Shown: positions 1 through 64,000 of the stretch, piece after piece
Numbering within the stretch: the first letter of the stretch is position 1
How the letters are laid out: the number at the start of each line of letters is the position of its first letter
Source of the DNA: Streptomyces sp. col6
Lineage (GTDB): Bacteria > Actinomycetota > Actinomycetes > Streptomycetales > Streptomycetaceae
NCBI RefSeq assembly: GCF_008042035.1
Contig: NZ_RDBL01000010.1
Location: 1-64,000 of the forward strand
DNA: 64,000 nucleotides
Direction: 5' to 3'
Translations under genes and position numbers: made by a program
Notes under the pieces: model-generated
Database searches by the model: none
What the model saw: the letters and a program-made list of their open reading frames with translations, nothing else
Told to the model about the DNA's origin: nothing

Positions 1-29
1 AGGGTGTGTTCGGGGCGAGGTTCGGGCAT
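1..29 (-). CDS. 5' end of an unidentified gene (partial)
   Basis: An ATG at 29 on the minus strand is preceded by a perfect GGAGG (complement of 36-40) six bases upstream. The frame stays open to the window edge and gives MPEPRPEHT. It would be the gene after the two sugar permeases in the same operon, 33 bases past the MalG-type stop, a slot often filled by a glycoside hydrolase. Too little is present to assign a function. An in-frame ATG at 59 is a weaker alternative start. Confidence 0.45.
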
Positions 30-62
30 GCGGGGCCTCCGGGAGGGGAGCTGGGGCATCGG

Positions 63-905
63 TCAGCCCTTGACGGCGCCGGCGGCGAAGCCGGAGGTGA
101 CATGGCGCTGGAGCAGCAGGAAGACCACCAGCGCGGGCAGGGCGAACAGGGTGGAGGCGGCCATCGTGGCGCCCCAGTCGGTGCCGAAGGTGTTCTGGAA
201 CGAGGACAGCCAGACCGGCAGGGTGCGGCTGTCCTGGTGCTTGATGATCAGGAAGTTGGCGTACGCGAACTCGTTCCAGGCGGTGATGAAGCCGAACAGC
301 GAGGTGGCCATCAGACCCGGCGCGAGCAGCGGCAGCGCCACCTTCCGGAAGGCGCTGGTCCTGGTGCAGCCGTCGACCTGCGCGGCCTCCTCCAGCTCCG
401 GCGGGATCGTCCCGATGAAGCCGCGCAGCACGATCACCGAGAACGGCAGCGTCACCATGAAGTAGACGAGGGTCAGGGTGGGCAGCCGGTCCAGCATGTC
501 CGTGTCGCGGGAGATGATGTAGATGGGAATGATCAGCGACTCCCAGGGCGCCATCTGCGCGATGAACACCATGAGCATGAACTGCCGCCGCCCCTTCCAG
601 CGCAGCCGGGCCACCGCGTACGCCGAGGCCAGCGCGACCACCAGGGCCAGCAGGATCGAACTCACTGTCACCAGAAGGCTGTTGCGCCAGAACATCCCGA
701 AGCCGTCGGCCTGTACGGCGGTACGGAAGTGGTCGAGGGTCCAGGTGTGCGGGAAGAGCTGCGGGTCGGTCGACTGGATGTCCTTGGACGGCTTGAACGC
801 GGTCGAGATCATCCAGTACACGGGGAACAGACAGACCAGGACGGTCAGCGTGGCGGCGGCGTTCAGCGGCAGCCGCCGCAGACGCGCGGTACGGGCACGG
901 CTCAT
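63..905 (-). CDS. Sugar ABC transporter permease, MalG type
   Basis: This 280-aa inner-membrane subunit is the second permease of a carbohydrate importer of the CUT1 family. It has six predicted membrane segments, the first right after a basic N-terminus (about residues 12-32). The cytoplasmic EAA loop EEAAQVDGCTRTSAFRKVAL contacts the ATPase, and the C-terminus ends in GAVKG as is usual for MalG-like proteins. Its ATG overlaps the stop of the upstream permease by four bases (ATGA), so the two are translationally coupled. No ATPase gene is nearby; streptomycete CUT1 importers commonly share the MsiK ATPase encoded elsewhere. The substrate cannot be read from sequence. Confidence 0.93.
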   Translation of the reverse strand: MSRARTARLRRLPLNAAATLTVLVCLFPVYWMISTAFKPSKDIQSTDPQLFPHTWTLDHFRTAVQADGFGMFWRNSLLVTVSSILLALVVALASAYAVARLRWKGRRQFMLMVFIAQMAPWESLIIPIYIISRDTDMLDRLPTLTLVYFMVTLPFSVIVLRGFIGTIPPELEEAAQVDGCTRTSAFRKVALPLLAPGLMATSLFGFITAWNEFAYANFLIIKHQDSRTLPVWLSSFQNTFGTDWGATMAASTLFALPALVVFLLLQRHVTSGFAAGAVKG

Positions 906-1888
906 CGGATCTCGTCCTCCTGGCGGAGCATCTGGCGGAAGTAGAGGACGAGCACCCCGGACATCAGGACCACGGTGACCATCGAGGCGGCCGAGCCCAG
1001 GTCGTAACGCTGGCCGGCGAGCGCGGTCTGCACCGCGTACACGGGCAGGATCGTGGTGGCGTCACCGGGGCCGCCCCGGGTCATCACCCAGATCTGGACG
1101 AACGCCTTGAACGTCCAGATCACCTCCAGCGAGAACACCAGCAGGAAGATCGGCCGGAGCACCGGGAGGGTCACCGAGCGGAAGATCCGGGCCGCGCTCG
1201 CCCCGTCCAGCCGCGCCGACTCGTACAGCTCGGCCGGGACCGTGGTCAGCGCGGAGTAGATCGTGATCGCCGCGAACGGCACCGACTGCCACACGACCAG
1301 CAGCACCAGGATGGAGAAGGCGGCGGTGCCGTGCGCGAACCACGGATAGCGGTCGAACGAGGAGAAGCCCGCACCGGTCAGCAGATGGTTGACGATGCCG
1401 AACTCGGAGTGGAACAGCCACTGGAAGACCGTGGTGGCCGCGATCACCGGCATGGCCCAGGCCAGCACCAGCGAACTGAGCACCACCGTCCGGGCGATCT
1501 TGCCCAGCCGCTCGGTCATCAGGGCGACCAGCGTCGCGATCGCCATGATCAGGACCACGTTGACCGCCATGAACAGAAAGGTGCGCCGGACCACCTCCCA
1601 GAACCGCGGATCGGTCAGCAGCGTGCGGTAGTTGCGCAGCCCGACGAACTCCGCATCCCCCGTGATCAGCTGCCGCAGCCGGAAGTCCTGGAGCGAGATC
1701 AGGACCGCCCGCAGCAGCGGATAGACCAGCAGGTAGAGCATGCCGCCGACCGCCGGAGCGATCAGGGCGTACGGCCACAGGCCGCGCGGTTCCCCGGACC
1801 GCCGCCGGCGGGGCGGCGGTCCGGACGTGCCGGGAACGGCCCGGCGCTTGGGACTGGGGGGTGCGGTCCGTTCCCGGATGACCGACAC
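902..1888 (-). CDS. Sugar ABC transporter permease, MalF type
   Basis: This 328-aa permease is the partner of the MalG-type protein encoded just downstream. A proline- and arginine-rich cytoplasmic N-terminus (residues 1-35) is followed by six membrane segments. The EAA loop reads ESARLDGASAARIFRSVTL. It starts at GTG 1888 with a strong GAGAGGAGG ribosome site six bases before it. It lies 46 bases downstream of the binding-protein gene, giving the order binding protein - MalF - MalG in one operon. The family is clear; the sugar is not. Confidence 0.93.
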   Translation of the reverse strand: MSVIRERTAPPSPKRRAVPGTSGPPPRRRRSGEPRGLWPYALIAPAVGGMLYLLVYPLLRAVLISLQDFRLRQLITGDAEFVGLRNYRTLLTDPRFWEVVRRTFLFMAVNVVLIMAIATLVALMTERLGKIARTVVLSSLVLAWAMPVIAATTVFQWLFHSEFGIVNHLLTGAGFSSFDRYPWFAHGTAAFSILVLLVVWQSVPFAAITIYSALTTVPAELYESARLDGASAARIFRSVTLPVLRPIFLLVFSLEVIWTFKAFVQIWVMTRGGPGDATTILPVYAVQTALAGQRYDLGSAASMVTVVLMSGVLVLYFRQMLRQEDEIR

Positions 1889-1934
1889 GGCACGCCTCCT
1901 CTCGGGGGTCTGGACGGATGAGCGGATGGGGGGA

Positions 1935-3203
1935 TCAGGAACCGGAGTTCATGGCCCGGGTGATGTCGGCGGACGCCTTGGCGGCCTCCTTCGCCGGGTC
2001 GCCACCCGTGAGGACGGCGGTCATGTAGTCCTTGATCGGGTTCTCCGCCTCGACCGCCGCCCAGCTCGGGGTGTTGGGCGTGGCGTGGCCGTTCGCGGCG
2101 CCGACCGCCATCGCGGCCGCGCCCGGGTCGCCGGCCACCGCGGAGGCGAGAGTGGTCCGGTTCGGCACGTAGCTCATGGCGACGGCGAGCTTCTTCTGCC
2201 AGGCGTCACCGGTGAGTTCCTTGATGAAGGTGAGCGCGGCGTCCTGCTTGCCGGACGCGGTGGGGATCACCAGATCGGAGCCGCCGGTGAAGACGGCTCC
2301 CGGGGTGTCCGCCGTCTTGCCGGGGATCGGGAAGAAGCCGAGCTTCCCCTTGAGGTCCGGGTTCTTCTCGATGACCACGTTGGCGCCGCCCGGGGTGGAG
2401 ATGACCTGGGCGACCTTGCCCTGGGCCATCACATCGGCCTGCGGCGGGTCGGCCTCGTCGGCGTCCTTGGGGCCCTTGCCGAGCGCCTGGAGCTTCCCGT
2501 AGAACTCCATCCCGCGCAGCGCCTCCGGGGTGTCCAGGGCGCCCTTCCACTTCTCCCCGGACTCGGTCGCGAGGTCGCCGCCCTCGTCCCAGACGAAGCC
2601 GGCCAGGGCGTACCAGGTCTGGCCCGGCAGGTAGATGCCCTGGTTGCCGCCCTTGTTGAGCTTCTCGGTGGCGGCGATCCACTGGTCGCGGGTCTTGATG
2701 GTCTTCGCGTCGATACCGGCCTTCTCGAAGAGGTCGGTGCGGTAGATGACCACGCGGTTGGCCGCGTAGTACGGGATGCCGTACTGCTTGCCCTCGTACG
2801 CGCCCGGCTCGGCGAGGCCCTTGAGCCAGTCCTTGCCGTTCAGCTCGTCGACCTTGTCGCTGAGGTCGAGCAGCCCGCCGCTCTCGGCGAACTGGGCCAC
2901 CTGGGTGTTGCCGCTCTCGATGACGTCGGGGGCGTCGTTGCTGGCGAGCGCGGCGGTGATCTTCTCGCCGATGCCGTCCCACTCCTGGATCTGGACCCGG
3001 GCCCGGATGTCGGGGTGCGCCTTCTCGAAGCCCTGGACGAACTCCTTCTGGAACTGCGCCGAGACGCTGTCGCGCATCAGCCAGACGTCGATGCTGGTCC
3101 GGCCGTCACCGGACGCGTCGGACGAGTCGTCGGACGAGCCACAGGCGCTGAGGACGGCGGCCAGCACGAGCGCGGACCCACCGGCAAGCAAGCGGTACTT
3201 CAC
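1935..3203 (-). CDS. Sugar-binding lipoprotein of ABC importer
   Basis: A 422-aa extracellular solute-binding protein (family 1). It has a lipoprotein signal peptide with lipobox LSAC, so Cys21 would be acylated and the protein anchored outside the membrane, delivering sugar to the two downstream permeases. The mature part begins with a Ser/Asp/Gly linker followed by a bilobal SBP fold. The GTG start at 3203 has AGAGG about seven bases upstream. It is the first gene of its operon and divergent from a GntR regulator, with shared repeat motifs in between, so it is probably repressed by that regulator until the cognate sugar is present. Confidence 0.92.
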   Translation of the reverse strand: MKYRLLAGGSALVLAAVLSACGSSDDSSDASGDGRTSIDVWLMRDSVSAQFQKEFVQGFEKAHPDIRARVQIQEWDGIGEKITAALASNDAPDVIESGNTQVAQFAESGGLLDLSDKVDELNGKDWLKGLAEPGAYEGKQYGIPYYAANRVVIYRTDLFEKAGIDAKTIKTRDQWIAATEKLNKGGNQGIYLPGQTWYALAGFVWDEGGDLATESGEKWKGALDTPEALRGMEFYGKLQALGKGPKDADEADPPQADVMAQGKVAQVISTPGGANVVIEKNPDLKGKLGFFPIPGKTADTPGAVFTGGSDLVIPTASGKQDAALTFIKELTGDAWQKKLAVAMSYVPNRTTLASAVAGDPGAAAMAVGAANGHATPNTPSWAAVEAENPIKDYMTAVLTGGDPAKEAAKASADITRAMNSGS

Positions 3204-3231
3204 GGTTCACCTCTGGGAGAACAGGACCTGA

Positions 3232-3245
3232 CCACCTGACCAGTG
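3232..3245. promoter_or_regulatory. Candidate GntR operator, copy 1 (near binding-protein gene)
   Basis: The 14-mer CCACCTGACCAGTG lies 29 bases upstream of the sugar-binding-protein start and recurs exactly at 3387-3400 near the regulator. TGACCAGT resembles half-sites of HutC-type GntR regulators. The exact duplication at both ends of the divergent intergenic region is seen directly. Binding by the adjacent GntR protein is inferred. Confidence 0.55.
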
Positions 3246-3355
3246 AAGGCCGCTGGACAGCTCACCTCTTGTTGGTGGATGAAGGTGGCATAGACCTTTG
3301 GGAGCGTCAACCCCCTTGGTATCAAGGGATTTTTGCGATCTTCCGGAAAGACTGC

Positions 3356-3386
3356 TTGGAACCCGGAGTGCGATTGCGGTTACAAT
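3356..3386 (+). promoter_or_regulatory. Candidate promoter of the GntR gene
   Basis: TTGGAA at 3356-3361 and TACAAT at 3381-3386 could be -35 and -10 elements, separated by a rather long 19 bases. The second copy of the 14-bp repeat starts right after the -10, a position suited to autorepression. Proposed from sequence only. Confidence 0.35.
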
Positions 3387-3400
3387 CCACCTGACCAGTG
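3387..3400. promoter_or_regulatory. Candidate GntR operator, copy 2 (near regulator)
   Basis: Second exact copy of CCACCTGACCAGTG. The next base is G, so CCAC...GTGG forms the ends of an imperfect palindrome over 3387-3401. It sits directly after the putative -10 of the regulator gene and about 65 bases before its start codon. Confidence 0.55.
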
Positions 3401-3464
3401 GCCAAGTTGGTTCGCCCGATCGGGCAAGTGGTCAAGGAATCAGGACGTCAGGAGGGGGCAGCAC

Positions 3465-4304
3465 ATGGACGCCGACGCATCGGGGACGGTGCTCAAACGG
3501 GAGCGGGCCCGTGACGCCATCCTGGAACTGATCGAGTCCCGGCGCCCCGGTGACGCCATCCCCTCGGAGCGGTCCCTGTGCGCCACGCTCGGCGTCTCCC
3601 GCCCCACGCTGCGCGCCGCCGTCGACGAGCTGGTGGCCGCCGGGCTGCTGGTGCGCGAGCACGGCCGGGGCATGTTCGTCGCGCCCGAGAAGATCACCCA
3701 GGAGCTGATATCGGCCGACCTCGCCCTGTCGGTCCCGCAGGCGGCCGGGGCCTGGTCGAGCCGGCTGCTGGAGTTCACCACGCTCCAGGCCGGCGCCCGG
3801 GTCGGCCGCAAGCTGCGCATGTCACCGGCCGCCGACATCGTGTACGTCGCCCGGCTGCGCCTCGTCGACGGCGCCCCCATGGCCATCGAGCATCTGCACA
3901 TCCGTGCGGAACTGGTGCCCGGACTCTCCGCCGAGGAGCTGGAGAACGGCGACCTGTACGAGCACCTGCGCGAGCGGCACGACGTGCACGTCCACGAAGC
4001 GGTCCAGGCCATCGAGCCGACCGTGGTGACCCGGGCCGAGGCCCGTCTCCTGGACGTGCCGGAACTCTCCCCGGCCCTGCTCTTCGAGCGGCTGACCTCG
4101 GACACCACGGGCCGCCCCGTCGAGTACGTGCACTCGCTCTACCGGGGCGACCGCTACCGCATCGTCTCCCGGCTGGCGCTCGGCCCGGCCGCGGCCGTGG
4201 AGCCGGTGGAGGGCGGCCACCATCCGGGCATCCCGCCGGGCGACTTCGCGCAGCGCGAGCCGATCACGTCCTCGACGCGGGGGGACATCCAGTCCGGGGA
4301 CTGA
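3465..4304 (+). CDS. GntR-family regulator (HutC subfamily, UTRA domain)
   Basis: A 279-aa transcription factor. Residues about 5-75 form the winged helix-turn-helix (RARDAILELI, SERSLCATLGVSRPTLRAAVDELVAAGLL). Residues about 85-245 form a UTRA effector-binding domain, typically sensing a sugar or sugar phosphate. ATG 3465 was chosen because GGAGGGGG at 3451-3458 is spaced correctly and the HTH begins at once; the frame is open further upstream but without family similarity. It is divergent from the sugar importer, and 14-bp direct repeats occur at both ends of the shared intergenic region. It is probably a local repressor of the importer operon and of itself. Confidence 0.9.
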   Translation: MDADASGTVLKRERARDAILELIESRRPGDAIPSERSLCATLGVSRPTLRAAVDELVAAGLLVREHGRGMFVAPEKITQELISADLALSVPQAAGAWSSRLLEFTTLQAGARVGRKLRMSPAADIVYVARLRLVDGAPMAIEHLHIRAELVPGLSAEELENGDLYEHLRERHDVHVHEAVQAIEPTVVTRAEARLLDVPELSPALLFERLTSDTTGRPVEYVHSLYRGDRYRIVSRLALGPAAAVEPVEGGHHPGIPPGDFAQREPITSSTRGDIQSGD

Positions 4305-4467
4305 GGGGGAGGGCGGGGCGGTGGCCCGCCGTGCGCAGAGCCTCGCCGCCCAGGGGCGCCATCGCGTTGCGCCCTGTGCAATGACCGGTGCACCTCTTGC
4401 GGTGGCCCCCGGGGAGGGCCACTGTGGCTGACACATCCGACGCTACCGACCCCACGAGGTGCCTCGC

Positions 4468-4875
4468 ATGACGTCCCCCACCAGCCGCCGCACCCTGCTC
4501 GGCGCCCTCCTCGCGGGCGGCGCCCTCGCCGCCGCCCCCAGCCTCCCGCGCCTGCCCTACGACGACCCCGCCACCTACCTCTCCCACCAGCTCTCCTGGC
4601 AGACCTGGCCCTACCAGGCCACCGTCACCCTCCACGAACCCGCCGACGCCGTCGCCGAGCGCCTCTGGCCCGGCATGGGCGTCCTGGAGGCCATCGACCC
4701 ACACACCTGCCTCCTGCGCCTCGGCGCCGACACCATCCCCACCCTGGTCTGGATGATCACCTCCGTGGACGCCGACTTCACGCTCACCCACGGCCCACCG
4801 GAACTCGCCGACGCCCTGCACACCCAGGCCACCCGCTGCCTGAACGCCGTCCAAGGGCCCCCGCACACCACCTGA
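4468..4875 (+). pseudogene. Tat-signal fused to the tail of a WYL-type regulator
   Basis: This 135-aa frame starts at ATG 4468 with GAGG eight bases before it. Residues 1-27 look like a Tat signal peptide (SRRTLLG followed by a hydrophobic Ala/Leu/Gly run). From about residue 28 (RLPYDDPATYL) to the end it instead resembles the C-terminal part of YafY/WYL transcription factors, which normally follows an N-terminal HTH and the WYL core: Pro-Tyr-Gln-Ala-Thr-Val, a CLLRLG strand and the closing GPPELADAL. A cytoplasmic regulator tail behind an export signal makes no obvious sense, so I read it as an in-frame deletion fusion and a likely relic. A functional small secreted protein is the alternative. 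Confidence 0.55.
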
Positions 4876-4943
4876 CAACCTGAGCACGGCCCATGCCGAG
4901 GTGCTCGGAGTGCCGCGACCGCACGAAGAAGGGCCGGCACCCC

Positions 4944-5477
4944 TCACCCGCCACCGTCATGCGGATGCTGCGCGTGCCCTGTCCGTAGCCAAGGCACGGA
5001 CCGGGGCTTGCCGCGTACTGCGGCGAGTTCGGCCTCGAGCGGGTTCGGGGGTACCACGAGGACGGGGCAGACCGCGTGGGTCAGGCAGTAGCGGGCCGCC
5101 GGCGCTCTCAGCCCGGGGAGCCATCTGCCGCGTGTGCCCGTACCCACGACCAAGAGGTCGTCGGTCGACTCGGCGGCTTCGACGAGTACTGCTCCCGGTT
5201 CGCCGCGCATGGCGAGCGCGGACAGGGGGACGCAGGGCTTCGCGACGGCGAACGCACCGCTGAGAACTGCACACAGCTCTCCGACAGCAGCCTCCTCGCA
5301 CTCCCGGAGCAGGTCGGGGCCATGGACCGTGCGGCTGCCCAGTCCACCGCCGGGCAGTTGCCAGGCCAGCACGGCGCACAGGGCGGCGTCGCGTTCCTGA
5401 GCCTCGATGACGGCTCGGTGCAGGGCTGCCAGGCTTCCGGTGGAGCCGCTCACACCGACCACGATTCTCTGCCGCAT
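4944..5477 (-). CDS. Universal stress protein (UspA family)
   Basis: A 177-aa single-domain Usp protein. The N-terminal strand RIVVGVSGSTGS and the C-terminal ATP-loop region VVGTGTRGRWLPGLR...CPVLVV are diagnostic, though the loop is less canonical than G-x2-G-x9-G(S/T). A C-terminal extension of about 35 residues is not typical of the fold. ATG 5477 places the first beta strand at residue 4; an in-frame ATG at 5516 would only add a tail without similarity. It is monocistronic, convergent with the WYL relic and divergent from the SAV_915-like gene. A general stress or dormancy role is inferred from the family. Confidence 0.85.
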   Translation of the reverse strand: MRQRIVVGVSGSTGSLAALHRAVIEAQERDAALCAVLAWQLPGGGLGSRTVHGPDLLRECEEAAVGELCAVLSGAFAVAKPCVPLSALAMRGEPGAVLVEAAESTDDLLVVGTGTRGRWLPGLRAPAARYCLTHAVCPVLVVPPNPLEAELAAVRGKPRSVPWLRTGHAQHPHDGGG

Positions 5478-5676
5478 TGTCCAGTCCCCCCATCGGTTCA
5501 CTGTTCCGGATTTCATTGAACGGTGGCCGTCGTGCCGTGGGTGTCAGCGATCCGTATGGACTCGTCCCCCGCCGTCAGAGTCGCGTCAGGCGACAGGGCG
5601 GTGCGAGCCGTGACGGGCATAGCTTCGACGTCAGGCGCCGGGCAGTTGCCCGGCGCGGGCGCCTTGGAGGAATGCC

Positions 5677-6006
5677 ATGTGTCTCTTCTCGTACGACGAT
5701 GATCCCGACCCCGATGAACAGGCCCTGGCCGGGCTGCTCCTGTACGTGCCCGTCCGGCCGGAGGGCGCGGGCTCCGTGCTGAGACTGTTCCGTACACCGC
5801 TGGGGGAGCGCACCGCCGTCGGGTTCACCCGCCGGGACCTGATGATCGCGACGCTGGGTCCGGGCCAGCAGGCGATGGTGCTCGCCGAGCCGGCCCTGCG
5901 CGCGTTGACGGTGCCCCTGGGGGTCGGCCGGCTTGTCGTCGACCCCGTCCTCTCGGCTCGGGCGGTCACCGCGGAGTCGGTGGACGTGCCCGTCCGCGCG
6001 CTGTGA
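5677..6006 (+). CDS. SAV_915-family protein of unknown function
   Basis: A 109-aa protein starting at ATG 5677, with GGAGG at 5666-5670. The core LLLYVPVRPEGAGSVLRLFRTPLGERTAVGFT followed by a helix and LRALTVPLGVGRLVVDP matches the small SAV_915/SseB-like proteins common in Streptomyces, whose biochemical function is not known. It has no signal peptide or membrane segment. It is followed after 36 bases by the decarboxylase gene, so the two are probably co-transcribed. The N-terminus CLFSYDDDPDPDE is acidic. Confidence 0.75.
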   Translation: MCLFSYDDDPDPDEQALAGLLLYVPVRPEGAGSVLRLFRTPLGERTAVGFTRRDLMIATLGPGQQAMVLAEPALRALTVPLGVGRLVVDPVLSARAVTAESVDVPVRAL

Positions 6007-6042
6007 CCGCGCTCCTTCCCACGCCTGCCCAGGAGTCCCGCC

Positions 6043-7377
6043 ATGTCCGCACCCCTTCTCGCCCGCCTTTCCGCCGGTCCGGACGATCTGACCGTCTGGC
6101 CGGCCTCCACCGCCCGCCTTCCACAGGGCCACGTGAGCGTCGGCGGGGTGTCCCTCGCCGACGTGGCCGACTGCTTCGGCACCCCCGCCTACGTCGTGGA
6201 CGAGGGTGAGATACGCGGACGGTGCCGGATGTACCGGGCGGCCTTTCCGCAGGCTGACGTGGTGTACGCGGCCAAGGCATTCCTGTCCCGGGCCATGGTC
6301 CGGTGGATCGACGAGGAGGGGCTGGGGCTGGACGTCTGTTCCGCCGGCGAGCTCGAACTCGCCCACCTCGCCGGGTTCCCGCCGGAGCGGATGGTGCTGC
6401 ACGGCAACGCCAAGTCACCGCACGACATCGAGACGGCCCTGCGCGTCGGCGTCGGGCGGATCGTCGTCGACAGCCCGTCGGAGATTGCGAGGATCGCCGC
6501 GCTGGTGGGTCCCGCCGGGAGGCAGAAGGTGATGGTACGGGTGGTGCCCGGGGTGTCGGCCGGGGGGCACGAGAAAATACGTACGGGTACGGACCGGCAG
6601 AAGTTCGGCCTGTCTCTCACCGATGGGTCCGCCCAGCATGCCATCGCCCGGGTGCTCGGCCAGTCACAGCTTCAACTCACGGGTCTGCACTGCCACATAG
6701 GCTCCCAGATCACCGACATCAAGCCGTACCTGGTGTCCGTGCGGCGCATGGTCGGCCTGATGGCCCGAATCAAGGACAGTCACGGCGTCACCCTCCCCGA
6801 ACTCGATCTGGGCGGCGGGCACGGGGTCGCCTACCGGCCGGGAGATCCCGCGCTCGACCCGACCGCCCTCGCTCGCCGTCTGAACGCGGACCTCGCCGCG
6901 AGCTGCGCGGTGGCCGGGCTGCCTGTGCCCAGGCTGGCCATCGAGCCGGGGAGGGCGATCGCGGGCCCTGCCGGGGTGGCGCTGTACCGCGTCCTCGCCG
7001 TCAAGCACACCGGCCCGAACATGTTCGTGGCTGTCGACGGTGGCATGAGCGACAACCCCCGGCCCGCCCTGTACGGCGCCCGTTACGCACCCCGTCTGAC
7101 CGGCCGTGTCAGCGGCGCCGAGCCTGTGACGGCCATGGTCGTGGGGCGGCACTGCGAGGCCGGTGACGTGATCGCGAGCGATGTCCTCCTGCCCGGGGAC
7201 ACACGTTCCGGCGATCTCATCGCCGTGCCCGTGGCGGGTGCCTATCAGGTGTCCATGGCCTCCGCCTACAACCTCGTCGGCCGCCCGCCGGTCGTCGCGG
7301 TGCACGGGGGAGTGGCGCGCCTCCTGATACGGCGAGAGACGCAGGAGGACTTCCAGCGGCGCGATGTCGGCGCATAG
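6043..7377 (+). CDS. lysA: Diaminopimelate decarboxylase (PLP fold type III)
   Basis: A 444-aa alanine-racemase-fold enzyme predicted to convert meso-diaminopimelate to L-lysine with pyridoxal phosphate. The PLP lysine lies in VVYAAKAF, the HIGSQ motif and the glycine loop LDLGGGHG hold the phosphate, and EPGRAI and GRHCEAGD supply active-site residues, the latter the Cys contributed across the dimer. The ATG has AGGAG eight bases upstream. The N-terminal 25 residues (PDDLTVWPAST) are typical of an accessory streptomycete LysA lineage rather than the copy next to hom/thrC. A related substrate cannot be excluded. The neighbouring SAV_915-like gene gives no pathway clue. Confidence 0.85.
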   Translation: MSAPLLARLSAGPDDLTVWPASTARLPQGHVSVGGVSLADVADCFGTPAYVVDEGEIRGRCRMYRAAFPQADVVYAAKAFLSRAMVRWIDEEGLGLDVCSAGELELAHLAGFPPERMVLHGNAKSPHDIETALRVGVGRIVVDSPSEIARIAALVGPAGRQKVMVRVVPGVSAGGHEKIRTGTDRQKFGLSLTDGSAQHAIARVLGQSQLQLTGLHCHIGSQITDIKPYLVSVRRMVGLMARIKDSHGVTLPELDLGGGHGVAYRPGDPALDPTALARRLNADLAASCAVAGLPVPRLAIEPGRAIAGPAGVALYRVLAVKHTGPNMFVAVDGGMSDNPRPALYGARYAPRLTGRVSGAEPVTAMVVGRHCEAGDVIASDVLLPGDTRSGDLIAVPVAGAYQVSMASAYNLVGRPPVVAVHGGVARLLIRRETQEDFQRRDVGA

Positions 7378-7422
7378 GCTCGAAGGGAGGGCAGGACGCT
7401 CCGCGGTCGATGGTCAAAGGTG

Positions 7423-7436
7423 TGGGAGGCCTTCCA
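7423..7436. promoter_or_regulatory. LacI-type operator-like palindrome
   Basis: TGGGAGGCCTTCCA is a near-perfect palindrome between the decarboxylase stop and the LacI gene. It differs from the CG-centred boxes further right by its GGCC centre. Candidate second site for the regulator encoded at 7624. Confidence 0.45.
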
Positions 7437-7579
7437 GCCGGGGCTGCTCGCCGGGCAGCATCCGAGTGTTCCGCCTACGGCACCGGTTGCCTCACGGGTC
7501 CTGCGTCCGGGCTGCTGATCACGTAGTTTCCGGGGCCGGGCCCACCCTCAGTCCCGGTTCGCCGTGCCCACAGGTCACA

Positions 7580-7595
7580 ATGGAAGGGCTTCCAT
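7580..7595. promoter_or_regulatory. Candidate autoregulatory operator of the LacI gene
   Basis: ATGGAAG-GG-CTTCCAT is a perfect 7-bp inverted repeat around a two-base centre, 28 bases before the LacI start codon. LacI/GalR family operators have this layout. An AT-rich run, TAAATT, follows directly. Confidence 0.6.
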
Positions 7596-7623
7596 AAATT
7601 GCTGCGAGGGAAGGCCCACGACC

Positions 7624-8637
7624 ATGGCTGAGGAACTGGCGCATCGGCACGCCACGCTTGACGAGGTGGCCGCGCTGGCCGGTGTGTCGCGGTCGGTGGC
7701 TTCCCGGGTGATCAACAATGCTCCCCATGTCAGCCGGGTCAAGCGTGAGTCCGTCGAGAGGGCGATCAGGAAACTCGGCTACGTTCCCAACCCGAAGGCG
7801 CGTGCTCTGGCCACGCGCCAGGCGGGGGCGGCCGCGCTCGTCATCTCGCGGGACGACCCGGAGGTCTTGACCGACCCGTTCTTCGCGCAGGTCATCGCCG
7901 GGGTGGCGGGCGGCCTGGAGGAAGCCGACCTGCACATGATGCTCTGCGTGGCTGCTACGGCGCGCGGCCGGGAGCGGGTGGAACAGCTCGTGCGCTCCCG
8001 TGTCGTCGACGGGGTGATGCTGATGGCGTTGCACGAGGGCGACCCCTTGGCCCGGATCGCCCAGGAGAGCCGGCTGCCGGTCGTCTTCGGCGGGCGCCCG
8101 GTGGACTTCGAACCGCGCTGGTACGTCGACATCGACAACGTCGGCGGCGCGCGGGATGCGACGGATCACCTGCTCGCGCGTGGGCGGACGCGGGTCGCCA
8201 CGATCTGCGGTCCGCTGGACACCGAGGTGGGTGATTCCCGGCACCGTGGCTACCGGGAGGCCATGATGCTCGCCGGCCTGACACCTCTTCCGCCGGAGGA
8301 AGGGGACTTCTCCGAAGCCGATGGGGCTGCCGCCATGGCGCGGCTGCTGGAGGCGCATCCGGATCTGGACGGGGTGTTCGCGGCCAATGACAACATGGCG
8401 GCGGGCGCGTTGCGCGCCCTGCGTGCAGCCGGCCGGCCGGTGCCTGGGGATGTGGCCGTGGTGGGGTTCGACGACCTCGCCGTCGCGCGGATCGCCGATC
8501 CCGCACTCACCACGATCCGTCAGCCCATTCGGGATCTCGGGCGCGAGATGGCCCGGATGCTTGCCGGGCTCATCGCGGGCCGTACCGCCAGCCCGCTGAT
8601 CCTGCCCACCCAGTTGGTGAAGCGTTCCAGCACCTGA
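7624..8637 (+). CDS. LacI/GalR-family transcriptional regulator
   Basis: A 337-aa regulator. The N-terminal HTH and hinge (TLDEVAALAGVSRSVASRVINN, then VSRVKRESVERAIRKLGYVPNPKARALA) are followed by a periplasmic-binding-protein-like sugar domain (VIAGVAGGLEE, FGGRPVDFE, PDLDGVFAANDNMAAGAL, VVGFDDLAVARIADPALTTIRQP). ATG 7624 is preceded by GGGAAGG, and the HTH starts about residue 11. It is convergent with the ceb-like importer operon and has its own palindromic operator upstream, so autoregulation is likely. Its effector and wider regulon are not evident. It is a distinct paralog of the LacI protein at 14002. Confidence 0.92.
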   Translation: MAEELAHRHATLDEVAALAGVSRSVASRVINNAPHVSRVKRESVERAIRKLGYVPNPKARALATRQAGAAALVISRDDPEVLTDPFFAQVIAGVAGGLEEADLHMMLCVAATARGRERVEQLVRSRVVDGVMLMALHEGDPLARIAQESRLPVVFGGRPVDFEPRWYVDIDNVGGARDATDHLLARGRTRVATICGPLDTEVGDSRHRGYREAMMLAGLTPLPPEEGDFSEADGAAAMARLLEAHPDLDGVFAANDNMAAGALRALRAAGRPVPGDVAVVGFDDLAVARIADPALTTIRQPIRDLGREMARMLAGLIAGRTASPLILPTQLVKRSST

Positions 8638-8700
8638 GGGGCCTTACGAGCCGTCCTCCGGGAAGCGGCAGTGGGATGTGAACGGGGTGTGAGTGGCGCG

Positions 8701-8720
8701 CGGCCGGCAACCGCCGGCCG
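8701..8720. terminator. Stem-loop between convergent genes
   Basis: CGGCCGGC and GCCGGCCG form a perfect 8-bp stem around the tetraloop AACC, 64 bases past the LacI stop and before the end of the oppositely oriented permease gene. No T-run follows, which is common in streptomycetes. Confidence 0.5.
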
Positions 8721-8854
8721 CCGGAGGCGGCCGTGGCGGGGAGTGAGTGTCGGCTGCCTGCCCGGAGGCGGGCCGCGCGCCACCGTTCATGGGTGATCGC
8801 CAGGATTCGGCTTCCGGGCCGGATCACCTGTTGTGCGGCCCGGTGAGGGCCCGT

Positions 8855-9766
8855 TCATCCCTTGACTGCGCCGTGCATGATGCCCCCGACGATCTGCCGT
8901 CCGAGCAGGCCGAAGACGACCAGGACGGGCAGGGTGCCCAGGAGGGTGCCCGCCATGACCACGGACTGGTCCTGGACGTAGCCGCCGCCGAGTTGGCGCA
9001 GGGCGACCTGCACGGTGGGTTCCTGGGAGGAGAGCGCGATGATCGGCCAGAAGAAGTCGTTCCAGGCCGTCATGAAGGTGAGCAGTCCGAGGACGGCCAT
9101 CGCGGGGCGTGCGATGGGCACGACGATCCTCCAGAAGATCCGCGCGGTGGAGGCGCCGTCGACGCGGGCGGCCTCGATGAGTTCGTCGGGCAGCGACTGA
9201 GCGATGTACTGCCGCATGAAGAACACCCCGAAGGCGGAGACGAGGCTCGGAAGGATCACCGCCTGGAGCTGATTGGCCCACTCCAGCTTCGCGATCACCA
9301 TGAACAGGGGGATCACACCGAGCTGCGGCGGAATCATCATGGTGCCGACGGTGAACGCGAGCAGCCCGTTGCGTCCCTTGAAAGGCAGCTTGGCGAAGGC
9401 GAACCCCGCGAGGGTCGAGCACAGCACGGTACCGACGGTGATGGAGCCCGACACGATCAGGGAGTTGAAGAGGGCCTTGCCGATATCCGCCTGTTCCAGG
9501 GCCAGTTGGAAGTTCTTCAGCAGATTCGGCCCGGGGATCAGCGTCGGTGGGGTCTTCGCGATGTCCGCGTTGGAGCGGCTGGCCGCCACGATCGTGTAGT
9601 AGAAGGGGAAGGACGAGACCAGCACGGCGAGGATCAGGAAGCCATAGGTGGGGCGGCTGCCGTGCATGGTGCGTCCGGCGCCGCGCTTGCGCCCTGCGGG
9701 CCGGGACCCGGTGGACGCGGACGGCCGCGTGGGGTTCGCTGATTTCGGATCGGCGAAGGTGGTCAT
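8855..9766 (-). CDS. Sugar ABC transporter permease, CebG/MalG type
   Basis: A 303-aa CUT1 permease and the last gene of the bglC-cebEFG-like operon. About 35 cytoplasmic residues (Pro/Ser/Thr/Arg-rich) precede the first membrane helix TYGFLILAVLVSSFPFYYTI. The EAA loop is IEAARVDGASTARIFWRIVVP, and the end GIMHGAVKG is typical of MalG proteins. ATG 9766 overlaps the stop of the upstream permease by four bases. The same frame is open far upstream, but that is antisense-type noise. With the CebE-like binding protein it should import cellobiose or short beta-glucan oligosaccharides, powered by a distant MsiK-type ATPase. Confidence 0.92.
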   Translation of the reverse strand: MTTFADPKSANPTRPSASTGSRPAGRKRGAGRTMHGSRPTYGFLILAVLVSSFPFYYTIVAASRSNADIAKTPPTLIPGPNLLKNFQLALEQADIGKALFNSLIVSGSITVGTVLCSTLAGFAFAKLPFKGRNGLLAFTVGTMMIPPQLGVIPLFMVIAKLEWANQLQAVILPSLVSAFGVFFMRQYIAQSLPDELIEAARVDGASTARIFWRIVVPIARPAMAVLGLLTFMTAWNDFFWPIIALSSQEPTVQVALRQLGGGYVQDQSVVMAGTLLGTLPVLVVFGLLGRQIVGGIMHGAVKG

Positions 9767-10761
9767 CGGCCGGCCTCCTTCGCAAGGCGTCGGCGCGCGA
9801 GCAGGGCGTTGGCCCCGACGAGCAGCAGGATGAGCAGGAACATCACCCAGGCGATGGCAGCGGCCCGGCCCAGGTGGAAGAAGGACCAGCCCTGCTCGTA
9901 CATGTACAGGCCCAGAGTCTGGTACTGGTGCGTGATGCCGCCGCCGGGATTGCCCTCGAACAGGAGCGGCTCGCCGAAGAGCTGGGTGGCGCCGATGGTC
10001 GACATGATGACCGAGAAGACGATGGTGGGCCGCAGCCCCGGCAGCGTCACGTGCAGGAACTGCCGCCAGCGGGAGGCGCCGTCCATTTCGGCCGCCTCGT
10101 ACAGATCGCTCGGGATGGACTGCATGCCCGCGAGGAAGATCAGTGCGTTGTAGCCCGTCCAGCGCCAGACGACGATGCACGAGATGGCGATCTGGGAGGC
10201 GATGGTCCCCGTCTGCCAGTCGACCGGACTCACACCGACGAGCCCGATGACGTAGTTGATCAGCCCGAAGTCGTGGCCGAAGAGCTGGGCGAAGACCAGT
10301 GTCGCGGCGGCCACCGAGGTGGCGTACGGCATCAGCATCATGGTGCGGAAGAAGGTGCGTCCGCGCAGCTTGTAGTTGAGCAGGTGCGCAAGGCCCAGCG
10401 CGATCATGAGCTGGGGGACGGTGGACAGCACACCCAGGGTGAAGGTGTTGCGCAGGGCGCCCCAGAAGAACGGGTCGGTGAAGATCGCGGTGTAGTTGCC
10501 GAAGCCGCGCCACTCCATGTCGCCCGGCGTCTGCAGCTCGATCCGGTACAGCGAGATGAACGCGGTGTAGATCAGCGGGAAGAGACCAAAGGCTCCGAAC
10601 AGCAGGAAGAACGGGGCTATGTAGGTGTACGGCGACAGGGCGCGCCAAGCGCGGCGCCCGGGTGGAAGGTGTGGGTTGCGCGCCTGCCGCGCCCTGTGCA
10701 GTGCCGGGACGGGCGCGGCAGGCGAAAGGCGTGAAGCCGGGGGCCGGGCCGGGTCAGGCAC
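9763..10761 (-). CDS. Sugar ABC transporter permease, CebF/MalF type
   Basis: A 332-aa permease, middle gene of the importer. A long basic/proline N-terminus is followed by SPYTYIAPFFLLFGAFGLFPLIYTAFISLY, which resembles CebF of known Streptomyces cellobiose importers. The EAA loop YEAAEMDGASRWRQFLHVTLP is intact. The start is probably GTG 10761, 21 bases after the binding-protein stop; an internal start closer to the first helix is possible because the first 35 residues are poorly conserved. Its stop overlaps the next permease start (ATGA). Confidence 0.9.
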   Translation of the reverse strand: MPDPARPPASRLSPAAPVPALHRARQARNPHLPPGRRAWRALSPYTYIAPFFLLFGAFGLFPLIYTAFISLYRIELQTPGDMEWRGFGNYTAIFTDPFFWGALRNTFTLGVLSTVPQLMIALGLAHLLNYKLRGRTFFRTMMLMPYATSVAAATLVFAQLFGHDFGLINYVIGLVGVSPVDWQTGTIASQIAISCIVVWRWTGYNALIFLAGMQSIPSDLYEAAEMDGASRWRQFLHVTLPGLRPTIVFSVIMSTIGATQLFGEPLLFEGNPGGGITHQYQTLGLYMYEQGWSFFHLGRAAAIAWVMFLLILLLVGANALLARRRLAKEAGR

Positions 10762-10782
10762 GGCCCGGCCCCCGGGGCTCGG

Positions 10783-12081
10783 TCAGCCGATGGCGTTGTC
10801 GATGCCCTTCTCGGCGTGCTCCCAGGCCGTGTCCGGCGACGTGCCCTTCTTCTCGACCTCGAACAGCGCTGCGGCGAACTGCTCCTGGATGTCCATGTCG
10901 TGCACTCCGAGCACCTGCACCGGAGCTTCCTTGGCGGCGTCACCGAAGATCTTCCCGATCGGCGCGCCCGAGAAGTACGGGTCCTTGGTGCCCGCGACCT
11001 TGGCGATGGCCGGGACGCTGGAGGGGAAGTTTCCGATCTTGTTGAACAGCTTGGCCTGCTGCTCGGGCGCGGTCAGCCACTCGATGAGCTCGTAGGCTTC
11101 CTTCTTGTGCTTGGCCGCCTTGGGGATCGACAGATAGGAGCCGCCCCAGTTGCCCGCGACGCCGGGCATCTTCGCGATGTCCCACTTGCCCTTACCGGCG
11201 TCGCCCGCCTGGCCCTTGATGTAGCCGAGCATCCAGGCCGGGCACGGCAGAGTGGCGAACGAGCCCGCGGCGAACGCCTGGTTCCACGGCGGCGTCCACT
11301 GGGCCAGCTTGGCGCTCAGGCCCTCTTGTTCGGCCTTGACCGAGAGGTCCCAGGCTTCCTTGACCGCCGGGCTCCTGTCGTAGATGAGCTCGCCGGAGGA
11401 GTCGTAGTAGCGCTCCTTGTACTGGCCGGCCACGTTGGTGTAGATGCTGCGGACGCTGTCGATCCAGGCGGTCTTGGCGGGAGCGTTCTTCATGTACTGC
11501 TGACCGAGGTCAAGGTAGCCGTCCCAGGTGGACCACTTCTTGGCGAGTTCCTCGCGGTCGGTGGGCAGTCCGGCCTTCTTGAGCAGGTCGGTGCGATAGC
11601 AGATGGCGCCGGGCCCGTTGTCCGTGCCCAGGCCCATGATCTGGCCGCTCTTGCTGGTCGCGGCGCCCCACTTGGCGTCGGTGAAGTTCTTCTTGAGCTT
11701 GTCCGCCCCGTACTGGGTGAGGTCCTCGAACTTGTCGCTCTGCTGCTGGGCGACCGAGGCGATGCGCCCGACCTCGATGCCCTGGACGTCGGCGAGGCCG
11801 CCGCCACCGGCGAGGCGGGTCTGCAGCGCCTTCCAGTAGTTGCGCTCCTCCTGGGTGTCGCTCTGCTTGATGGTGATGTTCGGGTGGCTCTTCTCGTACT
11901 CCTTGTAGAGCCCGGCCTCCTTGAAGCCGAACGTGCCGAACAGGTCGACGGTCAGGGTGACCTTGCCGTCGCCGGCCTGGTCACCGGTCGAGCCCGATCC
12001 GCAGGCGGCAAGCAGTGTGCCTGCCACTGCGACAGCGCCCAGGCGGACGAGGGTCCTTCTCGCGGCTCTTGCTATGGACAT
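10783..12081 (-). CDS. CebE-like cello-oligosaccharide-binding lipoprotein
   Basis: A 432-aa SBP family 1 lipoprotein with a basic N-terminus, hydrophobic stretch and lipobox LAAC (Cys26). The mature N-terminus VTLTVDLFGTFGFKEAGLY followed by EYEKSHPNITIK, and the segment ADVQGIEVGRIASV, are very like CebE, the cellobiose/cellotriose-binding protein of Streptomyces. ATG 12081 has AGGAGG six bases before it. It lies between a GH1 beta-glucosidase gene (99 bases upstream) and the two permeases. An operator-like TGGAAGCGCTCCCA at 12116-12129 suggests its own LacI-controlled promoter. The CebE-type substrate is inferred from similarity and from the flanking glucanases. Confidence 0.9.
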   Translation of the reverse strand: MSIARAARRTLVRLGAVAVAGTLLAACGSGSTGDQAGDGKVTLTVDLFGTFGFKEAGLYKEYEKSHPNITIKQSDTQEERNYWKALQTRLAGGGGLADVQGIEVGRIASVAQQQSDKFEDLTQYGADKLKKNFTDAKWGAATSKSGQIMGLGTDNGPGAICYRTDLLKKAGLPTDREELAKKWSTWDGYLDLGQQYMKNAPAKTAWIDSVRSIYTNVAGQYKERYYDSSGELIYDRSPAVKEAWDLSVKAEQEGLSAKLAQWTPPWNQAFAAGSFATLPCPAWMLGYIKGQAGDAGKGKWDIAKMPGVAGNWGGSYLSIPKAAKHKKEAYELIEWLTAPEQQAKLFNKIGNFPSSVPAIAKVAGTKDPYFSGAPIGKIFGDAAKEAPVQVLGVHDMDIQEQFAAALFEVEKKGTSPDTAWEHAEKGIDNAIG

Positions 12082-12115
12082 GGGAAGCCTCCTAGGACTT
12101 CGTCTCGGGTGGGTG

Positions 12116-12129
12116 TGGAAGCGCTCCCA
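12116..12129. promoter_or_regulatory. CebR-like operator before the CebE-like gene
   Basis: TGGAAGCGCTCCCA lies 35 bases upstream of the binding-protein start, inside the gap after the beta-glucosidase gene. It differs from the known CebR box TGGGAGCGCTCCCA at a single position. It would let the importer be induced separately from the glucosidase. Confidence 0.72.
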
Positions 12130-12180
12130 AACGCTGGTGCACTCAAGACGTGATGAAGATGCGGGTGGGGTGGAGGAGAT

Positions 12181-13593
<1,413 letters not shown>

Positions 13594-13665
13594 GGGGTGC
13601 TTCTCCAACAGCGGTGAGGAACGGAGGGGGCCGCCGAGTTCGTGGCTTCAGAATGGGCGGCAAGT

Positions 13666-13679
13666 TGGGAGCGCTTCCA
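13666..13679. promoter_or_regulatory. CebR-like operator upstream of GH1 gene
   Basis: TGGGAGCGCTTCCA, one mismatch from the perfect palindrome, lies 73 bases upstream of the beta-glucosidase start on its promoter side. Confidence 0.72.
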
Positions 13680-13885
13680 GAAAGATGGGGCGAGGTTCCT
13701 CCTTTGTCAAGGGCCTGTGTGTGGGCATTCGTACCCTCGCCGACTCGGGACCCACGGGATCGGGCGACCAGTTGTGCCTGTTCATCCCAGGTTCTCGCAG
13801 GGCACATCCGGGGGTGCCTGCTGGATCGACTTCACCTTCATGAATCGCTCGCGGCTTGACACCGTCGGATCGCCTACGCATTCTT

Positions 13886-13899
13886 TGGGAGCGCTACCA
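13886..13899. promoter_or_regulatory. CebR-like operator upstream of LacI regulator
   Basis: TGGGAGCGCTACCA, one mismatch from palindromic symmetry, lies 103 bases before the regulator start codon. It suggests autorepression. Confidence 0.68.
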
Positions 13900-14001
13900 G
13901 AAGAGCGCCCTGTGAAAGCCGGTTCACGGCCCTCAACCCAGCCGCAGCATGGCGCTCACCGCCGCGCGGCCCGCCCTGCTCTTCCCCACAAGGAGTGCGT
14001 C

Positions 14002-15042
14002 GTGCCCGAACCGTCCGCGACCGGCCGCCCGACCCTGGAAGCGGTCGCCGCCCACGCGGGAGTCTCCCGCTCGACGGCATCCCGCGCCATCAACGGTGGA
14101 ACCGGTGTGCGTCCGCAGGTCATGGTCAAAGTGGAAGAGGCCATCAGAGAACTGGGATACATCCCCAACCGGGCGGCCCGGACCCTGGTCACCCGGCGCA
14201 CCGGGAACATCGCGGTGCTCATCGCCGAACCGGAGGGCCGCATCTTCTCCGATCCCTACTTCGGGCTCCAGATCCGCGGCATCAGCAAGGAACTGGTCGA
14301 CAACGACCTCCAGCTCGTCCTCCTCCTCGCCGAAGGCGCCGGCGACCACGAACGGATCGACCGCTATCTGGCCGCCGGTCACATCGACGGGGCGCTGGCC
14401 TTCTCGGTGCACCGTGACGATCCGCTGCCCGGCCTCGTCCGACGCCTCGGCCTGCCGACGGTCTACGGCGGCAGGCCCCACTGGACACCGGTCCCCGGTG
14501 AAGCGGCCCTGGCCTACGTCGACGCCGACAACCGCGGCGGGGCAAGGGACGCCGTGCGCTACCTCGTCTCGCAGGGGCGCCGGCGGATCGGCCACATCGC
14601 GGGCCCACTCGGCCTGGCAGCGGGGGCCGACCGGCTGGACGGCTACCGGGATGTGCTGTTCGACGTTGACCCCTCGCTCATCGCGCAGGGCGACTTCACC
14701 GACGAGGGCGGTGAGCGCGCGATGGCCGTACTCCTGGACCGCCACCCCGGCCTGGACGCGGTCTTCGTGGCCAGCGACCTCATGGCCAAGGGCGCCCTGC
14801 GCACCCTGCGCAGACGCGGTCGCACGGTGCCGGGCGACGTGGCGGTCGTCGGGTTCGACGACCTCACCTCCGTGTCCGCCTGCACCGATCCACCGCTCAC
14901 CACGGTCCGCCAGGACATCGAGGGCATGGGTCGCACGATGGCCCGCCTGCTGGTGCGCAAGCTGCACGAGCAGGACACCGGAACACGCGCACAGACCACC
15001 GTCATCACACCCACCACGCTGATTCGCCGCGGGTCGGCCTGA
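14002..15042 (+). CDS. LacI/CebR-like repressor of the beta-glucan locus
   Basis: A 346-aa LacI/GalR regulator. The HTH/hinge TLEAVAAHAGVSRSTASRAINGG...YIPNRAARTLVTRRTGNIAVLI is followed by a sugar-binding core (DPYFGLQIRGISKELVDND, VYGGRP, HPGLDAVFVASDLMAKGAL, VVGFDDLTSVSACTDPPLTTVRQ). GTG 14002 is the start: AAGGAG at 13990-13995 is ideally spaced, and the HTH begins at residue 10. It is divergent from the GH1/importer operon. Five near-identical CG-centred operators lie before the GH1, CebE-like, GH6 and GH16 genes and before itself, so it is the natural local repressor, with cellobiose or a similar sugar as inducer by analogy with CebR. Confidence 0.92.
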   Translation: MPEPSATGRPTLEAVAAHAGVSRSTASRAINGGTGVRPQVMVKVEEAIRELGYIPNRAARTLVTRRTGNIAVLIAEPEGRIFSDPYFGLQIRGISKELVDNDLQLVLLLAEGAGDHERIDRYLAAGHIDGALAFSVHRDDPLPGLVRRLGLPTVYGGRPHWTPVPGEAALAYVDADNRGGARDAVRYLVSQGRRRIGHIAGPLGLAAGADRLDGYRDVLFDVDPSLIAQGDFTDEGGERAMAVLLDRHPGLDAVFVASDLMAKGALRTLRRRGRTVPGDVAVVGFDDLTSVSACTDPPLTTVRQDIEGMGRTMARLLVRKLHEQDTGTRAQTTVITPTTLIRRGSA

Positions 15043-15131
15043 CCGGGCGAGTGGGTGGGCGGCGTCCACGACCGGTGAGCCGGCCGGCGCGCATGTGCGG
15101 CACACGGCTTCTTCAGGACGGTGGGTGAAAC

Positions 15132-15170
15132 AGCCCGGCCCGCCTTCTCCCACCGAAGGCAGGCCGGGCT
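15132..15170. terminator. Bidirectional stem-loop terminator (LacI / GH6)
   Basis: A 16-bp stem with one mismatch (15132-15147 against 15155-15170) and a 7-base loop lies between the convergent LacI and GH6 genes. The arms begin AGCCCGGCC and end GGCCGGGCT, followed by a T. Confidence 0.8.
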
Positions 15171-15221
15171 TGTCCATGGGGGCGGGCGTCCAACCGTCCG
15201 ACGCCCGCCGGCCGAGCCCGG

Positions 15222-16502
15222 CTACCGGCCGGTGTTGAAGGTGAGCGCGGGCTTCGCGTTCCTGGCCAGGGTGTGCGCGAAGTCCGGCCACCACGCGCCG
15301 GCCGCCGGGTCCTCGATGCCGTACTCCGGGTCGACGGGGCCCGCCGTGCCCCGGCGGCAGCTTCCGTCCGACTCCCCGATGGTCTTCACGTACAGGTAGG
15401 CGTCGGCCAGTGGCCGGCCGGTGTCGGCGGTGGGCCGCGCACCGATGCCGCGTCCGGGCGCGTTGCACCAGGGTTCGGCGTCGGAGTACTTGCCCGCCGG
15501 CGGGATCCAGGCGCCGAGGCCGTTGCGGCTGTTGTCCAGGACGTAGTGCGTCAGGTTCTTGACCGGGGGGCGGCCGACGGTCCGGTCGAACCAGGCGTCG
15601 GTCCACTTCCAGGTGGACGGATCGTAGAAGTCCACCGCGTTGCCCGGCTGCCCGTCATTGGGGGCGGCCGCCGAGTAGTACTGGCTTGCACACGTATCGG
15701 TCCTGCCGCGTGCCTCCTCGGGGCCCTCGGTGGTGTACCAGACGCACTTGGAGACCCAGGTGGCATACCGGTTGAGCTGGTCGGTGGGCTGGTAGTTGGA
15801 GACGTTCAGGGCGAAACCCTGGGTCTTCTCCAGGCCGGCCTTCACCAGCCGTCCGGCCAGTTCGCCGACCGGCTGCCAGTTGCTGCTGCCGCCGTCCAGG
15901 TACACGGACGTCCTGGGCTCGGCCTCCATGAGGTCCACCGCGGTGCGGATGTTGGCGTACCGCTCCTCGGTGCGGGTGCCGTCCGCGTCGCCCTCCGGGC
16001 AGTCCTTCGGCAGCAGCGCGAGCCCGTCGGGCTCGACCACGACCACGGCACGGCCGGTGCCGATGCCGTCGGCCACGCCCTGGACCCAGTCGCGATACTC
16101 CTCGGGGCTGTCCGCCCCGCCGGACGAGTAGAAGCTGCAGTCGCGGCCGGTGACGTTGTAGAGGACGAAGACCGGAACGGTGCCGGTGACCTTGGCCGCC
16201 CGCATCTTCTTCCCGACTACCTTCTGGATTTCGGCGGGTGTGCCGTAGTCGAGCCAGATCGCCTGCGGCCAGGAGGCGAGCTTCGCCATCCGCAGGGCGT
16301 CGTCGACCTTGCCGGCCTTCAGGTCCGCGACCGCCTGCTGGGCGGCACCGGCCTTGGGGTCGACGTAGAAGCGGGTGTCCTTGGGCAGCGTATGGTCCGC
16401 CGCCGGAGGACGGGGCGCGGCAGTGGCCTCGCCACCGGCCAGGGCGCCGGCGGTCAGTGCGGCGCAGGCGACCGGGACGAGCAACCGTCGCACTCTGCTC
16501 AT
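15222..16502 (-). CDS. Secreted GH6 cellulase (endoglucanase/cellobiohydrolase)
   Basis: A 426-aa secreted enzyme of glycoside hydrolase family 6, predicted to cut beta-1,4-glucan with inversion. A Sec signal peptide (RRLLVPVACAALTAGALAGGEATAA) is followed directly by the catalytic barrel. Family marks are VVVVEPDGLALLP with the catalytic Asp of the E-P-D motif, FALNVSNYQPT, HYVLDNSRNG, and a C-terminal CNAPGRGIGARPT...DAYLYVKTIGESDG. There is no carbohydrate-binding module, so it probably works on soluble or amorphous glucan. ATG 16502 has GAAGGAG upstream; the frame continues upstream without a second signal. A CebR-like operator lies 163 bases upstream. It is divergent from the GH16 gene. 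Confidence 0.92.
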   Translation of the reverse strand: MSRVRRLLVPVACAALTAGALAGGEATAAPRPPAADHTLPKDTRFYVDPKAGAAQQAVADLKAGKVDDALRMAKLASWPQAIWLDYGTPAEIQKVVGKKMRAAKVTGTVPVFVLYNVTGRDCSFYSSGGADSPEEYRDWVQGVADGIGTGRAVVVVEPDGLALLPKDCPEGDADGTRTEERYANIRTAVDLMEAEPRTSVYLDGGSSNWQPVGELAGRLVKAGLEKTQGFALNVSNYQPTDQLNRYATWVSKCVWYTTEGPEEARGRTDTCASQYYSAAAPNDGQPGNAVDFYDPSTWKWTDAWFDRTVGRPPVKNLTHYVLDNSRNGLGAWIPPAGKYSDAEPWCNAPGRGIGARPTADTGRPLADAYLYVKTIGESDGSCRRGTAGPVDPEYGIEDPAAGAWWPDFAHTLARNAKPALTFNTGR

Positions 16503-16664
16503 GGGGTGAAGTCTCCTTCGTGCGGGAGGGTGAGCTGATCTTTGGTGTGTGGGTACGGAAGCGCCGGGCGAAGGACCGGCTGTACGGGCTCTCTCAGCGT
16601 GACGCGGGCCGCGGCACGGACGGTGGCGCAGGACGGGCGAGTACGCCCTACCGGCACCGCCAAC

Positions 16665-16678
16665 TGGGAGCGCTTCCA
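16665..16678. promoter_or_regulatory. CebR-like operator upstream of GH6 gene
   Basis: TGGGAGCGCTTCCA, identical to the box at 13666-13679, lies 163 bases before the GH6 start. Confidence 0.72.
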
Positions 16679-16929
16679 GAACGGAGTGCATGCAGCACTC
16701 CCGGGGCCACATGCTGGGGCCGGTGTCGCGGATATGTCAATAGACGTTCCTTCCCTTGCCGTTCAGGCCTCTCTGACGTGCCGGTACTGTGGAAGTGGTG
16801 TTCGCGGAGCGGCACTTGTCCGGCCTGTCTGACGTCGCCTGAGGTGCCTCGGCGTGAACGGAAGGTTTCCTCCGTACTTCACCGAGCGGCCCCGGTCTCT
16901 TGTCGTGCTGTTGATGCGCTGCTACTTTT

Positions 16930-16943
16930 TGGAAGCGGTACCA
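16930..16943. promoter_or_regulatory. Degenerate CebR-like operator on the GH16 side
   Basis: TGGAAGCGGTACCA keeps the TGG...CCA ends but is less symmetric than the other boxes. It lies 323 bases upstream of the GH16 start codon. Lower certainty than the other sites. Confidence 0.5.
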
Positions 16944-17266
16944 GTACCCCCCGCTCACGGCGCGCCACTCATGCGCCGAATGCACATGCCAGGCGTTGTC
17001 CGGGTGTCAGCTGCGCCCTGTTCACCGCCGGCGGCCTGTGCCGCACCGCGTCTCTCGGGTCCCCACCGGTGGCGCACGGAAGATCGTGGTCGAGCGGTGC
17101 ACTTCCCAGCACCACCACAGGCGTCCTCCCCCCGCACAGTTGTGCCGTCAGTGGACGCCGAGCCTGTCCCGCACATGGGTTTCACGGCACATGCTCCGAG
17201 CCGCACGCCTCGATGGATGGTGCGCCCGGATTCTGACTGCCGCATTCGCGCCCCAAGGAGGCCGAA

Positions 17267-18046
17267 ATGCAATCACGCAGAACATCCCGCCGGTTCCGCA
17301 GGTACAGCTGGCTACTCGCCCCGCTCGCCACCCTGGCCCTGATCCTGAACCCGCTGTCCAGCCCCGCGTACGCCGCCGGCGGCAGCTTCACCGACAACTT
17401 CGACTCCTACAACACCGGCCTCTGGAGCAAGTCCGACGGCTGGTCCAACGGAGGCATGTTCAACGCCGGCTGGCGTGCCGACCACACCTGGTTCAACGGC
17501 GGCGTCATGGGCCAGAACCTCGACACCGCGAGCTGCCCCTCCGGCTGCTCGGGCAAGCCCTACGCCTCCGGCGAGTACCGCACCAACGACCTGTACTCGT
17601 ACGGCCGTTTCGAGGCACGACTCCAGGCGGTCAAGAGCTCGGGCACCGTGACCGGGTTCTTCACCTACACCGGACCGAGCGACGGTCAGCCCTGGGACGA
17701 GATCGACGTCGAGATCCTCGGCAAGAACACCACCCAGATGCAGACCAACTACTTCACCAACGGCGTCGGCGGCCACGAGACCCTGATCAACCTCGGCTTC
17801 GACGCCTCCGCCGGCTACCACGACTACGCCATCGAATGGTGGAACCAGGGCACCATCAACTGGTTCGTGGACGGCAAGCTCGTCCACCAGGAGAACGGTT
17901 CGCGTGGCCCGCTCCCGACCCGCCCGATGCGCATCATGGCCAACCTGTGGCCCGCCACCGGGGTCGACAGCTGGACCGGCCCGTTCACCTATCCGGGCGC
18001 TCCGCTGACCGCCCGCTACGACTGGGTCAAGTACACCAAGTACTGA
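17267..18046 (+). CDS. Secreted GH16 beta-1,3-1,4-glucanase (lichenase-like)
   Basis: A 259-aa secreted glycoside hydrolase of family 16. An Arg-rich N-terminus and hydrophobic segment ending in AYA form a signal peptide of about 36 residues. The catalytic ExDxxE signature is present in WDEIDVEILG (nucleophile and acid/base Glu), as are EYRTNDLYSYGRFEARLQA and the closing YDWVKYTKY typical of bacterial lichenases. It is a single domain without a binding module. ATG 17267 has AAGGAGG six bases upstream. Together with GH6 and GH1 it completes mixed-linkage beta-glucan breakdown: secreted cleavage, oligosaccharide import, intracellular hydrolysis. Confidence 0.92.
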   Translation: MQSRRTSRRFRRYSWLLAPLATLALILNPLSSPAYAAGGSFTDNFDSYNTGLWSKSDGWSNGGMFNAGWRADHTWFNGGVMGQNLDTASCPSGCSGKPYASGEYRTNDLYSYGRFEARLQAVKSSGTVTGFFTYTGPSDGQPWDEIDVEILGKNTTQMQTNYFTNGVGGHETLINLGFDASAGYHDYAIEWWNQGTINWFVDGKLVHQENGSRGPLPTRPMRIMANLWPATGVDSWTGPFTYPGAPLTARYDWVKYTKY

Positions 18047-18064
18047 GTCCGGGGTGCATGAGGT

Positions 18065-18101
18065 GAGGCCGGCACGGGATGTGATGTCCTGTGCCGGCCT
18101 C
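18065..18101. terminator. Bidirectional terminator after GH16
   Basis: A perfect 11-bp stem (GAGGCCGGCAC with its complement at 18091-18101) extends by four more pairs, one of them G-T, around a 7-base loop. It lies between the convergent GH16 and hydrolase genes. Confidence 0.78.
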
Positions 18102-18110
18102 GCTGCCGGC

Positions 18111-19133
18111 TCACCGGCGGTGCCGGGCCGACGGACTCCGTGTCCCGGCGGCCGGCAGCCCGGCGAGCGTGTCCAGGGCGTCCGCGACCGGGGTGGGGTC
18201 CAGAGGGCCGACGTGTGACGCCCCGGGGAAATCGTGTACGCGGAAGCGGTTGCCGGGTGTGGACGCGTCGGCTTCCGCGATCATCCGGTCCTGGAGCGCG
18301 GTGGCGATCGTACGGTCCCTGCCGAAGCGCAGATATGTGCGGGGAACGCGTCCCCAGTGGCCGGCCCGGCCGACCGCCCGGCCCGCATAGGCGGCGACGG
18401 GCTCGTCGGTCTGCATACCGGCCAGGATCCGGCGGAAGCCGGCGTCGGGGTGGTCCGCGCAGATCATCTCCTTCAGGAGGGCCAGCTCACCGCTGACACC
18501 CGTACGGAAGTTCAGCCGCAGTACCCCGAGCCGGTCCGGGTCGCCCACCGTCAGTTCCACCGGGCTGACGGCGTCCGCGTTCTCGGGTGCCGCCGTGCAG
18601 GCGTCCGCCGTGGGCAGGACGCGGCTGGGACAGAAGGCCGCCATATAGCAGATGTGGTGAAGCAGGTGCGGAACGGCATCGGCGACACGGCTGACCGACA
18701 CGCCTCCCAGGCTGTGCCCGACCAGCACCACCGGGCCGTTGCGCGCGGCCTGCCGCACGACGCCCGTGACGCGCGCCTCGTAGTCGTCCAGACCGAGGCC
18801 CTTCAGCGGGGAGGGCTCGACCGCCATCGCCGCGAGGTCCTGCCGCTGGTACGACTCCGCCACGAAAGCCTCCGCGCCGTGCAGTGGCTGGTCCACCATG
18901 ACGACGCGGTGGCCGCGCAGCGCCAATTCCCGCGCGATCGGCATCCAGAACGCGCCGGCGCTGTGGGTGCCGTGCACCAGCACGTAGGTCACGGGTCCGC
19001 CGCGCGGGGCCGACGCGGCCGGCGAGGTTCCGAGGCCGGTGGCCAGCGCCACGCCCCCTACCGTGAGTCCCAGCCCACGCAGTGCCGTCCGCCGGGTGGC
19101 GCCTTGTCGTTCTTCGTTCGTGTGATGCGTCAT
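18111..19133 (-). CDS. Tat-exported alpha/beta-hydrolase
   Basis: A 340-aa alpha/beta-hydrolase. The N-terminus ATRRTALRGLGLTVGG followed by a hydrophobic stretch and SPAASAP is a Tat signal, so the enzyme should be exported folded. The fold marks are VLVHGTHSAGAFW (oxyanion loop), the nucleophile elbow GHSLGG, and ASHVGPLDP for the catalytic His near the C-terminus. It resembles esterases of the salicylate-esterase/MES-like group often annotated as alpha/beta-fold hydrolases; the substrate is unknown. ATG 19133 starts right before the signal peptide, with only a weak ribosome site. An in-frame GTG/ATG 16 codons upstream lacks support. Confidence 0.8.
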   Translation of the reverse strand: MTHHTNEERQGATRRTALRGLGLTVGGVALATGLGTSPAASAPRGGPVTYVLVHGTHSAGAFWMPIARELALRGHRVVMVDQPLHGAEAFVAESYQRQDLAAMAVEPSPLKGLGLDDYEARVTGVVRQAARNGPVVLVGHSLGGVSVSRVADAVPHLLHHICYMAAFCPSRVLPTADACTAAPENADAVSPVELTVGDPDRLGVLRLNFRTGVSGELALLKEMICADHPDAGFRRILAGMQTDEPVAAYAGRAVGRAGHWGRVPRTYLRFGRDRTIATALQDRMIAEADASTPGNRFRVHDFPGASHVGPLDPTPVADALDTLAGLPAAGTRSPSARHRR

Positions 19134-19349
19134 GAACACCACGCTATGAAGGGCCTGTTCGGCCCACCAGCGGTTCAGCACCCCAGCGGGGGTGGACCCA
19201 GAACCACCCTGAACCTCCGGCGGCGGAACGAAGCCGAGCGGACCATGACCGGCCGGTTCACCGACGATGCGGAGGCCGCGTTCCGCATCGGCGGGATCGC
19301 GGACGCGGAGGACCCGTCCCTGGTCGCCGCGGGGCCCCGGCCGGGCGCC

Positions 19350-19985
19350 TCATCCGGTGACGATGCCCATGACGAGGTTGATGACCGTGGCCAGGATGCT
19401 CGCCCCGAAGACGTAGGACAGCAGGCAGTGCCGCAGCACGATGGCGCGCAACCGCGCTGTGGAGACGTTGGTGTCGGAGACCTGGTAGGTCATGCCCAGG
19501 TTGTAGCTGAAGTAGAAGAAGTCGCTGTAGCGCGGTGACTGCCGCGTGTTGAAGTCGATGCCGCCGCCCGGCTCCGCGTAGTAGAGGTACGCGTAGCGGG
19601 TGGCGTACATCAGATGGAGCGCGGCCCAGGCCATGAAGACGCCGCACAGCGCCGTCGCGGCTCCCGCGTGGCTCAGGCCGGAGTCGCCGACCAGGAGCAG
19701 CAGCACGATGGCGACCAGGCCACCGAGCGCCGCCGCCACGACGGCCACTTCCTCCAGGACCGGCCGGAACTCCTCACGTCCGGCGTTGCGCCGGGTGGCG
19801 GCGGCGTCCATCGGCCACAGGACCAGCCAGCCCGCCACGACGAACAGCGTCAGCGCGGTGGCGATCCCGGCGAGGGCGCCCAGCGGCACGCCCGAGGCCA
19901 CGGCGACGCCCGCCCCGACGCCCGCGCCGACCACCGCGGCGCAACTGAGACGGGGAACGGCGGAGAGCAACGGCTGACGGTTCAC
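19350..19985 (-). CDS. DUF1345 membrane protein
   Basis: A 211-aa integral membrane protein with about five hydrophobic segments ([50 protein letters not shown], a helix near [17 protein letters not shown], and [18 protein letters not shown]). The signature [22 protein letters not shown] is characteristic of DUF1345. Function is unknown. GTG 19985 is the most plausible start, just before the first helix, although its ribosome site is poor. It is divergent from the Dyp peroxidase gene, with 261 bases between the starts. Confidence 0.75.
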
Positions 19986-20246
19986 GACCTCGTCCCAGCC
20001 CTCGTGGAGGCACGGCCCGGCGCCGCCCCTGACGTCAGACTTCAGGAGACAGGGCGGCGGAGAGGCCTGCAAGCCGACTGCGCCGAACGGGACGCCACGG
20101 CCTCCGTACTCCGGGCGGGCCGCCGGCCGCCCGGGGCGCGGTGCCGTCCGGGGTGTCGGGCCCCGCGCGGCCCGGCCGCCTGCCGCAGGATGGGCGTCGG
20201 GCGGGCGATCGCCTGTTCCCATGAAGCCCGGAAGGACCGAAGCCCC

Positions 20247-21176
20247 GTGCCCGAGTCGCAGCCCGTCGTTGTTCCGCCGGCCAGAGCCACCGTCTTCCTC
20301 GTCGCCACCGTCGAGCCGGGCGGTGAGCAGACGGTCCGGGGCGTACTGGAGGACGTGTCGGCTCTGCGGCGCTCGGTCGCGTTCCGGTCTCCCGGTGATG
20401 AGCTGACCTGCGTCGTGGGCATCGGCTCGCAGGCCTGGGACCGGTTGTTCAGCGGTCCCAGGCCGCGCGATCTGCATGAGTTCTTCGAGCTGAACGGTGA
20501 GAAGCACCGGGCGCCCGCCACCCCCGGCGATCTGCTCATCCATATCCGTGCCGAGCGTGCGGACCTCTGTTTCGAGCTGGCCCGGCTGTTCATGGACCGG
20601 CTGCGAGGCCAGGTGTCCGTGGTCGACGAAGTGCATGCCTTCAAATACTTCGACGAGCGCGATCTCCTCGGTTTCGTCGACGGCAGCGAGAACCCGGAGG
20701 GCCGCCTCGCCGCCGAGGCGGTGTTCGTCGGGGACGAGGACCCCGAATTCCGGGGCGGCAGCTACGTGACGATCCAGAAATACCTGCACGACCTCACCGC
20801 GTGGAACCGCCTCCCCACCGGCGAACAGGAAAAGGCCATCGGCCGCACCAAGGCGGACAACGTGGAATTCCCCGACGACCTCAAACCCGAGGACGCGCAC
20901 ATCGCGCTCAACACCATCACCGACGAGGACGGAACCGAGCGCAAGATCGTCCGCGAGAACATGGCGTTCGGCACGGTGGGAGAGGGGGAATTCGGCACCT
21001 TCTTCATCGGGTACGCACGGACCCCGGACGTGACGGAGCACATGCTCCGCAACATGTTCCTCGGTACGCGCCCCGGCCTGCACGACCGGATCCTCGACTT
21101 CTCGACCGCCGTCACGGGGTGCCTCTTCCACGTCCCGACCGCCGACTTCCTGGACGACCTGCCGCCGGCCCCGTAG
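20247..21176 (+). CDS. Dye-decolorizing heme peroxidase (Dyp, class P/B)
   Basis: A 309-aa heme peroxidase predicted to oxidise phenolic or dye-like substrates with H2O2. The defining GxxDG motif is present in [13 protein letters not shown], where the Asp is the distal catalytic residue. TEHMLRNMF supplies a candidate region for heme contacts near the C-terminus. No Tat signal is visible, which fits the cytosolic class P (YfeX/DypB-like) group of about 310 aa. GTG 20247 is chosen because GGAAGGA lies at 20230-20236 and the fold begins at once. The C-terminus [10 protein letters not shown] does not look like an encapsulin-targeting peptide, and no encapsulin gene is nearby. Confidence 0.87.
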
Positions 21177-21255
21177 GCGTCACCTCTCCGAGCGCGGTTG
21201 CGAGTGCCGGGGCGCCGCGTTTGGCTGGTAGGAAACGCCGCGCATTGGAGTCGCC

Positions 21256-23781
<2,526 letters not shown>

Positions 23782-23821
23782 CCCGCCGGTCCACCGCCGG
23801 CGTCGCACACACGGAGGAACC

Positions 23822-23998
23822 ATGAGCCACCACAAGTCCAACCGCAAGGTCGAAGGGGACCCGGACCGCGACCACGGCCGCGGCATGCCGAGGCGCCCCG
23901 ACGAGGAAGAGCTCCAGGAGATGACGGAGGAGGACCGGCGGGACGTCGGTCTGCCCACCGGCACCGAGCGCCGACGGGACGAGGACGACACTCTGTGA
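23822..23998 (+). CDS. 58-aa hydrophilic protein coupled to the molybdoenzyme gene
   Basis: The frame begins MSHHKSNRKVEGDPDRDHG and ends RRRDEDDTL. ATG 23822 has a good GGAGGA six bases upstream. Its TGA (23996-23998) overlaps the GTG start of the next gene in the sequence GTGA, so translation of the two is coupled. The protein is almost entirely charged and lacks cysteines, membrane segments or a recognisable fold, so it is probably intrinsically disordered. Its position 40 bases after the Clp gene and overlapping the oxidoreductase implies a three-gene operon. Function unknown; it could be a stress-related or chaperone-like accessory. Confidence 0.7.
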   Translation: MSHHKSNRKVEGDPDRDHGRGMPRRPDEEELQEMTEEDRRDVGLPTGTERRRDEDDTL

Positions 23999-26307
23999 AC
24001 GTCCCCGAGGAGGACCCGGGCGCGCTGGAGCCCCGTATCGGCCCCGCCCCCGGGGGGAAACCCGAGTCCCGCCCGTACCACCACCCCGCGGCGGGCTGGG
24101 GCGCGGCCAAGAGCGTGACCAAGTTCCTGGTGCGGGAACGCGAACTGGTCGACGGCCCGCGCGCGATCGTCAGGATGAACCACGAGAACGGCGGCTTCGA
24201 CTGCCCCGGCTGCGCGTGGCCGGACGACCTCAAGGGCCTCAAGCTCGACATCTGCGAGAACGGCATCAAACACGTGACGTGGGAGATGACGCGCAAGCGG
24301 GTCGGCCGGGAGTTCTTCGCCGAGCACTCGGTGAGCGAGCTGTCCCGGTGGAGCGACTTCGAGCTGGAGGACCAGGGGCGCCTGACCGAGCCGATGGTGT
24401 ACGACCCCGAGTCGGACCACTACGAGCCGATCAGCTGGAAGGACGCCTTCGCACTGGTGGGCCGCACCCTGAGGGAGCTGGACAGCCCGCACCAGGCGTC
24501 GTTCTACACCTCGGGCCGGCTCGGCAACGAAGCCACGTTCCTCTACCAGATGTGGGCCCGCGAGCTGGGCACGAACAACCTGCCCGACTGCTCCAACATG
24601 TGCCACGAAGCCAGCGGACGCGCCCTGCAGGCCGCCCTCGGCACCGGCAAGGGCACCTGCGACCTCAAGGACTGGGAGAGCGCGGACGCCCTCTTCATCA
24701 TGGGCGTCAACGCCGCCTCCAACGCTCCCCGGATGCTGACGGCCCTCGCCGAGGCCTGCCACCGCGGTGCGCAGGTCGTCCACGTCAACCCGCTCGTCGA
24801 GGCCGCCGCGACCCGCACGATCATCCCGCACGACGTCATGGACATGGCGTTGTTCAAGTCGACGCCGACCAGCACCCTGAACCTCCAGGTGCGCATCGGC
24901 GGGGACATGGCCTTCCTGCGGGGGATCGCCAAGGCGGTCCTGAAGGAGGCCGAGACGGACCCGAAGGCCCTGGACGCGGAGTTCATCGACCGCTACACGG
25001 AGGGCTTCGAGGCCTACCGCGCGGTGTGCGAGGAGACCACCTGGGACGAGATCGAGCACCAGGCCGGCCTGAGCCGCGACGCCATCCTCAAGGCGGCGCG
25101 CGTGTACAGCGAGGCCGACCGCAGCATCATCAGCTGGTGCCTGGGCATCACCCAGCACGACCACGGCGTCGACACGATCCGCGAGATCGTCAACGTCCTT
25201 CTGCTGCGCGGCAATCTGGGCCGCGAGGGAGCGGGCCCCTCGCCCGTGCGCGGGCACAGCAACGTGCAGGGCAACCGCACCTGCGGGATCGACCACCGGC
25301 CGCCCCCGGAGTTCCTGGACCGCCTGGCCGACGCCTGCGGGATCGAGCCGCCGCGCGAACACGGCCTGGACACGGTGGGCACGATCCGGGCGATGCACCA
25401 GGGCGACGTGAAGGTGTTCGTCGGCATGGGCGGCAACTTCGCCCTGGCCGCGCCCGACACCGCGTACACCTACGAGGCGCTGCGCACCTGCGAGCTGACC
25501 GTTCAGGTGAGCACCAAACTCAACCGCAGCCACCTCGTCCACGGCCGCAAGGCGCTCATCCTGCCGTGCCTGGGCCGCACCGAGAAGGACCACCAGCGCG
25601 GTGGTCTCCAGTCCACCTCGGTCGAGGACTCGATGAGCATGGTGCACCTGTCCGTCGGGATGAAGCGTCCGGCGTCCCGGCACCTGCTGTCCGAGCCGGC
25701 CATCATCGCGGGGATGGCCCGCGCCACGCTGCCCGGCAGCGACACCCCGTGGGAGTGGTACGTCGAGGACTACGACCGCATCCGCGACTCCATGGCCCAG
25801 GTCATCGAGGGGTTCGAGGACTGCAACCGCCGCGTACGCCTGCCCCTCGGCTTCCGTATCCGGCAGCCCGCCCGTGAGCTCGTCTTCCTGACCCCGTCCG
25901 GCCGCGCCGAGTTCTCCACCGCGCCCCTGCCGGACGTCGTCCCGGCGCCGGGCACGCTCTCCCTGGGCACGATGCGCTCGCACGACCAGTGGAACACCAC
26001 CATCTACTCCGACAACGACCGCTACCGCGGCATCAAGAACCTGCGCACTCTCGTCTTCATGAACAAGGACGACATGCGCGAGCGCGGCGTCGGGGATTTC
26101 GACCCCGTCGACATCACGAGCACCGCCAGGGACGGCAGCAGGCGGCGTGTGGAGCGGTACCTCGCGGTCCCGTACGACATCCCCCGGGGCTGCGCCGCCG
26201 GATACATGCCCGAGATGAACGTCCTCTGCGCGCTCGTCGACTACAGCACCCAGAGCGACCAGCCCCTGATGAAGCACGTGAAGGTGACCATCACACCGTC
26301 GGGCTGA
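23995..26307 (+). CDS. FdhF/YdeP-family molybdopterin oxidoreductase
   Basis: A 770-aa member of the molybdenum bis-MGD enzyme family, YdeP branch (formate-dehydrogenase H-like alpha subunit). Seen in the sequence are FDCPGCAWPDD near residue 65, NNLPDCSNMCHEASG near 200 in the region that usually provides the metal ligand, cofactor-binding segments VHVNPLVEAAATRT and GNLGREGAGPSPVRGHSNVQGNRT, and a C-terminal MopB-CT domain (SDNDRYRGIKNLR through VDITSTARDGS). The N-terminal four-cysteine Fe-S motif of classical FdhF is absent. YdeP of enterobacteria is linked to acid resistance; the true substrate is not known. No FdhD or electron-transfer subunit is adjacent. Confidence 0.87.
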   Translation: MNVPEEDPGALEPRIGPAPGGKPESRPYHHPAAGWGAAKSVTKFLVRERELVDGPRAIVRMNHENGGFDCPGCAWPDDLKGLKLDICENGIKHVTWEMTRKRVGREFFAEHSVSELSRWSDFELEDQGRLTEPMVYDPESDHYEPISWKDAFALVGRTLRELDSPHQASFYTSGRLGNEATFLYQMWARELGTNNLPDCSNMCHEASGRALQAALGTGKGTCDLKDWESADALFIMGVNAASNAPRMLTALAEACHRGAQVVHVNPLVEAAATRTIIPHDVMDMALFKSTPTSTLNLQVRIGGDMAFLRGIAKAVLKEAETDPKALDAEFIDRYTEGFEAYRAVCEETTWDEIEHQAGLSRDAILKAARVYSEADRSIISWCLGITQHDHGVDTIREIVNVLLLRGNLGREGAGPSPVRGHSNVQGNRTCGIDHRPPPEFLDRLADACGIEPPREHGLDTVGTIRAMHQGDVKVFVGMGGNFALAAPDTAYTYEALRTCELTVQVSTKLNRSHLVHGRKALILPCLGRTEKDHQRGGLQSTSVEDSMSMVHLSVGMKRPASRHLLSEPAIIAGMARATLPGSDTPWEWYVEDYDRIRDSMAQVIEGFEDCNRRVRLPLGFRIRQPARELVFLTPSGRAEFSTAPLPDVVPAPGTLSLGTMRSHDQWNTTIYSDNDRYRGIKNLRTLVFMNKDDMRERGVGDFDPVDITSTARDGSRRRVERYLAVPYDIPRGCAAGYMPEMNVLCALVDYSTQSDQPLMKHVKVTITPSG

Positions 26308-26312
26308 GCGGT

Positions 26313-26348
26313 TCCCGCCCCGGTCCCGCCGGCGGGACCGGGGCGGGA
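26313..26348. terminator. 36-bp perfect palindrome terminator
   Basis: Two 18-base arms are perfect inverse complements with no spacer (left arm begins TCCCGCCCCGG), lying between the convergent oxidoreductase and response-regulator genes. As RNA this is a very stable bidirectional hairpin whose loop can only form by opening the central GCCGGC. Confidence 0.85.
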
Positions 26349-26359
26349 GGCCGGGCGGA

Positions 26360-27061
26360 TCAGCGCGGCTCCGGCCGGGGTGCGCGGGTGTAGCGGTGCT
26401 CGGGGCGGCCGGCATCGCCGTACCGCAGGGACAGTTCGAGTGAGCCGTTCTCCTGGAGGTGGCGCAGATAGCGCTGCGCCGTCGAGCGGCTGATGCCCGC
26501 GCGGGTCGCCACGTCCTGGGCGGACAGGGGGCGGTCGGCGCCGGCGATCACCTGGCGGATCAGCTCCACCGTGGGACCCGACCAGCCCTTGGGGGGCACG
26601 GAGGGCGTGATCGCCGGGGTGCGCACGGAGCCGAAGATGCGGTCGATCTGCTGCTGCCCCGGGGTCGTCCCCGCGCCGGCCGCCCGCAGGCTGCGCCGCA
26701 ACTCGGTGTAGCTGTTCAGCCGGGAGCGCAGGCCGTCCAGCGTGAACGGTTTGACGAGGTAGTGCAGCACGCCGTACCGCAGGGCCGCCTCGACGACCTC
26801 GACGTCCTGCGCGGCCGTCACCATGATCACGTCGCTGCGCAGGCCCTTCTGCCGCATGTGGCGTACGAGATCCAGGCCCGCCCGGTCGGGGAGGTAGTGG
26901 TCGAGCAGCAGCAGATCGACGTGGAGGGTCTCCAGCATCTGTAGGGCGTGCAGGGCGGTATGGGCCGTGCCGACGACGCGGAAACCCGCCGTCTTTTCCA
27001 CGTAGGCCTTGTTGATCGCCGCGACGTGGAAGTCGTCGTCGACCACCAGAACGTCAATCAC
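26360..27061 (-). CDS. CitB/DcuR-type response regulator
   Basis: A 233-aa two-component regulator. The receiver domain (residues 1-120) has the acidic pocket VVDDD, the phospho-acceptor Asp in LLLLDHYLPDRAG and the lysine of YLVKPFTLDGL. The C-terminal helix-turn-helix SAQDVATRAGISRSTAQRYLRHLQENG is the DcuR/CitB type. Its ATG overlaps the stop of the sensor kinase gene (ATGA). Such regulators activate uptake and metabolism of C4-dicarboxylates or citrate. The target here may be the divergent ABC importer at 28910. Confidence 0.92.
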   Translation of the reverse strand: MIDVLVVDDDFHVAAINKAYVEKTAGFRVVGTAHTALHALQMLETLHVDLLLLDHYLPDRAGLDLVRHMRQKGLRSDVIMVTAAQDVEVVEAALRYGVLHYLVKPFTLDGLRSRLNSYTELRRSLRAAGAGTTPGQQQIDRIFGSVRTPAITPSVPPKGWSGPTVELIRQVIAGADRPLSAQDVATRAGISRSTAQRYLRHLQENGSLELSLRYGDAGRPEHRYTRAPRPEPR

Positions 27062-28695
27062 GGTGCTTCTCCTGCCGGGACGGGCTGTTCAGGGGTCAGG
27101 GACCGTGCGGCGATGTCGGGGAACGTCACGGTGAACACGGCGCCGCCCCCGGCCCGCGCGGCGATGCGGGCGGTGCCGCCGTAGCGTTCGGCGAGGCTGC
27201 GCACCATGGCCAGACCGAGCCCGCGGCCGCGGTGGTGCGGGGATTCCTTGGTGCTCCAGCCCTCCTCGAAGACGGTCTCGCGCAGTTCCACGGGCACCCC
27301 CGGTCCGTTGTCGCTGACGCGGGTCACGACCGTGTCGGCCTCGACGAAGATCTCGACCTCGACCTCGGGACGCGCGCTGCCTCCCCCGACGACGTCGAGG
27401 GCGTTGTCGATGAGGTTGCCCAGCACGGTCACGACGTCCCGGGCGTCGATCAGCCGGCTCGGCAGCCGGCTGCGGTCCGAAAGCCGCAGGGTCACGCCGC
27501 GCTCGGCCGCGACGGCCGCCTTTCCGACCAGGAGGGCCGAGACCATGGGGACACGAACACGGTCCGCGAAGTTGTCCGCCGTCGCGCGCCGGGCGTGGGT
27601 GAGGCCGGCGACGTAGGAGCGTGCGCTGTCGGGCATGTCCAGGTCGAGGTAGCCGAGCACGGTGTGGAGGCGGTTGGCGTGCTCGTGGTCCTGGGCGCGC
27701 AGTGCGTCCAGCAGGCCCTTGGTGGAGTCGAGTTCGCGGCCGAGGAGTTCGACCTCCGTACGGTCCCGCAGGGTGACGACCGCGCCTCCGTCGGGGGTGG
27801 GCATCCTGTTGGCGATGAGCACCCGGTTCTCCCGGACGGTCAGCAGATCGCGGCCGGTGACGTGCCCCGTGAGGACGTCGCGGGAGCGGCCGGGCGGCAG
27901 CACCTCCTCCAGATCGCGGCCCTCCGCCTCGTCGCGGAGCGAGAGCAGCCGGGCGGCCTCGTCGTTCACCAGCCGTACGCGCTGATGCTCGTCGAGGGCG
28001 ATGACACCCTCCCGTACAGCGTGCAGCATCGCTTCCCGTTCCGACAGCAGCGCCGTGATGTCCCTGAGGGAGACGCCATGCGTGCGCTTGCGGAAGACAC
28101 CGGCCACGAACAGGGCGGCGCCCGCCCCCACCGCGAGCGCCGCACCCGCGTAGCGCAGCAGTCCGGGCAGGGCCGCCAGGAGTCGTTCCTGTACGCCGGA
28201 GTAGGCGATGCCGACCGACACCGCCCCGATCACGGTGCCCGCGCCGTCCCGCAGCGGGACCTTGGCCCGCGCCGACGTGCCGAGGGTGCCCCGGTCGATC
28301 TCCAGGATGACGTGGCCGTGCAGGGGAGTGGACGGGTCCGTCGACACCCGGTGGCCCACCTGCCGCACATCCGTGTGGGACCAGCGGATCCCGCGCGGAT
28401 CCATCACCACCACATACAGCGCGCCCGTCGCCTCCCGGGTGCGTTCGGCCTGCCGCTGCACCGGTCCCGCCGGGTCCGGTTCGCTCGACAGCAGGCCCGC
28501 GGCGATCTCCGGATCGGCCGCCGTGGTCTGCGCGATGGCCAGGGCCTGGTGCTCGGCCTGGTCGTCGAGCTGTGTGCGCAGCGGTTGCAGGAAGAGGCCG
28601 GTCAGCAACAGCAGGACGCCCGTGGTGATCAGCAACTGCGCGATCAGCACCTGGGCGAACACCTGCCTCGGCCAGCCGATGCGCAAGCGGGCCAC
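27058..28695 (-). CDS. CitA/DcuS-type sensor histidine kinase
   Basis: A 545-aa membrane sensor. A first membrane helix (QVFAQVLIAQLLITTGVLLLLTGLF) leads to an extracytoplasmic sCACHE/PAS domain (about residues 40-170) with ATGALYVVVMDPRGIRWSH. A second helix near 180-205 (YAGAALAVGAGAALFVAG) is followed by a cytoplasmic PAS (EGVIALDEHQRVRLVNDEAARLL), a SpoB/HisKA_4-type dimerisation helix with the likely phospho-His in DHEHANRLHTVLGY, and an ATPase domain with N box NLIDNALDVV, DNGPGV and GRGLGLAMV. GTG 28695 fits the ribosome site AGCAGG better than GTG 28704; the longer frame is unsupported. The extracellular domain suggests a small carboxylate ligand. Confidence 0.9.
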   Translation of the reverse strand: MARLRIGWPRQVFAQVLIAQLLITTGVLLLLTGLFLQPLRTQLDDQAEHQALAIAQTTAADPEIAAGLLSSEPDPAGPVQRQAERTREATGALYVVVMDPRGIRWSHTDVRQVGHRVSTDPSTPLHGHVILEIDRGTLGTSARAKVPLRDGAGTVIGAVSVGIAYSGVQERLLAALPGLLRYAGAALAVGAGAALFVAGVFRKRTHGVSLRDITALLSEREAMLHAVREGVIALDEHQRVRLVNDEAARLLSLRDEAEGRDLEEVLPPGRSRDVLTGHVTGRDLLTVRENRVLIANRMPTPDGGAVVTLRDRTEVELLGRELDSTKGLLDALRAQDHEHANRLHTVLGYLDLDMPDSARSYVAGLTHARRATADNFADRVRVPMVSALLVGKAAVAAERGVTLRLSDRSRLPSRLIDARDVVTVLGNLIDNALDVVGGGSARPEVEVEIFVEADTVVTRVSDNGPGVPVELRETVFEEGWSTKESPHHRGRGLGLAMVRSLAERYGGTARIAARAGGGAVFTVTFPDIAARSLTPEQPVPAGEAP

Positions 28696-28909
28696 GGGAG
28701 ACACCTGCTTTCGGGAACATGCCCGTGCGGCCGGGAGTTCCGCCGGGACCAGCGCACCGTAACCGCAGCCGATTCGGCCGGGGAAGGGCTTGGACGACAG
28801 TGCCCGTCCATGCGGTCGGCACAATGCGCAGAATTCCGCTTACGGGAAGAACCCGTGGTTGCGGGCCAAAACTTCCCGGCCCGCACGGCCCTTTCCTAAC
28901 GTCCCCGGC

Positions 28910-29725
28910 ATGACAAGCCCTTCGAGCCCGGCCATCGAACTACGCGGTGTCCGCAAGGCATTCCGAACGCCGTCCGGCGCGTTCCACACCGCTGTCCATG
29001 ATCTCGATCTGACCATTCAGCAGGGCGAGTTCGTCGCCGTCGTCGGCCCCACCGGCTGCGGCAAGTCCACCACGCTCACCCTCGTCAGCGGACTGGAGGA
29101 GCCGACTGAGGGCGAGGTGATGCTGTCCGGCACGCCGGTCCGGGGCATCGACGACAAGGTCGGCTTCGTCTTCCAGCAGGACGCTACGTTCCCCTGGCGG
29201 ACCGTGCTGTCCAACGTCATGGCCGGGCCGCGCTTCCGGGGCGTCCCCAAGGCGGAAGCGAGGGAGCGAGCCCGGGAGTGGCTGGCCCGCGTCGGGCTGA
29301 GCGCGTTCGAGGACCGGTACCCGCACCAGTTGTCCGGCGGCCAGCGCAAGCGGGTCGCCCTGGCCTCCACGTTCGTCAACGACCCGTCGATCCTGCTCAT
29401 GGACGAGCCGTTCTCCGCGCTCGACGTCCAGACCCGCGCCCTCATGTCCGACGAGCTGATGGAGCTGTGGGCCGGCACCGGTTCCTCCGTCGTCTTCGTC
29501 ACCCATGACCTGGAGGAGTCCATCGCGCTGGCCGACAAGGTGGTCGTCATGACGGCGGGCCCGGCCACGGTCAAGGAGGTCTTCACGATCGACCTCCCGA
29601 GGCCGCGCCGTGTCGAGTCGGTCCGGCTGGAGCCCCGGTTCGTCGAGATCTACCGCGAGATCTGGTCCTCGCTGGGCGAGGAAGTCCGCATCACCCGCGA
29701 GAGGGGTGCGCAGCATGTCGCCTGA
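28910..29725 (+). CDS. ABC transporter ATPase, SsuB/TauB/NrtD type
   Basis: A 271-aa ATPase of the sulfonate/nitrate/taurine importer class. Walker A is GPTGCGKSTT, the Q-loop is QQDATFPWRTVLSNV, the signature is LSGGQRKRVALA, Walker B is ILLMDEPFSALD and the switch His is in VTHDLEESIAL. ATG 28910 starts the conserved domain about ten residues before the first strand, although only a poor ribosome site precedes it; a leaderless or near-leaderless transcript is possible. It is the first gene of an ATPase-permease-binding protein operon, divergent from the CitA-like sensor. Its 3' end overlaps the permease start by 11 bases. Confidence 0.92.
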   Translation: MTSPSSPAIELRGVRKAFRTPSGAFHTAVHDLDLTIQQGEFVAVVGPTGCGKSTTLTLVSGLEEPTEGEVMLSGTPVRGIDDKVGFVFQQDATFPWRTVLSNVMAGPRFRGVPKAEARERAREWLARVGLSAFEDRYPHQLSGGQRKRVALASTFVNDPSILLMDEPFSALDVQTRALMSDELMELWAGTGSSVVFVTHDLEESIALADKVVVMTAGPATVKEVFTIDLPRPRRVESVRLEPRFVEIYREIWSSLGEEVRITRERGAQHVA

Positions 29726-30608
29726 CGTCACCGCCGAGGCGGCCGTCGCCAAGTCCGCCGCGACGCCGGATCCGGGTGAGGCCACCGCATCGGCCCGCAC
29801 CGAGGAGCGCGCACGGGCCGCGCGGCGCCGGCGCGGCATCGTCCTGCTGGCCCGCGCCGCCGTGCTCGTGTTCGTCCTCGGTGTCTGGGAGTGGTTCTCG
29901 CGTGCCGGGATCATCGACCCGTTCAACTTCTCGATGCCCTCGAAGATCTGGGACCAGATCCAGCAGTGGGCGCTGCACGGCACCCCGCAGGGCTCGCTGC
30001 TCGAACAGATCTGGTACACGCTCTACGAGGCGCTGCTCGGCTGGGTCGTGGGCGTCATCGCCGGTGTGGTGCTCGGTATCGCGCTCGGCCGTGTCCGCTT
30101 CCTGGCCGACGTGCTGGGCCCGTACATCAAGGTGCTCAACGCCCTGCCCCGTATCGTCCTGGCCCCGATCTTCCTCATCTGGTTCGGCCTCGGCCCGGCG
30201 TCGAAGGTCGCCTCCGCCGTCGTCCTCGTCTTCTTCCCGGTCTTCTTCAACGCCTTCCAGGGCGCCCGGGAGGTCGACCGCCACCTCATCGACAACGCCC
30301 GCATCCTCGGGGCCCGTGACCGCCAGGTCACCTTCCAGGTCGTCATCCCCGCCGCGACCTCGTGGATCTTCACCAGCCTCCACGTCAGCTTCGGGTTCGC
30401 CCTGATCGGCGCCATCGTCGGCGAGTACATCGGCGCGACCAAGGGCATCGGCCTGCTCGTCTCCGCCTCGCAGGGCACCTTCAACTCCGCCGGGGTGTAC
30501 GCGGCGATGGTCATCCTCGCCGTCGTCGCGCTGCTCGCCGAAGGCGTACTCACCTTCCTCGAGAACAAGCTCTTCCGCTGGAAGCCCGCCGCCGATGAAT
30601 CCCGCTGA
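29715..30608 (+). CDS. ABC transporter permease, SsuC/TauC type
   Basis: A 297-aa permease. A charged N-terminus of about 40 residues precedes six membrane helices. The cytoplasmic loop VDRHLIDNARILGARDRQVTFQVVIPAA is the EAA-type contact for the ATPase. ATG 29715 has GAGAGGGG about nine bases upstream, inside the ATPase gene. The class imports sulfonates, nitrate, bicarbonate or thiamine precursors; the substrate depends on the binding protein. Confidence 0.92.
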   Translation: MSPDVTAEAAVAKSAATPDPGEATASARTEERARAARRRRGIVLLARAAVLVFVLGVWEWFSRAGIIDPFNFSMPSKIWDQIQQWALHGTPQGSLLEQIWYTLYEALLGWVVGVIAGVVLGIALGRVRFLADVLGPYIKVLNALPRIVLAPIFLIWFGLGPASKVASAVVLVFFPVFFNAFQGAREVDRHLIDNARILGARDRQVTFQVVIPAATSWIFTSLHVSFGFALIGAIVGEYIGATKGIGLLVSASQGTFNSAGVYAAMVILAVVALLAEGVLTFLENKLFRWKPAADESR

Positions 30609-30651
30609 ACCCTTCCGCCACCGCAGCACGTCCCGCCCCCAGGAGCCGCAC

Positions 30652-31707
30652 ATGCCCCGCCGTCATCCGGCCGCCCGACTCGCCGCCCTCACCGCCACCA
30701 TCGCCGTACTCGCCGCCCTCGGCGGTTGCGCCGACGAGGTCTCCTCCCACGCCTCCGACGGTGGTTCGGGCGGGAAGGGGCCCAAGGTGAAGATCATGGT
30801 CGGCGGGATCGACAAGGTCATCTACCTGCCCGCGATGCTGTCGCAGCGCCTGGGCTACTTCAGGGACGAGGGCGTCAACGTCGAGCTGCTGAGCGAGCCC
30901 GCCGGCATCGATGCCACGACCTCCCTGGTCGCCGGGAACGTCCAGGGTGTCGTCGGGTTCTACGACCACACCCTCGACCTGCAGACCAAGGGCAAGTCCG
31001 TCGAGTCCGTGGTGCAGCTGGCCCAGACGCCGGGCGAGGTCGAGATCGTCTCCAACAAGGCGGCGGACGGCCTCAAGTCGCCCAAGGACTTCGCCGGCAA
31101 GAAGCTGGGCGTGACCGGGCTCGGTTCCTCCACCGACTTCCTCACCAAGTACCTGGGCGTCCACGACGGGGTGGGCGTCGACAAGTTCACCAATGTCGCT
31201 GTCGGCGCCGGCCAGACCTTCATCTCCGCCCTGCAGCAGGGATCCATTGACGGCGGTATGACCACCGACCCGACCGTGGCGCAGATCCTCGACAAGAAGA
31301 TCGGCAAGGTGCTGGTCGACATGCGCACCCCGGAGGGCTCCCGGCAGGCGCTCGGCGGGCTCTACCCGTCGTCGAGCCTGTACATGAACACCGACTGGGT
31401 CGACGGGCACAAGGACACGGTGCAGAAGCTCGCCAACGCCTTCGTACGCACCCTGAAGTGGATGTCCACGCACAGCGCGAAGGAGATCGCGGCGAAGATG
31501 CCCGGCGACTACGCGCAGGGGGGCGAGGGGCTCTACGCCCAGGCCATCGAGAGCACGCTGCCGATGTTCACGAAGGACGGCACGATGCCGGCCGACGGCC
31601 CCGCGACGGTGCAGCGCGTACTCAAGGCCTTCAACCCGAACCTGAAGAACGCCACGATCGACCTGGAGAAGACGTACACGACCGAGTTCACGCGGAAGGC
31701 CCGCTGA
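30652..31707 (+). CDS. NMT1/SsuA-like substrate-binding lipoprotein
   Basis: A 351-aa lipoprotein that binds substrate for the two preceding subunits. The signal peptide ends in the lipobox LGGC (Cys23). The mature sequence KVKIMVGGIDKVIYLPAMLSQRLGYFRDEGVNVELL is the standard start of NMT1/THI5/SsuA-like proteins, and KSPKDFAGKKLGVTGLGSSTDF is a family landmark. ATG 30652 has AGGAG six bases before it; the frame extends upstream into the permease end. The ligand is uncertain: sulfonate, aromatic acid or pyrimidine precursor are all possible, and the divergent CitA-type sensor points towards an organic acid. Confidence 0.9.
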   Translation: MPRRHPAARLAALTATIAVLAALGGCADEVSSHASDGGSGGKGPKVKIMVGGIDKVIYLPAMLSQRLGYFRDEGVNVELLSEPAGIDATTSLVAGNVQGVVGFYDHTLDLQTKGKSVESVVQLAQTPGEVEIVSNKAADGLKSPKDFAGKKLGVTGLGSSTDFLTKYLGVHDGVGVDKFTNVAVGAGQTFISALQQGSIDGGMTTDPTVAQILDKKIGKVLVDMRTPEGSRQALGGLYPSSSLYMNTDWVDGHKDTVQKLANAFVRTLKWMSTHSAKEIAAKMPGDYAQGGEGLYAQAIESTLPMFTKDGTMPADGPATVQRVLKAFNPNLKNATIDLEKTYTTEFTRKAR

Positions 31708-31708
31708 C

Positions 31709-31777
31709 CGGCACGATCGCGCCACGAGCCCGCCGGGCCCCGAGAGGGGACGGCGGGCTCGTGGCGCGATCGTGCCG
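31709..31777. terminator. 27-bp perfect-stem terminator
   Basis: The arms 31709-31735 and 31751-31777 are exact inverse complements over 27 bases (left arm starts CGGCACGATCGCGCC). The 15-base loop itself can fold (CCCC gaga GGGG). It starts two bases after the binding-protein stop and insulates it from the following iron-regulated importer. Confidence 0.9.
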
Positions 31778-31827
31778 CCGGGAGGGGCTTCCCCCGCCCC
31801 GTGCCGATTCCGTGGACAACGTTCGCA

Positions 31828-31846
31828 TAAGGTGAGGCTCGCCTAA
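31828..31846 (+). promoter_or_regulatory. Iron box (DmdR/IdeR) before siderophore importer 1
   Basis: TAAGGTGAGGCTCGCCTAA matches the 19-bp actinobacterial iron box (consensus close to TTAGGTTAGGCTAACCTAA), 35 bases upstream of the lipoprotein start. It predicts repression by Fe-loaded DmdR. Confidence 0.88.
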
Positions 31847-31881
31847 TCTTTCAAAGGTGAACAAAACGAGGAGACACACTC

Positions 31882-32928
31882 ATGTCATATCGGCGCCGCG
31901 GTTCAGCCGCAGTCGCTCTGGCCGTCGCTGCCGCCCTGTCACTGGCCGCGTGCGGCGCCGATTCCTCCGGCAAGGACGGGAACGCGTCCTCGCAGGGCTC
32001 GGGCAAGGAATCGAAGTCGGTCGCCAAGGGCGGCAAGGACTTCGGCGACGCGGCCGCGAAGACCGCGGCCCTCGGCACGGACGCGAAGCCCGGCCAGTGG
32101 CCGCGTACGGTCAAGCACGCCATGGGCAGCACCGAGATCAAGGAGCAGCCCAAGCGCGTGGTCGTGCTCGACGTCGGTGAGCTCGACAATGTGGTCTCAC
32201 TGGGGGTGAAGCCCGTCGGTCTCGCCCCGACCGAGGGATCGCCGGAGCTGCCGTCGTACCTCAAGAAGGACGCGGGCACCCCGAAGAACATCGGCACGAT
32301 CAACAGCCTCAACCTGGAGGCGATCGCCGCGCTCAAGCCCGACCTGATCCTGGGCAGCCAGCTGCGCGCCGCCAACTCCTACGACGAGCTGTCGCAGATC
32401 GCGCCCACCGTCTTCTCCATCCGGCCCGGCTTCACCTGGAAGGAGAACTACCTCCTCAACGCCGCCGCGCTGGACCGGACGGCGCAGGCCGAGGCGAACC
32501 TCGCCGCGTACAAGAAGAAGGCGAAGGCCCTCGGGGACGAGCTGGGGGCCCACAAGCCCACCGTGTCGATGGTCCGCTACCTGCCCGACGGCCTGATCCG
32601 GCTCTACGCCAACGACTCCTTCATCGGCACCATCCTCAAGGACGTCGGCATTCCGCGCCCCGAGAACCAGGACATCGCCGACCTGGCCGCCGAGGTCAGC
32701 GCCGAGAACATCGACCAGGCCGACGCCGACTACATCTTCACGGGCGTCTACGGCGACGCGAAGGCCACCGACAAGAGCAAGGCGCAGGCCAACCCGCTCT
32801 GGAAGAACCTGAAGGCGGTCAAGGACGGCCACGCCTACGACGTGCCCGACGAGACCTGGTACCTGGGACTCGGTGTCACTGCCGCCGACGTGGTGCTCGA
32901 CGACCTGAAGAAGTACCTGACGGCCTGA
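31882..32928 (+). CDS. Iron-siderophore-binding lipoprotein (importer 1)
   Basis: A 348-aa FecB/FepB-type class III binding protein. The signal peptide ends in lipobox LAAC (Cys24), then a long Ser/Gly/Lys linker and the lobes joined by a rigid helix. Landmarks are QPKRVVVLDVGELDNVVSLGVKPVGL, NLEAIAALKPDLILG and DETWYLGLGVTAADVVLDDL. It captures ferric siderophore outside the membrane for the two FecCD permeases that follow. An iron box lies directly upstream. Whether it recognises the product of the NRPS cluster 9 kb to the right or a foreign siderophore is unknown. Confidence 0.93.
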   Translation: MSYRRRGSAAVALAVAAALSLAACGADSSGKDGNASSQGSGKESKSVAKGGKDFGDAAAKTAALGTDAKPGQWPRTVKHAMGSTEIKEQPKRVVVLDVGELDNVVSLGVKPVGLAPTEGSPELPSYLKKDAGTPKNIGTINSLNLEAIAALKPDLILGSQLRAANSYDELSQIAPTVFSIRPGFTWKENYLLNAAALDRTAQAEANLAAYKKKAKALGDELGAHKPTVSMVRYLPDGLIRLYANDSFIGTILKDVGIPRPENQDIADLAAEVSAENIDQADADYIFTGVYGDAKATDKSKAQANPLWKNLKAVKDGHAYDVPDETWYLGLGVTAADVVLDDLKKYLTA

Positions 32929-32967
32929 GGGCCCGGGACAGCCGAGAAGAGAGAGTGAGCCCGGTGC

Positions 32968-33978
32968 ATGCCGCCCCCTGACCTCAACCGCCGACGGGCC
33001 GCCTGGCTGCTGGCCGGCGTGGCGATGCTGCTGCTCGCCGTACTCCTGAGCCTCACCGTCGGCAGCCGGCAGGTCGCGCCGGGCGACGCGCTCCAGGCCC
33101 TGTTCCACGACGGCGGGAGCGACGACGCCCAGGTGGTGCGTGCGCTGCGCGTACCCCGGACGGTGATCGGTGTGCTCGCGGGCGCCGCGCTCGCTCTCGC
33201 GGGCGCGGTCATGCAGGGCATCACCCGCAACCCCATCGCGGAACCCGGCATCCTCGGCGTCGGCCAGGGCGCCTCGGTGGGCGTGGTGACCGCGATCGCG
33301 TTCTTCGGGGTGCACTCGCTGAACGGCTACGTGTGGTTCGCGTTCGGCGGCGCCGCGCTGGCCGGGGTGGCGGTCTATGCCGTCGCCAGCGGCGGCCGGG
33401 GCGGCGCGTCGCCCGTCAAGCTCGCGCTGGCGGGGGCCGCGATGAACGCGTTCCTCGCCTCGCTCGTGTCCGGGATCGCCACCACCAACGCCCGCGCCCT
33501 CGACGAGTTCCGCTTCTGGCAGGTCGGCTCGCTCGGCGGGCGCGACGGCGAAGTGATCCGTCAGGTGTGGCCGTTCATCCTGATCGGAATCGTCCTGGTC
33601 GCGGCGCTCGCCCGCGGCCTGGACGCGCTCGCCCTCGGCGACGACGCCGCGCGGAACCTCGGCAACAACGTCGGACGCCTGAGGATCCTCGGCGCGCTCG
33701 GGGCGACCGTGCTCACCGGGGCCGCCGTGGCCTCGGTCGGCCCGATCGCCTTCACCGGTCTGGCCGTTCCGCACATCGCCCGCGCGCTGGTGGGCACGGC
33801 CCACCGCTGGGTACTGCCGCTGGCGGCCCTGCTGGGCCCGGTGATGCTCCTCGGCTCCGACGTGCTCGGCCGCGTCCTCTTCCCGCCCTCGGAGGTGCCG
33901 GTGGCCGTCATGACCGCCCTGATCGGTGTGCCGTTCCTGATCGCGCTGGTCCGGCGCCGGACGGTGGTGGCCGCGTGA
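32968..33978 (+). CDS. FecCD-family siderophore permease (importer 1, first)
   Basis: A 336-aa ten-helix permease of the BtuC/FecCD family. The motif LAGAVMQGITRNPIAEPGILGVGQGA is diagnostic, and GDDAARNLGNNVGRLRILG is the cytoplasmic loop contacting the ATPase. ATG 32968 lies after a GAGAGAG purine tract. Its stop overlaps the GTG of the partner permease (GTGA), so it forms a heterodimer with the next product. Confidence 0.92.
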   Translation: MPPPDLNRRRAAWLLAGVAMLLLAVLLSLTVGSRQVAPGDALQALFHDGGSDDAQVVRALRVPRTVIGVLAGAALALAGAVMQGITRNPIAEPGILGVGQGASVGVVTAIAFFGVHSLNGYVWFAFGGAALAGVAVYAVASGGRGGASPVKLALAGAAMNAFLASLVSGIATTNARALDEFRFWQVGSLGGRDGEVIRQVWPFILIGIVLVAALARGLDALALGDDAARNLGNNVGRLRILGALGATVLTGAAVASVGPIAFTGLAVPHIARALVGTAHRWVLPLAALLGPVMLLGSDVLGRVLFPPSEVPVAVMTALIGVPFLIALVRRRTVVAA

Positions 33979-35054
33979 GCAAGCTCGAAGCCGCCGTCGC
34001 GCCGCGTCTGCGCCCCGTCGGGCATGCCGTGCTGCGGCGCGGGCGGGCGAGTTTCCTCGTGCACCGCCGGGCGGCCGTCGTCGCCGCGGCGCTCACGGTG
34101 CTGCTGGCGTGCGCGGTCGTGGCGTACCTCTGCGTCGGTGAGTCGTTCGTGACGCCGTCGGAGGTTGTACGCGTCCTGCTCGGCCGCCCCAGCCCGGACG
34201 AACTCGTCGTGGGCACCCTGCGGTTGCCGCGTCTGGTCGTGGGCCTCCTCGCGGGCGCCGCGTTCGGTGTCGCCGGGGCGCTGGTGCAGACCGTCGCCCG
34301 CAACCCGCTCGCCAGTCCCGACGTCATCGGCGTCACACACGGGGCGGGGGCGGCCACGGTGGCCGCACTGAGCTTCAACGCCGTCGCCGCCGACGCGCTG
34401 CCCTACGTCTCCGTCGCCGGCGGCCTGGCGGCGGCCCTGCTCGTGTACGTCTTCGCCTGGCGCGGCGGGCTGCACTCCTCCCGCTTCGTCCTGGTCGGCA
34501 TCGGGGTGTCGGTAGCGCTCGGCTCGCTGACCCAGCTGCTGCTGACCAAGGGCGACTATCTGGTGGCCCAGCAGGCCAAGGTCTGGCTGACGGGCTCGCT
34601 CAACAGCCGGGGCTACGAGGAGGCAGGGCCGCTCGTCGTCGTCCTTCTGGCGGGCATCCCGGCGGCCGTGTGGGCGGCGCGGGCACAGCGCAGCGCGTCC
34701 TTCGACGACGACACGGCCACCGCGCTCGGCGTGCGCCTGGGCCGGGTCCGGCTCGGGCTGACCGCACTCGGCGTCGTCCTGGCGTCGGTGGCCACCGGCG
34801 CGGTGGGACCGGTCGACTTCGTCGCGCTGCTCGCCCCGCAGATCGCGCGCCGGCTCACCCGCACCGCCCAGACCCCGCTGCTGTCCTCGGCCCTCGCCGG
34901 GGCGCTGATCGTCGTGGTCGCGGACCTGCTGGCCCGCCGTCTGTTCTCCCCGATCGAGCTGCCGACCGGGGTCCTCACCGCCGTGGTGGGCGCCCCGTAC
35001 CTGATGTGGCTCATCGTCCGTACCCGCAGCCGTTACGGAGGCACCTCGTCATGA
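33975..35054 (+). CDS. FecCD-family siderophore permease (importer 1, second)
   Basis: A 359-aa partner permease starting at GTG 33975 inside the previous stop. A basic N-terminus ([20 protein letters not shown]) precedes the first helix; [27 protein letters not shown] is the family motif and [16 protein letters not shown] the ATPase-contact loop. Its stop overlaps the ATPase start (ATGA). The frame is also open upstream through the other permease gene, but only the part from 33975 has family similarity. Confidence 0.92.
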
Positions 35055-35887
35055 GCCGTCCGCCCGCCAGCCGCCTCTCGGCGCACGATCTGACCTTGGC
35101 CTACGAGGACCGCACCGTCGTCGAGGGCCTGGACATGGAGATCCCCGACGGTAGGGTCACCATCGTCGTCGGGCCCAACGCCTGCGGAAAATCCACCCTC
35201 CTGCGGGCGCTCGGCCGGCTCCTCAAGCCGCGGCGCGGCACCGTACTGCTGGACGGCGCCGAACTCGCCGGGCTCCCGGCCAAGGAGATCGCGCGGACCG
35301 TCGGCGTGCTGCCGCAGTCGCCCACACCGCCCGACGGCATCACCGTCGCAGACCTCGTTGCCCGGGGCCGCCAGCCGCACCAGAAGTGGTGGCAGCAGTG
35401 GTCGGACGCCGACGAGCACGCCGTGGGCGAGGCTCTGGAGCGTACGAACACGGCAGGACTCGCCGACCGGCCGGTGGACGAACTCTCCGGCGGCCAGCGC
35501 CAGCGCGTGTGGATCGCCATGGCCCTGGCGCAGGACACCGAAATTCTGCTGCTCGACGAGCCCACGACGTACTTGGACGTCGCCCACCAGGTGGAGGTGC
35601 TGGACCTGGTACGCCGTCTCAACCTGGAACGCAGGCGCACCGTCGTCGCCGTGCTCCACGACCTCAACCAGGCGGTCCGGTACGCCGATCACCTCGTCGC
35701 GATGAAGGACGGGCGCATCGTCGCGCAGGGGGCGCCGGACGAGGTCGTCACCACGGAGATGGTCCAAGAGGTCTTCGGGCTGTCGTCCGTCATCATTCCG
35801 GATCCCGTCACCGGCGGCCGCCTCGTCGTGCCGGGCTACAGCTGGCAGCCCTCGCCCCCGCCGACGGAGAAGACGCACGCCCACTGA
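35051..35887 (+). CDS. Iron-siderophore ABC ATPase (importer 1)
   Basis: A 278-aa FepC/FecE-type ATPase. Walker A is [11 protein letters not shown], the signature [17 protein letters not shown], Walker [13 protein letters not shown], and the switch His is in [14 protein letters not shown]. The C-terminal part ends with a Pro-rich tail. ATG 35051 overlaps the permease stop by four bases, completing a four-gene importer under a single iron box. Confidence 0.93.
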
Positions 35888-35950
35888 CCGGGATGGGCAG
35901 CCCCGGTTTCCTGGGCCGGCAGGAGGGCGGGACATAGCTCCGGGGCCTGC

Positions 35951-35985
35951 GCGGCCCCCGGTCCGCGCCGTGAACCGGGGGCCGC
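35951..35985. terminator. Stem-loop terminator after importer 1
   Basis: A perfect 12-bp stem (GCGGCCCCCGGT with its complement at 35974-35985) and an 11-base loop lie 63 bases past the ATPase stop and just before the convergent small-protein gene. Confidence 0.78.
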
Positions 35986-36012
35986 CATCGCGTCGGTGGC
36001 GAGGAGGAACAC

Positions 36013-36333
36013 TCAGCAGAGTGCCAGCCCGTCGAACTGCGGCGCGAGGCCGCGCTTGGTCTTGAACTTCTGTCCGGGCTTGAGGGTGTTGCAGTCGGAA
36101 TCGGGGGCGAAGGACCACACGACCTTGACCCGCTTCGTCGTGGAGCACTTGTTCGTCACATAGGCCGTCTTCGAGATGGTGCCCTTGTCGACGTTGACCT
36201 TGACGCAGGTGGGGGCCGCTGCACTCGCCCGGACGGCGGGGGCCGCGGCGTGAGCCGTACCACTCGTGGCCAGTAGGGCGGCGCCGGTCGCCGCCACGGC
36301 TATGAATCGCTTTGCACGCGAGGGAATTCGCAC
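36013..36333 (-). CDS. Small secreted four-cysteine protein (possibly tendamistat-like)
   Basis: A 106-aa secreted protein starting at GTG 36333, with CTGGAG seven bases before it. The signal peptide runs from RIPSRAKRF to SGTAHA. The mature part has exactly four cysteines: C-x20-C-x18-C-x25-C. RVKVVWSFAPDSDCNTLKPGQ resembles the TVKVVYEDDTEGLCYAVAPGQ region of the alpha-amylase inhibitor tendamistat, and the Cys spacing (16, 18 and 28 there) is similar, so a two-disulfide beta-sandwich is plausible. The Trp-Arg-Tyr triad of tendamistat is not present, so inhibition of amylase is not predicted. Such proteins are common and uncharacterised in streptomycetes. Confidence 0.72.
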   Translation of the reverse strand: MRIPSRAKRFIAVAATGAALLATSGTAHAAAPAVRASAAAPTCVKVNVDKGTISKTAYVTNKCSTTKRVKVVWSFAPDSDCNTLKPGQKFKTKRGLAPQFDGLALC

Positions 36334-36434
36334 TCGACAACTCCAGGATCGTTGCTTGTCGGGACTGCTGAGCACTGTAGGCCACCCGTGGGGTCCGGTC
36401 GCTTGATCGTCCCGGTGCGGGGTAGCGAAGGGAC

Positions 36435-38396
36435 ATGGCCACTGAGAACACATCCGCTGCCGCCGGCGGCTACGTACAGCCCGAGGTCGACGTCCGGGCG
36501 CTGACCGAGGTGCTCGACGGCGACTACGCCGGCATCCGCGAGCTCGTCCGGACCAATCTGGTGGCGTACGCCTCCGTCCTGGAGGAGGCCGAGGAGCTCG
36601 GCATCGACGCCTTCCGCGAACGGGTGCGGGAGATCGTGGTCGAGATGGCCGCGACCGGCCAGACCGGGATGGGGTTTCCGCAGGAGTACGGCGGGGGCGG
36701 CGACGTCGGGGCGTCCATCGCGGCGTTCGAGACGCTGGCCTTCGGTGACCTGTCGGTGCTGGTGAAGGTGGGGGTGCAGTTCGGGCTCTTCGGCGGCGCG
36801 ATCCTCCATCTGGGCACCGAGCGCCACCACGAGGCGTACCTGCCGGACCTGATCACCGGGCGCCTGATGGGCTGCTTCGCGATGACCGAGACGGGACACG
36901 GCTCCGACGTGCAGTCGCTCGGCACGGTCGCGGCGTACGACCCCGACGCACGGGAGTTCGTCCTCACCACCCCCGGCGACGAGGCGTGCAAGGACTACAT
37001 CGGCAACGCCGCCCGCCACGCGGAGCTGGCGGTGGTCTTCGCCCAGCTGGAGGTGGCCGGGAAGGCGCAGGGGGTGCACGCCTTCGTCGTACGGGTCCGG
37101 CAGGACGGCCGAGTGGTGCCCGGCGTCCGGATCGAGGACGACGGACGCAAGATGGGCCTCAACGGCGTGGACAACGGCCGCATCCGCTTCAAGGGCGTAC
37201 GCGTGCCGCGCGAGGCGCTGCTCAACCGGTTCGCCGACGTCACCGCCGACGGCGTCTACGAGAGCCCCATCGAGAACCCCGGACGGCGCTTCTTCACCAT
37301 GCTCGGCACCCTCGTCCAGGGCCGGGTCAGCGTCGCCGGCGCCGGGGTCGGCGCGGCCAAGGTGGCCCTCGCGATCGCCGTCAAGTACGCCGTGCGGCGC
37401 CAGCAGTTCGCGGCGGCCCCGGGCACGGACGAGCAATTGCTCCTCGACTACGGACTGCATCAGCGCCGGCTGCTGCCGCTCCTGGCCCGCACCTACGCGC
37501 TGCACTTCGCGCAGGACGTCGTCCGCACACAGCTGCACGACGTCTTCTCCGGCATCGAGGACGACGAACAGGCGCGGCGCCTGCTGGAGTCACGGGCCGC
37601 CGGCACCAAGGCGCTCGCCACCTGGCACGCCACCCGGGTCGTCCAGGAGTGCCGCGAGGCGTGCGGCGGCGCCGGCTACCTCAGCGTCAACCGGTTCGCC
37701 GCGCTCAAGGCCGACAGCGACATCTTCACCACGTTCGAGGGCGACAACCACGTTCTGCTGCAACTCGTCGCCAAGGGGCTGCTCACCCATTACGCGAGCG
37801 AGTTCGAGGACCTCGACCAGCTCGGCACGGTCCGGCATGTCGCCGGGCTCGCCGTCGAGACGGTCATGGAGAAGACCTCGGTCCACAAGATGCTGGAGCG
37901 GGTACGGGACCTGCTGCCGGGCGGCGACGAGTGGGACCGCGAGGCCGGGCTGCTCGACTCCGAGTACCACCTCGCCATGGTCCGCTTCCGCGAGGAGCAC
38001 ATGCTCGCGGGGGTGGCCCGCAGGCTCAAGCGCGGCATCGACGAGCACCGCGACCCCGGCGCCGTCTTCTCGTACGTGCAGGACCACGTCATCGCCCTCG
38101 CCCGCGCGCACGTCGAACGGCTGGTCCTCGAAGCGTTCGTCGAGAAGGTGCGCGCGCTGCCCGAGAGCGGCGACAAGCGCGCGCTGGGCCTGCTGTGCGA
38201 CCTGTTCGCCCTGTCGACGATCGAGGCGGACCGCGCCTGGTTCATGGAACACGGCCGGCTGACCGTCCAGCGCTCCAAGGCGATCAGCCGCGAGGTGAAC
38301 GACCTCTGCCGCAAGGTCCGCCCGCTCGCGGTCGATCTCGTCGACGCCTGGGGCATCCCGGACGAGATGCTGCGCGCGCCGGACCTGGTCGGCTGA
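36435..38396 (+). CDS. Acyl-CoA dehydrogenase / acyl-CoA oxidase-like flavoenzyme
   Basis: A 653-aa FAD enzyme, longer than the 380-aa classical acyl-CoA dehydrogenases and similar in length to acyl-CoA oxidases. The acyl-CoA dehydrogenase core includes GCFAMTETGHGSDVQSL (FAD/substrate loop), KMGLNGVDNGRIRFKGVRVPREALL and CREACGGAGYLSVNRFAALKADSDIFTTFEGDNHVLLQLVAKGLL, whose EGDN is typical of the oxidase-like branch. A C-terminal helical domain of about 170 residues follows. It likely oxidises fatty acyl-CoA to enoyl-CoA. It is monocistronic, divergent from the secreted-protein gene and convergent with the methyltransferase, with only seven bases between the stops. Confidence 0.88.
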   Translation: MATENTSAAAGGYVQPEVDVRALTEVLDGDYAGIRELVRTNLVAYASVLEEAEELGIDAFRERVREIVVEMAATGQTGMGFPQEYGGGGDVGASIAAFETLAFGDLSVLVKVGVQFGLFGGAILHLGTERHHEAYLPDLITGRLMGCFAMTETGHGSDVQSLGTVAAYDPDAREFVLTTPGDEACKDYIGNAARHAELAVVFAQLEVAGKAQGVHAFVVRVRQDGRVVPGVRIEDDGRKMGLNGVDNGRIRFKGVRVPREALLNRFADVTADGVYESPIENPGRRFFTMLGTLVQGRVSVAGAGVGAAKVALAIAVKYAVRRQQFAAAPGTDEQLLLDYGLHQRRLLPLLARTYALHFAQDVVRTQLHDVFSGIEDDEQARRLLESRAAGTKALATWHATRVVQECREACGGAGYLSVNRFAALKADSDIFTTFEGDNHVLLQLVAKGLLTHYASEFEDLDQLGTVRHVAGLAVETVMEKTSVHKMLERVRDLLPGGDEWDREAGLLDSEYHLAMVRFREEHMLAGVARRLKRGIDEHRDPGAVFSYVQDHVIALARAHVERLVLEAFVEKVRALPESGDKRALGLLCDLFALSTIEADRAWFMEHGRLTVQRSKAISREVNDLCRKVRPLAVDLVDAWGIPDEMLRAPDLVG

Positions 38397-38403
38397 GCCC
38401 GCG

Positions 38404-39222
38404 TCAGGCGGTGGTGCGTACGGCCGAGGTGGCCAGCGTCGTGTACTGCATGGTGAAGCCGCCCCCGAGGGCGTCGATGGCCTCGCCGACCGCGGACAGG
38501 ACAGCGGCCAGCCGTTCGGGACGTAGCCGGGTGAGGCCCCCGGTGGTCGGGAGCAGGTTCAGCCACTCGTCCCGGGTGTAGGGCCGCTCCCAGTCGAACT
38601 GCCACTGCTCCGGTTCGTGGAACCGGCCGGTCGCGCGCACCTGGTCGGCGTTCTTCGCGTAGCCCGCCCGGTACATGTCCAGCGGGCGCCGCGCCGGCCG
38701 GCCGCTGAACGGTGAGCCGGGCGCCACCCGGCGGTAGGCCGCCGCGAACGCCTCGGCCACCTCGGCGGGCGGTTCGAATACGTGGCCGAAGACGGCCAGG
38801 CGTCCGCCCGGACGCAGTACCCGGGCCGCCTTGGCGGCGCCGACGGCCGGGTCCACCCAGTGCCACGACTGGGCGGCGGTCACCACGTCGAACGTGCGGC
38901 CGGCCGGGTCCCAGGCTTCAAAGGACGCCACCTCGACCCGCAGGCCATGGGCCCGCGCGAGGTCCGCCATCCGGGCATCGGGCTCCACGCCGAGCACGGT
39001 GCAGCCCGCCGACCGGAACTGGCGGGCCGCGATCCCGGTCCCGCAGCCCACATCGAGAACGTCTCGTCCAGGACTCCCGGCGACGATGCGGTCCACCAGG
39101 CCGGCGGGATAGGAAGGGCGCGCCTCGTCGTAGCGCCGCGCGTCCGCACCGAAGGATTCGGCCGTCCGCCGGGCCTCATGGGGCTGCGGCGGTCCGGGCT
39201 GCTCTCGCGGTAAAGTGGGCAT
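38404..39222 (-). CDS. Class I SAM-dependent methyltransferase
   Basis: A 272-aa methyltransferase_11/25-type protein. Motif I is VLDVGCGTGIAARQFRSAGC, the acidic residue after strand 2 is in VLGVEPDARM, and FDVVTAAQSWHWVDP and RVLRPGGRLAVFGHVF complete the fold. The FGADARRYDEARPSYP leader is typical of a subgroup of unknown substrate. ATG 39222 lies inside an inverted repeat shared with the divergent TetR gene, so it is probably the regulator's target and may detoxify or modify a small molecule. Confidence 0.87.
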   Translation of the reverse strand: MPTLPREQPGPPQPHEARRTAESFGADARRYDEARPSYPAGLVDRIVAGSPGRDVLDVGCGTGIAARQFRSAGCTVLGVEPDARMADLARAHGLRVEVASFEAWDPAGRTFDVVTAAQSWHWVDPAVGAAKAARVLRPGGRLAVFGHVFEPPAEVAEAFAAAYRRVAPGSPFSGRPARRPLDMYRAGYAKNADQVRATGRFHEPEQWQFDWERPYTRDEWLNLLPTTGGLTRLRPERLAAVLSAVGEAIDALGGGFTMQYTTLATSAVRTTA

Positions 39223-39250
39223 GCGTTCACCTTAGTGGGCGCATGCCCAC
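39215..39250. promoter_or_regulatory. Inverted repeat between methyltransferase and TetR genes
   Basis: GTGGGCATGCG (39215-39225) and its exact complement (39240-39250) form 11-bp arms separated by 14 bases. The left arm covers the methyltransferase start codon. This arrangement suits a TetR dimer-pair operator controlling both genes. Confidence 0.65.
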
Positions 39251-39295
39251 ATGCCAACACGGCGGCGTGGACGCGGACGAGGAGAGGACGGATAC

Positions 39296-39892
39296 GTGCC
39301 GACCGGAGTGCACCTGCGCGACCCCCGGCAGCACCTGTTCGACGCCGCCGAGCGTGTGTTGCTGCGGGACGGTGCGAACGGGCTGACCAGCAGGGCCGTC
39401 ACCGACGAGGCGGCCTGTGCCAAGGGCGTCCTGCACCGGCACTTCACCGACTTCGACGCCTTCCTCGTCGGGCTCGTGCTCGACCGGGCCGCGCGGATCG
39501 AGGAGCAGGCGCAGGCGCTGCGCGGGAGTGCCGGAACCAGGACGGTGGCAGGGAACCTCGCGGACGCGCTGACCACTCTGTTCGGGCCGGTTCCCGTGGC
39601 GATCATCCCGCTCATCACCTTCCGGGACGAGTTGCGCGCACGGCTGCGGCAGGCCACGCCCGGCGGCGGCATCGCCGTCCTCGCCCAGATCACGGCGGCG
39701 GTCTCCGGCTATCTGACCGAGGAGCGCGCGCTGGGCCGCGTCTCCGCCGACGCGGACATCGACTCGCTCACCCTGTCCCTCGTCGGGGGCGGGCACCTGC
39801 TGTTCGCCGACCGGGAGCCGGGTCCGCCGGAAGCGGCGGCGGTCGGCAAGCTGGTGACCTCGGCGCTCGCGGATGTCGTACAGGGGCCCTGA
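39296..39892 (+). CDS. TetR-family regulator
   Basis: A 198-aa regulator. The N-terminal HTH LFDAAERVLLRDGANGLTSRAVTDEAACAKGVLHRHFTDFDAFL is followed by an all-helical ligand domain with little similarity to named groups. GTG 39296 is chosen over the upstream ATG 39251 because GAGGAGAGGA at 39280-39289 is well placed and the HTH starts at residue 10; the upstream start would sit within the operator palindrome. It is divergent from the methyltransferase and probably represses it and itself. Confidence 0.88.
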   Translation: MPTGVHLRDPRQHLFDAAERVLLRDGANGLTSRAVTDEAACAKGVLHRHFTDFDAFLVGLVLDRAARIEEQAQALRGSAGTRTVAGNLADALTTLFGPVPVAIIPLITFRDELRARLRQATPGGGIAVLAQITAAVSGYLTEERALGRVSADADIDSLTLSLVGGGHLLFADREPGPPEAAAVGKLVTSALADVVQGP

Positions 39893-40001
39893 CCGGGGCG
39901 CCGCCCGTCCGGATACACACACCGGATGAGTACGACCGCTCAGCCGCGCGGCTGTCGCGCCCGGGACGATGGAACCCGTCCCGAGTGAACCGGAGAATCC
40001 C

Positions 40002-40664
40002 ATGCTCAGCCGCCTTGCCGGTCAACTGGTCCCCGCATTCGGGCGGTTGACGCTCACCACCGACGAAGGCGCCGCCCTTCCCCCGGCCGGGATCATCGCC
40101 GCCAACCACACATCGCTCGCGGACCCCGCGATCGTCCTGGCGGCACTCCTCAGCCTCGGCGCCCGCCCCGTCGTCATGGCGACAGCGGGTCTCTGGCGGG
40201 TGCCCCTGCTCGGCCGCGCACTCGCGCGTGAGGGGCACATCCCCGTCTACCGCGGCGACCCCCGCGCGGCCCGGTCGGTCGACCTCGCCCAGGAGGCGCT
40301 GGAGCAGGGCCGGCACATCCTGATCTACGCCGAGGGCGGCCTGCCCCTCCGCACGGACGCGGCCGAGGCCGAGCCGGGTGCGTTCCGGCGCGGCCTCGCC
40401 CGGCTCGCGCACCGCACCGGCGCGCCGGTGATTCCGGTGGGCCAGGCCGGGGCGCGCCGCGTCACCTCCGGCTCGGCCGTCAAGCAGCTCGCGGGCCTGG
40501 CCACCGCTCCGCTGCGGCGGCCCCGCCTCCACGTCCACGTCGGGCAGCCGCTGCTGCTCGACGGCGACGGAGCGGCGGCCACCGCGCGGGCGCGCCTCGC
40601 CGTCACCGCCGCCTGGCGGACCGCGGCCGCCCGGCTGGGCGAGCCCGCGGCCCTGACCGCCTGA
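40002..40664 (+). CDS. PlsC-family 1-acylglycerol-3-phosphate acyltransferase-like
   Basis: A 220-aa membrane-associated acyltransferase of the lysophospholipid acyltransferase family. The catalytic NHTSLAD block (H-x4-D) lies at about residues 36-42, VPLLGRALAREGHIPVYRGDP is motif II, and the usual EGTR is replaced by YAEGGLPLRT. ATG 40002 has GGAG six bases upstream; the ATG 11 codons earlier lacks one. It is not clearly linked to its neighbours and is convergent with the isochorismate synthase gene. Phosphatidic acid synthesis is the family role; a specialised acyl acceptor is possible given the altered EGTR motif. Confidence 0.85.
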   Translation: MLSRLAGQLVPAFGRLTLTTDEGAALPPAGIIAANHTSLADPAIVLAALLSLGARPVVMATAGLWRVPLLGRALAREGHIPVYRGDPRAARSVDLAQEALEQGRHILIYAEGGLPLRTDAAEAEPGAFRRGLARLAHRTGAPVIPVGQAGARRVTSGSAVKQLAGLATAPLRRPRLHVHVGQPLLLDGDGAAATARARLAVTAAWRTAAARLGEPAALTA

Positions 40665-40672
40665 GGTGCGGA

Positions 40673-40704
40673 GCGCCGGGGGAGCGGGCGGGGCCCTCCG
40701 GCGC
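40673..40704. terminator. Possible terminator PlsC / isochorismate synthase
   Basis: GCGCCGG and CCGGCGC form a 7-bp perfect stem with a few further pairs inside, located between convergent genes. The loop is long and GC-rich, so this is tentative. Confidence 0.4.
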
Positions 40705-40810
40705 GGGCTCCGACGGACCGGGCCGCGGCTCTTCCACGTAGGCGCTGATGGGCCGTCAGGGGCGGGCGGCGCTCTCCTGCGCGGGTGCTACGGACCGCCG
40801 GCCGACGGGC

Positions 40811-42007
40811 TTACAGCTCGGCGCCCACCGCGCTCAGGAAGGTGCGGAACTTGGCGGCGGTTTCGGCGGTTTCGGCCTCCGGCTCGGACGCCGCGACGAT
40901 GCCCGCTCCGGCGTAGAGGCGCAGCATGCGCTCCTCCGCCTCGGCGCAGCGGATCGTGACGACCCATTCGCCGTCGCCGTGCGCGTCGCCCCAGCCGACC
41001 ATGCCTGTGAAGTAGCCGCGGTCGAACGGTTCTGTCTCCGTCAGCACCTCCCGGGCGGTGGCCGTCGGCGTGCCGCACACCGCGGGGGTGGGGTGCAGCG
41101 CGCAGGCCAGAGTGAGGGCCGAGGTGTCCGGGTCGGTGAGGGTGCCCGTGACCGTGGTGGACAGGTGCCACATGGTAGCGGTGCGGATCAGGGTCGGCCG
41201 GGGCGGGACGGTCATCCCGGCGCAGTACGGGGCCAGGGCCTGGTGTACGGCGTCCACGACGACGGCGTGCTCGTGGAGGTCCTTCGCGGACTCCAGGAGC
41301 GCGGCGGCCCGGCGGACGTCCTCGGCGAGGTCGTCGCTGCGCGGGGACGAGCCGGCGAGGGGGTTGGCGACCACCTGGCGGCCCCGGCGCGAGACGAGGA
41401 GTTCGGGGCTGGCGCCGATCAGGGTGCGGCCGGGGCCGGTGGGGAGCGCGAAGGTGTAGCCGGAGGGGTCGCGCCGGGCCAGGCGCTGGAGCATGGCGGG
41501 CACGTCCAGCGGTGCGGGGGAGGTGAGTTCGAGGGTGCGGGCGAGGACGACCTTGCTGAACTCGCCGCGCCACATCCGCTCCACGGCCGAGGCGACGCCC
41601 TTCGCGTAGACCTCCGGCTCCGGCACCGGGCGGATGTGCCAGTCGGGGGAGTCCGCCCCCGCCGAGGGCAGCGCGATGAGCGGGTCGGAGGCGAGGGGCG
41701 GGGCGGTGCGCAGCGTCGCGGGAACGCTCAGGGCGGCCGGCGCGGTGTGGTCGAACGGGATCGCGCCCATCACCACCGGCGTCTCCTGCCCGGCGTCGGC
41801 GGCCTCGGCGAGGGCGGCCGAGACCCGTTGGTCCACCGGCTGTGTGCCGTGCGGAACCGGGCGTGCGGGGCCGTGGGCCAGCAGGGTGCGCCGGGGGGTG
41901 GCGAGGAAGCGCGCGCCGGGCGCGTAGGCGTCCAGGAGGGAGGTGGCTGCCCCGGTGGCCGGGTGGGCCACGGGTATGTGCGTGGCGACTCGGGATGCCG
42001 TCGACAC
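40811..42007 (-). CDS. dhbC: Isochorismate synthase (DhbC/EntC type)
   Basis: A 398-aa chorismate-utilising enzyme converting chorismate to isochorismate, the first step to 2,3-dihydroxybenzoate or salicylate. The general-base Lys is in EFSKVVLAR (Lys152), with the acidic residue of IGASPELLV, and ACALHPTPAVCGTPTATARE and DRGYFTGMVGWGDAHGDGEWVVTIRCAE as substrate and Mg2+ segments. Its length and motifs fit EntC/DhbC better than the longer MbtI-type salicylate synthases. GTG 42007 has CGGAG upstream. It is divergent from the carrier-protein/NRPS operon, and an iron box at 42131-42149 lies on its promoter side. No dehydrogenase, isochorismatase or pyruvate lyase is in the window. Confidence 0.92.
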   Translation of the reverse strand: MSTASRVATHIPVAHPATGAATSLLDAYAPGARFLATPRRTLLAHGPARPVPHGTQPVDQRVSAALAEAADAGQETPVVMGAIPFDHTAPAALSVPATLRTAPPLASDPLIALPSAGADSPDWHIRPVPEPEVYAKGVASAVERMWRGEFSKVVLARTLELTSPAPLDVPAMLQRLARRDPSGYTFALPTGPGRTLIGASPELLVSRRGRQVVANPLAGSSPRSDDLAEDVRRAAALLESAKDLHEHAVVVDAVHQALAPYCAGMTVPPRPTLIRTATMWHLSTTVTGTLTDPDTSALTLACALHPTPAVCGTPTATAREVLTETEPFDRGYFTGMVGWGDAHGDGEWVVTIRCAEAEERMLRLYAGAGIVAASEPEAETAETAAKFRTFLSAVGAEL

Positions 42008-42130
42008 GGGGACTCCGTTCTCGATGGCCCTGTAGGAGGGGCCGGATGAGGATGGGCGGAGGAGCTGCGCCGACAGGGCGCGGCGGACTGGCCGCCGCGG
42101 CCCTTCACCCGGAGCAGCCCCTGCGCTAGG

Positions 42131-42149
42131 TTAGGTGAGGGTAACCTAA
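42131..42149 (-). promoter_or_regulatory. Iron box before isochorismate synthase
   Basis: TTAGGTGAGGGTAACCTAA fits the 19-bp iron-box consensus, 123 bases upstream of the synthase start. Confidence 0.88.
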
Positions 42150-42265
42150 GTTTGCCTCGGCGCGCAGAGGGTCGGTGGGTCGCACGTCAGGGGGGTCCGG
42201 TGTCTGAACTGCGCACATGTGCCGTTCGGTTGGCGGATGGGTTGCTTACGTCGGGCTTGCCGATG

Positions 42266-42284
42266 TTAGGTTAGCCTTGCCTGG
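42266..42284 (+). promoter_or_regulatory. Degenerate iron box before carrier-protein operon
   Basis: TTAGGTTAGCCTTGCCTGG has a perfect left half-site and a weaker right half. It lies 309 bases before the carrier-protein start and would control the biosynthetic/transport operon. Confidence 0.7.
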
Positions 42285-42593
42285 GCCTGAGGGGGACTGT
42301 GTGTGGGCGAGGAATGTGGGGGACGCCGGTTTTTTCCGGCATCGGGCGCGTTTGCGCCACACGTCCCTCGACAGGGGCCGCACACGCGGTGCCGGGCCGC
42401 GTCCATGACGTCCCGCCGTGAGCCGCCGCGCTCTTCCGGTGGGCCGGGTCGCGCCGCCACCGCCCTTCCTTGTCCCGTGAACATCGCCGCCCCGGGCGGC
42501 TGTTCGCGCGCGCATTCCCTTGCCGGGCCCCGTGAAACACCGCCACTGTCGCTCCGACCCCCTGTCGGCGCCCACCCCCGAAGGAGTACTCCG

Positions 42594-42833
42594 ATGAGCC
42601 AGACCTTGTCGCCCGACCGTGTCAGGGCCGACATCGCCGAACTGCTGGGCTGCGAGCCCGGCGAGATCGCGCCCGACGACAATCTGGTCGATCTGGGTCT
42701 GGACTCGATGCGGATCATGGCCCTGGTCGAGCGCTGGCGTGCGGCGGGCGCGACCACGCTGGAGTTCCCCGACCTGTTCGAGCTGCCCGAACTCGGGCAC
42801 TGGCAGGCGCTGCTGGCGGGTGAGGCCGCATGA
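42594..42833 (+). CDS. Stand-alone aryl carrier protein (ArCP)
   Basis: A 79-aa carrier protein. LVDLGLDSMRIMALVERWRAAG carries the phosphopantetheine Ser38 in the DSxR context typical of the ArCP domain that normally forms the C-terminus of EntB/DhbB isochorismatase. Here only the carrier remains; nothing upstream looks like a lost isochorismatase. ATG 42594 has AAGGAG seven bases before it. It should accept an activated aryl acid (2,3-dihydroxybenzoyl or salicyloyl) and present it to the first condensation domain of the NRPS. The adenylating enzyme is not in the window. Its stop overlaps the next gene (ATGA). Confidence 0.88.
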   Translation: MSQTLSPDRVRADIAELLGCEPGEIAPDDNLVDLGLDSMRIMALVERWRAAGATTLEFPDLFELPELGHWQALLAGEAA

Positions 42834-43711
42834 GCCGCGTCGACCACCGGGACAGGTACCTGGAGCGCATCGCGGAGGTGCGGGCCGGCCGGCATGCCGA
42901 GAAGGTCGGCTACCCGATCGGCATCCGTGAGGTCGAGGTCGTGCGTACGGCCACGGTCGGCGCGGGTCTGCTGCGGGTCACCCTGGGCGGGCCCGGGGTC
43001 GAGGGATTCGAGGCGCACGCGCCCGACGAGCACGTGAAACTGATCTTCCGGGAGCAGGACGGCAGCCTGCGGCTGCCCGAGCGCAACGGGACGATGCTGC
43101 GCTGGCCGAGGCCGGTGCCCACCTCGCGCGAGTACACCGTGCGCCGCTACGACCCCGTCGCCGGCGAGATCGACATCGACGTCGCCGTGCACGAGGGCGG
43201 ACTCGCCTCGGACTGGGCCGGCAAGGCGCAGTCCGGCGACACGATCCATGTCGCCGGACCGCCCGGCGGGCTGATCGTCCCGCACACCTACGACCGCTAC
43301 CTGCTCGTCGGGGACCTCACCGCGCTGCCCGCCGTCGCGCGGTGGCTGGAGGAACTGCCCCGGACCGCCAGGGGCTGGGCGTTCATCGAAGTCACGGGCC
43401 CCGACGAGGAGATCGAGCTCTCCGCCCCCGAGGGCTTCGAGGTCCGCTGGCTGCACCGAGGCGACGCGCCCGCGGGATCCGGTGACGCGCTGGTCCGGGC
43501 CGCGACCTCGGTCACCGTTCCCGAGGGGGAGCGGGCGTACGTGTGGGTCGCGGGGGAGGCGGGGCAGATCAAGCCGTTGCGGCGCTGGGTCCGGGACGAA
43601 CTGCGCCTGGAGAAGGCCGATTACGACATCACCGGCTATTGGAAGCGGGGTGTCGCGGACTTCGACGAGGACGACCACGACCACGAGCCCGGTCACGACC
43701 ACGACCACTGA
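42830..43711 (+). CDS. Siderophore-interacting protein (ViuB-type ferric reductase) with His-rich tail
   Basis: A 293-aa SIP-family flavoprotein of the FNR fold, predicted to reduce imported ferric siderophore with NAD(P)H/FAD to release iron. VPTSREYTVRRYD is the FAD-binding RxYT-type motif, AVHEGGLASDWAGKAQSGDTIHVAGPPGG the following loop, and LLVGDLTALPAVARWLEELP and YVWVAGEAGQIKPLRRWVRDEL the NAD(P)H-side landmarks. The C-terminus after GYWKRGVADF is an unusual acidic/His tail, DEDDHDHEPGHDHDH, which could bind metal. ATG 42830 overlaps the carrier-protein stop. Confidence 0.9.
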   Translation: MSRVDHRDRYLERIAEVRAGRHAEKVGYPIGIREVEVVRTATVGAGLLRVTLGGPGVEGFEAHAPDEHVKLIFREQDGSLRLPERNGTMLRWPRPVPTSREYTVRRYDPVAGEIDIDVAVHEGGLASDWAGKAQSGDTIHVAGPPGGLIVPHTYDRYLLVGDLTALPAVARWLEELPRTARGWAFIEVTGPDEEIELSAPEGFEVRWLHRGDAPAGSGDALVRAATSVTVPEGERAYVWVAGEAGQIKPLRRWVRDELRLEKADYDITGYWKRGVADFDEDDHDHEPGHDHDH

Positions 43712-43769
43712 TCCACCGGCCGGACCGGGTGCGACCACCCGCGAGTTGTCCTGTCGAAAGGCCATCAAC

Positions 43770-43788
43770 TAAGGTGAGCCTTACCTAA
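43770..43788 (+). promoter_or_regulatory. Iron box before importer 2
   Basis: TAAGGTGAGCCTTACCTAA is close to the consensus and 18 bases before the binding-lipoprotein start, giving this part of the cluster its own iron-controlled promoter. Confidence 0.88.
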
Positions 43789-43806
43789 GTAGCAAGGAGT
43801 TCGGAA

Positions 43807-44805
43807 ATGTCCATACGCAGATCGTCCGGTCTGGTCGGCGCCCTCGCGCTGGCCCTCGTTCTGACCGGATGCGGGTCATCCTCGGACGGCGGGTCGGACT
43901 CCGCCTCGGAGAGCAAGACCCGGGTGTTCACCGCGGACAACGGCAAGATCAAGATCCCGGCGAACCCGAAGCGTGTGGTGGCCACCGGCTATGCCGTGCC
44001 CGCGCTGATCGAGGCAGACGCACCGCTGGTCGGCATCTCGTCGTGGAAGCGCGGCGAGCCGATGATGAACAAGGAAGACCTCGCCACCTACAAGAAGCTC
44101 AAGAAGGTGGCCGGCGAGCAGGCGGCCGAGACCAACTACGAGGCCATCGCCGAGGCCGAGCCCGACCTGATCGTCATCGGTGTCCCCGCGCCCGTGCTCG
44201 GGGACATCGACATGAAGCGGCTGAAGTCGATCGCCCCCGTCGTCGCGATCGGCCCGAGCCTGCCGTCCGCCTGGCGCGACCTCTCCCGCAAGCAGGCCGA
44301 CGCCGCCGGTGCGGTCAAGCAGTTCGACGCCCAGAAGAAGACGTACGACGACAAGGCCGCCGAGCTGGCCGCCAAGTACAAGGACGTCCTGCCGAAGCTC
44401 AAGCTCGGCCACGTCGGTGCGTACGGTGACGCCGCCAAGGGCACCTTCCAGCGCGAGTTCAACGGCTCCTGGGGCACCAACATCGCCGAGGACCTGGGCG
44501 CCACCTACTACGGCAAGGTCAAGAAGGCCGGTCCGGGGTCCGCGGCGGTCAGCGAGTACCCCTCCATCGAGGAACTGCCCGCAGCCTTCCGCGAGGCCGA
44601 CGTTCTGACGTACTCGGTCAGCGCCGACGGCAGCGTCCCGCCCTCCGTCAAGTACGTCCTGGACTCCAAGCTCTGGAAGAACCTGCCCGCCGTCAAGGCC
44701 GGCAAGGTCTTCCCGTACCGCTACACCGAGGCCGCCACCTACGGTGAGGCTCTGTTGACCCTGGACGCGATCGACAAGTCGCTCGCTCCGCTGCTGAAGT
44801 CGTGA
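43807..44805 (+). CDS. Iron-siderophore-binding lipoprotein (importer 2)
   Basis: A 332-aa FecB-type binding lipoprotein with lipobox LTGC (Cys22). A Ser/Asp linker leads to the first lobe (IPANPKRVVATGYAVPALIEADAPLVGI) and NYEAIAEAEPDLIVIG. It sits inside the biosynthetic operon directly before its permeases, so it most likely binds the ferric form of the cluster's own siderophore. ATG 43807 has AAGGAG about eight bases upstream, just after the iron box. Its stop overlaps the GTG of the next gene. Confidence 0.93.
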   Translation: MSIRRSSGLVGALALALVLTGCGSSSDGGSDSASESKTRVFTADNGKIKIPANPKRVVATGYAVPALIEADAPLVGISSWKRGEPMMNKEDLATYKKLKKVAGEQAAETNYEAIAEAEPDLIVIGVPAPVLGDIDMKRLKSIAPVVAIGPSLPSAWRDLSRKQADAAGAVKQFDAQKKTYDDKAAELAAKYKDVLPKLKLGHVGAYGDAAKGTFQREFNGSWGTNIAEDLGATYYGKVKKAGPGSAAVSEYPSIEELPAAFREADVLTYSVSADGSVPPSVKYVLDSKLWKNLPAVKAGKVFPYRYTEAATYGEALLTLDAIDKSLAPLLKS

Positions 44806-45827
44806 CCGTCGCGGGCCGCGCGTCCGAGGCCGCGGGAAAGAACCGGCGGGCCGTCCCGCAGACCGCCCTGCTCGTCGGCGGACTGATCCTGCTGGTCGTT
44901 CTCGCCGTACTCAGCATGGGCGTCGGGGCCCGCCACGTCGCCCCCGGCGAAGTCGTGCGCGCACTCTTCGACTACCAGGGGACCGACGACCACGTCGTCG
45001 TACGGGACGTGCGGGCACCGCGTGCGCTGCTCGCCGTCGCCGTCGGTGCCGCGCTCGCCGTCGCGGGCGCGCTCATCCAGACGCTCGCCCGCAACCCGCT
45101 GGCCGAGCCCGGCATCCTCGGGGTCACCGCGGGCGCCGGGTTCGCCGTCACCCTCGGGTCGGCGGCGGGCCTGGCCGGCGGCCAGGCCGGCGAACTCGGC
45201 TTCGCGGTCGTCGGATCCGTGGCCGCGGCGTTCCTGGTCGCCGCGGTCGGCCGCACCTCGCCGCTGCGCCTGGTCCTCACGGGCGTGGCGGTGACCGCGG
45301 TGCTCAACGGCGTCGCCCTCGGGCTGCGCCTCATGCTCCCGGACACCTTCGACCTCTACCGGTTCTGGTCGGTGGGGACACTGGCCGGGCGCGAACAGGC
45401 CGCCCTGTCCTGGCCGTTGACCGCCATCGCGGTGTCCCTGGCCGGTGCGCTGCTGCTGAGCCGGGCGCTCAACGCCCTGACACTCGGCGAGAACGTGGCG
45501 CACACCCTGGGCGCCAACGTGGGCCGGGTCCGCCTCACCACCCTCGTCCTCATCACCGTGCTCAGCGGCGCGGCGACGGCGGTGGCGGGCCCCATCCTGT
45601 TCGTCGGCCTGATCGTGCCCCACCTGGTGCGCAAACCGGCTTCCGGATCGGTGCCCTGGCTGATCGCCTACACCATGGTCCTCGGGCCCGTCCTGCTCCT
45701 CGCCGCCGACATGGCCGCGCGGGTCCTGCTGCCCACCGGTGAGGTGCCGGTGGCCATCGTGACCGCCTTCCTCGGCGGCCCCATGCTGATCTGGGCGGTC
45801 CGCCGCTACGGGGCGGGGTCCCTGTGA
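44802..45827 (+). CDS. FecCD-family siderophore permease (importer 2, first)
   Basis: A 341-aa ten-helix permease. VAGALIQTLARNPLAEPGILGVTAGAGFA is the FecCD signature and GENVAHTLGANVGRVRL the ATPase-contact loop. GTG 44802 lies in GTGA shared with the binding-protein stop, and its own stop overlaps the next permease in the same way. The run of 4-nt overlaps from 44802 to 46819 implies tightly coupled synthesis of the importer. Confidence 0.92.
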   Translation: MTVAGRASEAAGKNRRAVPQTALLVGGLILLVVLAVLSMGVGARHVAPGEVVRALFDYQGTDDHVVVRDVRAPRALLAVAVGAALAVAGALIQTLARNPLAEPGILGVTAGAGFAVTLGSAAGLAGGQAGELGFAVVGSVAAAFLVAAVGRTSPLRLVLTGVAVTAVLNGVALGLRLMLPDTFDLYRFWSVGTLAGREQAALSWPLTAIAVSLAGALLLSRALNALTLGENVAHTLGANVGRVRLTTLVLITVLSGAATAVAGPILFVGLIVPHLVRKPASGSVPWLIAYTMVLGPVLLLAADMAARVLLPTGEVPVAIVTAFLGGPMLIWAVRRYGAGSL

Positions 45828-46819
45828 ACGTGCTGAAATTCCACTTCGAACGGCGTACGGCGATACTCGTCGTCGTCCTGGTCGCCCTGATGCTGGGGCT
45901 CGGCCTGCTCGGGCTGTGCTACGGGGCGTCATGGGCCCCGCCCGGCAAGGTGTTCGCCGTCCTGACCGGCTCCGAGCACTCCGTGGTGATCCGGGACTGG
46001 CGTTTGCCGCGGGTGCTGGCCGGCCTGGTCTTCGGCGCCGCGCTCGGCGTCGCCGGCGCCATCTTCCAGAACCTCACCCGCAACCCCATGGGCAGCCCCG
46101 ACGTCATCGGGCTGGACGCCGGCGCCTACACCGGCGCGCTGGTCGCCCTGACCGTACTGTCGGGCACGTCCGCGCAGCTCGCCACCAGCTCCGTGATCGG
46201 CGGACTGGCCGTCGCGGCCGCCATCTACCTGCTGTCGCTCGAACACGGCTTCTCGGGCCTTCGGCTGGTCGTGATCGGTATCGCCATCAACGCGATGATG
46301 ACCGCGGTCAACTCGTGGATCGTGCTCCGCGCGGACCTGGAGGTGGCGATCGCCGCCGTCGGCTGGAGCGCGGGCTCGCTCAACGGCGTGGGCTGGGAGG
46401 ACCTCGGTATCCCCTTCACGGTGATCGCCGTCCTGCTGGCCCTGATGACCACCAAGGCCCACGCCATGCACCAGGCGTCGCTCGGTGACCCGATCGCCGT
46501 CACGACCGGCGTAGGACTCGACCGGCTGCGCCTGCTGATGGTCCTGGTCGGCGTCGGCTGCACCGCCACGGTGACCGCCGTGGCCGGGCCCATCGCGTTC
46601 ATCGCGCTGGCCGCCCCGCAGATCGGCCGCCGGCTCGCCGGCGCTGCCGGGATCCCGCTGCTCCCGGCAGCACTGACCGGGGCGGTGCTCCTCCAGGGCG
46701 CCGACCTGGTGGCCCAGATGCTGCTGGCGCCCGTCGCGCTGCCCGTGGGCGTCGTGAGCACCGCGATCGGCGGTTGCTACCTGATCTGGCTGCTGACCAA
46801 GGAGGTGAGGCGCGCGTGA
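45824..46819 (+). CDS. FecCD-family siderophore permease (importer 2, second)
   Basis: A 331-aa partner permease. GVAGAIFQNLTRNPMGSPDVIGLDAGAYTGA is the signature; GDPIAVTTGVGLDRLRLLM is the cytoplasmic loop. It starts at GTG 45824 and overlaps the ATPase start at 46816. Compared with the first permease it has the shorter N-terminus. Confidence 0.92.
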   Translation: MNVLKFHFERRTAILVVVLVALMLGLGLLGLCYGASWAPPGKVFAVLTGSEHSVVIRDWRLPRVLAGLVFGAALGVAGAIFQNLTRNPMGSPDVIGLDAGAYTGALVALTVLSGTSAQLATSSVIGGLAVAAAIYLLSLEHGFSGLRLVVIGIAINAMMTAVNSWIVLRADLEVAIAAVGWSAGSLNGVGWEDLGIPFTVIAVLLALMTTKAHAMHQASLGDPIAVTTGVGLDRLRLLMVLVGVGCTATVTAVAGPIAFIALAAPQIGRRLAGAAGIPLLPAALTGAVLLQGADLVAQMLLAPVALPVGVVSTAIGGCYLIWLLTKEVRRA

Positions 46820-47601
46820 CCGCACGCCTGACAGCGCGGGACATCACCCTGCGCTACGGAGACCGGGTCGTGTCCACGCGGCTGACCCTCGACATACCCG
46901 ACGGCGCGTTCACCGCCATCGTCGGCCCCAACGCCTGTGGCAAATCAACGCTGTTGAGCGCCCTGGTACGGCTGCTCAAGCCGCACTCCGGACACGTGGA
47001 GTTCGACGGGCGCGAGGTCGGCGCCTTCGGCACCAAGGCGCTGGCCAAACAGCTCGGGTTCCTGCCTCAGGACCCGATGGCGCCCGACGACATCAAGGTC
47101 CGCCAGCTGGTGGCCCGGGGACGCTTCCCGCACCAGTCGATGCTGGCCCTGTGGTCGCCCGAGGACCAGAAGGCCGTCGACGGGGCCATGGCCGCGGCCG
47201 GCGTCTCGGACCTCGTCGACCGGCCCGTACAGGAACTGTCCGGCGGACAGCGCCAGCGGGTCTGGATGGCCATGGTGCTCGCCCAGCAGACGCCCTATCT
47301 GCTGCTGGACGAACCCACGTCGTTCCTCGACATCACCCACCAGTACCAACTGCTCGGCCTGCTCGCCAGGCTGCGCAACGAGGGCCGCACCGTCGTCGCG
47401 GTCCTGCACGACATCAACCAGGCATGCCGGTTCGCCGACCACCTGGTGGCCATGAAGGCGGGTGCCGTGGTCGCCGAGGGCGACCCCGGGGACATCGTGG
47501 ACGCCACGCTGATCAAGGACGTGTTCGACCTTCCCAGCGTCGTCGTCCCGGACCCTGTGACCGGCACTCCGATGGTCGTTCCCACACTGCAAGGAGAGTA
47601 A
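46816..47601 (+). CDS. Iron-siderophore ABC ATPase (importer 2)
   Basis: A 261-aa FepC-type ATPase. Walker [12 protein letters not shown], signature [18 protein letters not shown], Walker B LLLDEPTSFLD, switch His in VLHDINQACRFADH. GTG 46816 overlaps the permease stop; the frame extends 14 codons upstream but without similarity. The NRPS start codon lies one base after its stop, so import and synthesis are encoded on one transcript. Confidence 0.93.
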   Translation: MTARLTARDITLRYGDRVVSTRLTLDIPDGAFTAIVGPNACGKSTLLSALVRLLKPHSGHVEFDGREVGAFGTKALAKQLGFLPQDPMAPDDIKVRQLVARGRFPHQSMLALWSPEDQKAVDGAMAAAGVSDLVDRPVQELSGGQRQRVWMAMVLAQQTPYLLLDEPTSFLDITHQYQLLGLLARLRNEGRTVVAVLHDINQACRFADHLVAMKAGAVVAEGDPGDIVDATLIKDVFDLPSVVVPDPVTGTPMVVPTLQGE

Positions 47602-47602
47602 G

Positions 47603-50600
47603 TTGACCACCGCGAGCGTGTCCCAGGACGGCCTCCTTCCCCTGACCGGCGCCCAACTGGGCATCTGGAACGCCCAGCGCATCGAACCCGACTCGCCGTA
47701 CTACGTCGTCGGCGACGTGATCGAGATATCCGGCGGCGAACCGGTCGACACGGACGCGCTCGCGCAGGCGGTCCGGGCCACCACCGAGGAGGCCGAGAGC
47801 CTGCGGCTCAGGGTGTACGAGACCCCCGAGGGCCCGCGCCAGGCGGTCGGTGACGAACCCGTCGCCCTGCCCCCGCTCGTCGACGTCAGCGCCGAGGCCG
47901 ACCCGGCTGCGGCGGCCCAGGCGCTCGTCGACGCCGAACGCGCACGCCTCGCCGAGGCCTGCCGCGGCATGACGGACCGCCCGCTGTACTCGCGTACCGT
48001 CATCAAGCTCTCCGACCACGAGGTCTGGTACACCCAGCTCGGCCACCACCTCGTCTTCGACGGCTACACCGCCGCCCAGCTCGCCCGGCGCACCGCGGCC
48101 CACTACACCGCCCTGGTGCGCGGCACCGAGCCGCCCCGCTCCACGTTCGGCGCGTTCGCGACGCTCGTCGCCGAGGACACCGCCTACCGCACGAGCGAAC
48201 AGGCCGCCGAGGACCGTGCGTACTGGGTCGAACGCTTCACCCCGCTGCCCGAGGTCGACGCCGAGGACGGCCCCGGCAGCGGCGGCGCCCCCGCCCGCAC
48301 GCTCACCGCGCGGGCCGCCCTCACCTCCGAGGAGACCGCCGCCCTGCGCGCCTTCGCCGATGCCGAGGGCGTCGCCTGGGGCCAGGCGCTCATCGCCTGC
48401 TACGCGGCGTTCCTGCACCGCATGCTGGGCCGCACCGACGTGGTCTTCGCGCTGCCCCTGATGTGCCGGACCGGCTCGGCCGCGCTGCGCACCCCCTCCA
48501 TGGCCGTCAACGTGCTGCCGATGCGGGTCACCGTGCGCGGCGGCGACCGGCTCGGCGAGCTGAGCCGCCAGGTCGCCACCGCCATGCGCGAGATGCGCGA
48601 CCACCAGCGCTACCGGGGCGAGGACCTGCCCCGCGACCTCGGCGTGCCCGGCGCCGGCGCGCTGCTGCACGGGCGCGGGATCAACCTCAAGGCGTTCGAC
48701 CTGACACTCGACTTCGCCGGGGCGGCCGGCGTCATGCGCAACGTCGCCGGCGGACCGCCCGAGGACATGGGCCTGAGCGTCCTGCCGACCCGCGACGGAG
48801 GGCTCCTGCTCGGCTTCGAGGTCGACGCCCGCGCCAAGGACCAGGCCGCCGTCGACAGCCTGATGAGCGGGCTGCGCGCCCTGCTGTCCGGGCTGATGGA
48901 GGGCCGGCCCGTCGGCCGGATCGCCCTCACCGCCGACGCCGGCGGACTGCTCGCCCAGTGGAGCCCGGCCGCCCTGCCCGGCACCCCCCTCGACGTACCC
49001 GCCGCGTTCGACGCGATGGCCGCCGCCGGACCCGATCGCACCGCCCTCGTCTGCGGCGGCGAACGGCTGACCGCCGCCGAACTCGCCGACCGGGTGCACC
49101 GGGTGGCCCGCGCCCTGCGCGCCCGGGGCATCGGCGCCGAGGACATCGTCGCGCTCGCCCTGCCGCGCTCGGCCGACGCCGTCGTCGCCCTGCTCGCGGT
49201 GCTCGACGCGGGCGCCGCGTTCCAGCCGCTCGACGCCGCGCACCCGCCCGAGCGGCTGCGCGAACTCATCGACGACACCCGCCCCGCCCTCGTCCTCACC
49301 GACGGCACGGTCGAAGGACTGCCCTGGAAGGCGCTCCTCGACGAGGCCGCCGGCCTGTCGGGCGCCCCCCTCACGGCCGCCGAACTCTCCCGGCCCCGCG
49401 ACCCCGGACACCTCGCCTACGTCATCCACACCTCCGGGTCGACCGGCCGGCCCAAGGGCGTACTCGGCCGCACCGGCGGCCTTGCCTCCCTGCTGCACCA
49501 CCAGCGCTCCACGGTCGTCGCGGAAGCCGAACGGGCCACCGGCCGACAGTTGCGCGCCGCGCACACCTACTCCTTCGCCTTCGACTCCGCCTTCGAACAC
49601 CTCGTCTGGCTGCTGTGCGGCCACGAACTGCACGTGTACGACGCCGACACCGCCCGCGACGCCGACGCCCTGCTCGCCGCGTACGCCCGCGACGGCATCG
49701 ACATCGTCGACACCACCCCCTCGATGGCCACCCCGCTCATCGACGCCGGGCTGCTCGACCTGCCCCCGGCGCTGCTGCTCCTGGGCGGCGAGGCCACTCC
49801 GTCCGCGCTGTGGCGCCGGGTCGCCGCGTCGGGTATCCCCGCGCGCAACATGTACGGGCCCACCGAGGCCACCGTGGACGCCACCACCGCGCGCATCGAC
49901 GACGGCGAACCGACCATCGGGAACCCCCTCGCCGGCACCCGGGTCTACGTCCTGGACAACGCCCTCCAGCCGGTCCCGTACGGCACGGCCGGCGAACTGT
50001 ACCTGGCCGGACCCCACCTGGCCCGCGGCTACCTCGGCCGGCCCGGGGCCACCGCCGAACGATTCGTCGCCGACCCGTTCGGCGCGCCCGGCGAGCGGAT
50101 GTACCGCACCGGCGACCTCGCCCGCTGGGTGCCCGGCCGGGGCCTGGAGTACGGCGGCCGGGGCGACGGACAGGTCAAGATCCGCGGCCACCGCGTGGAG
50201 ACCGGTGAGGTCGAGGAGGCGCTTGCCGCCCTGCCCGGCGTCACCGCGGCCGCCGCGCGGGTCCTCTCGTCCCGGCTTGTCGGCTACATCGTGTCCGCCT
50301 CCCTCACCGGCGACGAGGCACGCGCCCTGCTCGCCGAGCGGCTGCCCGAGCACATGGTCCCCGCCGCCGTCGTCGTGCTGAGCGGCCTGCCCGTCACCCC
50401 CAACGGCAAGCTCGACCGGGCCGCCCTGCCCGCCCCCGCCCTCGCCGGCGGCGGCCGGGAGCCGGGCACCGAACGCGAACGGCTGCTGTGCACCGTCCTC
50501 GCCGACGCGCTCGACATCGAACGGGTGAGCGTGGACGACGACTTCTTCGCCCTCGGCGGGGACAGCATCACCGCGATCACCGTCAGCAGCCGGCTCCGCG

Positions 50601-53600
50601 CCCTCGGCCTCGGGCTGCGCCCCAAGGATCTGCTGGCCCGCCGCACCTTCGCGGCGCTCGCCGCCTCCGCCGAACAGCTGGGGGAGACGGCCGGCCCGGC
50701 GGACGAGCCGGTCGGCCCGGTCCCGGCCCCGCCCATCGTGCGCGGCCTGCTCGACCCGCACCCCGACATCGACACGGTCGCCGGATACGCCCAGTGGACC
50801 GCCCTGCATGTCGACGCACTCACCCTCGACGAGCTGACCAGGGGCGTGCAGACCCTCATCGACCACCACGACGCCCTGCGGCTGCGCGTGGCCGACGGAC
50901 CGGAGATCCTGCCCCGGGGCACGGTCCGCGCCGCCGTCGAGGAGGTCACCGGCGACGAGGTGACCGCCCTGGCCGCACGGCTGGCCGGTGCACTCGACCC
51001 GCGCACCGGCGACCTGGTGCGCGCCGCCCTGCTGCGCACGGAGGAGGGCACGGCGGACCGGCTGGTCCTCGTCGTGCACCACCTCGCCATGGACGGCGTG
51101 TCCTGGCGCATCCTGCTCCCCGACCTCCACACCGCCTGCGCGGGGGGCACCCCCGAACCCGTCGGCACGTCCTGGCGGCGGCACGCCCAGGTCCTCGCCG
51201 AGCAGGGCAGCACCGGCGCCCGGCGCGGCGAACTCGACCACTGGCGTACGGCGTTGGGCGCATCGACCCGGCTGGGCGCCCGCCCGCTGGACCCCGTACG
51301 CGACACCGTGGCCACCGCCCACCGCTCGGTCACGACCGCCTCGCCCGAGGCGACCGAGGCCCTGCTGACCACGCTGCCCGCCGCCTACCGGGCGGGCGTC
51401 GACGAGGTCCTGCTCGCCGCCCTCGCCCTCGCCCTGCGCGGCTGGGGGCTGCGCGGCGACGCCCTCACCGTCACCATGGAGGGCCACGGCCGCGAACATC
51501 TCGACCTGGCACGCACGGTCGGCTGGTTCACCAGTGAGTACCCCGTCCGCGTGCCCGCCTCCGACGACGTCCGTGAGACGCTGCGCGCCGCCAAGGAGGC
51601 CCGCCGCGCCGTCCCCGACGGCGGCGTCGGCTACGGAGTGCTGCGCCACCTCGACCACGAGGCAGCGGCGGAACTCGGCGCCGTCCCGCCGCCCGACGTA
51701 CTGCTCAACTACCTGGGCCGGTTCGCCCCGTTGACCGCCGACGGCTGGCGGCTGCCCGACCACGACGCCTTCTCGGTCACCGAGCCCGGCGCCAAGGCCC
51801 TGGAACAGGTGCTGGCCCTCAACTGCTTCGTCCACGAGGGCCACGAACCCCGGCTCGCCGTCGAGTGGACCGCCGCCGGCGAGGTCCTGGGCACCGACGC
51901 CCTGGCCGCCCTCCAGGACGCCTGGGCCTCCGCGCTGGACGCGCTGGCCGCGCACGCCCTGCACACCACCGGCGGGCTCACCCCCTCCGACCTGCCGCTG
52001 GTCGCACTCGGCCAGGACGCCATCGACGCCCTGGAGCGCACCGGCCGGGTCAGCGACGTGCTGCCCGCCACCCCGCTCCAGGTCGGCCTCTCCTTCCACA
52101 CCCTGGTCCGGGACGACGCGGACGCCGACGTCTACGTCGTCCAGGCCGTGACCAGCCTGTCCGGGGAGCTGGAACCCGCACGGATGGAACGCGCCGCCCG
52201 CGAACTGCTGCGCCGCCACCCCGCCCTCCGCGTCCACCTGGGCACGGCCGGGGACGACGTGGTGCAGGTGATCCCCGCCGACGTCACCCTGGACTGGCGG
52301 GAGGACGACGACTTCACCGAGGCGGCCCGCGTCGACCTGGAGCGCCCCTTCGACCCGGCCCGGCCGCCGCTCATCCGCTTCCTGCTCTCGCGCGTCGGGC
52401 CCGGCGAGCACAAGCTCGTCATCACCAACCACCACGCCCTGCTCGACGGCTGGTCCATGCCGATCGTCGGCCGCACCCTGCTCGCTATCTACGCCGAACT
52501 CGGCGGCGGTCCGGCGGCCCCCGTCTCGCCACCGCTGTCGGAGTACTTCCGCTGGCTGGCCGGCCGGGACGAGGAGGCGTCGCTCACCGCGTGGCGCGAG
52601 GCGCTCGCGGGCGTCGACGACGCGACCCGGCTCGCGCCCGCGAGCACCGGCACCGCCGTCGAGCGGCCGGGCCGGGAGACCGTCGCCCTGAGCCGCGAGT
52701 TCAGCGACCGGCTGCGCGCCTTCGCCCGCGAACAGGGCATCACCCTGACCACGGTCCTCCAGACCGCGTGGGGCCTGCTGCTCGGCAGGCTCACCGGCCG
52801 CCACGACGTCGTGTTCGGCTGCCCGGTCTCCGGCCGGCCCGCCGAGGTCGACGGCGTCGAGTCGATGATCGGCCAGCTCGGCACCACGATCCCGGTCCGC
52901 GTCCGGTACACCCGGGACCGCACGGTGACCGACCTCATGGCGCAGGTGCACGCGGAGAGCGTCGCCCTGGCCGAGCACCACCACGTCGGACTGCCCGGCA
53001 TCCAGCGGGCCGTGGGCATCGGTGAACTCTTCGACACCATGCTCGTCATGGAGAACTTCCCGCTCTCCAGCCGCACCCGCACCCCCCTCGCCCCGGGGCT
53101 CGACCTCACCGGCGTGGACATCACCGACGCCACCCACTACGCCCTCACCGTCATCGTGATCCCCGGCGACGAGATCACCATCGGCCTCGGCTACCAGCCC
53201 GGCGCCTTCGACGCGGACACCGTGCGCGACTACGGCCGCTGGCTGCACCACCTGCTGCGCGAGATCACCGAGGACCCGGCCCGGCCCGCGCTCGTGCTGC
53301 CCGCCCTCGACGCCGGCGAGCGCGCGCGCATGCTGCGCACCGGCACCGAGATCGTCGCGGCGAAGGAACGCGGCCACTGGCTGGAGGAGTTCGCCGCCTG
53401 GGTCCGGCGCAAGCCCGGCGCCGAGGCACTGGTCTGCCGCGACCGCAGCCTGTCGTACGACGAACTCGACCGGCAGGCCAACCGGCTCGCCCACGCTCTG
53501 ATCGCCCAGGGCGTCCGGCCGCAGGACCCGGTCGCGGTCCTCATCGGCCGGGACATCGAGATGACCGTCGCCCTGTTCGGCGTGGCCAAGGCGGGCGCGG

Positions 53601-56600
53601 TGTACGTGCCGATGGACGCGAGCTACCCCCGTGAACGGCTCGCGTTCATGTTCGACGACATCTCCCCGGCCGCCGTCGTGACGACCGGCGCCGAACTGCC
53701 CGTCGACCGCGACGTCCCCGTCCTGCGCCTCGACGACCCGGCCACCCTCGCCTCCGTACCCGACACCGACCCGGCTGACGCGCGCGCCCGGCTCACCGAC
53801 GACGCCCTCGCGTACGTCATCTACACCTCGGGCACCACCGGCCGCCCCAAGGGCGTCGGCGTCACCCACCGGGGCGTGCCCGACCTGATCGCCCTCCAGG
53901 AGGAGGTCGTCGGCGTCAGCGAGCACGACCGCTATCTGCACTTCGCGTCGACCAGCTTCGACGTGGCGTTCTGGCAGACCATGGTGCCGCTGCTGTCCGG
54001 CGGTACGTCGGTGATCGCGCCCGAGGAGGTGCGCGTACCCGGCGACGAACTCCTCGACTACATCGTGGAACACCGCGTCACCGGCGTGAACCTGCTCCCC
54101 TCGTTCCTCGCCGCGATGCCCGACGACCGCACCGTCGACTCCGACGTGTTCTTCGTCGTCGGCGCCGAACGGCTCGACCCGGAGCTGGCCCACCGCTGGG
54201 GCCGGGGGCGCCGGGCGCTGTTCAACGCCTACGGGCCCACCGAGGTCACCATCAACTCCACCACCTGGCACTACGACCCGGACGACGAGGGACCGCTGCC
54301 CCTCGGCCGCCCCGACCCCAACGTCCGCGCCTATGTGCTCGACGGCGGACTCCAGCCCGTGGGCGTCGGCGTCACCGGCGAGCTGTACCTCGGCGGCCCG
54401 AGCCTGGCCCGCGGCTACCTCGGCCGCCCCGGGCTGACCTCCGGCGCGTTTGTCGCCGACCCGTTCGGCCCGCCCGGCACCCGCATGTACCGCACCGGCG
54501 ACCTGGTGCGCTGGCGCCACGACGGGCAGCTGGTGTTCCTCGGCCGCGCCGACCACCAGATCAAGGTGCGCGGCTTCCGCGTCGAGCTGGGCGAGATCGA
54601 GACCGCCCTCACCGGCCACCCCGACGTCCGCGCCAGTGCCGTCGTGATGCGCGAGGGCCGGCTCGTCGGCTACGTCATCCCGACCGACGACGCCGACCTG
54701 GACACCGCCGCGGTGCGCGCGTACCTCGCCGAGTCGCTGCCCGACCACATGGTGCCGACCGCGCTCGTCCCGCTCGACCGCCTGCCGCTGAGCCCCAGCG
54801 GCAAGCTCGACGCCTCGGCGCTGCCCGCCCCGGCCACCGTGTCCGCCGCGCGCCGCGAACCGGCCACCGAGGCGGAGGCGCTGCTGCTCGCCGTGTTCCG
54901 GGACGTCCTCGGCCGCGACGACATCGGCCCCGACGACAACTTCTTCGACATCGGCGGCGACAGCATCGTCTCCCTCCAGCTGGTCTCCCGGGTCCGCCGC
55001 CAGGGGCTCGGGCTCAGCCCGAAGGACGTGTTCGACGGCGAGACCGTCGCGGGCATCGCCGCCCGTGCCCGCGCCCTGGAGGGCGAGGCCGCACCGGCCG
55101 TCGGCGACGCCCCGCTGACCCCGGTCATGCGCGACCTGCTGCACCGCGCCGGGAAGGCCGCCGACGGCTTCTGCCAGTGGGTGGAGGTCTGCGTACCGGC
55201 CGGCGGCGACGAGAAGACCTGGACGGCCGTGCTCGACGCCCTGCTGGCCCGGCACGACGTGCTGCGTGCCCGCCTCGGCGACGACGTGCTGCACATCCCG
55301 CCGGCCGGCGAGGTGACCGGTGCCGACGTCCTGACCCGCGTCCCGGCGGACGGCGACCCGCGCGCCGCCGCCGACGCCGCGACCGCAGCCGCTCGCGCGG
55401 CCATGGACCCGCGCACCGGACCGATGCTGCGCGCGGTCTGGGTGGACGCGGGCCGCGACCGGCCCGGCCGGCTCGTCCTGATCGCCCACCACCTGGTGGC
55501 CGACGGGGTGTCCTGGCGCATCCTCCTCGACGACCTCCGGCACGCCCACGACGGCGGAGAGCTGATCCGGCACGGGCAGTCCTTCCTCGGCTGGGCCCGC
55601 ACCCTGCGCGACGCCGACCGGCGCCCCGAACTCCCGCACTGGCGGCGGATGACCGCGACCGAGCCCCTCGCTCAGCCGCTCGACCCCGCCCGGGACACCG
55701 TGGCCACCGCGGCGCACCACGAGATCCGGCTCGACGCGGACGCCACCCGCGCCCTGATCACCACCCTGCCCGCCGCCCACCGCACCACACCGGACGCCGT
55801 GCTTCTGACGGCGCTCGCCCAGGCGGTACGCGACTGGCGGGGCATCCCGGAACTCCTGGTCGCGCTGGAGAGCCACGGCCGCCCGCGCGAGGTCGACCTC
55901 TCGCAGACCGTCGGCTGGTTCACGGCCATCCACCCGGTCCGGCTCGACGCCGCCGACGACGTGCGGGCGGTCCGGGAACGGCTGCGCGCCCAGGGCGACG
56001 GCCTCGGCCACGGCATCCTCACCACGGCCGGCCTGACCGACCCGGTCCGCCCGGAGGTCGCCTGGAACTACCTCGGCCAGTACCCCGGCGCCCCGGAGAC
56101 GGAGACGCCCTGGCAGCCGGCCCCGGACGCCGACCCGCTCGGCTCCGACGGTTCCGGCCCGATGCCCCTCCCGTACAGCCTCATGGTCAACGCCCTGGTG
56201 CGTGACGACGCGCTCGGGGTGCGGATCACCTGGCCGGAAGCGCTGTTCAGCGGCGCGGAGATCGAGGAGCTGGGCCGGCACCTGAGGGCCGCGCTGCTGC
56301 GGGTCGCCGCCGCGCCGGAGATCAGCGCGCTCGGGGACCAGCCGGTCGCCGCCGTGCAGCCGCTCAGCCCCTTGCAGGAAGTGATGCTGCGGCACGCGCG
56401 GACCGAGCGCCCCGACCCGTACACCGTGCAGTCGGTGTTCTCGCTCGCCGGCCCGCTCGACACCGGGGCGCTGCGCGGCGCGGGCGACGACCTGCTGGCC
56501 CGGCACCCCAACATGGGCGCCGTGTTCCCCGCCTCGCTGGGGGTCATTCCGGAATCGCCCCGGCCGGAGTTCCGCGTCACCGACACGCCGGCCGACGACG

Positions 56601-57571
56601 TGCTCGCCGCCGACCTCGCCGAACCGTTCGACCTGGCCCGCGGCCCGCTCTACCGGATCACCGTGATCCAGCTCGGGCCCGAGCGCGCCGACCTCGTCCT
56701 GACCAGCCACCACGCGCTCTCCGACGGCTGGTCGGCCCCGCGCATCCTCGGCGAGCTCTTCGCCCTGTACACCGCGCGCACCGAGCACCGCGCGCACGGC
56801 CTGCCGGACCCCGTCCCGTTCTCGGACTACCTCACCTGGTGCGCGGAGCACGAACCGGACCTCGACGCGTGGGCGGCCGAACTCGACGGACTGCCCGAGG
56901 GCGACTACCTGGGCGGCGGCGAGAGCGGCCCGGCCTGGCAGGAGCCCGAGGTCATCACGTTCGACGCGGCGCTCGTGGACGGGCTCACCCGGCTCGCCGC
57001 CCGGCGCGGCCTGACCCCCAACACCCTGGTCCAGGGCGCCTGGTCGGTGCTGCTGGCCCGTCGCTCCGGCCACCGGGACGTCTGCTTCGGCGCCATGGTC
57101 TCCAGCCGTCCCCCGGAGCTGGAGGGCGTCGAGGAGATCATCGGCCTGCTCGCCAACACCGTGCCGGTACGGGCGAGGCTCACCGGCACCCTGGCCGACG
57201 CGCTGACCGGCCTCCAGGCCCGCCAGCGCGACCTGGTCGAACACCACCATGTGGCCCTGGCCGACCTGGAACGGATCACCGGGCGGCGCCGGCTGTTCGA
57301 CAGCATGGTGGTGTTCGAGAACTACCCGGTCGACCCGGACCGCCTGCGCGAACCCGCTCCCGGGCTCACAGTGCTGGGCACGCGCTTCAGGGAGTCCACC
57401 CACCACCCCGCCACTCTCACCGTCATGCCCGACGGCGACGGCTGGACCGGCGTGCTCGCGCACCGGGCCGGCACGGACACCGAGGGGCTCGCCGGCCAAC
57501 TGGTCGAGCTGCTGCAGACCATGGAACAGCACCTCGACGCGGACGTGCGCGGCCTTCTGGAGGACCGATGA
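47603..57571 (+). CDS. Siderophore NRPS, C-A-T-E-C-A-T-E-C
   Basis: A 3,322-aa non-ribosomal peptide synthetase from TTG 47603 (AAGGAGA five bases upstream). Domains by motif: C1 (HHLVFDG at 148-154), A1 (HTSGSTGRPKG at 609), T1 (LGGDSI, Ser988), E1 (HHLAMDG at 1159, with EGHGRE and NYLGRF), C2 (HHALLDG at 1610), A2 (YTSGTTGRPKG at 2074), T2 (IGGDSI, Ser2454), E2 (HHLVADG at 2629, with ESHGRP and WNYLGQY), C3 (HHALSDG at 3036) to the end. C1 should take an aryl group from the separate carrier protein; two residues are added and both epimerised to D. By motif alignment the A1 pocket has two acidic residues (basic substrate, perhaps Arg) and the A2 pocket ends V-G-A-I-N, resembling N-hydroxyornithine-type codes; both are tentative. 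There is no thioesterase or reductase; a condensation domain ends the protein. Confidence 0.95.
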   Translation: MTTASVSQDGLLPLTGAQLGIWNAQRIEPDSPYYVVGDVIEISGGEPVDTDALAQAVRATTEEAESLRLRVYETPEGPRQAVGDEPVALPPLVDVSAEADPAAAAQALVDAERARLAEACRGMTDRPLYSRTVIKLSDHEVWYTQLGHHLVFDGYTAAQLARRTAAHYTALVRGTEPPRSTFGAFATLVAEDTAYRTSEQAAEDRAYWVERFTPLPEVDAEDGPGSGGAPARTLTARAALTSEETAALRAFADAEGVAWGQALIACYAAFLHRMLGRTDVVFALPLMCRTGSAALRTPSMAVNVLPMRVTVRGGDRLGELSRQVATAMREMRDHQRYRGEDLPRDLGVPGAGALLHGRGINLKAFDLTLDFAGAAGVMRNVAGGPPEDMGLSVLPTRDGGLLLGFEVDARAKDQAAVDSLMSGLRALLSGLMEGRPVGRIALTADAGGLLAQWSPAALPGTPLDVPAAFDAMAAAGPDRTALVCGGERLTAAELADRVHRVARALRARGIGAEDIVALALPRSADAVVALLAVLDAGAAFQPLDAAHPPERLRELIDDTRPALVLTDGTVEGLPWKALLDEAAGLSGAPLTAAELSRPRDPGHLAYVIHTSGSTGRPKGVLGRTGGLASLLHHQRSTVVAEAERATGRQLRAAHTYSFAFDSAFEHLVWLLCGHELHVYDADTARDADALLAAYARDGIDIVDTTPSMATPLIDAGLLDLPPALLLLGGEATPSALWRRVAASGIPARNMYGPTEATVDATTARIDDGEPTIGNPLAGTRVYVLDNALQPVPYGTAGELYLAGPHLARGYLGRPGATAERFVADPFGAPGERMYRTGDLARWVPGRGLEYGGRGDGQVKIRGHRVETGEVEEALAALPGVTAAAARVLSSRLVGYIVSASLTGDEARALLAERLPEHMVPAAVVVLSGLPVTPNGKLDRAALPAPALAGGGREPGTERERLLCTVLADALDIERVSVDDDFFALGGDSITAITVSSRLRALGLGLRPKDLLARRTFAALAASAEQLGETAGPADEPVGPVPAPPIVRGLLDPHPDIDTVAGYAQWTALHVDALTLDELTRGVQTLIDHHDALRLRVADGPEILPRGTVRAAVEEVTGDEVTALAARLAGALDPRTGDLVRAALLRTEEGTADRLVLVVHHLAMDGVSWRILLPDLHTACAGGTPEPVGTSWRRHAQVLAEQGSTGARRGELDHWRTALGASTRLGARPLDPVRDTVATAHRSVTTASPEATEALLTTLPAAYRAGVDEVLLAALALALRGWGLRGDALTVTMEGHGREHLDLARTVGWFTSEYPVRVPASDDVRETLRAAKEARRAVPDGGVGYGVLRHLDHEAAAELGAVPPPDVLLNYLGRFAPLTADGWRLPDHDAFSVTEPGAKALEQVLALNCFVHEGHEPRLAVEWTAAGEVLGTDALAALQDAWASALDALAAHALHTTGGLTPSDLPLVALGQDAIDALERTGRVSDVLPATPLQVGLSFHTLVRDDADADVYVVQAVTSLSGELEPARMERAARELLRRHPALRVHLGTAGDDVVQVIPADVTLDWREDDDFTEAARVDLERPFDPARPPLIRFLLSRVGPGEHKLVITNHHALLDGWSMPIVGRTLLAIYAELGGGPAAPVSPPLSEYFRWLAGRDEEASLTAWREALAGVDDATRLAPASTGTAVERPGRETVALSREFSDRLRAFAREQGITLTTVLQTAWGLLLGRLTGRHDVVFGCPVSGRPAEVDGVESMIGQLGTTIPVRVRYTRDRTVTDLMAQVHAESVALAEHHHVGLPGIQRAVGIGELFDTMLVMENFPLSSRTRTPLAPGLDLTGVDITDATHYALTVIVIPGDEITIGLGYQPGAFDADTVRDYGRWLHHLLREITEDPARPALVLPALDAGERARMLRTGTEIVAAKERGHWLEEFAAWVRRKPGAEALVCRDRSLSYDELDRQANRLAHALIAQGVRPQDPVAVLIGRDIEMTVALFGVAKAGAVYVPMDASYPRERLAFMFDDISPAAVVTTGAELPVDRDVPVLRLDDPATLASVPDTDPADARARLTDDALAYVIYTSGTTGRPKGVGVTHRGVPDLIALQEEVVGVSEHDRYLHFASTSFDVAFWQTMVPLLSGGTSVIAPEEVRVPGDELLDYIVEHRVTGVNLLPSFLAAMPDDRTVDSDVFFVVGAERLDPELAHRWGRGRRALFNAYGPTEVTINSTTWHYDPDDEGPLPLGRPDPNVRAYVLDGGLQPVGVGVTGELYLGGPSLARGYLGRPGLTSGAFVADPFGPPGTRMYRTGDLVRWRHDGQLVFLGRADHQIKVRGFRVELGEIETALTGHPDVRASAVVMREGRLVGYVIPTDDADLDTAAVRAYLAESLPDHMVPTALVPLDRLPLSPSGKLDASALPAPATVSAARREPATEAEALLLAVFRDVLGRDDIGPDDNFFDIGGDSIVSLQLVSRVRRQGLGLSPKDVFDGETVAGIAARARALEGEAAPAVGDAPLTPVMRDLLHRAGKAADGFCQWVEVCVPAGGDEKTWTAVLDALLARHDVLRARLGDDVLHIPPAGEVTGADVLTRVPADGDPRAAADAATAAARAAMDPRTGPMLRAVWVDAGRDRPGRLVLIAHHLVADGVSWRILLDDLRHAHDGGELIRHGQSFLGWARTLRDADRRPELPHWRRMTATEPLAQPLDPARDTVATAAHHEIRLDADATRALITTLPAAHRTTPDAVLLTALAQAVRDWRGIPELLVALESHGRPREVDLSQTVGWFTAIHPVRLDAADDVRAVRERLRAQGDGLGHGILTTAGLTDPVRPEVAWNYLGQYPGAPETETPWQPAPDADPLGSDGSGPMPLPYSLMVNALVRDDALGVRITWPEALFSGAEIEELGRHLRAALLRVAAAPEISALGDQPVAAVQPLSPLQEVMLRHARTERPDPYTVQSVFSLAGPLDTGALRGAGDDLLARHPNMGAVFPASLGVIPESPRPEFRVTDTPADDVLAADLAEPFDLARGPLYRITVIQLGPERADLVLTSHHALSDGWSAPRILGELFALYTARTEHRAHGLPDPVPFSDYLTWCAEHEPDLDAWAAELDGLPEGDYLGGGESGPAWQEPEVITFDAALVDGLTRLAARRGLTPNTLVQGAWSVLLARRSGHRDVCFGAMVSSRPPELEGVEEIIGLLANTVPVRARLTGTLADALTGLQARQRDLVEHHHVALADLERITGRRRLFDSMVVFENYPVDPDRLREPAPGLTVLGTRFRESTHHPATLTVMPDGDGWTGVLAHRAGTDTEGLAGQLVELLQTMEQHLDADVRGLLEDR

Positions 57572-58971
57572 GCGGGCAGAAGACCGCACCACCCGCCGAT
57601 CGTGTGGACGGAGAACTGCTGCGGATCGCGTTCATCCTGGTCCTCGGCACGTTCATGGCCTCGCTGGACGCCACCATCGTCAGCGTCGGACTCGACCGCC
57701 TCACCGAGGAGTTCGACGCCTCGGTCGCCGAGATCCAGTGGGTCTCCACCGCGTACCTGCTGGCGATCGTCGCCGCCGTCCCCGCGTCCGGCTGGCTGGC
57801 CGGCCGGTTCGGCGGCCGGCGGACCTGGATCGCGGCCGTGGGCCTGTTCCTGCTCGGTTCGCTGCTGTGCGCCTCGGCCTGGTCGGCGACCAGCCTCATC
57901 GTGTTCCGCGTGATCCAGGGCCTCGGCGGCGGACTGCTGCCCGCGACCGGGCAGGCGTTGCTGGCCCGGGTCGCGGGCCCCGGCCGCACCGGCAAGGTGA
58001 TCAGTGTCGTCGCCGTGGTCCCGCTGCTCTCACCGGTGTTCGGGCCGCTGGCCGGGGGCTCGGTGCTCGCCGTGGCGTCCTGGCCCTGGCTGTTCCTGAT
58101 CAACCTGCCGATCGGCATCGCGGCGGTGCTGCTGGCCCGCCGCTATGTCCCGGTGGTGCCGCCGGCGTCGCAGCGCACGGCCTTCGACCTTCGCGGGGCC
58201 CTGCTCCTGTCACCCGGCCTGGCGATGCTGGTGTACGGGCTGACCGAGGTCGCCCACCACCGCACGCTGCCGGCCACGGCCGGGGTGTCGGCCGGGGTCG
58301 TGATGCTCGCCGCCTTCACCGTGCACGGGCTGCGGACACGGAGCACCCCGCTCGTCGACCCCCGGCTGTTCGCCCGGCCGCCCTTCGGCGCCGCCGCCCT
58401 CGCGCTGTTGGTGCTCGGGGCCTCGGTGTTCGGCACGATGTTCCTGCTGCCGCTCTACTTCCAGTCGGGCCGGTCCATGTCGGCGTGGGAGGCCGGGCTG
58501 ATGCTCGCCCCCCAGGGGCTGGGCGCGGCGGCGGGGTCGGTGCTCGTCAACCGGACGATCAGCAAGGTCGCCCCGAGGACCCTGGTGGTGGCCGGCATCG
58601 TGCTGATCCTCGCCGGGACGGCACCGTTCACCTTGCTCGGCCACGGCGTCCCGGACGCGGTGATCGTCGCGGCCCTGGTGGTCCGGGGCTTCGGGATGTC
58701 GATGATCGGCGCGCCGGTGATGAACATCGTCTACAGCCGGATCGAGCCGGAACAGCTGCCCCGGGCGGCCGGAGCGCTCAACCTGCTGAACACCGTGGGC
58801 GGTTCGGTCGGCACCGCGGCCCTGGCCGTGATCCTGCAGACCCGGCTCGCCGCCCGGGGCACGGACATCTCCGCGGCTTTCGGCGACACCTTCTGGTGGG
58901 TCCTGGGCTTCTGCCTGTTCGCCGCGGCGGCGGCGACGCGGCTTCCCCGTACCCAGCCGAAGACGGCATAG
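57568..58971 (+). CDS. MFS siderophore exporter (DHA2, 14-helix type)
   Basis: A 467-aa major-facilitator drug:H+ antiporter. FMASLDATIVSVGLDRL is the DHA2 motif near helix 1, GWLAGRFGGRRTW motif A, and GGGLLPATGQALL follows. About 12-14 membrane helices are predicted. ATG 57568 overlaps the NRPS stop (ATGA), so it is translationally coupled and most likely exports the finished siderophore across the membrane. It is the last gene of the long plus-strand operon before two strong hairpins. Confidence 0.9.
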   Translation: MSGQKTAPPADRVDGELLRIAFILVLGTFMASLDATIVSVGLDRLTEEFDASVAEIQWVSTAYLLAIVAAVPASGWLAGRFGGRRTWIAAVGLFLLGSLLCASAWSATSLIVFRVIQGLGGGLLPATGQALLARVAGPGRTGKVISVVAVVPLLSPVFGPLAGGSVLAVASWPWLFLINLPIGIAAVLLARRYVPVVPPASQRTAFDLRGALLLSPGLAMLVYGLTEVAHHRTLPATAGVSAGVVMLAAFTVHGLRTRSTPLVDPRLFARPPFGAAALALLVLGASVFGTMFLLPLYFQSGRSMSAWEAGLMLAPQGLGAAAGSVLVNRTISKVAPRTLVVAGIVLILAGTAPFTLLGHGVPDAVIVAALVVRGFGMSMIGAPVMNIVYSRIEPEQLPRAAGALNLLNTVGGSVGTAALAVILQTRLAARGTDISAAFGDTFWWVLGFCLFAAAAATRLPRTQPKTA

Positions 58972-58983
58972 CGCGCGGTACGC

Positions 58984-59024
58984 GACGGAGCGGGGGCGGC
59001 CCAAGTGGCCGCTTCCGCTCCGTC
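58984..59024. terminator. First of two tandem hairpins after the exporter
   Basis: GACGGAGCGG (58984-58993) pairs with 59015-59024, and GCGGCC with GGCCGC inside it. It starts 12 bases after the exporter stop. Confidence 0.75.
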
Positions 59025-59036
59025 GTTGCGCCCGCC

Positions 59037-59078
59037 GACGTACGTGTGCCCCGGCCGGAGCCGGGGCACACGTACGTC
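59037..59078. terminator. 19-bp perfect-stem terminator, bidirectional
   Basis: Arms 59037-59055 and 59060-59078 are exact complements (left arm starts GACGTACGTGTGCCCC) closing on the tetraloop CGGA. It separates the NRPS/exporter operon from the convergent formyltransferase gene. Confidence 0.9.
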
Positions 59079-59082
59079 CGGG

Positions 59083-60030
59083 TCAGGGACGGCTGGTCAG
59101 GTAACCGCCCATGGAGGTGAAGTACTCCGTCGCGGGCAGCTCGCGGCCGTCCTCGGTACGGACCCGGGTGATGGCCAGGCCGTGGTTGCGGCCGGTGCGG
59201 GCGTCGGCGCCGGCGACGATCACCACACCCTCGCCCTCGCGGTAGAAGATCCGGCCGGGCGTCCCGCCGTAGCGGCCCTCGGACACCACGGCGGCGACCA
59301 CCTCGATGCGCTTGCCGCGGTGGAAGGCGTAGGCGCTCGGGTACGGGGCCGACTGGGCGCGTACCAGGCGTTCCAGGTCCTCGGCAGGCCAGTTCCAGTC
59401 GATCCGGATGTCCTCCTCGGACCGCTTGTGGAAGAAGGTGGCCTGCGAGCGGTCCTGCGGGGTGAACTCGGTCTGCCCGTCCGCGATCAGCGCGAGCGCC
59501 TTCGTGGTGACGGGGGCGATGAGGTCGACGGTCTTGTGGAACAGGTCGGTGGCGGTGTCCTTCGGGCCGACCGGGACGGACTCCTGCCGGACGATGTCGC
59601 CGGCGTCGAGCTCGTCGTTCATCATGTGCGCGGTGACGCCGACTTCGGTCTCACCGTTGATGAGCGCCCAGATCAGCGGCGAGAAGCCCGCGTACTTCGG
59701 CAGCAGCGAGTCGTGCACGTTCAGGGTGCCCCGGCGCGGGAGCGCGAAGATCCGCGGCGGAATCCAGGTGCGCCAGTTGTTGGCGACGATGACGTCGGCG
59801 TCGGCGGCCTTGAGGCGCTCGTACAGCTCGTCGTCGTCGGGCCGGTTGCGGATGAGGACCGGGACGCCGTGCTCCTCGGCGAGATCGGCGACGGAGTCGC
59901 TCCAGATCTTCTCGTACGCGTGCTCGCTCCTGGGATGCGTCACGACCAGCACCACGTCGTGCTCGGAGTCCAGGAGGGCTTGCAGGGTGCGGTGCCCCCA
60001 GGTCTGGTAACCGAACATGACGACCCGCAT
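59083..60030 (-). CDS. N5-hydroxyornithine formyltransferase (CchA-like)
   Basis: A 315-aa formyl-transferase-fold enzyme related to methionyl-tRNA formyltransferase. The catalytic Asn-His-Asp set is present in VIVANNWRTWIP, GTLNVHDSLLPKYAGFSPLIWALINGE (HxSLLPK) and MNDELDAGDIV. A C-terminal FMT-like domain follows. In siderophore clusters such enzymes (CchA of coelichelin) formylate N5-hydroxyornithine using N10-formyltetrahydrofolate. ATG 60030 has GAGGAGG six bases before it; a frame 15 codons longer overlaps the iron-box region. It is divergent from the ornithine monooxygenase gene, with an iron box on its side. Confidence 0.92.
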   Translation of the reverse strand: MRVVMFGYQTWGHRTLQALLDSEHDVVLVVTHPRSEHAYEKIWSDSVADLAEEHGVPVLIRNRPDDDELYERLKAADADVIVANNWRTWIPPRIFALPRRGTLNVHDSLLPKYAGFSPLIWALINGETEVGVTAHMMNDELDAGDIVRQESVPVGPKDTATDLFHKTVDLIAPVTTKALALIADGQTEFTPQDRSQATFFHKRSEEDIRIDWNWPAEDLERLVRAQSAPYPSAYAFHRGKRIEVVAAVVSEGRYGGTPGRIFYREGEGVVIVAGADARTGRNHGLAITRVRTEDGRELPATEYFTSMGGYLTSRP

Positions 60031-60067
60031 GGGGTTCCTCCTCAAACCGAAAACAGAGCGGCCCCAG

Positions 60068-60086
60068 TAAAGCAAGGCTTACCTTA
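60068..60086 (-). promoter_or_regulatory. Iron box before formyltransferase
   Basis: TAAAGCAAGGCTTACCTTA (plus strand) is a moderately conserved iron box, 37 bases upstream of the formyltransferase start. Confidence 0.75.
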
Positions 60087-60171
60087 TCTCGCAACGCGCT
60101 CGCGGAGTGCCGCAGTTGGAGCGCCCTGCCCGGGGGCTGTCCGGATCGCGCCGGTCGACAGCGCCGGAGGA

Positions 60172-60190
60172 TTAGCTTAGGCTCACCTAA
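60172..60190 (+). promoter_or_regulatory. Iron box before ornithine monooxygenase
   Basis: TTAGCTTAGGCTCACCTAA differs from the iron-box consensus at few positions. It lies 84 bases before the monooxygenase start. Confidence 0.88.
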
Positions 60191-60274
60191 GTTATCGGGT
60201 CGCTCCGTCTGCGTGCCCGTATGACGCCCCTTCCCCACATCCGACAGGCGGCTTCCCCGCACGATGGGAGTGAC

Positions 60275-61630
60275 ATGTCACAGGCTCGTCCTGGCGACGC
60301 ACCACCGGTCCACGACCTCATAGGCATCGGCTTCGGGCCGTCCAACGTGGCCATGGCCATCGCGATCAGTGAGCACAACGCGCGCTCCGGGACGCAGGAA
60401 GCGGTGACCGCACGGTTCTTCGAGCAGCAACCGCGCTTCGGCTGGCACCGGGGCATGCTGATCGACGACGCCACCATGCAGGTGTCCTTCCTGAAGGACC
60501 TGGTGACACTCAGGAATCCGGCCAGTGAGTTCAGCTTCCTCTGCTACCTGAAGAGCAAGGGACGCCTGATCGACTTCATCAATCACAAGAACCTCTTCCC
60601 GCTGCGGGTGGAGTTCCACGAGTACTTCGAGTGGGCCGCCGCCCAGGTCGCCGACCTGGTCTCCTACGACCACGAGGTGGTCGGCGTCACCCAGGTCGTC
60701 CGGGACGGCACCGTCGAGTTCCTGGACGTCACTGTCCGGTCGGGGGAGGGGCTCACGGTCCACCGCGCCCGCAACCTCGTCATCGGCACCGGACTGCGCC
60801 CGCTCGTGCCCGAGGGCGTCGAGCGTGGCGACCGCGTCTGGCACAACTCCGAACTGCTGACCCGGGTCGGCGAGCTGGACGGCACCTCGCCCACCCGCTT
60901 CGTCGTCGTGGGCGCCGGCCAGAGCGCCGCCGAGAACGTCGCCTATCTCCACCGCCGCTTCCCCGGCGCCGAGATCTGCGCGGTCTTCTCCCGCTACGGC
61001 TACAGCCCCGCCGACGACAGCAGCTTCGCCAACAAGATCTTCGACCCGGACGCGGTCGACGAGTTCTACGCGGCGCCCGAGAGCGTCAAGCGCCGGCTGA
61101 TGGACTACCACGGCAACACCAACTACTCGGTCGTCGACATCGACCTGATCGACGACCTGTACCGGCAGATGTACCAGGAGAAGGTCCTCGGCACCGAGCG
61201 GCTGCGCTTCCTCAACGTGTCCCGGCTCACCGAGGTCAAGGAGACGCAGGACAAGGTACGCGCCACCGTCACGTCCCTCGTCACCGGCGAGGAGACCCTG
61301 CTCGACGCCGACGTCGTGGTGTTCGCCACCGGCTACAGCCCCGCCGACCCCCTGGGCCTCCTGGGCGAGGCGGCCGAGCTGTGCCTGCGCGACGAGGAGG
61401 GCCGGGTCCGCGTCGAGCGGGACTACCGCATCGCCGCGGACACCGCGCTCAACTGCGGCATCTACCTCCAGGGCGGTACGGAGCACACCCACGGCATCAC
61501 CTCGGCCCTGCTGTCCAACACCGCGATCAGGGTCGGCGAGATCCTGGACTCGCTGCTGGACCGGAGCGTCAAGTCCGCCCCCGACGCCGCCCGTCCGGTC
61601 ATCGACAAGAGTGGCGGCACCGCCCGCTAG
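60275..61630 (+). CDS. L-ornithine N5-monooxygenase
   Basis: A 451-aa class B flavin N-hydroxylating monooxygenase (SidA/PvdA/CchB family). The FAD site is GIGFGPSNVAMAIAI, the substrate loop is MQVSFLKDLVTLRNPASEFSFLCYLK, NADPH binds at VVVGAGQSAAENVAYL, and the C-terminal ATGYSP and GIYLQGGTEHTHGITSALLSNTA are family landmarks. It should make N5-hydroxyornithine, which the divergent formyltransferase then formylates to supply the NRPS. ATG 60275 has GGAG four bases upstream; an ATG 18 codons earlier lacks similarity. An iron box precedes it. Confidence 0.94.
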   Translation: MSQARPGDAPPVHDLIGIGFGPSNVAMAIAISEHNARSGTQEAVTARFFEQQPRFGWHRGMLIDDATMQVSFLKDLVTLRNPASEFSFLCYLKSKGRLIDFINHKNLFPLRVEFHEYFEWAAAQVADLVSYDHEVVGVTQVVRDGTVEFLDVTVRSGEGLTVHRARNLVIGTGLRPLVPEGVERGDRVWHNSELLTRVGELDGTSPTRFVVVGAGQSAAENVAYLHRRFPGAEICAVFSRYGYSPADDSSFANKIFDPDAVDEFYAAPESVKRRLMDYHGNTNYSVVDIDLIDDLYRQMYQEKVLGTERLRFLNVSRLTEVKETQDKVRATVTSLVTGEETLLDADVVVFATGYSPADPLGLLGEAAELCLRDEEGRVRVERDYRIAADTALNCGIYLQGGTEHTHGITSALLSNTAIRVGEILDSLLDRSVKSAPDAARPVIDKSGGTAR

Positions 61631-61643
61631 GACGGCCGGTCGC

Positions 61644-61676
61644 GGGCACCGTCCCCCTCCCACGGAGGCGGTGCCC
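61644..61676. terminator. Possible attenuator/terminator after monooxygenase
   Basis: GGGCACCG (61644-61651) and its complement (61669-61676) form an 8-bp stem with a 17-base loop, 13 bases past the monooxygenase stop. It could reduce read-through into the third importer. Weak. Confidence 0.35.
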
Positions 61677-61722
61677 GACCGCTGTCCCGGCCCGGTGGAT
61701 CAGAGAGATAACGTACGTCGAC

Positions 61723-62781
61723 ATGAGCACGACTGCAGTGGAGCGCCCCCTGCCCAAGGAATCGGCGCCGGCCCGCCGACGACGGGTCATGGGTCTGGGC
61801 GCGCTCGCGGTGACCGTCCTGGTCGTGGCCGCCCTGTCCCTGGCCGTCGGGGCGCGCGCGCTGACACCCTCCGAGGTGTGGCACGGCCTGTTCGCGGGCC
61901 CGGAGTCCGATCAGCGGCTCTCCGAGATCCGGCTCATCGTGCAGACCGTGCGCGTACCCCGCACGGTCCTCGGGATCGTGGCGGGTGTGGCGCTCGGGGT
62001 CGGCGGTGCGCTGATCCAGGGGTACACGCGCAACCCGATCGCCGACACCGGGCTTGTGGGGGTCAACGCCGGCGCCTCGTTCGCCGTGGTGTCGGTGATC
62101 GCCCTGTTCGGGTTCACCGACCCGCTCCAGTACGTCTGGTTCGGCTTCCTCGGATCGGCGGTCGCCGGCGTCGTCGTGTTCGGCCTCGCCAGCATCGGCC
62201 GCGGCGCGGGCAACCCGCTGACCCTTGCTCTGGCCGGACAGGGGGTCACGGTCTTCCTGGCGGCCATGACCACGGCCGTCGCCCTGTCCGACGTGAAATC
62301 GCTGAACGCGCTGAGGTTCTGGAACGCGGGCTCGGTGGCGGGCATCGGCTTCGACGTCATCTGGCCCGTCACCGCGTTCGTCGCGGTCGGGCTGGTACTG
62401 GCCCTGGTCATGCTGCCCTCGCTGAATCTGCTCAACCTCGGTGACGACGTGGCACGCGGACTCGGTGTCAACATCGCGCTGAGCCGGACGATCGGCATCG
62501 TCGCCATCACGCTGCTGGCCGGCGCGGCCACCGCTGCCTGCGGCCCCATCGCGTTCCTCGGACTGATGGTGGCCCACGTCGCGCGGTATCTGACCGGGCC
62601 CGACTACCGCTGGCTGGTGCCGTACGCGGGTCTGCTCGGCGCGGTCGTCCTGCTGGTGTGCGACATCGTCGGGCGCCTGGTGGTACGGCCGGGGGAGCTG
62701 GACGCGGGGGTCGTCGTCTCGCTGCTCGGCGCGCCGTTCTTCGCGGGCCTGGTGTGGCGAGGAAAGTTCAGGAGCGCATGA
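61723..62781 (+). CDS. FecCD-family siderophore permease (importer 3, first)
   Basis: A 352-aa permease. VGGALIQGYTRNPIADTGLVGVNAGASFA is the FecCD signature; GDDVARGLGVNIALSRTIG the ATPase-contact loop. ATG 61723 follows a purine tract. No binding-protein gene precedes this set; either it lies past the window or one of the two other lipoproteins serves it. I see no own iron box, so it may be transcribed with the monooxygenase. Confidence 0.92.
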   Translation: MSTTAVERPLPKESAPARRRRVMGLGALAVTVLVVAALSLAVGARALTPSEVWHGLFAGPESDQRLSEIRLIVQTVRVPRTVLGIVAGVALGVGGALIQGYTRNPIADTGLVGVNAGASFAVVSVIALFGFTDPLQYVWFGFLGSAVAGVVVFGLASIGRGAGNPLTLALAGQGVTVFLAAMTTAVALSDVKSLNALRFWNAGSVAGIGFDVIWPVTAFVAVGLVLALVMLPSLNLLNLGDDVARGLGVNIALSRTIGIVAITLLAGAATAACGPIAFLGLMVAHVARYLTGPDYRWLVPYAGLLGAVVLLVCDIVGRLVVRPGELDAGVVVSLLGAPFFAGLVWRGKFRSA

Positions 62782-63842
62782 ACGGCACGGAGTTGAAAGC
62801 ATCGGTCACGGGGGGCGTCCGCGTCGGCGGTGTCTCGTTCGTCTGGCGGCCCTGGCTCGTCCTGGTCACCCTGCTGCTCGCCGCGGCGGCGTTCCTGGTG
62901 TTCTGCCTGTCCATCGGCGTCGGCGACTTCCCGATAGGCCTGTCCCGGGTGGTCGCCACCATCCTCGGCCGGGGCGAACAGGTCGACGAGTTCGTCATCA
63001 TGGACCTGCGGATGCCGCGCGCCCTGGCCGGCGTCGTCGTGGGCGTCGCGCTCGGGGTGTCCGGTGCCATCACCCAGTCCGTCGCGCGCAACCCCCTCGC
63101 AAGCCCCGACATCCTCGGCATCACCGGGGGCGCCAGTGCGGTCGCCGTGTTCCTGGTGACGGTCTCGGGCGGGGCCGCCACGGCGGTCACGAACTCCGTG
63201 GGTCTGTCGGCGGCGGCGCTCCTGGGCGGTCTCGGCACGGGGCTGATGGTGTACTTCCTGGCCTGGCGGCGCGGGATCGACGGCTTCCGGCTCATCCTCA
63301 TCGGCATCTCGGTGAGCGCGGCGATGGAGGCGATCACGACCTGGCTCCTGACGTCGGCCGACATCCGGGACGTGGCACGGGCCCAGGCCTGGCTGGTCGG
63401 TTCCCTGGACAACCGGTCGTGGGGCGAGGTCCGGGTGGCGCTCTGGTGCACCCTCGTCCTGCTGGCCTTGGTGGTCTGCCTCGCCTTCCAGTTCAAGCCG
63501 TTGCACCTCGGGGACGAGGTCGCGGCGGGGCTCGGCGTCCGGTTCAACAGGGTGCGGGCCGTCATGCTGCTGTGCGCGGTCCTGCTGGCCGCCTCCGCGG
63601 TGAGCGCGGCGGGCCCCGTGCCCTTCGTCGCGCTCGTCGCGCCGCAGGTGGCGATGCGTATCGCGAGACACCCGACGCCGCCGATGGCCGCCTCCGGCCT
63701 GGTGGGCGCGCTGCTGCTGACCGGTTCCGACCTGATCGCGCGCACGGCCCTGCCCGACGGCCTGCCGGTCGGTGTGGTGACCGCCGCGATCGGCGGACCC
63801 TTCCTGGTGTACCTGCTGGTCCGGGCGAACCTCAGCAAATGA
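62778..63842 (+). CDS. FecCD-family siderophore permease (importer 3, second)
   Basis: A 354-aa partner permease. [30 protein letters not shown] is the signature and GDEVAAGLGVRFNRVRAVM the loop. ATG 62778 has AGGAG in the previous gene and overlaps its stop (ATGA). Its own stop overlaps the ATPase start. Confidence 0.92.
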   Translation: MNGTELKASVTGGVRVGGVSFVWRPWLVLVTLLLAAAAFLVFCLSIGVGDFPIGLSRVVATILGRGEQVDEFVIMDLRMPRALAGVVVGVALGVSGAITQSVARNPLASPDILGITGGASAVAVFLVTVSGGAATAVTNSVGLSAAALLGGLGTGLMVYFLAWRRGIDGFRLILIGISVSAAMEAITTWLLTSADIRDVARAQAWLVGSLDNRSWGEVRVALWCTLVLLALVVCLAFQFKPLHLGDEVAAGLGVRFNRVRAVMLLCAVLLAASAVSAAGPVPFVALVAPQVAMRIARHPTPPMAASGLVGALLLTGSDLIARTALPDGLPVGVVTAAIGGPFLVYLLVRANLSK

Positions 63843-64000
63843 CAGACGAGTCGGACAACCCGAGCAGAGGGGGGCCAGTGGCCGCGCATCTCACCACCAC
63901 CGGAACCAAGGCGGTGGGCGGCGACGCCCCACGGCTTGCCGCCAGGGGCATCAGGGTCGGCTACGGCGGCCGGACGGTCATCGACGGCCTCGACGTCGAG
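63839..64000 (+). CDS. ABC ATPase of importer 3 (partial, runs off the edge)
   Basis: The first 54 codons of an ATPase whose ATG overlaps the permease stop (ATGA). The sequence reaches RLAARGIRVGYGGRTVIDGL, the strand before Walker A in FepC-type proteins. A longer than usual N-terminus of about 32 residues (Ser/Gly/Thr-rich) precedes it. Identity is inferred mainly from position and this first strand. Confidence 0.82.
   Translation, partial: MTDESDNPSRGGPVAAHLTTTGTKAVGGDAPRLAARGIRVGYGGRTVIDGLDVE

Follow-up and report, generated by a model that had tools for sequence, protein, structure and literature searches.

Genes and domains at the locus

We examined a 64,000-nucleotide window of Streptomyces sp. 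col6 (contig NZ_RDBL01000010.1, positions 1 to 64,000) in which an NRPS gene lies among genes for siderophore precursor supply, uptake and export. The features of this region are as follows, with the basis of each assignment in brackets.

40811–42007, minus strand: isochorismate synthase, DhbC (NF005380 DhbC, 506 bits, cut-off 486)
42594–42833, plus strand: free-standing aryl carrier protein (PF00550)
42830–43711, plus strand: siderophore-interacting protein, ferric reductase (PF04954/PF08021)
43807–44805, plus strand: siderophore-binding protein (PF01497)
44802–46819, plus strand: two FecCD permeases, 44802–45827 and 45824–46819 (PF01032)
46774–47601, plus strand: siderophore ABC ATPase (PF00005)
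47603–57571, plus strand: NRPS, C1-A1-T1-E1-C2-A2-T2-E2-C3 (Pfam, domain HMM), comprising the next ten entries
47627–48955, plus strand: C1, aryl-starter type, clustering with EntF (trees)
49016–50428, plus strand: A1, predicted acidic code DSEDLGMVDK, Arg expected (code, positions 299/301 read by hand)
50453–50647, plus strand: T1 (FFALGGDS motif; second PF00550 stretch)
50720–52039, plus strand: E1 (domain HMM, tree)
52052–53329, plus strand: C2, DCL type, acceptor-side residues kept (tree, residue comparison)
53390–54826, plus strand: A2, predicted code DVWNVGAINK (positions 299/301 read by hand)
54881–55066, plus strand: T2 (PF00550, residues 2427–2488)
55103–56329, plus strand: E2 (domain HMM, tree)
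56351–57556, plus strand: C3, terminal DCL-derived condensation domain (trees, residue comparison, conservation)
56381–56404, plus strand: C3 helix 1, with V2927, R2930, R2933 and T2934 at the acceptor channel and docking patch, where DCL domains have Gly/Phe/Leu/Val (alignment, literature mapping)
57568–58971, plus strand: MFS exporter, its ATG overlapping the NRPS stop (PF07690)
59083–60075, minus strand: formyltransferase, cchA-like (PF00551/PF02911)
60221–61630, plus strand: ornithine N5-monooxygenase, cchB-like (PF13434)

The NRPS is a single open frame of 3322 amino acids with 95% G+C at third positions, and this frame carries all of the domains. Pfam recognised five condensation-type stretches, two AMP-binding and two PP-binding domains, and the domain HMM placed C1 at residues 9–451, E1 at 1040–1479, C2 at 1484–1909, E2 at 2501–2909 and C3 at 2917–3318, after which the protein stops. 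Both methods agree with a preliminary description of this DNA, which had read the order C-A-T-E-C-A-T-E-C with a terminal C domain instead of a release domain. All five HHxxxDG motifs and both T serine motifs are intact, and the C3 motif HHALSDGWS, previously placed near residue 3036, begins at that residue. The earlier statement that no T, TE or reductase follows the second epimerisation also held, as Pfam and the domain HMM found none after C3 and no PF00975 thioesterase was matched on the 132-kb contig of the NRPS. No carrier motif turned up in a six-frame pattern search of the stretch from C3 to the formyltransferase gene. Sixteen thioesterase matches above the Pfam cut-off lie elsewhere in the genome, on other contigs. 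A 3359-residue antisense open frame spanning the whole NRPS (47513–57592, minus strand) gave no Pfam match, and we set it aside as a high-GC artefact.

The preliminary description had named A-domain prediction and a phylogeny of C3 as ways to check its reading, and we carried out both. Positions 299 and 301 of the A1 and A2 codes were read by hand on the GGE/GAE motif, and this reading was checked on the known Ser, Thr and fhOrn codes. The codes obtained are those listed above, and the A1 code is acidic in every orthologue in which it could be read.

Relation to known mirubactin-type systems

The cluster holds the genes expected of a mirubactin-type siderophore pathway, namely an aryl-starter C domain, an A1 predicted from its code to take a basic residue, two E domains, and supplies of 2,3-dihydroxybenzoate (DHB) and N5-hydroxy-formyl-ornithine. 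Part of the DHB supply sits on another contig, where a second DHB operon (L105, L106 / G000:C18:51143–53428) contains an isochorismate synthase paralogue (69% identical), an isochorismatase and a DHB-type ligase that is 59% identical to the ligase of a Tamaricihabitans cluster. A tblastn search matched the aryl carrier protein in 10 of the 11 upstream regions taken from other genomes, and the best NCBIfam matches of the ABC ATPase are FecE and iron-enterobactin ATPase, both under their cut-offs.

Directly downstream (59083–64000, and L003/L004) is a cluster that starts with the formyltransferase and ornithine monooxygenase genes and also contains permeases, an ATPase, a binding protein, exporters, a three-A-domain NRPS, an esterase (PF00756) and an MbtH protein. 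We call it coelichelin-like from its gene content and gene order, and the cch names and order applied to it are our assumption. Judging from their position, the formyltransferase and the ornithine hydroxylase probably feed both siderophores.

Families found in at least three of 12 neighbourhoods, the window included, were identified from Pfam matches or from homology to genes of the window. They cover DHB synthesis, uptake, NRPS, MFS, hydroxylase, formyltransferase and DAHP synthase, plus antisense frames; neither a thioesterase nor an acyltransferase was recognised among them. A DAHP synthase gene lies beside the cluster in four genomes (L049:12725–13780, L048, L019 and L089) and perhaps feeds chorismate supply. 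Just outside the window's cluster is a PF01553 acyltransferase gene (39969–40664) that is absent from the families common to the other neighbourhoods examined.

We take the second aryl group of mirubactin A to be on the guanidine, in line with the chlorocatechelin title and with a mirubactin C that is without one DHB and the guanidine. In Streptomyces drozdowiczii MDA8-470, a mirubactin-like cluster borders the coelichelin cluster, the DHB genes lie about 130 kb away, and the strain makes mirubactin A at m/z 605.2, or 658.1 with Fe (PMC9609785). The col6 locus shares this border and the placement of DHB genes elsewhere in the genome, as well as two D-residues in the product, predicted here from the two E domains. 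Because its gene content and the adjacent coelichelin-like cluster match the S. drozdowiczii locus, we assign the cluster to the mirubactin type on sequence grounds and expect a siderophore of known kind. The earlier guess of a mirubactin/chlorocatechelin product fits this gene content and synteny. A linear free acid of two DHB, Arg and formyl-hydroxy-Orn has a calculated value of 605.22, or 658.13 with Fe, so the ions reported for mirubactin A correspond to the linear free acid; neither a putrescine amide (675.3) nor a cyclised form fits. The col6 cluster differs from the S. drozdowiczii and Actinosynnema mirum mirubactin systems in having an isochorismate synthase inside it. The A. mirum cluster, compared here by description alone, is given as C-A-PCP-E, C-A-PCP-E, E, A and KR, with no terminal C domain (PMC9120177). 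The extra E of that description may be a C3 read as an E domain.

Conservation, placement and acceptor side of C3

A scan with C3 gave 186 relatives, of which the best 80 were taken, in 79 loci. Fifty-four of these (L005–L058) are 53–94% identical to C3, and the remaining 25 are at most 43% identical. The hosts of the 54 loci are Streptomyces, Actinacidiphila, Actinomadura, Saccharothrix (63–64% identity in C3), Tamaricihabitans, Saccharopolyspora, Pilimelia, Pseudonocardia and one unclassified actinomycete. Within this set of 54, drawn from the best 80 of 186 relatives, every locus keeps HHxxxDG in C3, ends its frame 401–518 residues past the start of the C3 match, and has an MFS match starting at most 0.7 kb downstream of the NRPS. 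As the same NRPS end recurs in all 54 of these loci, truncation or sequencing error at this end is very unlikely. The retention of HHxxxDG indicates that C3 is probably active, as the preliminary description had supposed from the window's motif. C3 was found in 16 of 392 sampled genomes of the window's genus, its own counted, and C1 at 74% identity or more in 15 of the 392, all within those 16; the starter and terminal C domains therefore travel together. In the sixteenth genome the frame is shorter, probably because the contig breaks off within it.

We placed C3 in two trees, whose context labels were assigned from spacing alone, so that some rows labelled as following a T domain landed among E or DCL domains. 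In a FastTree of 232 domains, with 15 orthologues including the window, C1 grouped with EntF (support 1.0), whereas C2 joined C3 (0.90) inside a clade made up of C domains located after E domains (1.0). In a maximum-likelihood tree of 46 rows, with 5 orthologues, SH-aLRT support was 97 for C3 with C2 and DCL domains, 86 for C2 with C3 and 100 for C1 with EntF. Forcing C3 into the aryl-starter clade made the tree 22 log-likelihood units worse (p-AU 0.055), a placement that is disfavoured but falls short of formal rejection. In the best trees, C3 sits where DCL domains do, among C domains located after E domains, at this p-AU for the aryl-starter alternative. Streptomyces violaceorubidus has another, distinct aryl-starter NRPS (L059:6635–11344), the frame of which reaches the record end; its second C domain falls near C2 and C3 with a support of 0.14. 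The AlphaFold model of C3 (pLDDT 87) gave matches, among the best 50 listed, from Z 38.5 (SrfA-C, 8f7h; rmsd 3.0, 398 aligned) down to 32.9. We rejected the fold as a class discriminator, these 50 including starter, heterocyclisation, X and CT domains.

For the acceptor side, we took SrfA-C F24, L28 and Y337 as acceptor-side positions, their numbering agreeing with that in the literature. A study of FscG reports that R2577 gates the acceptor channel and equates it with G21 of AB3403; at this position, DCL domains have Gly in 80% and Ala in 4% (PMC8097023). The same text has W2579, L2580 and V2584 touching the acceptor carrier, at an interface likened to that of SrfA-C (PMC8097023). Taking AB3403 G21 as SrfA-C position 21, an offset derived in the present analysis, puts the carrier contacts at positions 23, 24 and 28.

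Residues were counted in 52 of 55 C3 rows (54 loci plus the window), with L041, L044 and L055 left out for split or single domain hits, and in 51 of 55 C2 rows, with L037, L041, L044 and L055 left out. The C3 of L041, read separately, has V at 21 and R at 24, in agreement with the others. At channel position 21, C3 has V (46/52) or L (6/52), where Gly is found in all 51 C2 and all 43 reference DCL domains. At position 24, the docking Phe (SrfA-C F24, FscG L2580), C3 has R in 51 rows and Q in one, where every C2 (51/51) and reference DCL domain (43/43) has F, L or Y. Position 27 is R in 51 of the 52 where C2 and DCL domains mostly have L, and position 28 is T in 41 and A in 6 where they mostly have V or L. 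C3 is thus like DCL domains in clustering with them and keeping HHxxxDG, and unlike them in that the channel Gly and docking Phe are replaced in 52 of 52 rows. It has neither the channel Gly and hydrophobic docking patch nor the downstream A-T that mark a DCL domain with a carrier-bound acceptor, and it has lost features needed for such an acceptor.

Position 24 alone is not decisive, because C1, despite having to serve a T-bound acceptor, also has no hydrophobic residue there (N or H in 15/15). E domains, which have no carrier-bound acceptor either, show no hydrophobic consensus at this position. We let the acceptor-side argument rest on the combination of residues and on comparison inside the DCL clade, and we count the C3 substitutions as a single change passed on by descent, not as 52 separate changes. 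Two further changes lie outside this patch. The Arg of the RHxxLR motif (residue 2972, nucleotide 56516), near-universal in reference C and E domains, is G or A in 51 of 52 C3, a replacement that could weaken catalysis. R3047 (nucleotide 56741), six residues past the catalytic Asp and after HHxxxDGWSAP, has been gained and is invariant in all 52.

Candidate functions of the terminal domain

The analysis shows the order of genes and domains, their conservation, where C3 sits in the best trees and the substitution of its acceptor residues; the substrates, product and hydrolytic reaction of this assembly line are inferred as follows. C1 would use DHB delivered by the free-standing aryl carrier protein to acylate the arginine that A1 loads onto T1, E1 would invert the T1-bound residue, C2 would join the T1 product to N5-formyl-N5-hydroxyornithine on T2, and E2 would invert the T2-bound residue. 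C3, as a DCL-type domain placed behind an E domain, would be suited to a D-peptidyl thioester from T2, which it would hold at its donor site. With the carrier-docking acceptor side lost, water would serve as acceptor, and C3 would stand in for a thioesterase and select the D-epimer. C1 is tentatively taken to act again, placing the second aryl group on the guanidine. The preliminary description required an amine, a hydroxyl, an aryl group or a side chain as acceptor; water replaces these as the simplest candidate, because there is no place for an acceptor carrier, the acceptor residues are lost and the masses are those of a free acid. On balance, we lean towards C3 taking the D-peptide from T2 and releasing it to water, as described for IvoA.

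C3 has a terminal position, an intact HHxxxDG and a protein without a TE domain, features of hydrolytic terminal C domains, of which hydrolysis itself is here a prediction. Accounts of IvoA (A-T-E-C, Aspergillus nidulans) describe hydrolysis of a D-aminoacyl thioester, the residue being Tyr in one account (PMC11546977) and Trp in another (PMC12751119). C3 would resemble it in following an E domain at the end of the line and in freeing a D-acid; IvoA is a fungal CT-type single module, whereas C3 derives from DCL domains and belongs to a bacterial siderophore assembly line. IvoA is the closest working model for the proposed reaction. Release by a hydrolytic terminal C domain has been called rare, with crocacin cited as a case (PMC12751119); the crocacin C-like release domain, known here through that citation, would share with C3 the freeing of an acid by a C-like domain in a bacterium. 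The predicted C3 reaction also resembles that of the terminal C domains of glidonin and malleobactin, where the last step likewise uses a soluble acceptor, in those cases putrescine rather than the water proposed here (PMC10587159).

Hydrolysis by C3 has against it that guanidine aroylation is left without a dedicated domain, so that C1 would act twice or another enzyme would aroylate. An unlikely but substantial alternative is that C3 is itself the guanidine aroyltransferase, moving DHB from the aryl carrier to the Arg guanidine of the T2-bound or released peptide, with release by another enzyme or spontaneous. The number of C domains, three, would then equal that of the acyl bonds in mirubactin A, two of them aryl and one peptide. 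The acidic A1 code of every readable orthologue favours this function, as does the lack of a recognised acyltransferase among the families common to at least three of 12 neighbourhoods, the PF01553 gene of the window being unshared. However, the best trees give a DCL rather than an aryl-starter type (p-AU 0.055), the lost docking residues disfavour a T2-bound acceptor, and peptide release is left unexplained.

We regard it as quite improbable that C3 is a remnant, either non-catalytic or gatekeeping, and that a thioesterase or esterase frees the peptide in trans. The change of the motif Arg to Gly or Ala in 51 of 52 C3 is consistent with a remnant, as is a mean pairwise identity of 0.665, slightly the lowest of the five C and E domains (others 0.668–0.732). 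This value is about equal to that of E2 (0.668), however, and HHxxxDG is kept in all 54 loci from the best 80 of 186 relatives. Candidate enzymes in trans are the 16 thioesterase matches elsewhere in the genome and the PF00756 esterase of the adjacent coelichelin-like cluster; against them, no thioesterase was recognised among the families common to at least three of 12 neighbourhoods, and 12 of the 17 genomes that have the NRPS are without a homologue of the coelichelin-type esterase, with a marginal 62-residue match in one more. We rejected a CchJ-type esterase as a general release enzyme on this count. Coupling of the peptide to a soluble amine such as putrescine, which the lost carrier docking would suit and for which glidonin C13 and, as proposed, the malleobactin terminal C domain are precedents (PMC10587159), is highly improbable given that the reported mass of mirubactin A is that of the free acid and not the 675.3 of a putrescine amide.

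Though the siderophore type is already known and release by a terminal C domain is of a known but rare kind, it is possible, at a little short of even confidence, that C3 represents a distinct and widespread bacterial C subtype, marked by V or L at 21 and R at 24. Such a domain would be of the DCL kind, its acceptor side narrowed and no longer docking a carrier, and would either release the peptide by stereoselective hydrolysis or, as the alternative, aroylate the guanidine. We found no earlier description of a conserved DCL-derived terminal C domain with a dismantled acceptor side in the literature searched, which lay mostly outside the subscription literature and the original mirubactin report. 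Some siderophore and peptide assembly lines have no visible release domain, and a signature for C domains that work without an acceptor carrier would make endings of this kind recognisable in DNA sequence. If it is a hydrolase, C3 would offer a compact D-selective release part. Which enzyme forms the acylguanidine and which releases mirubactin become directly testable questions. As a test of the role of C3, variation of the A domains among orthologues was set aside, the A1 codes being too uniform; the A2 code differs most in four loci, L051–L053 and L058.
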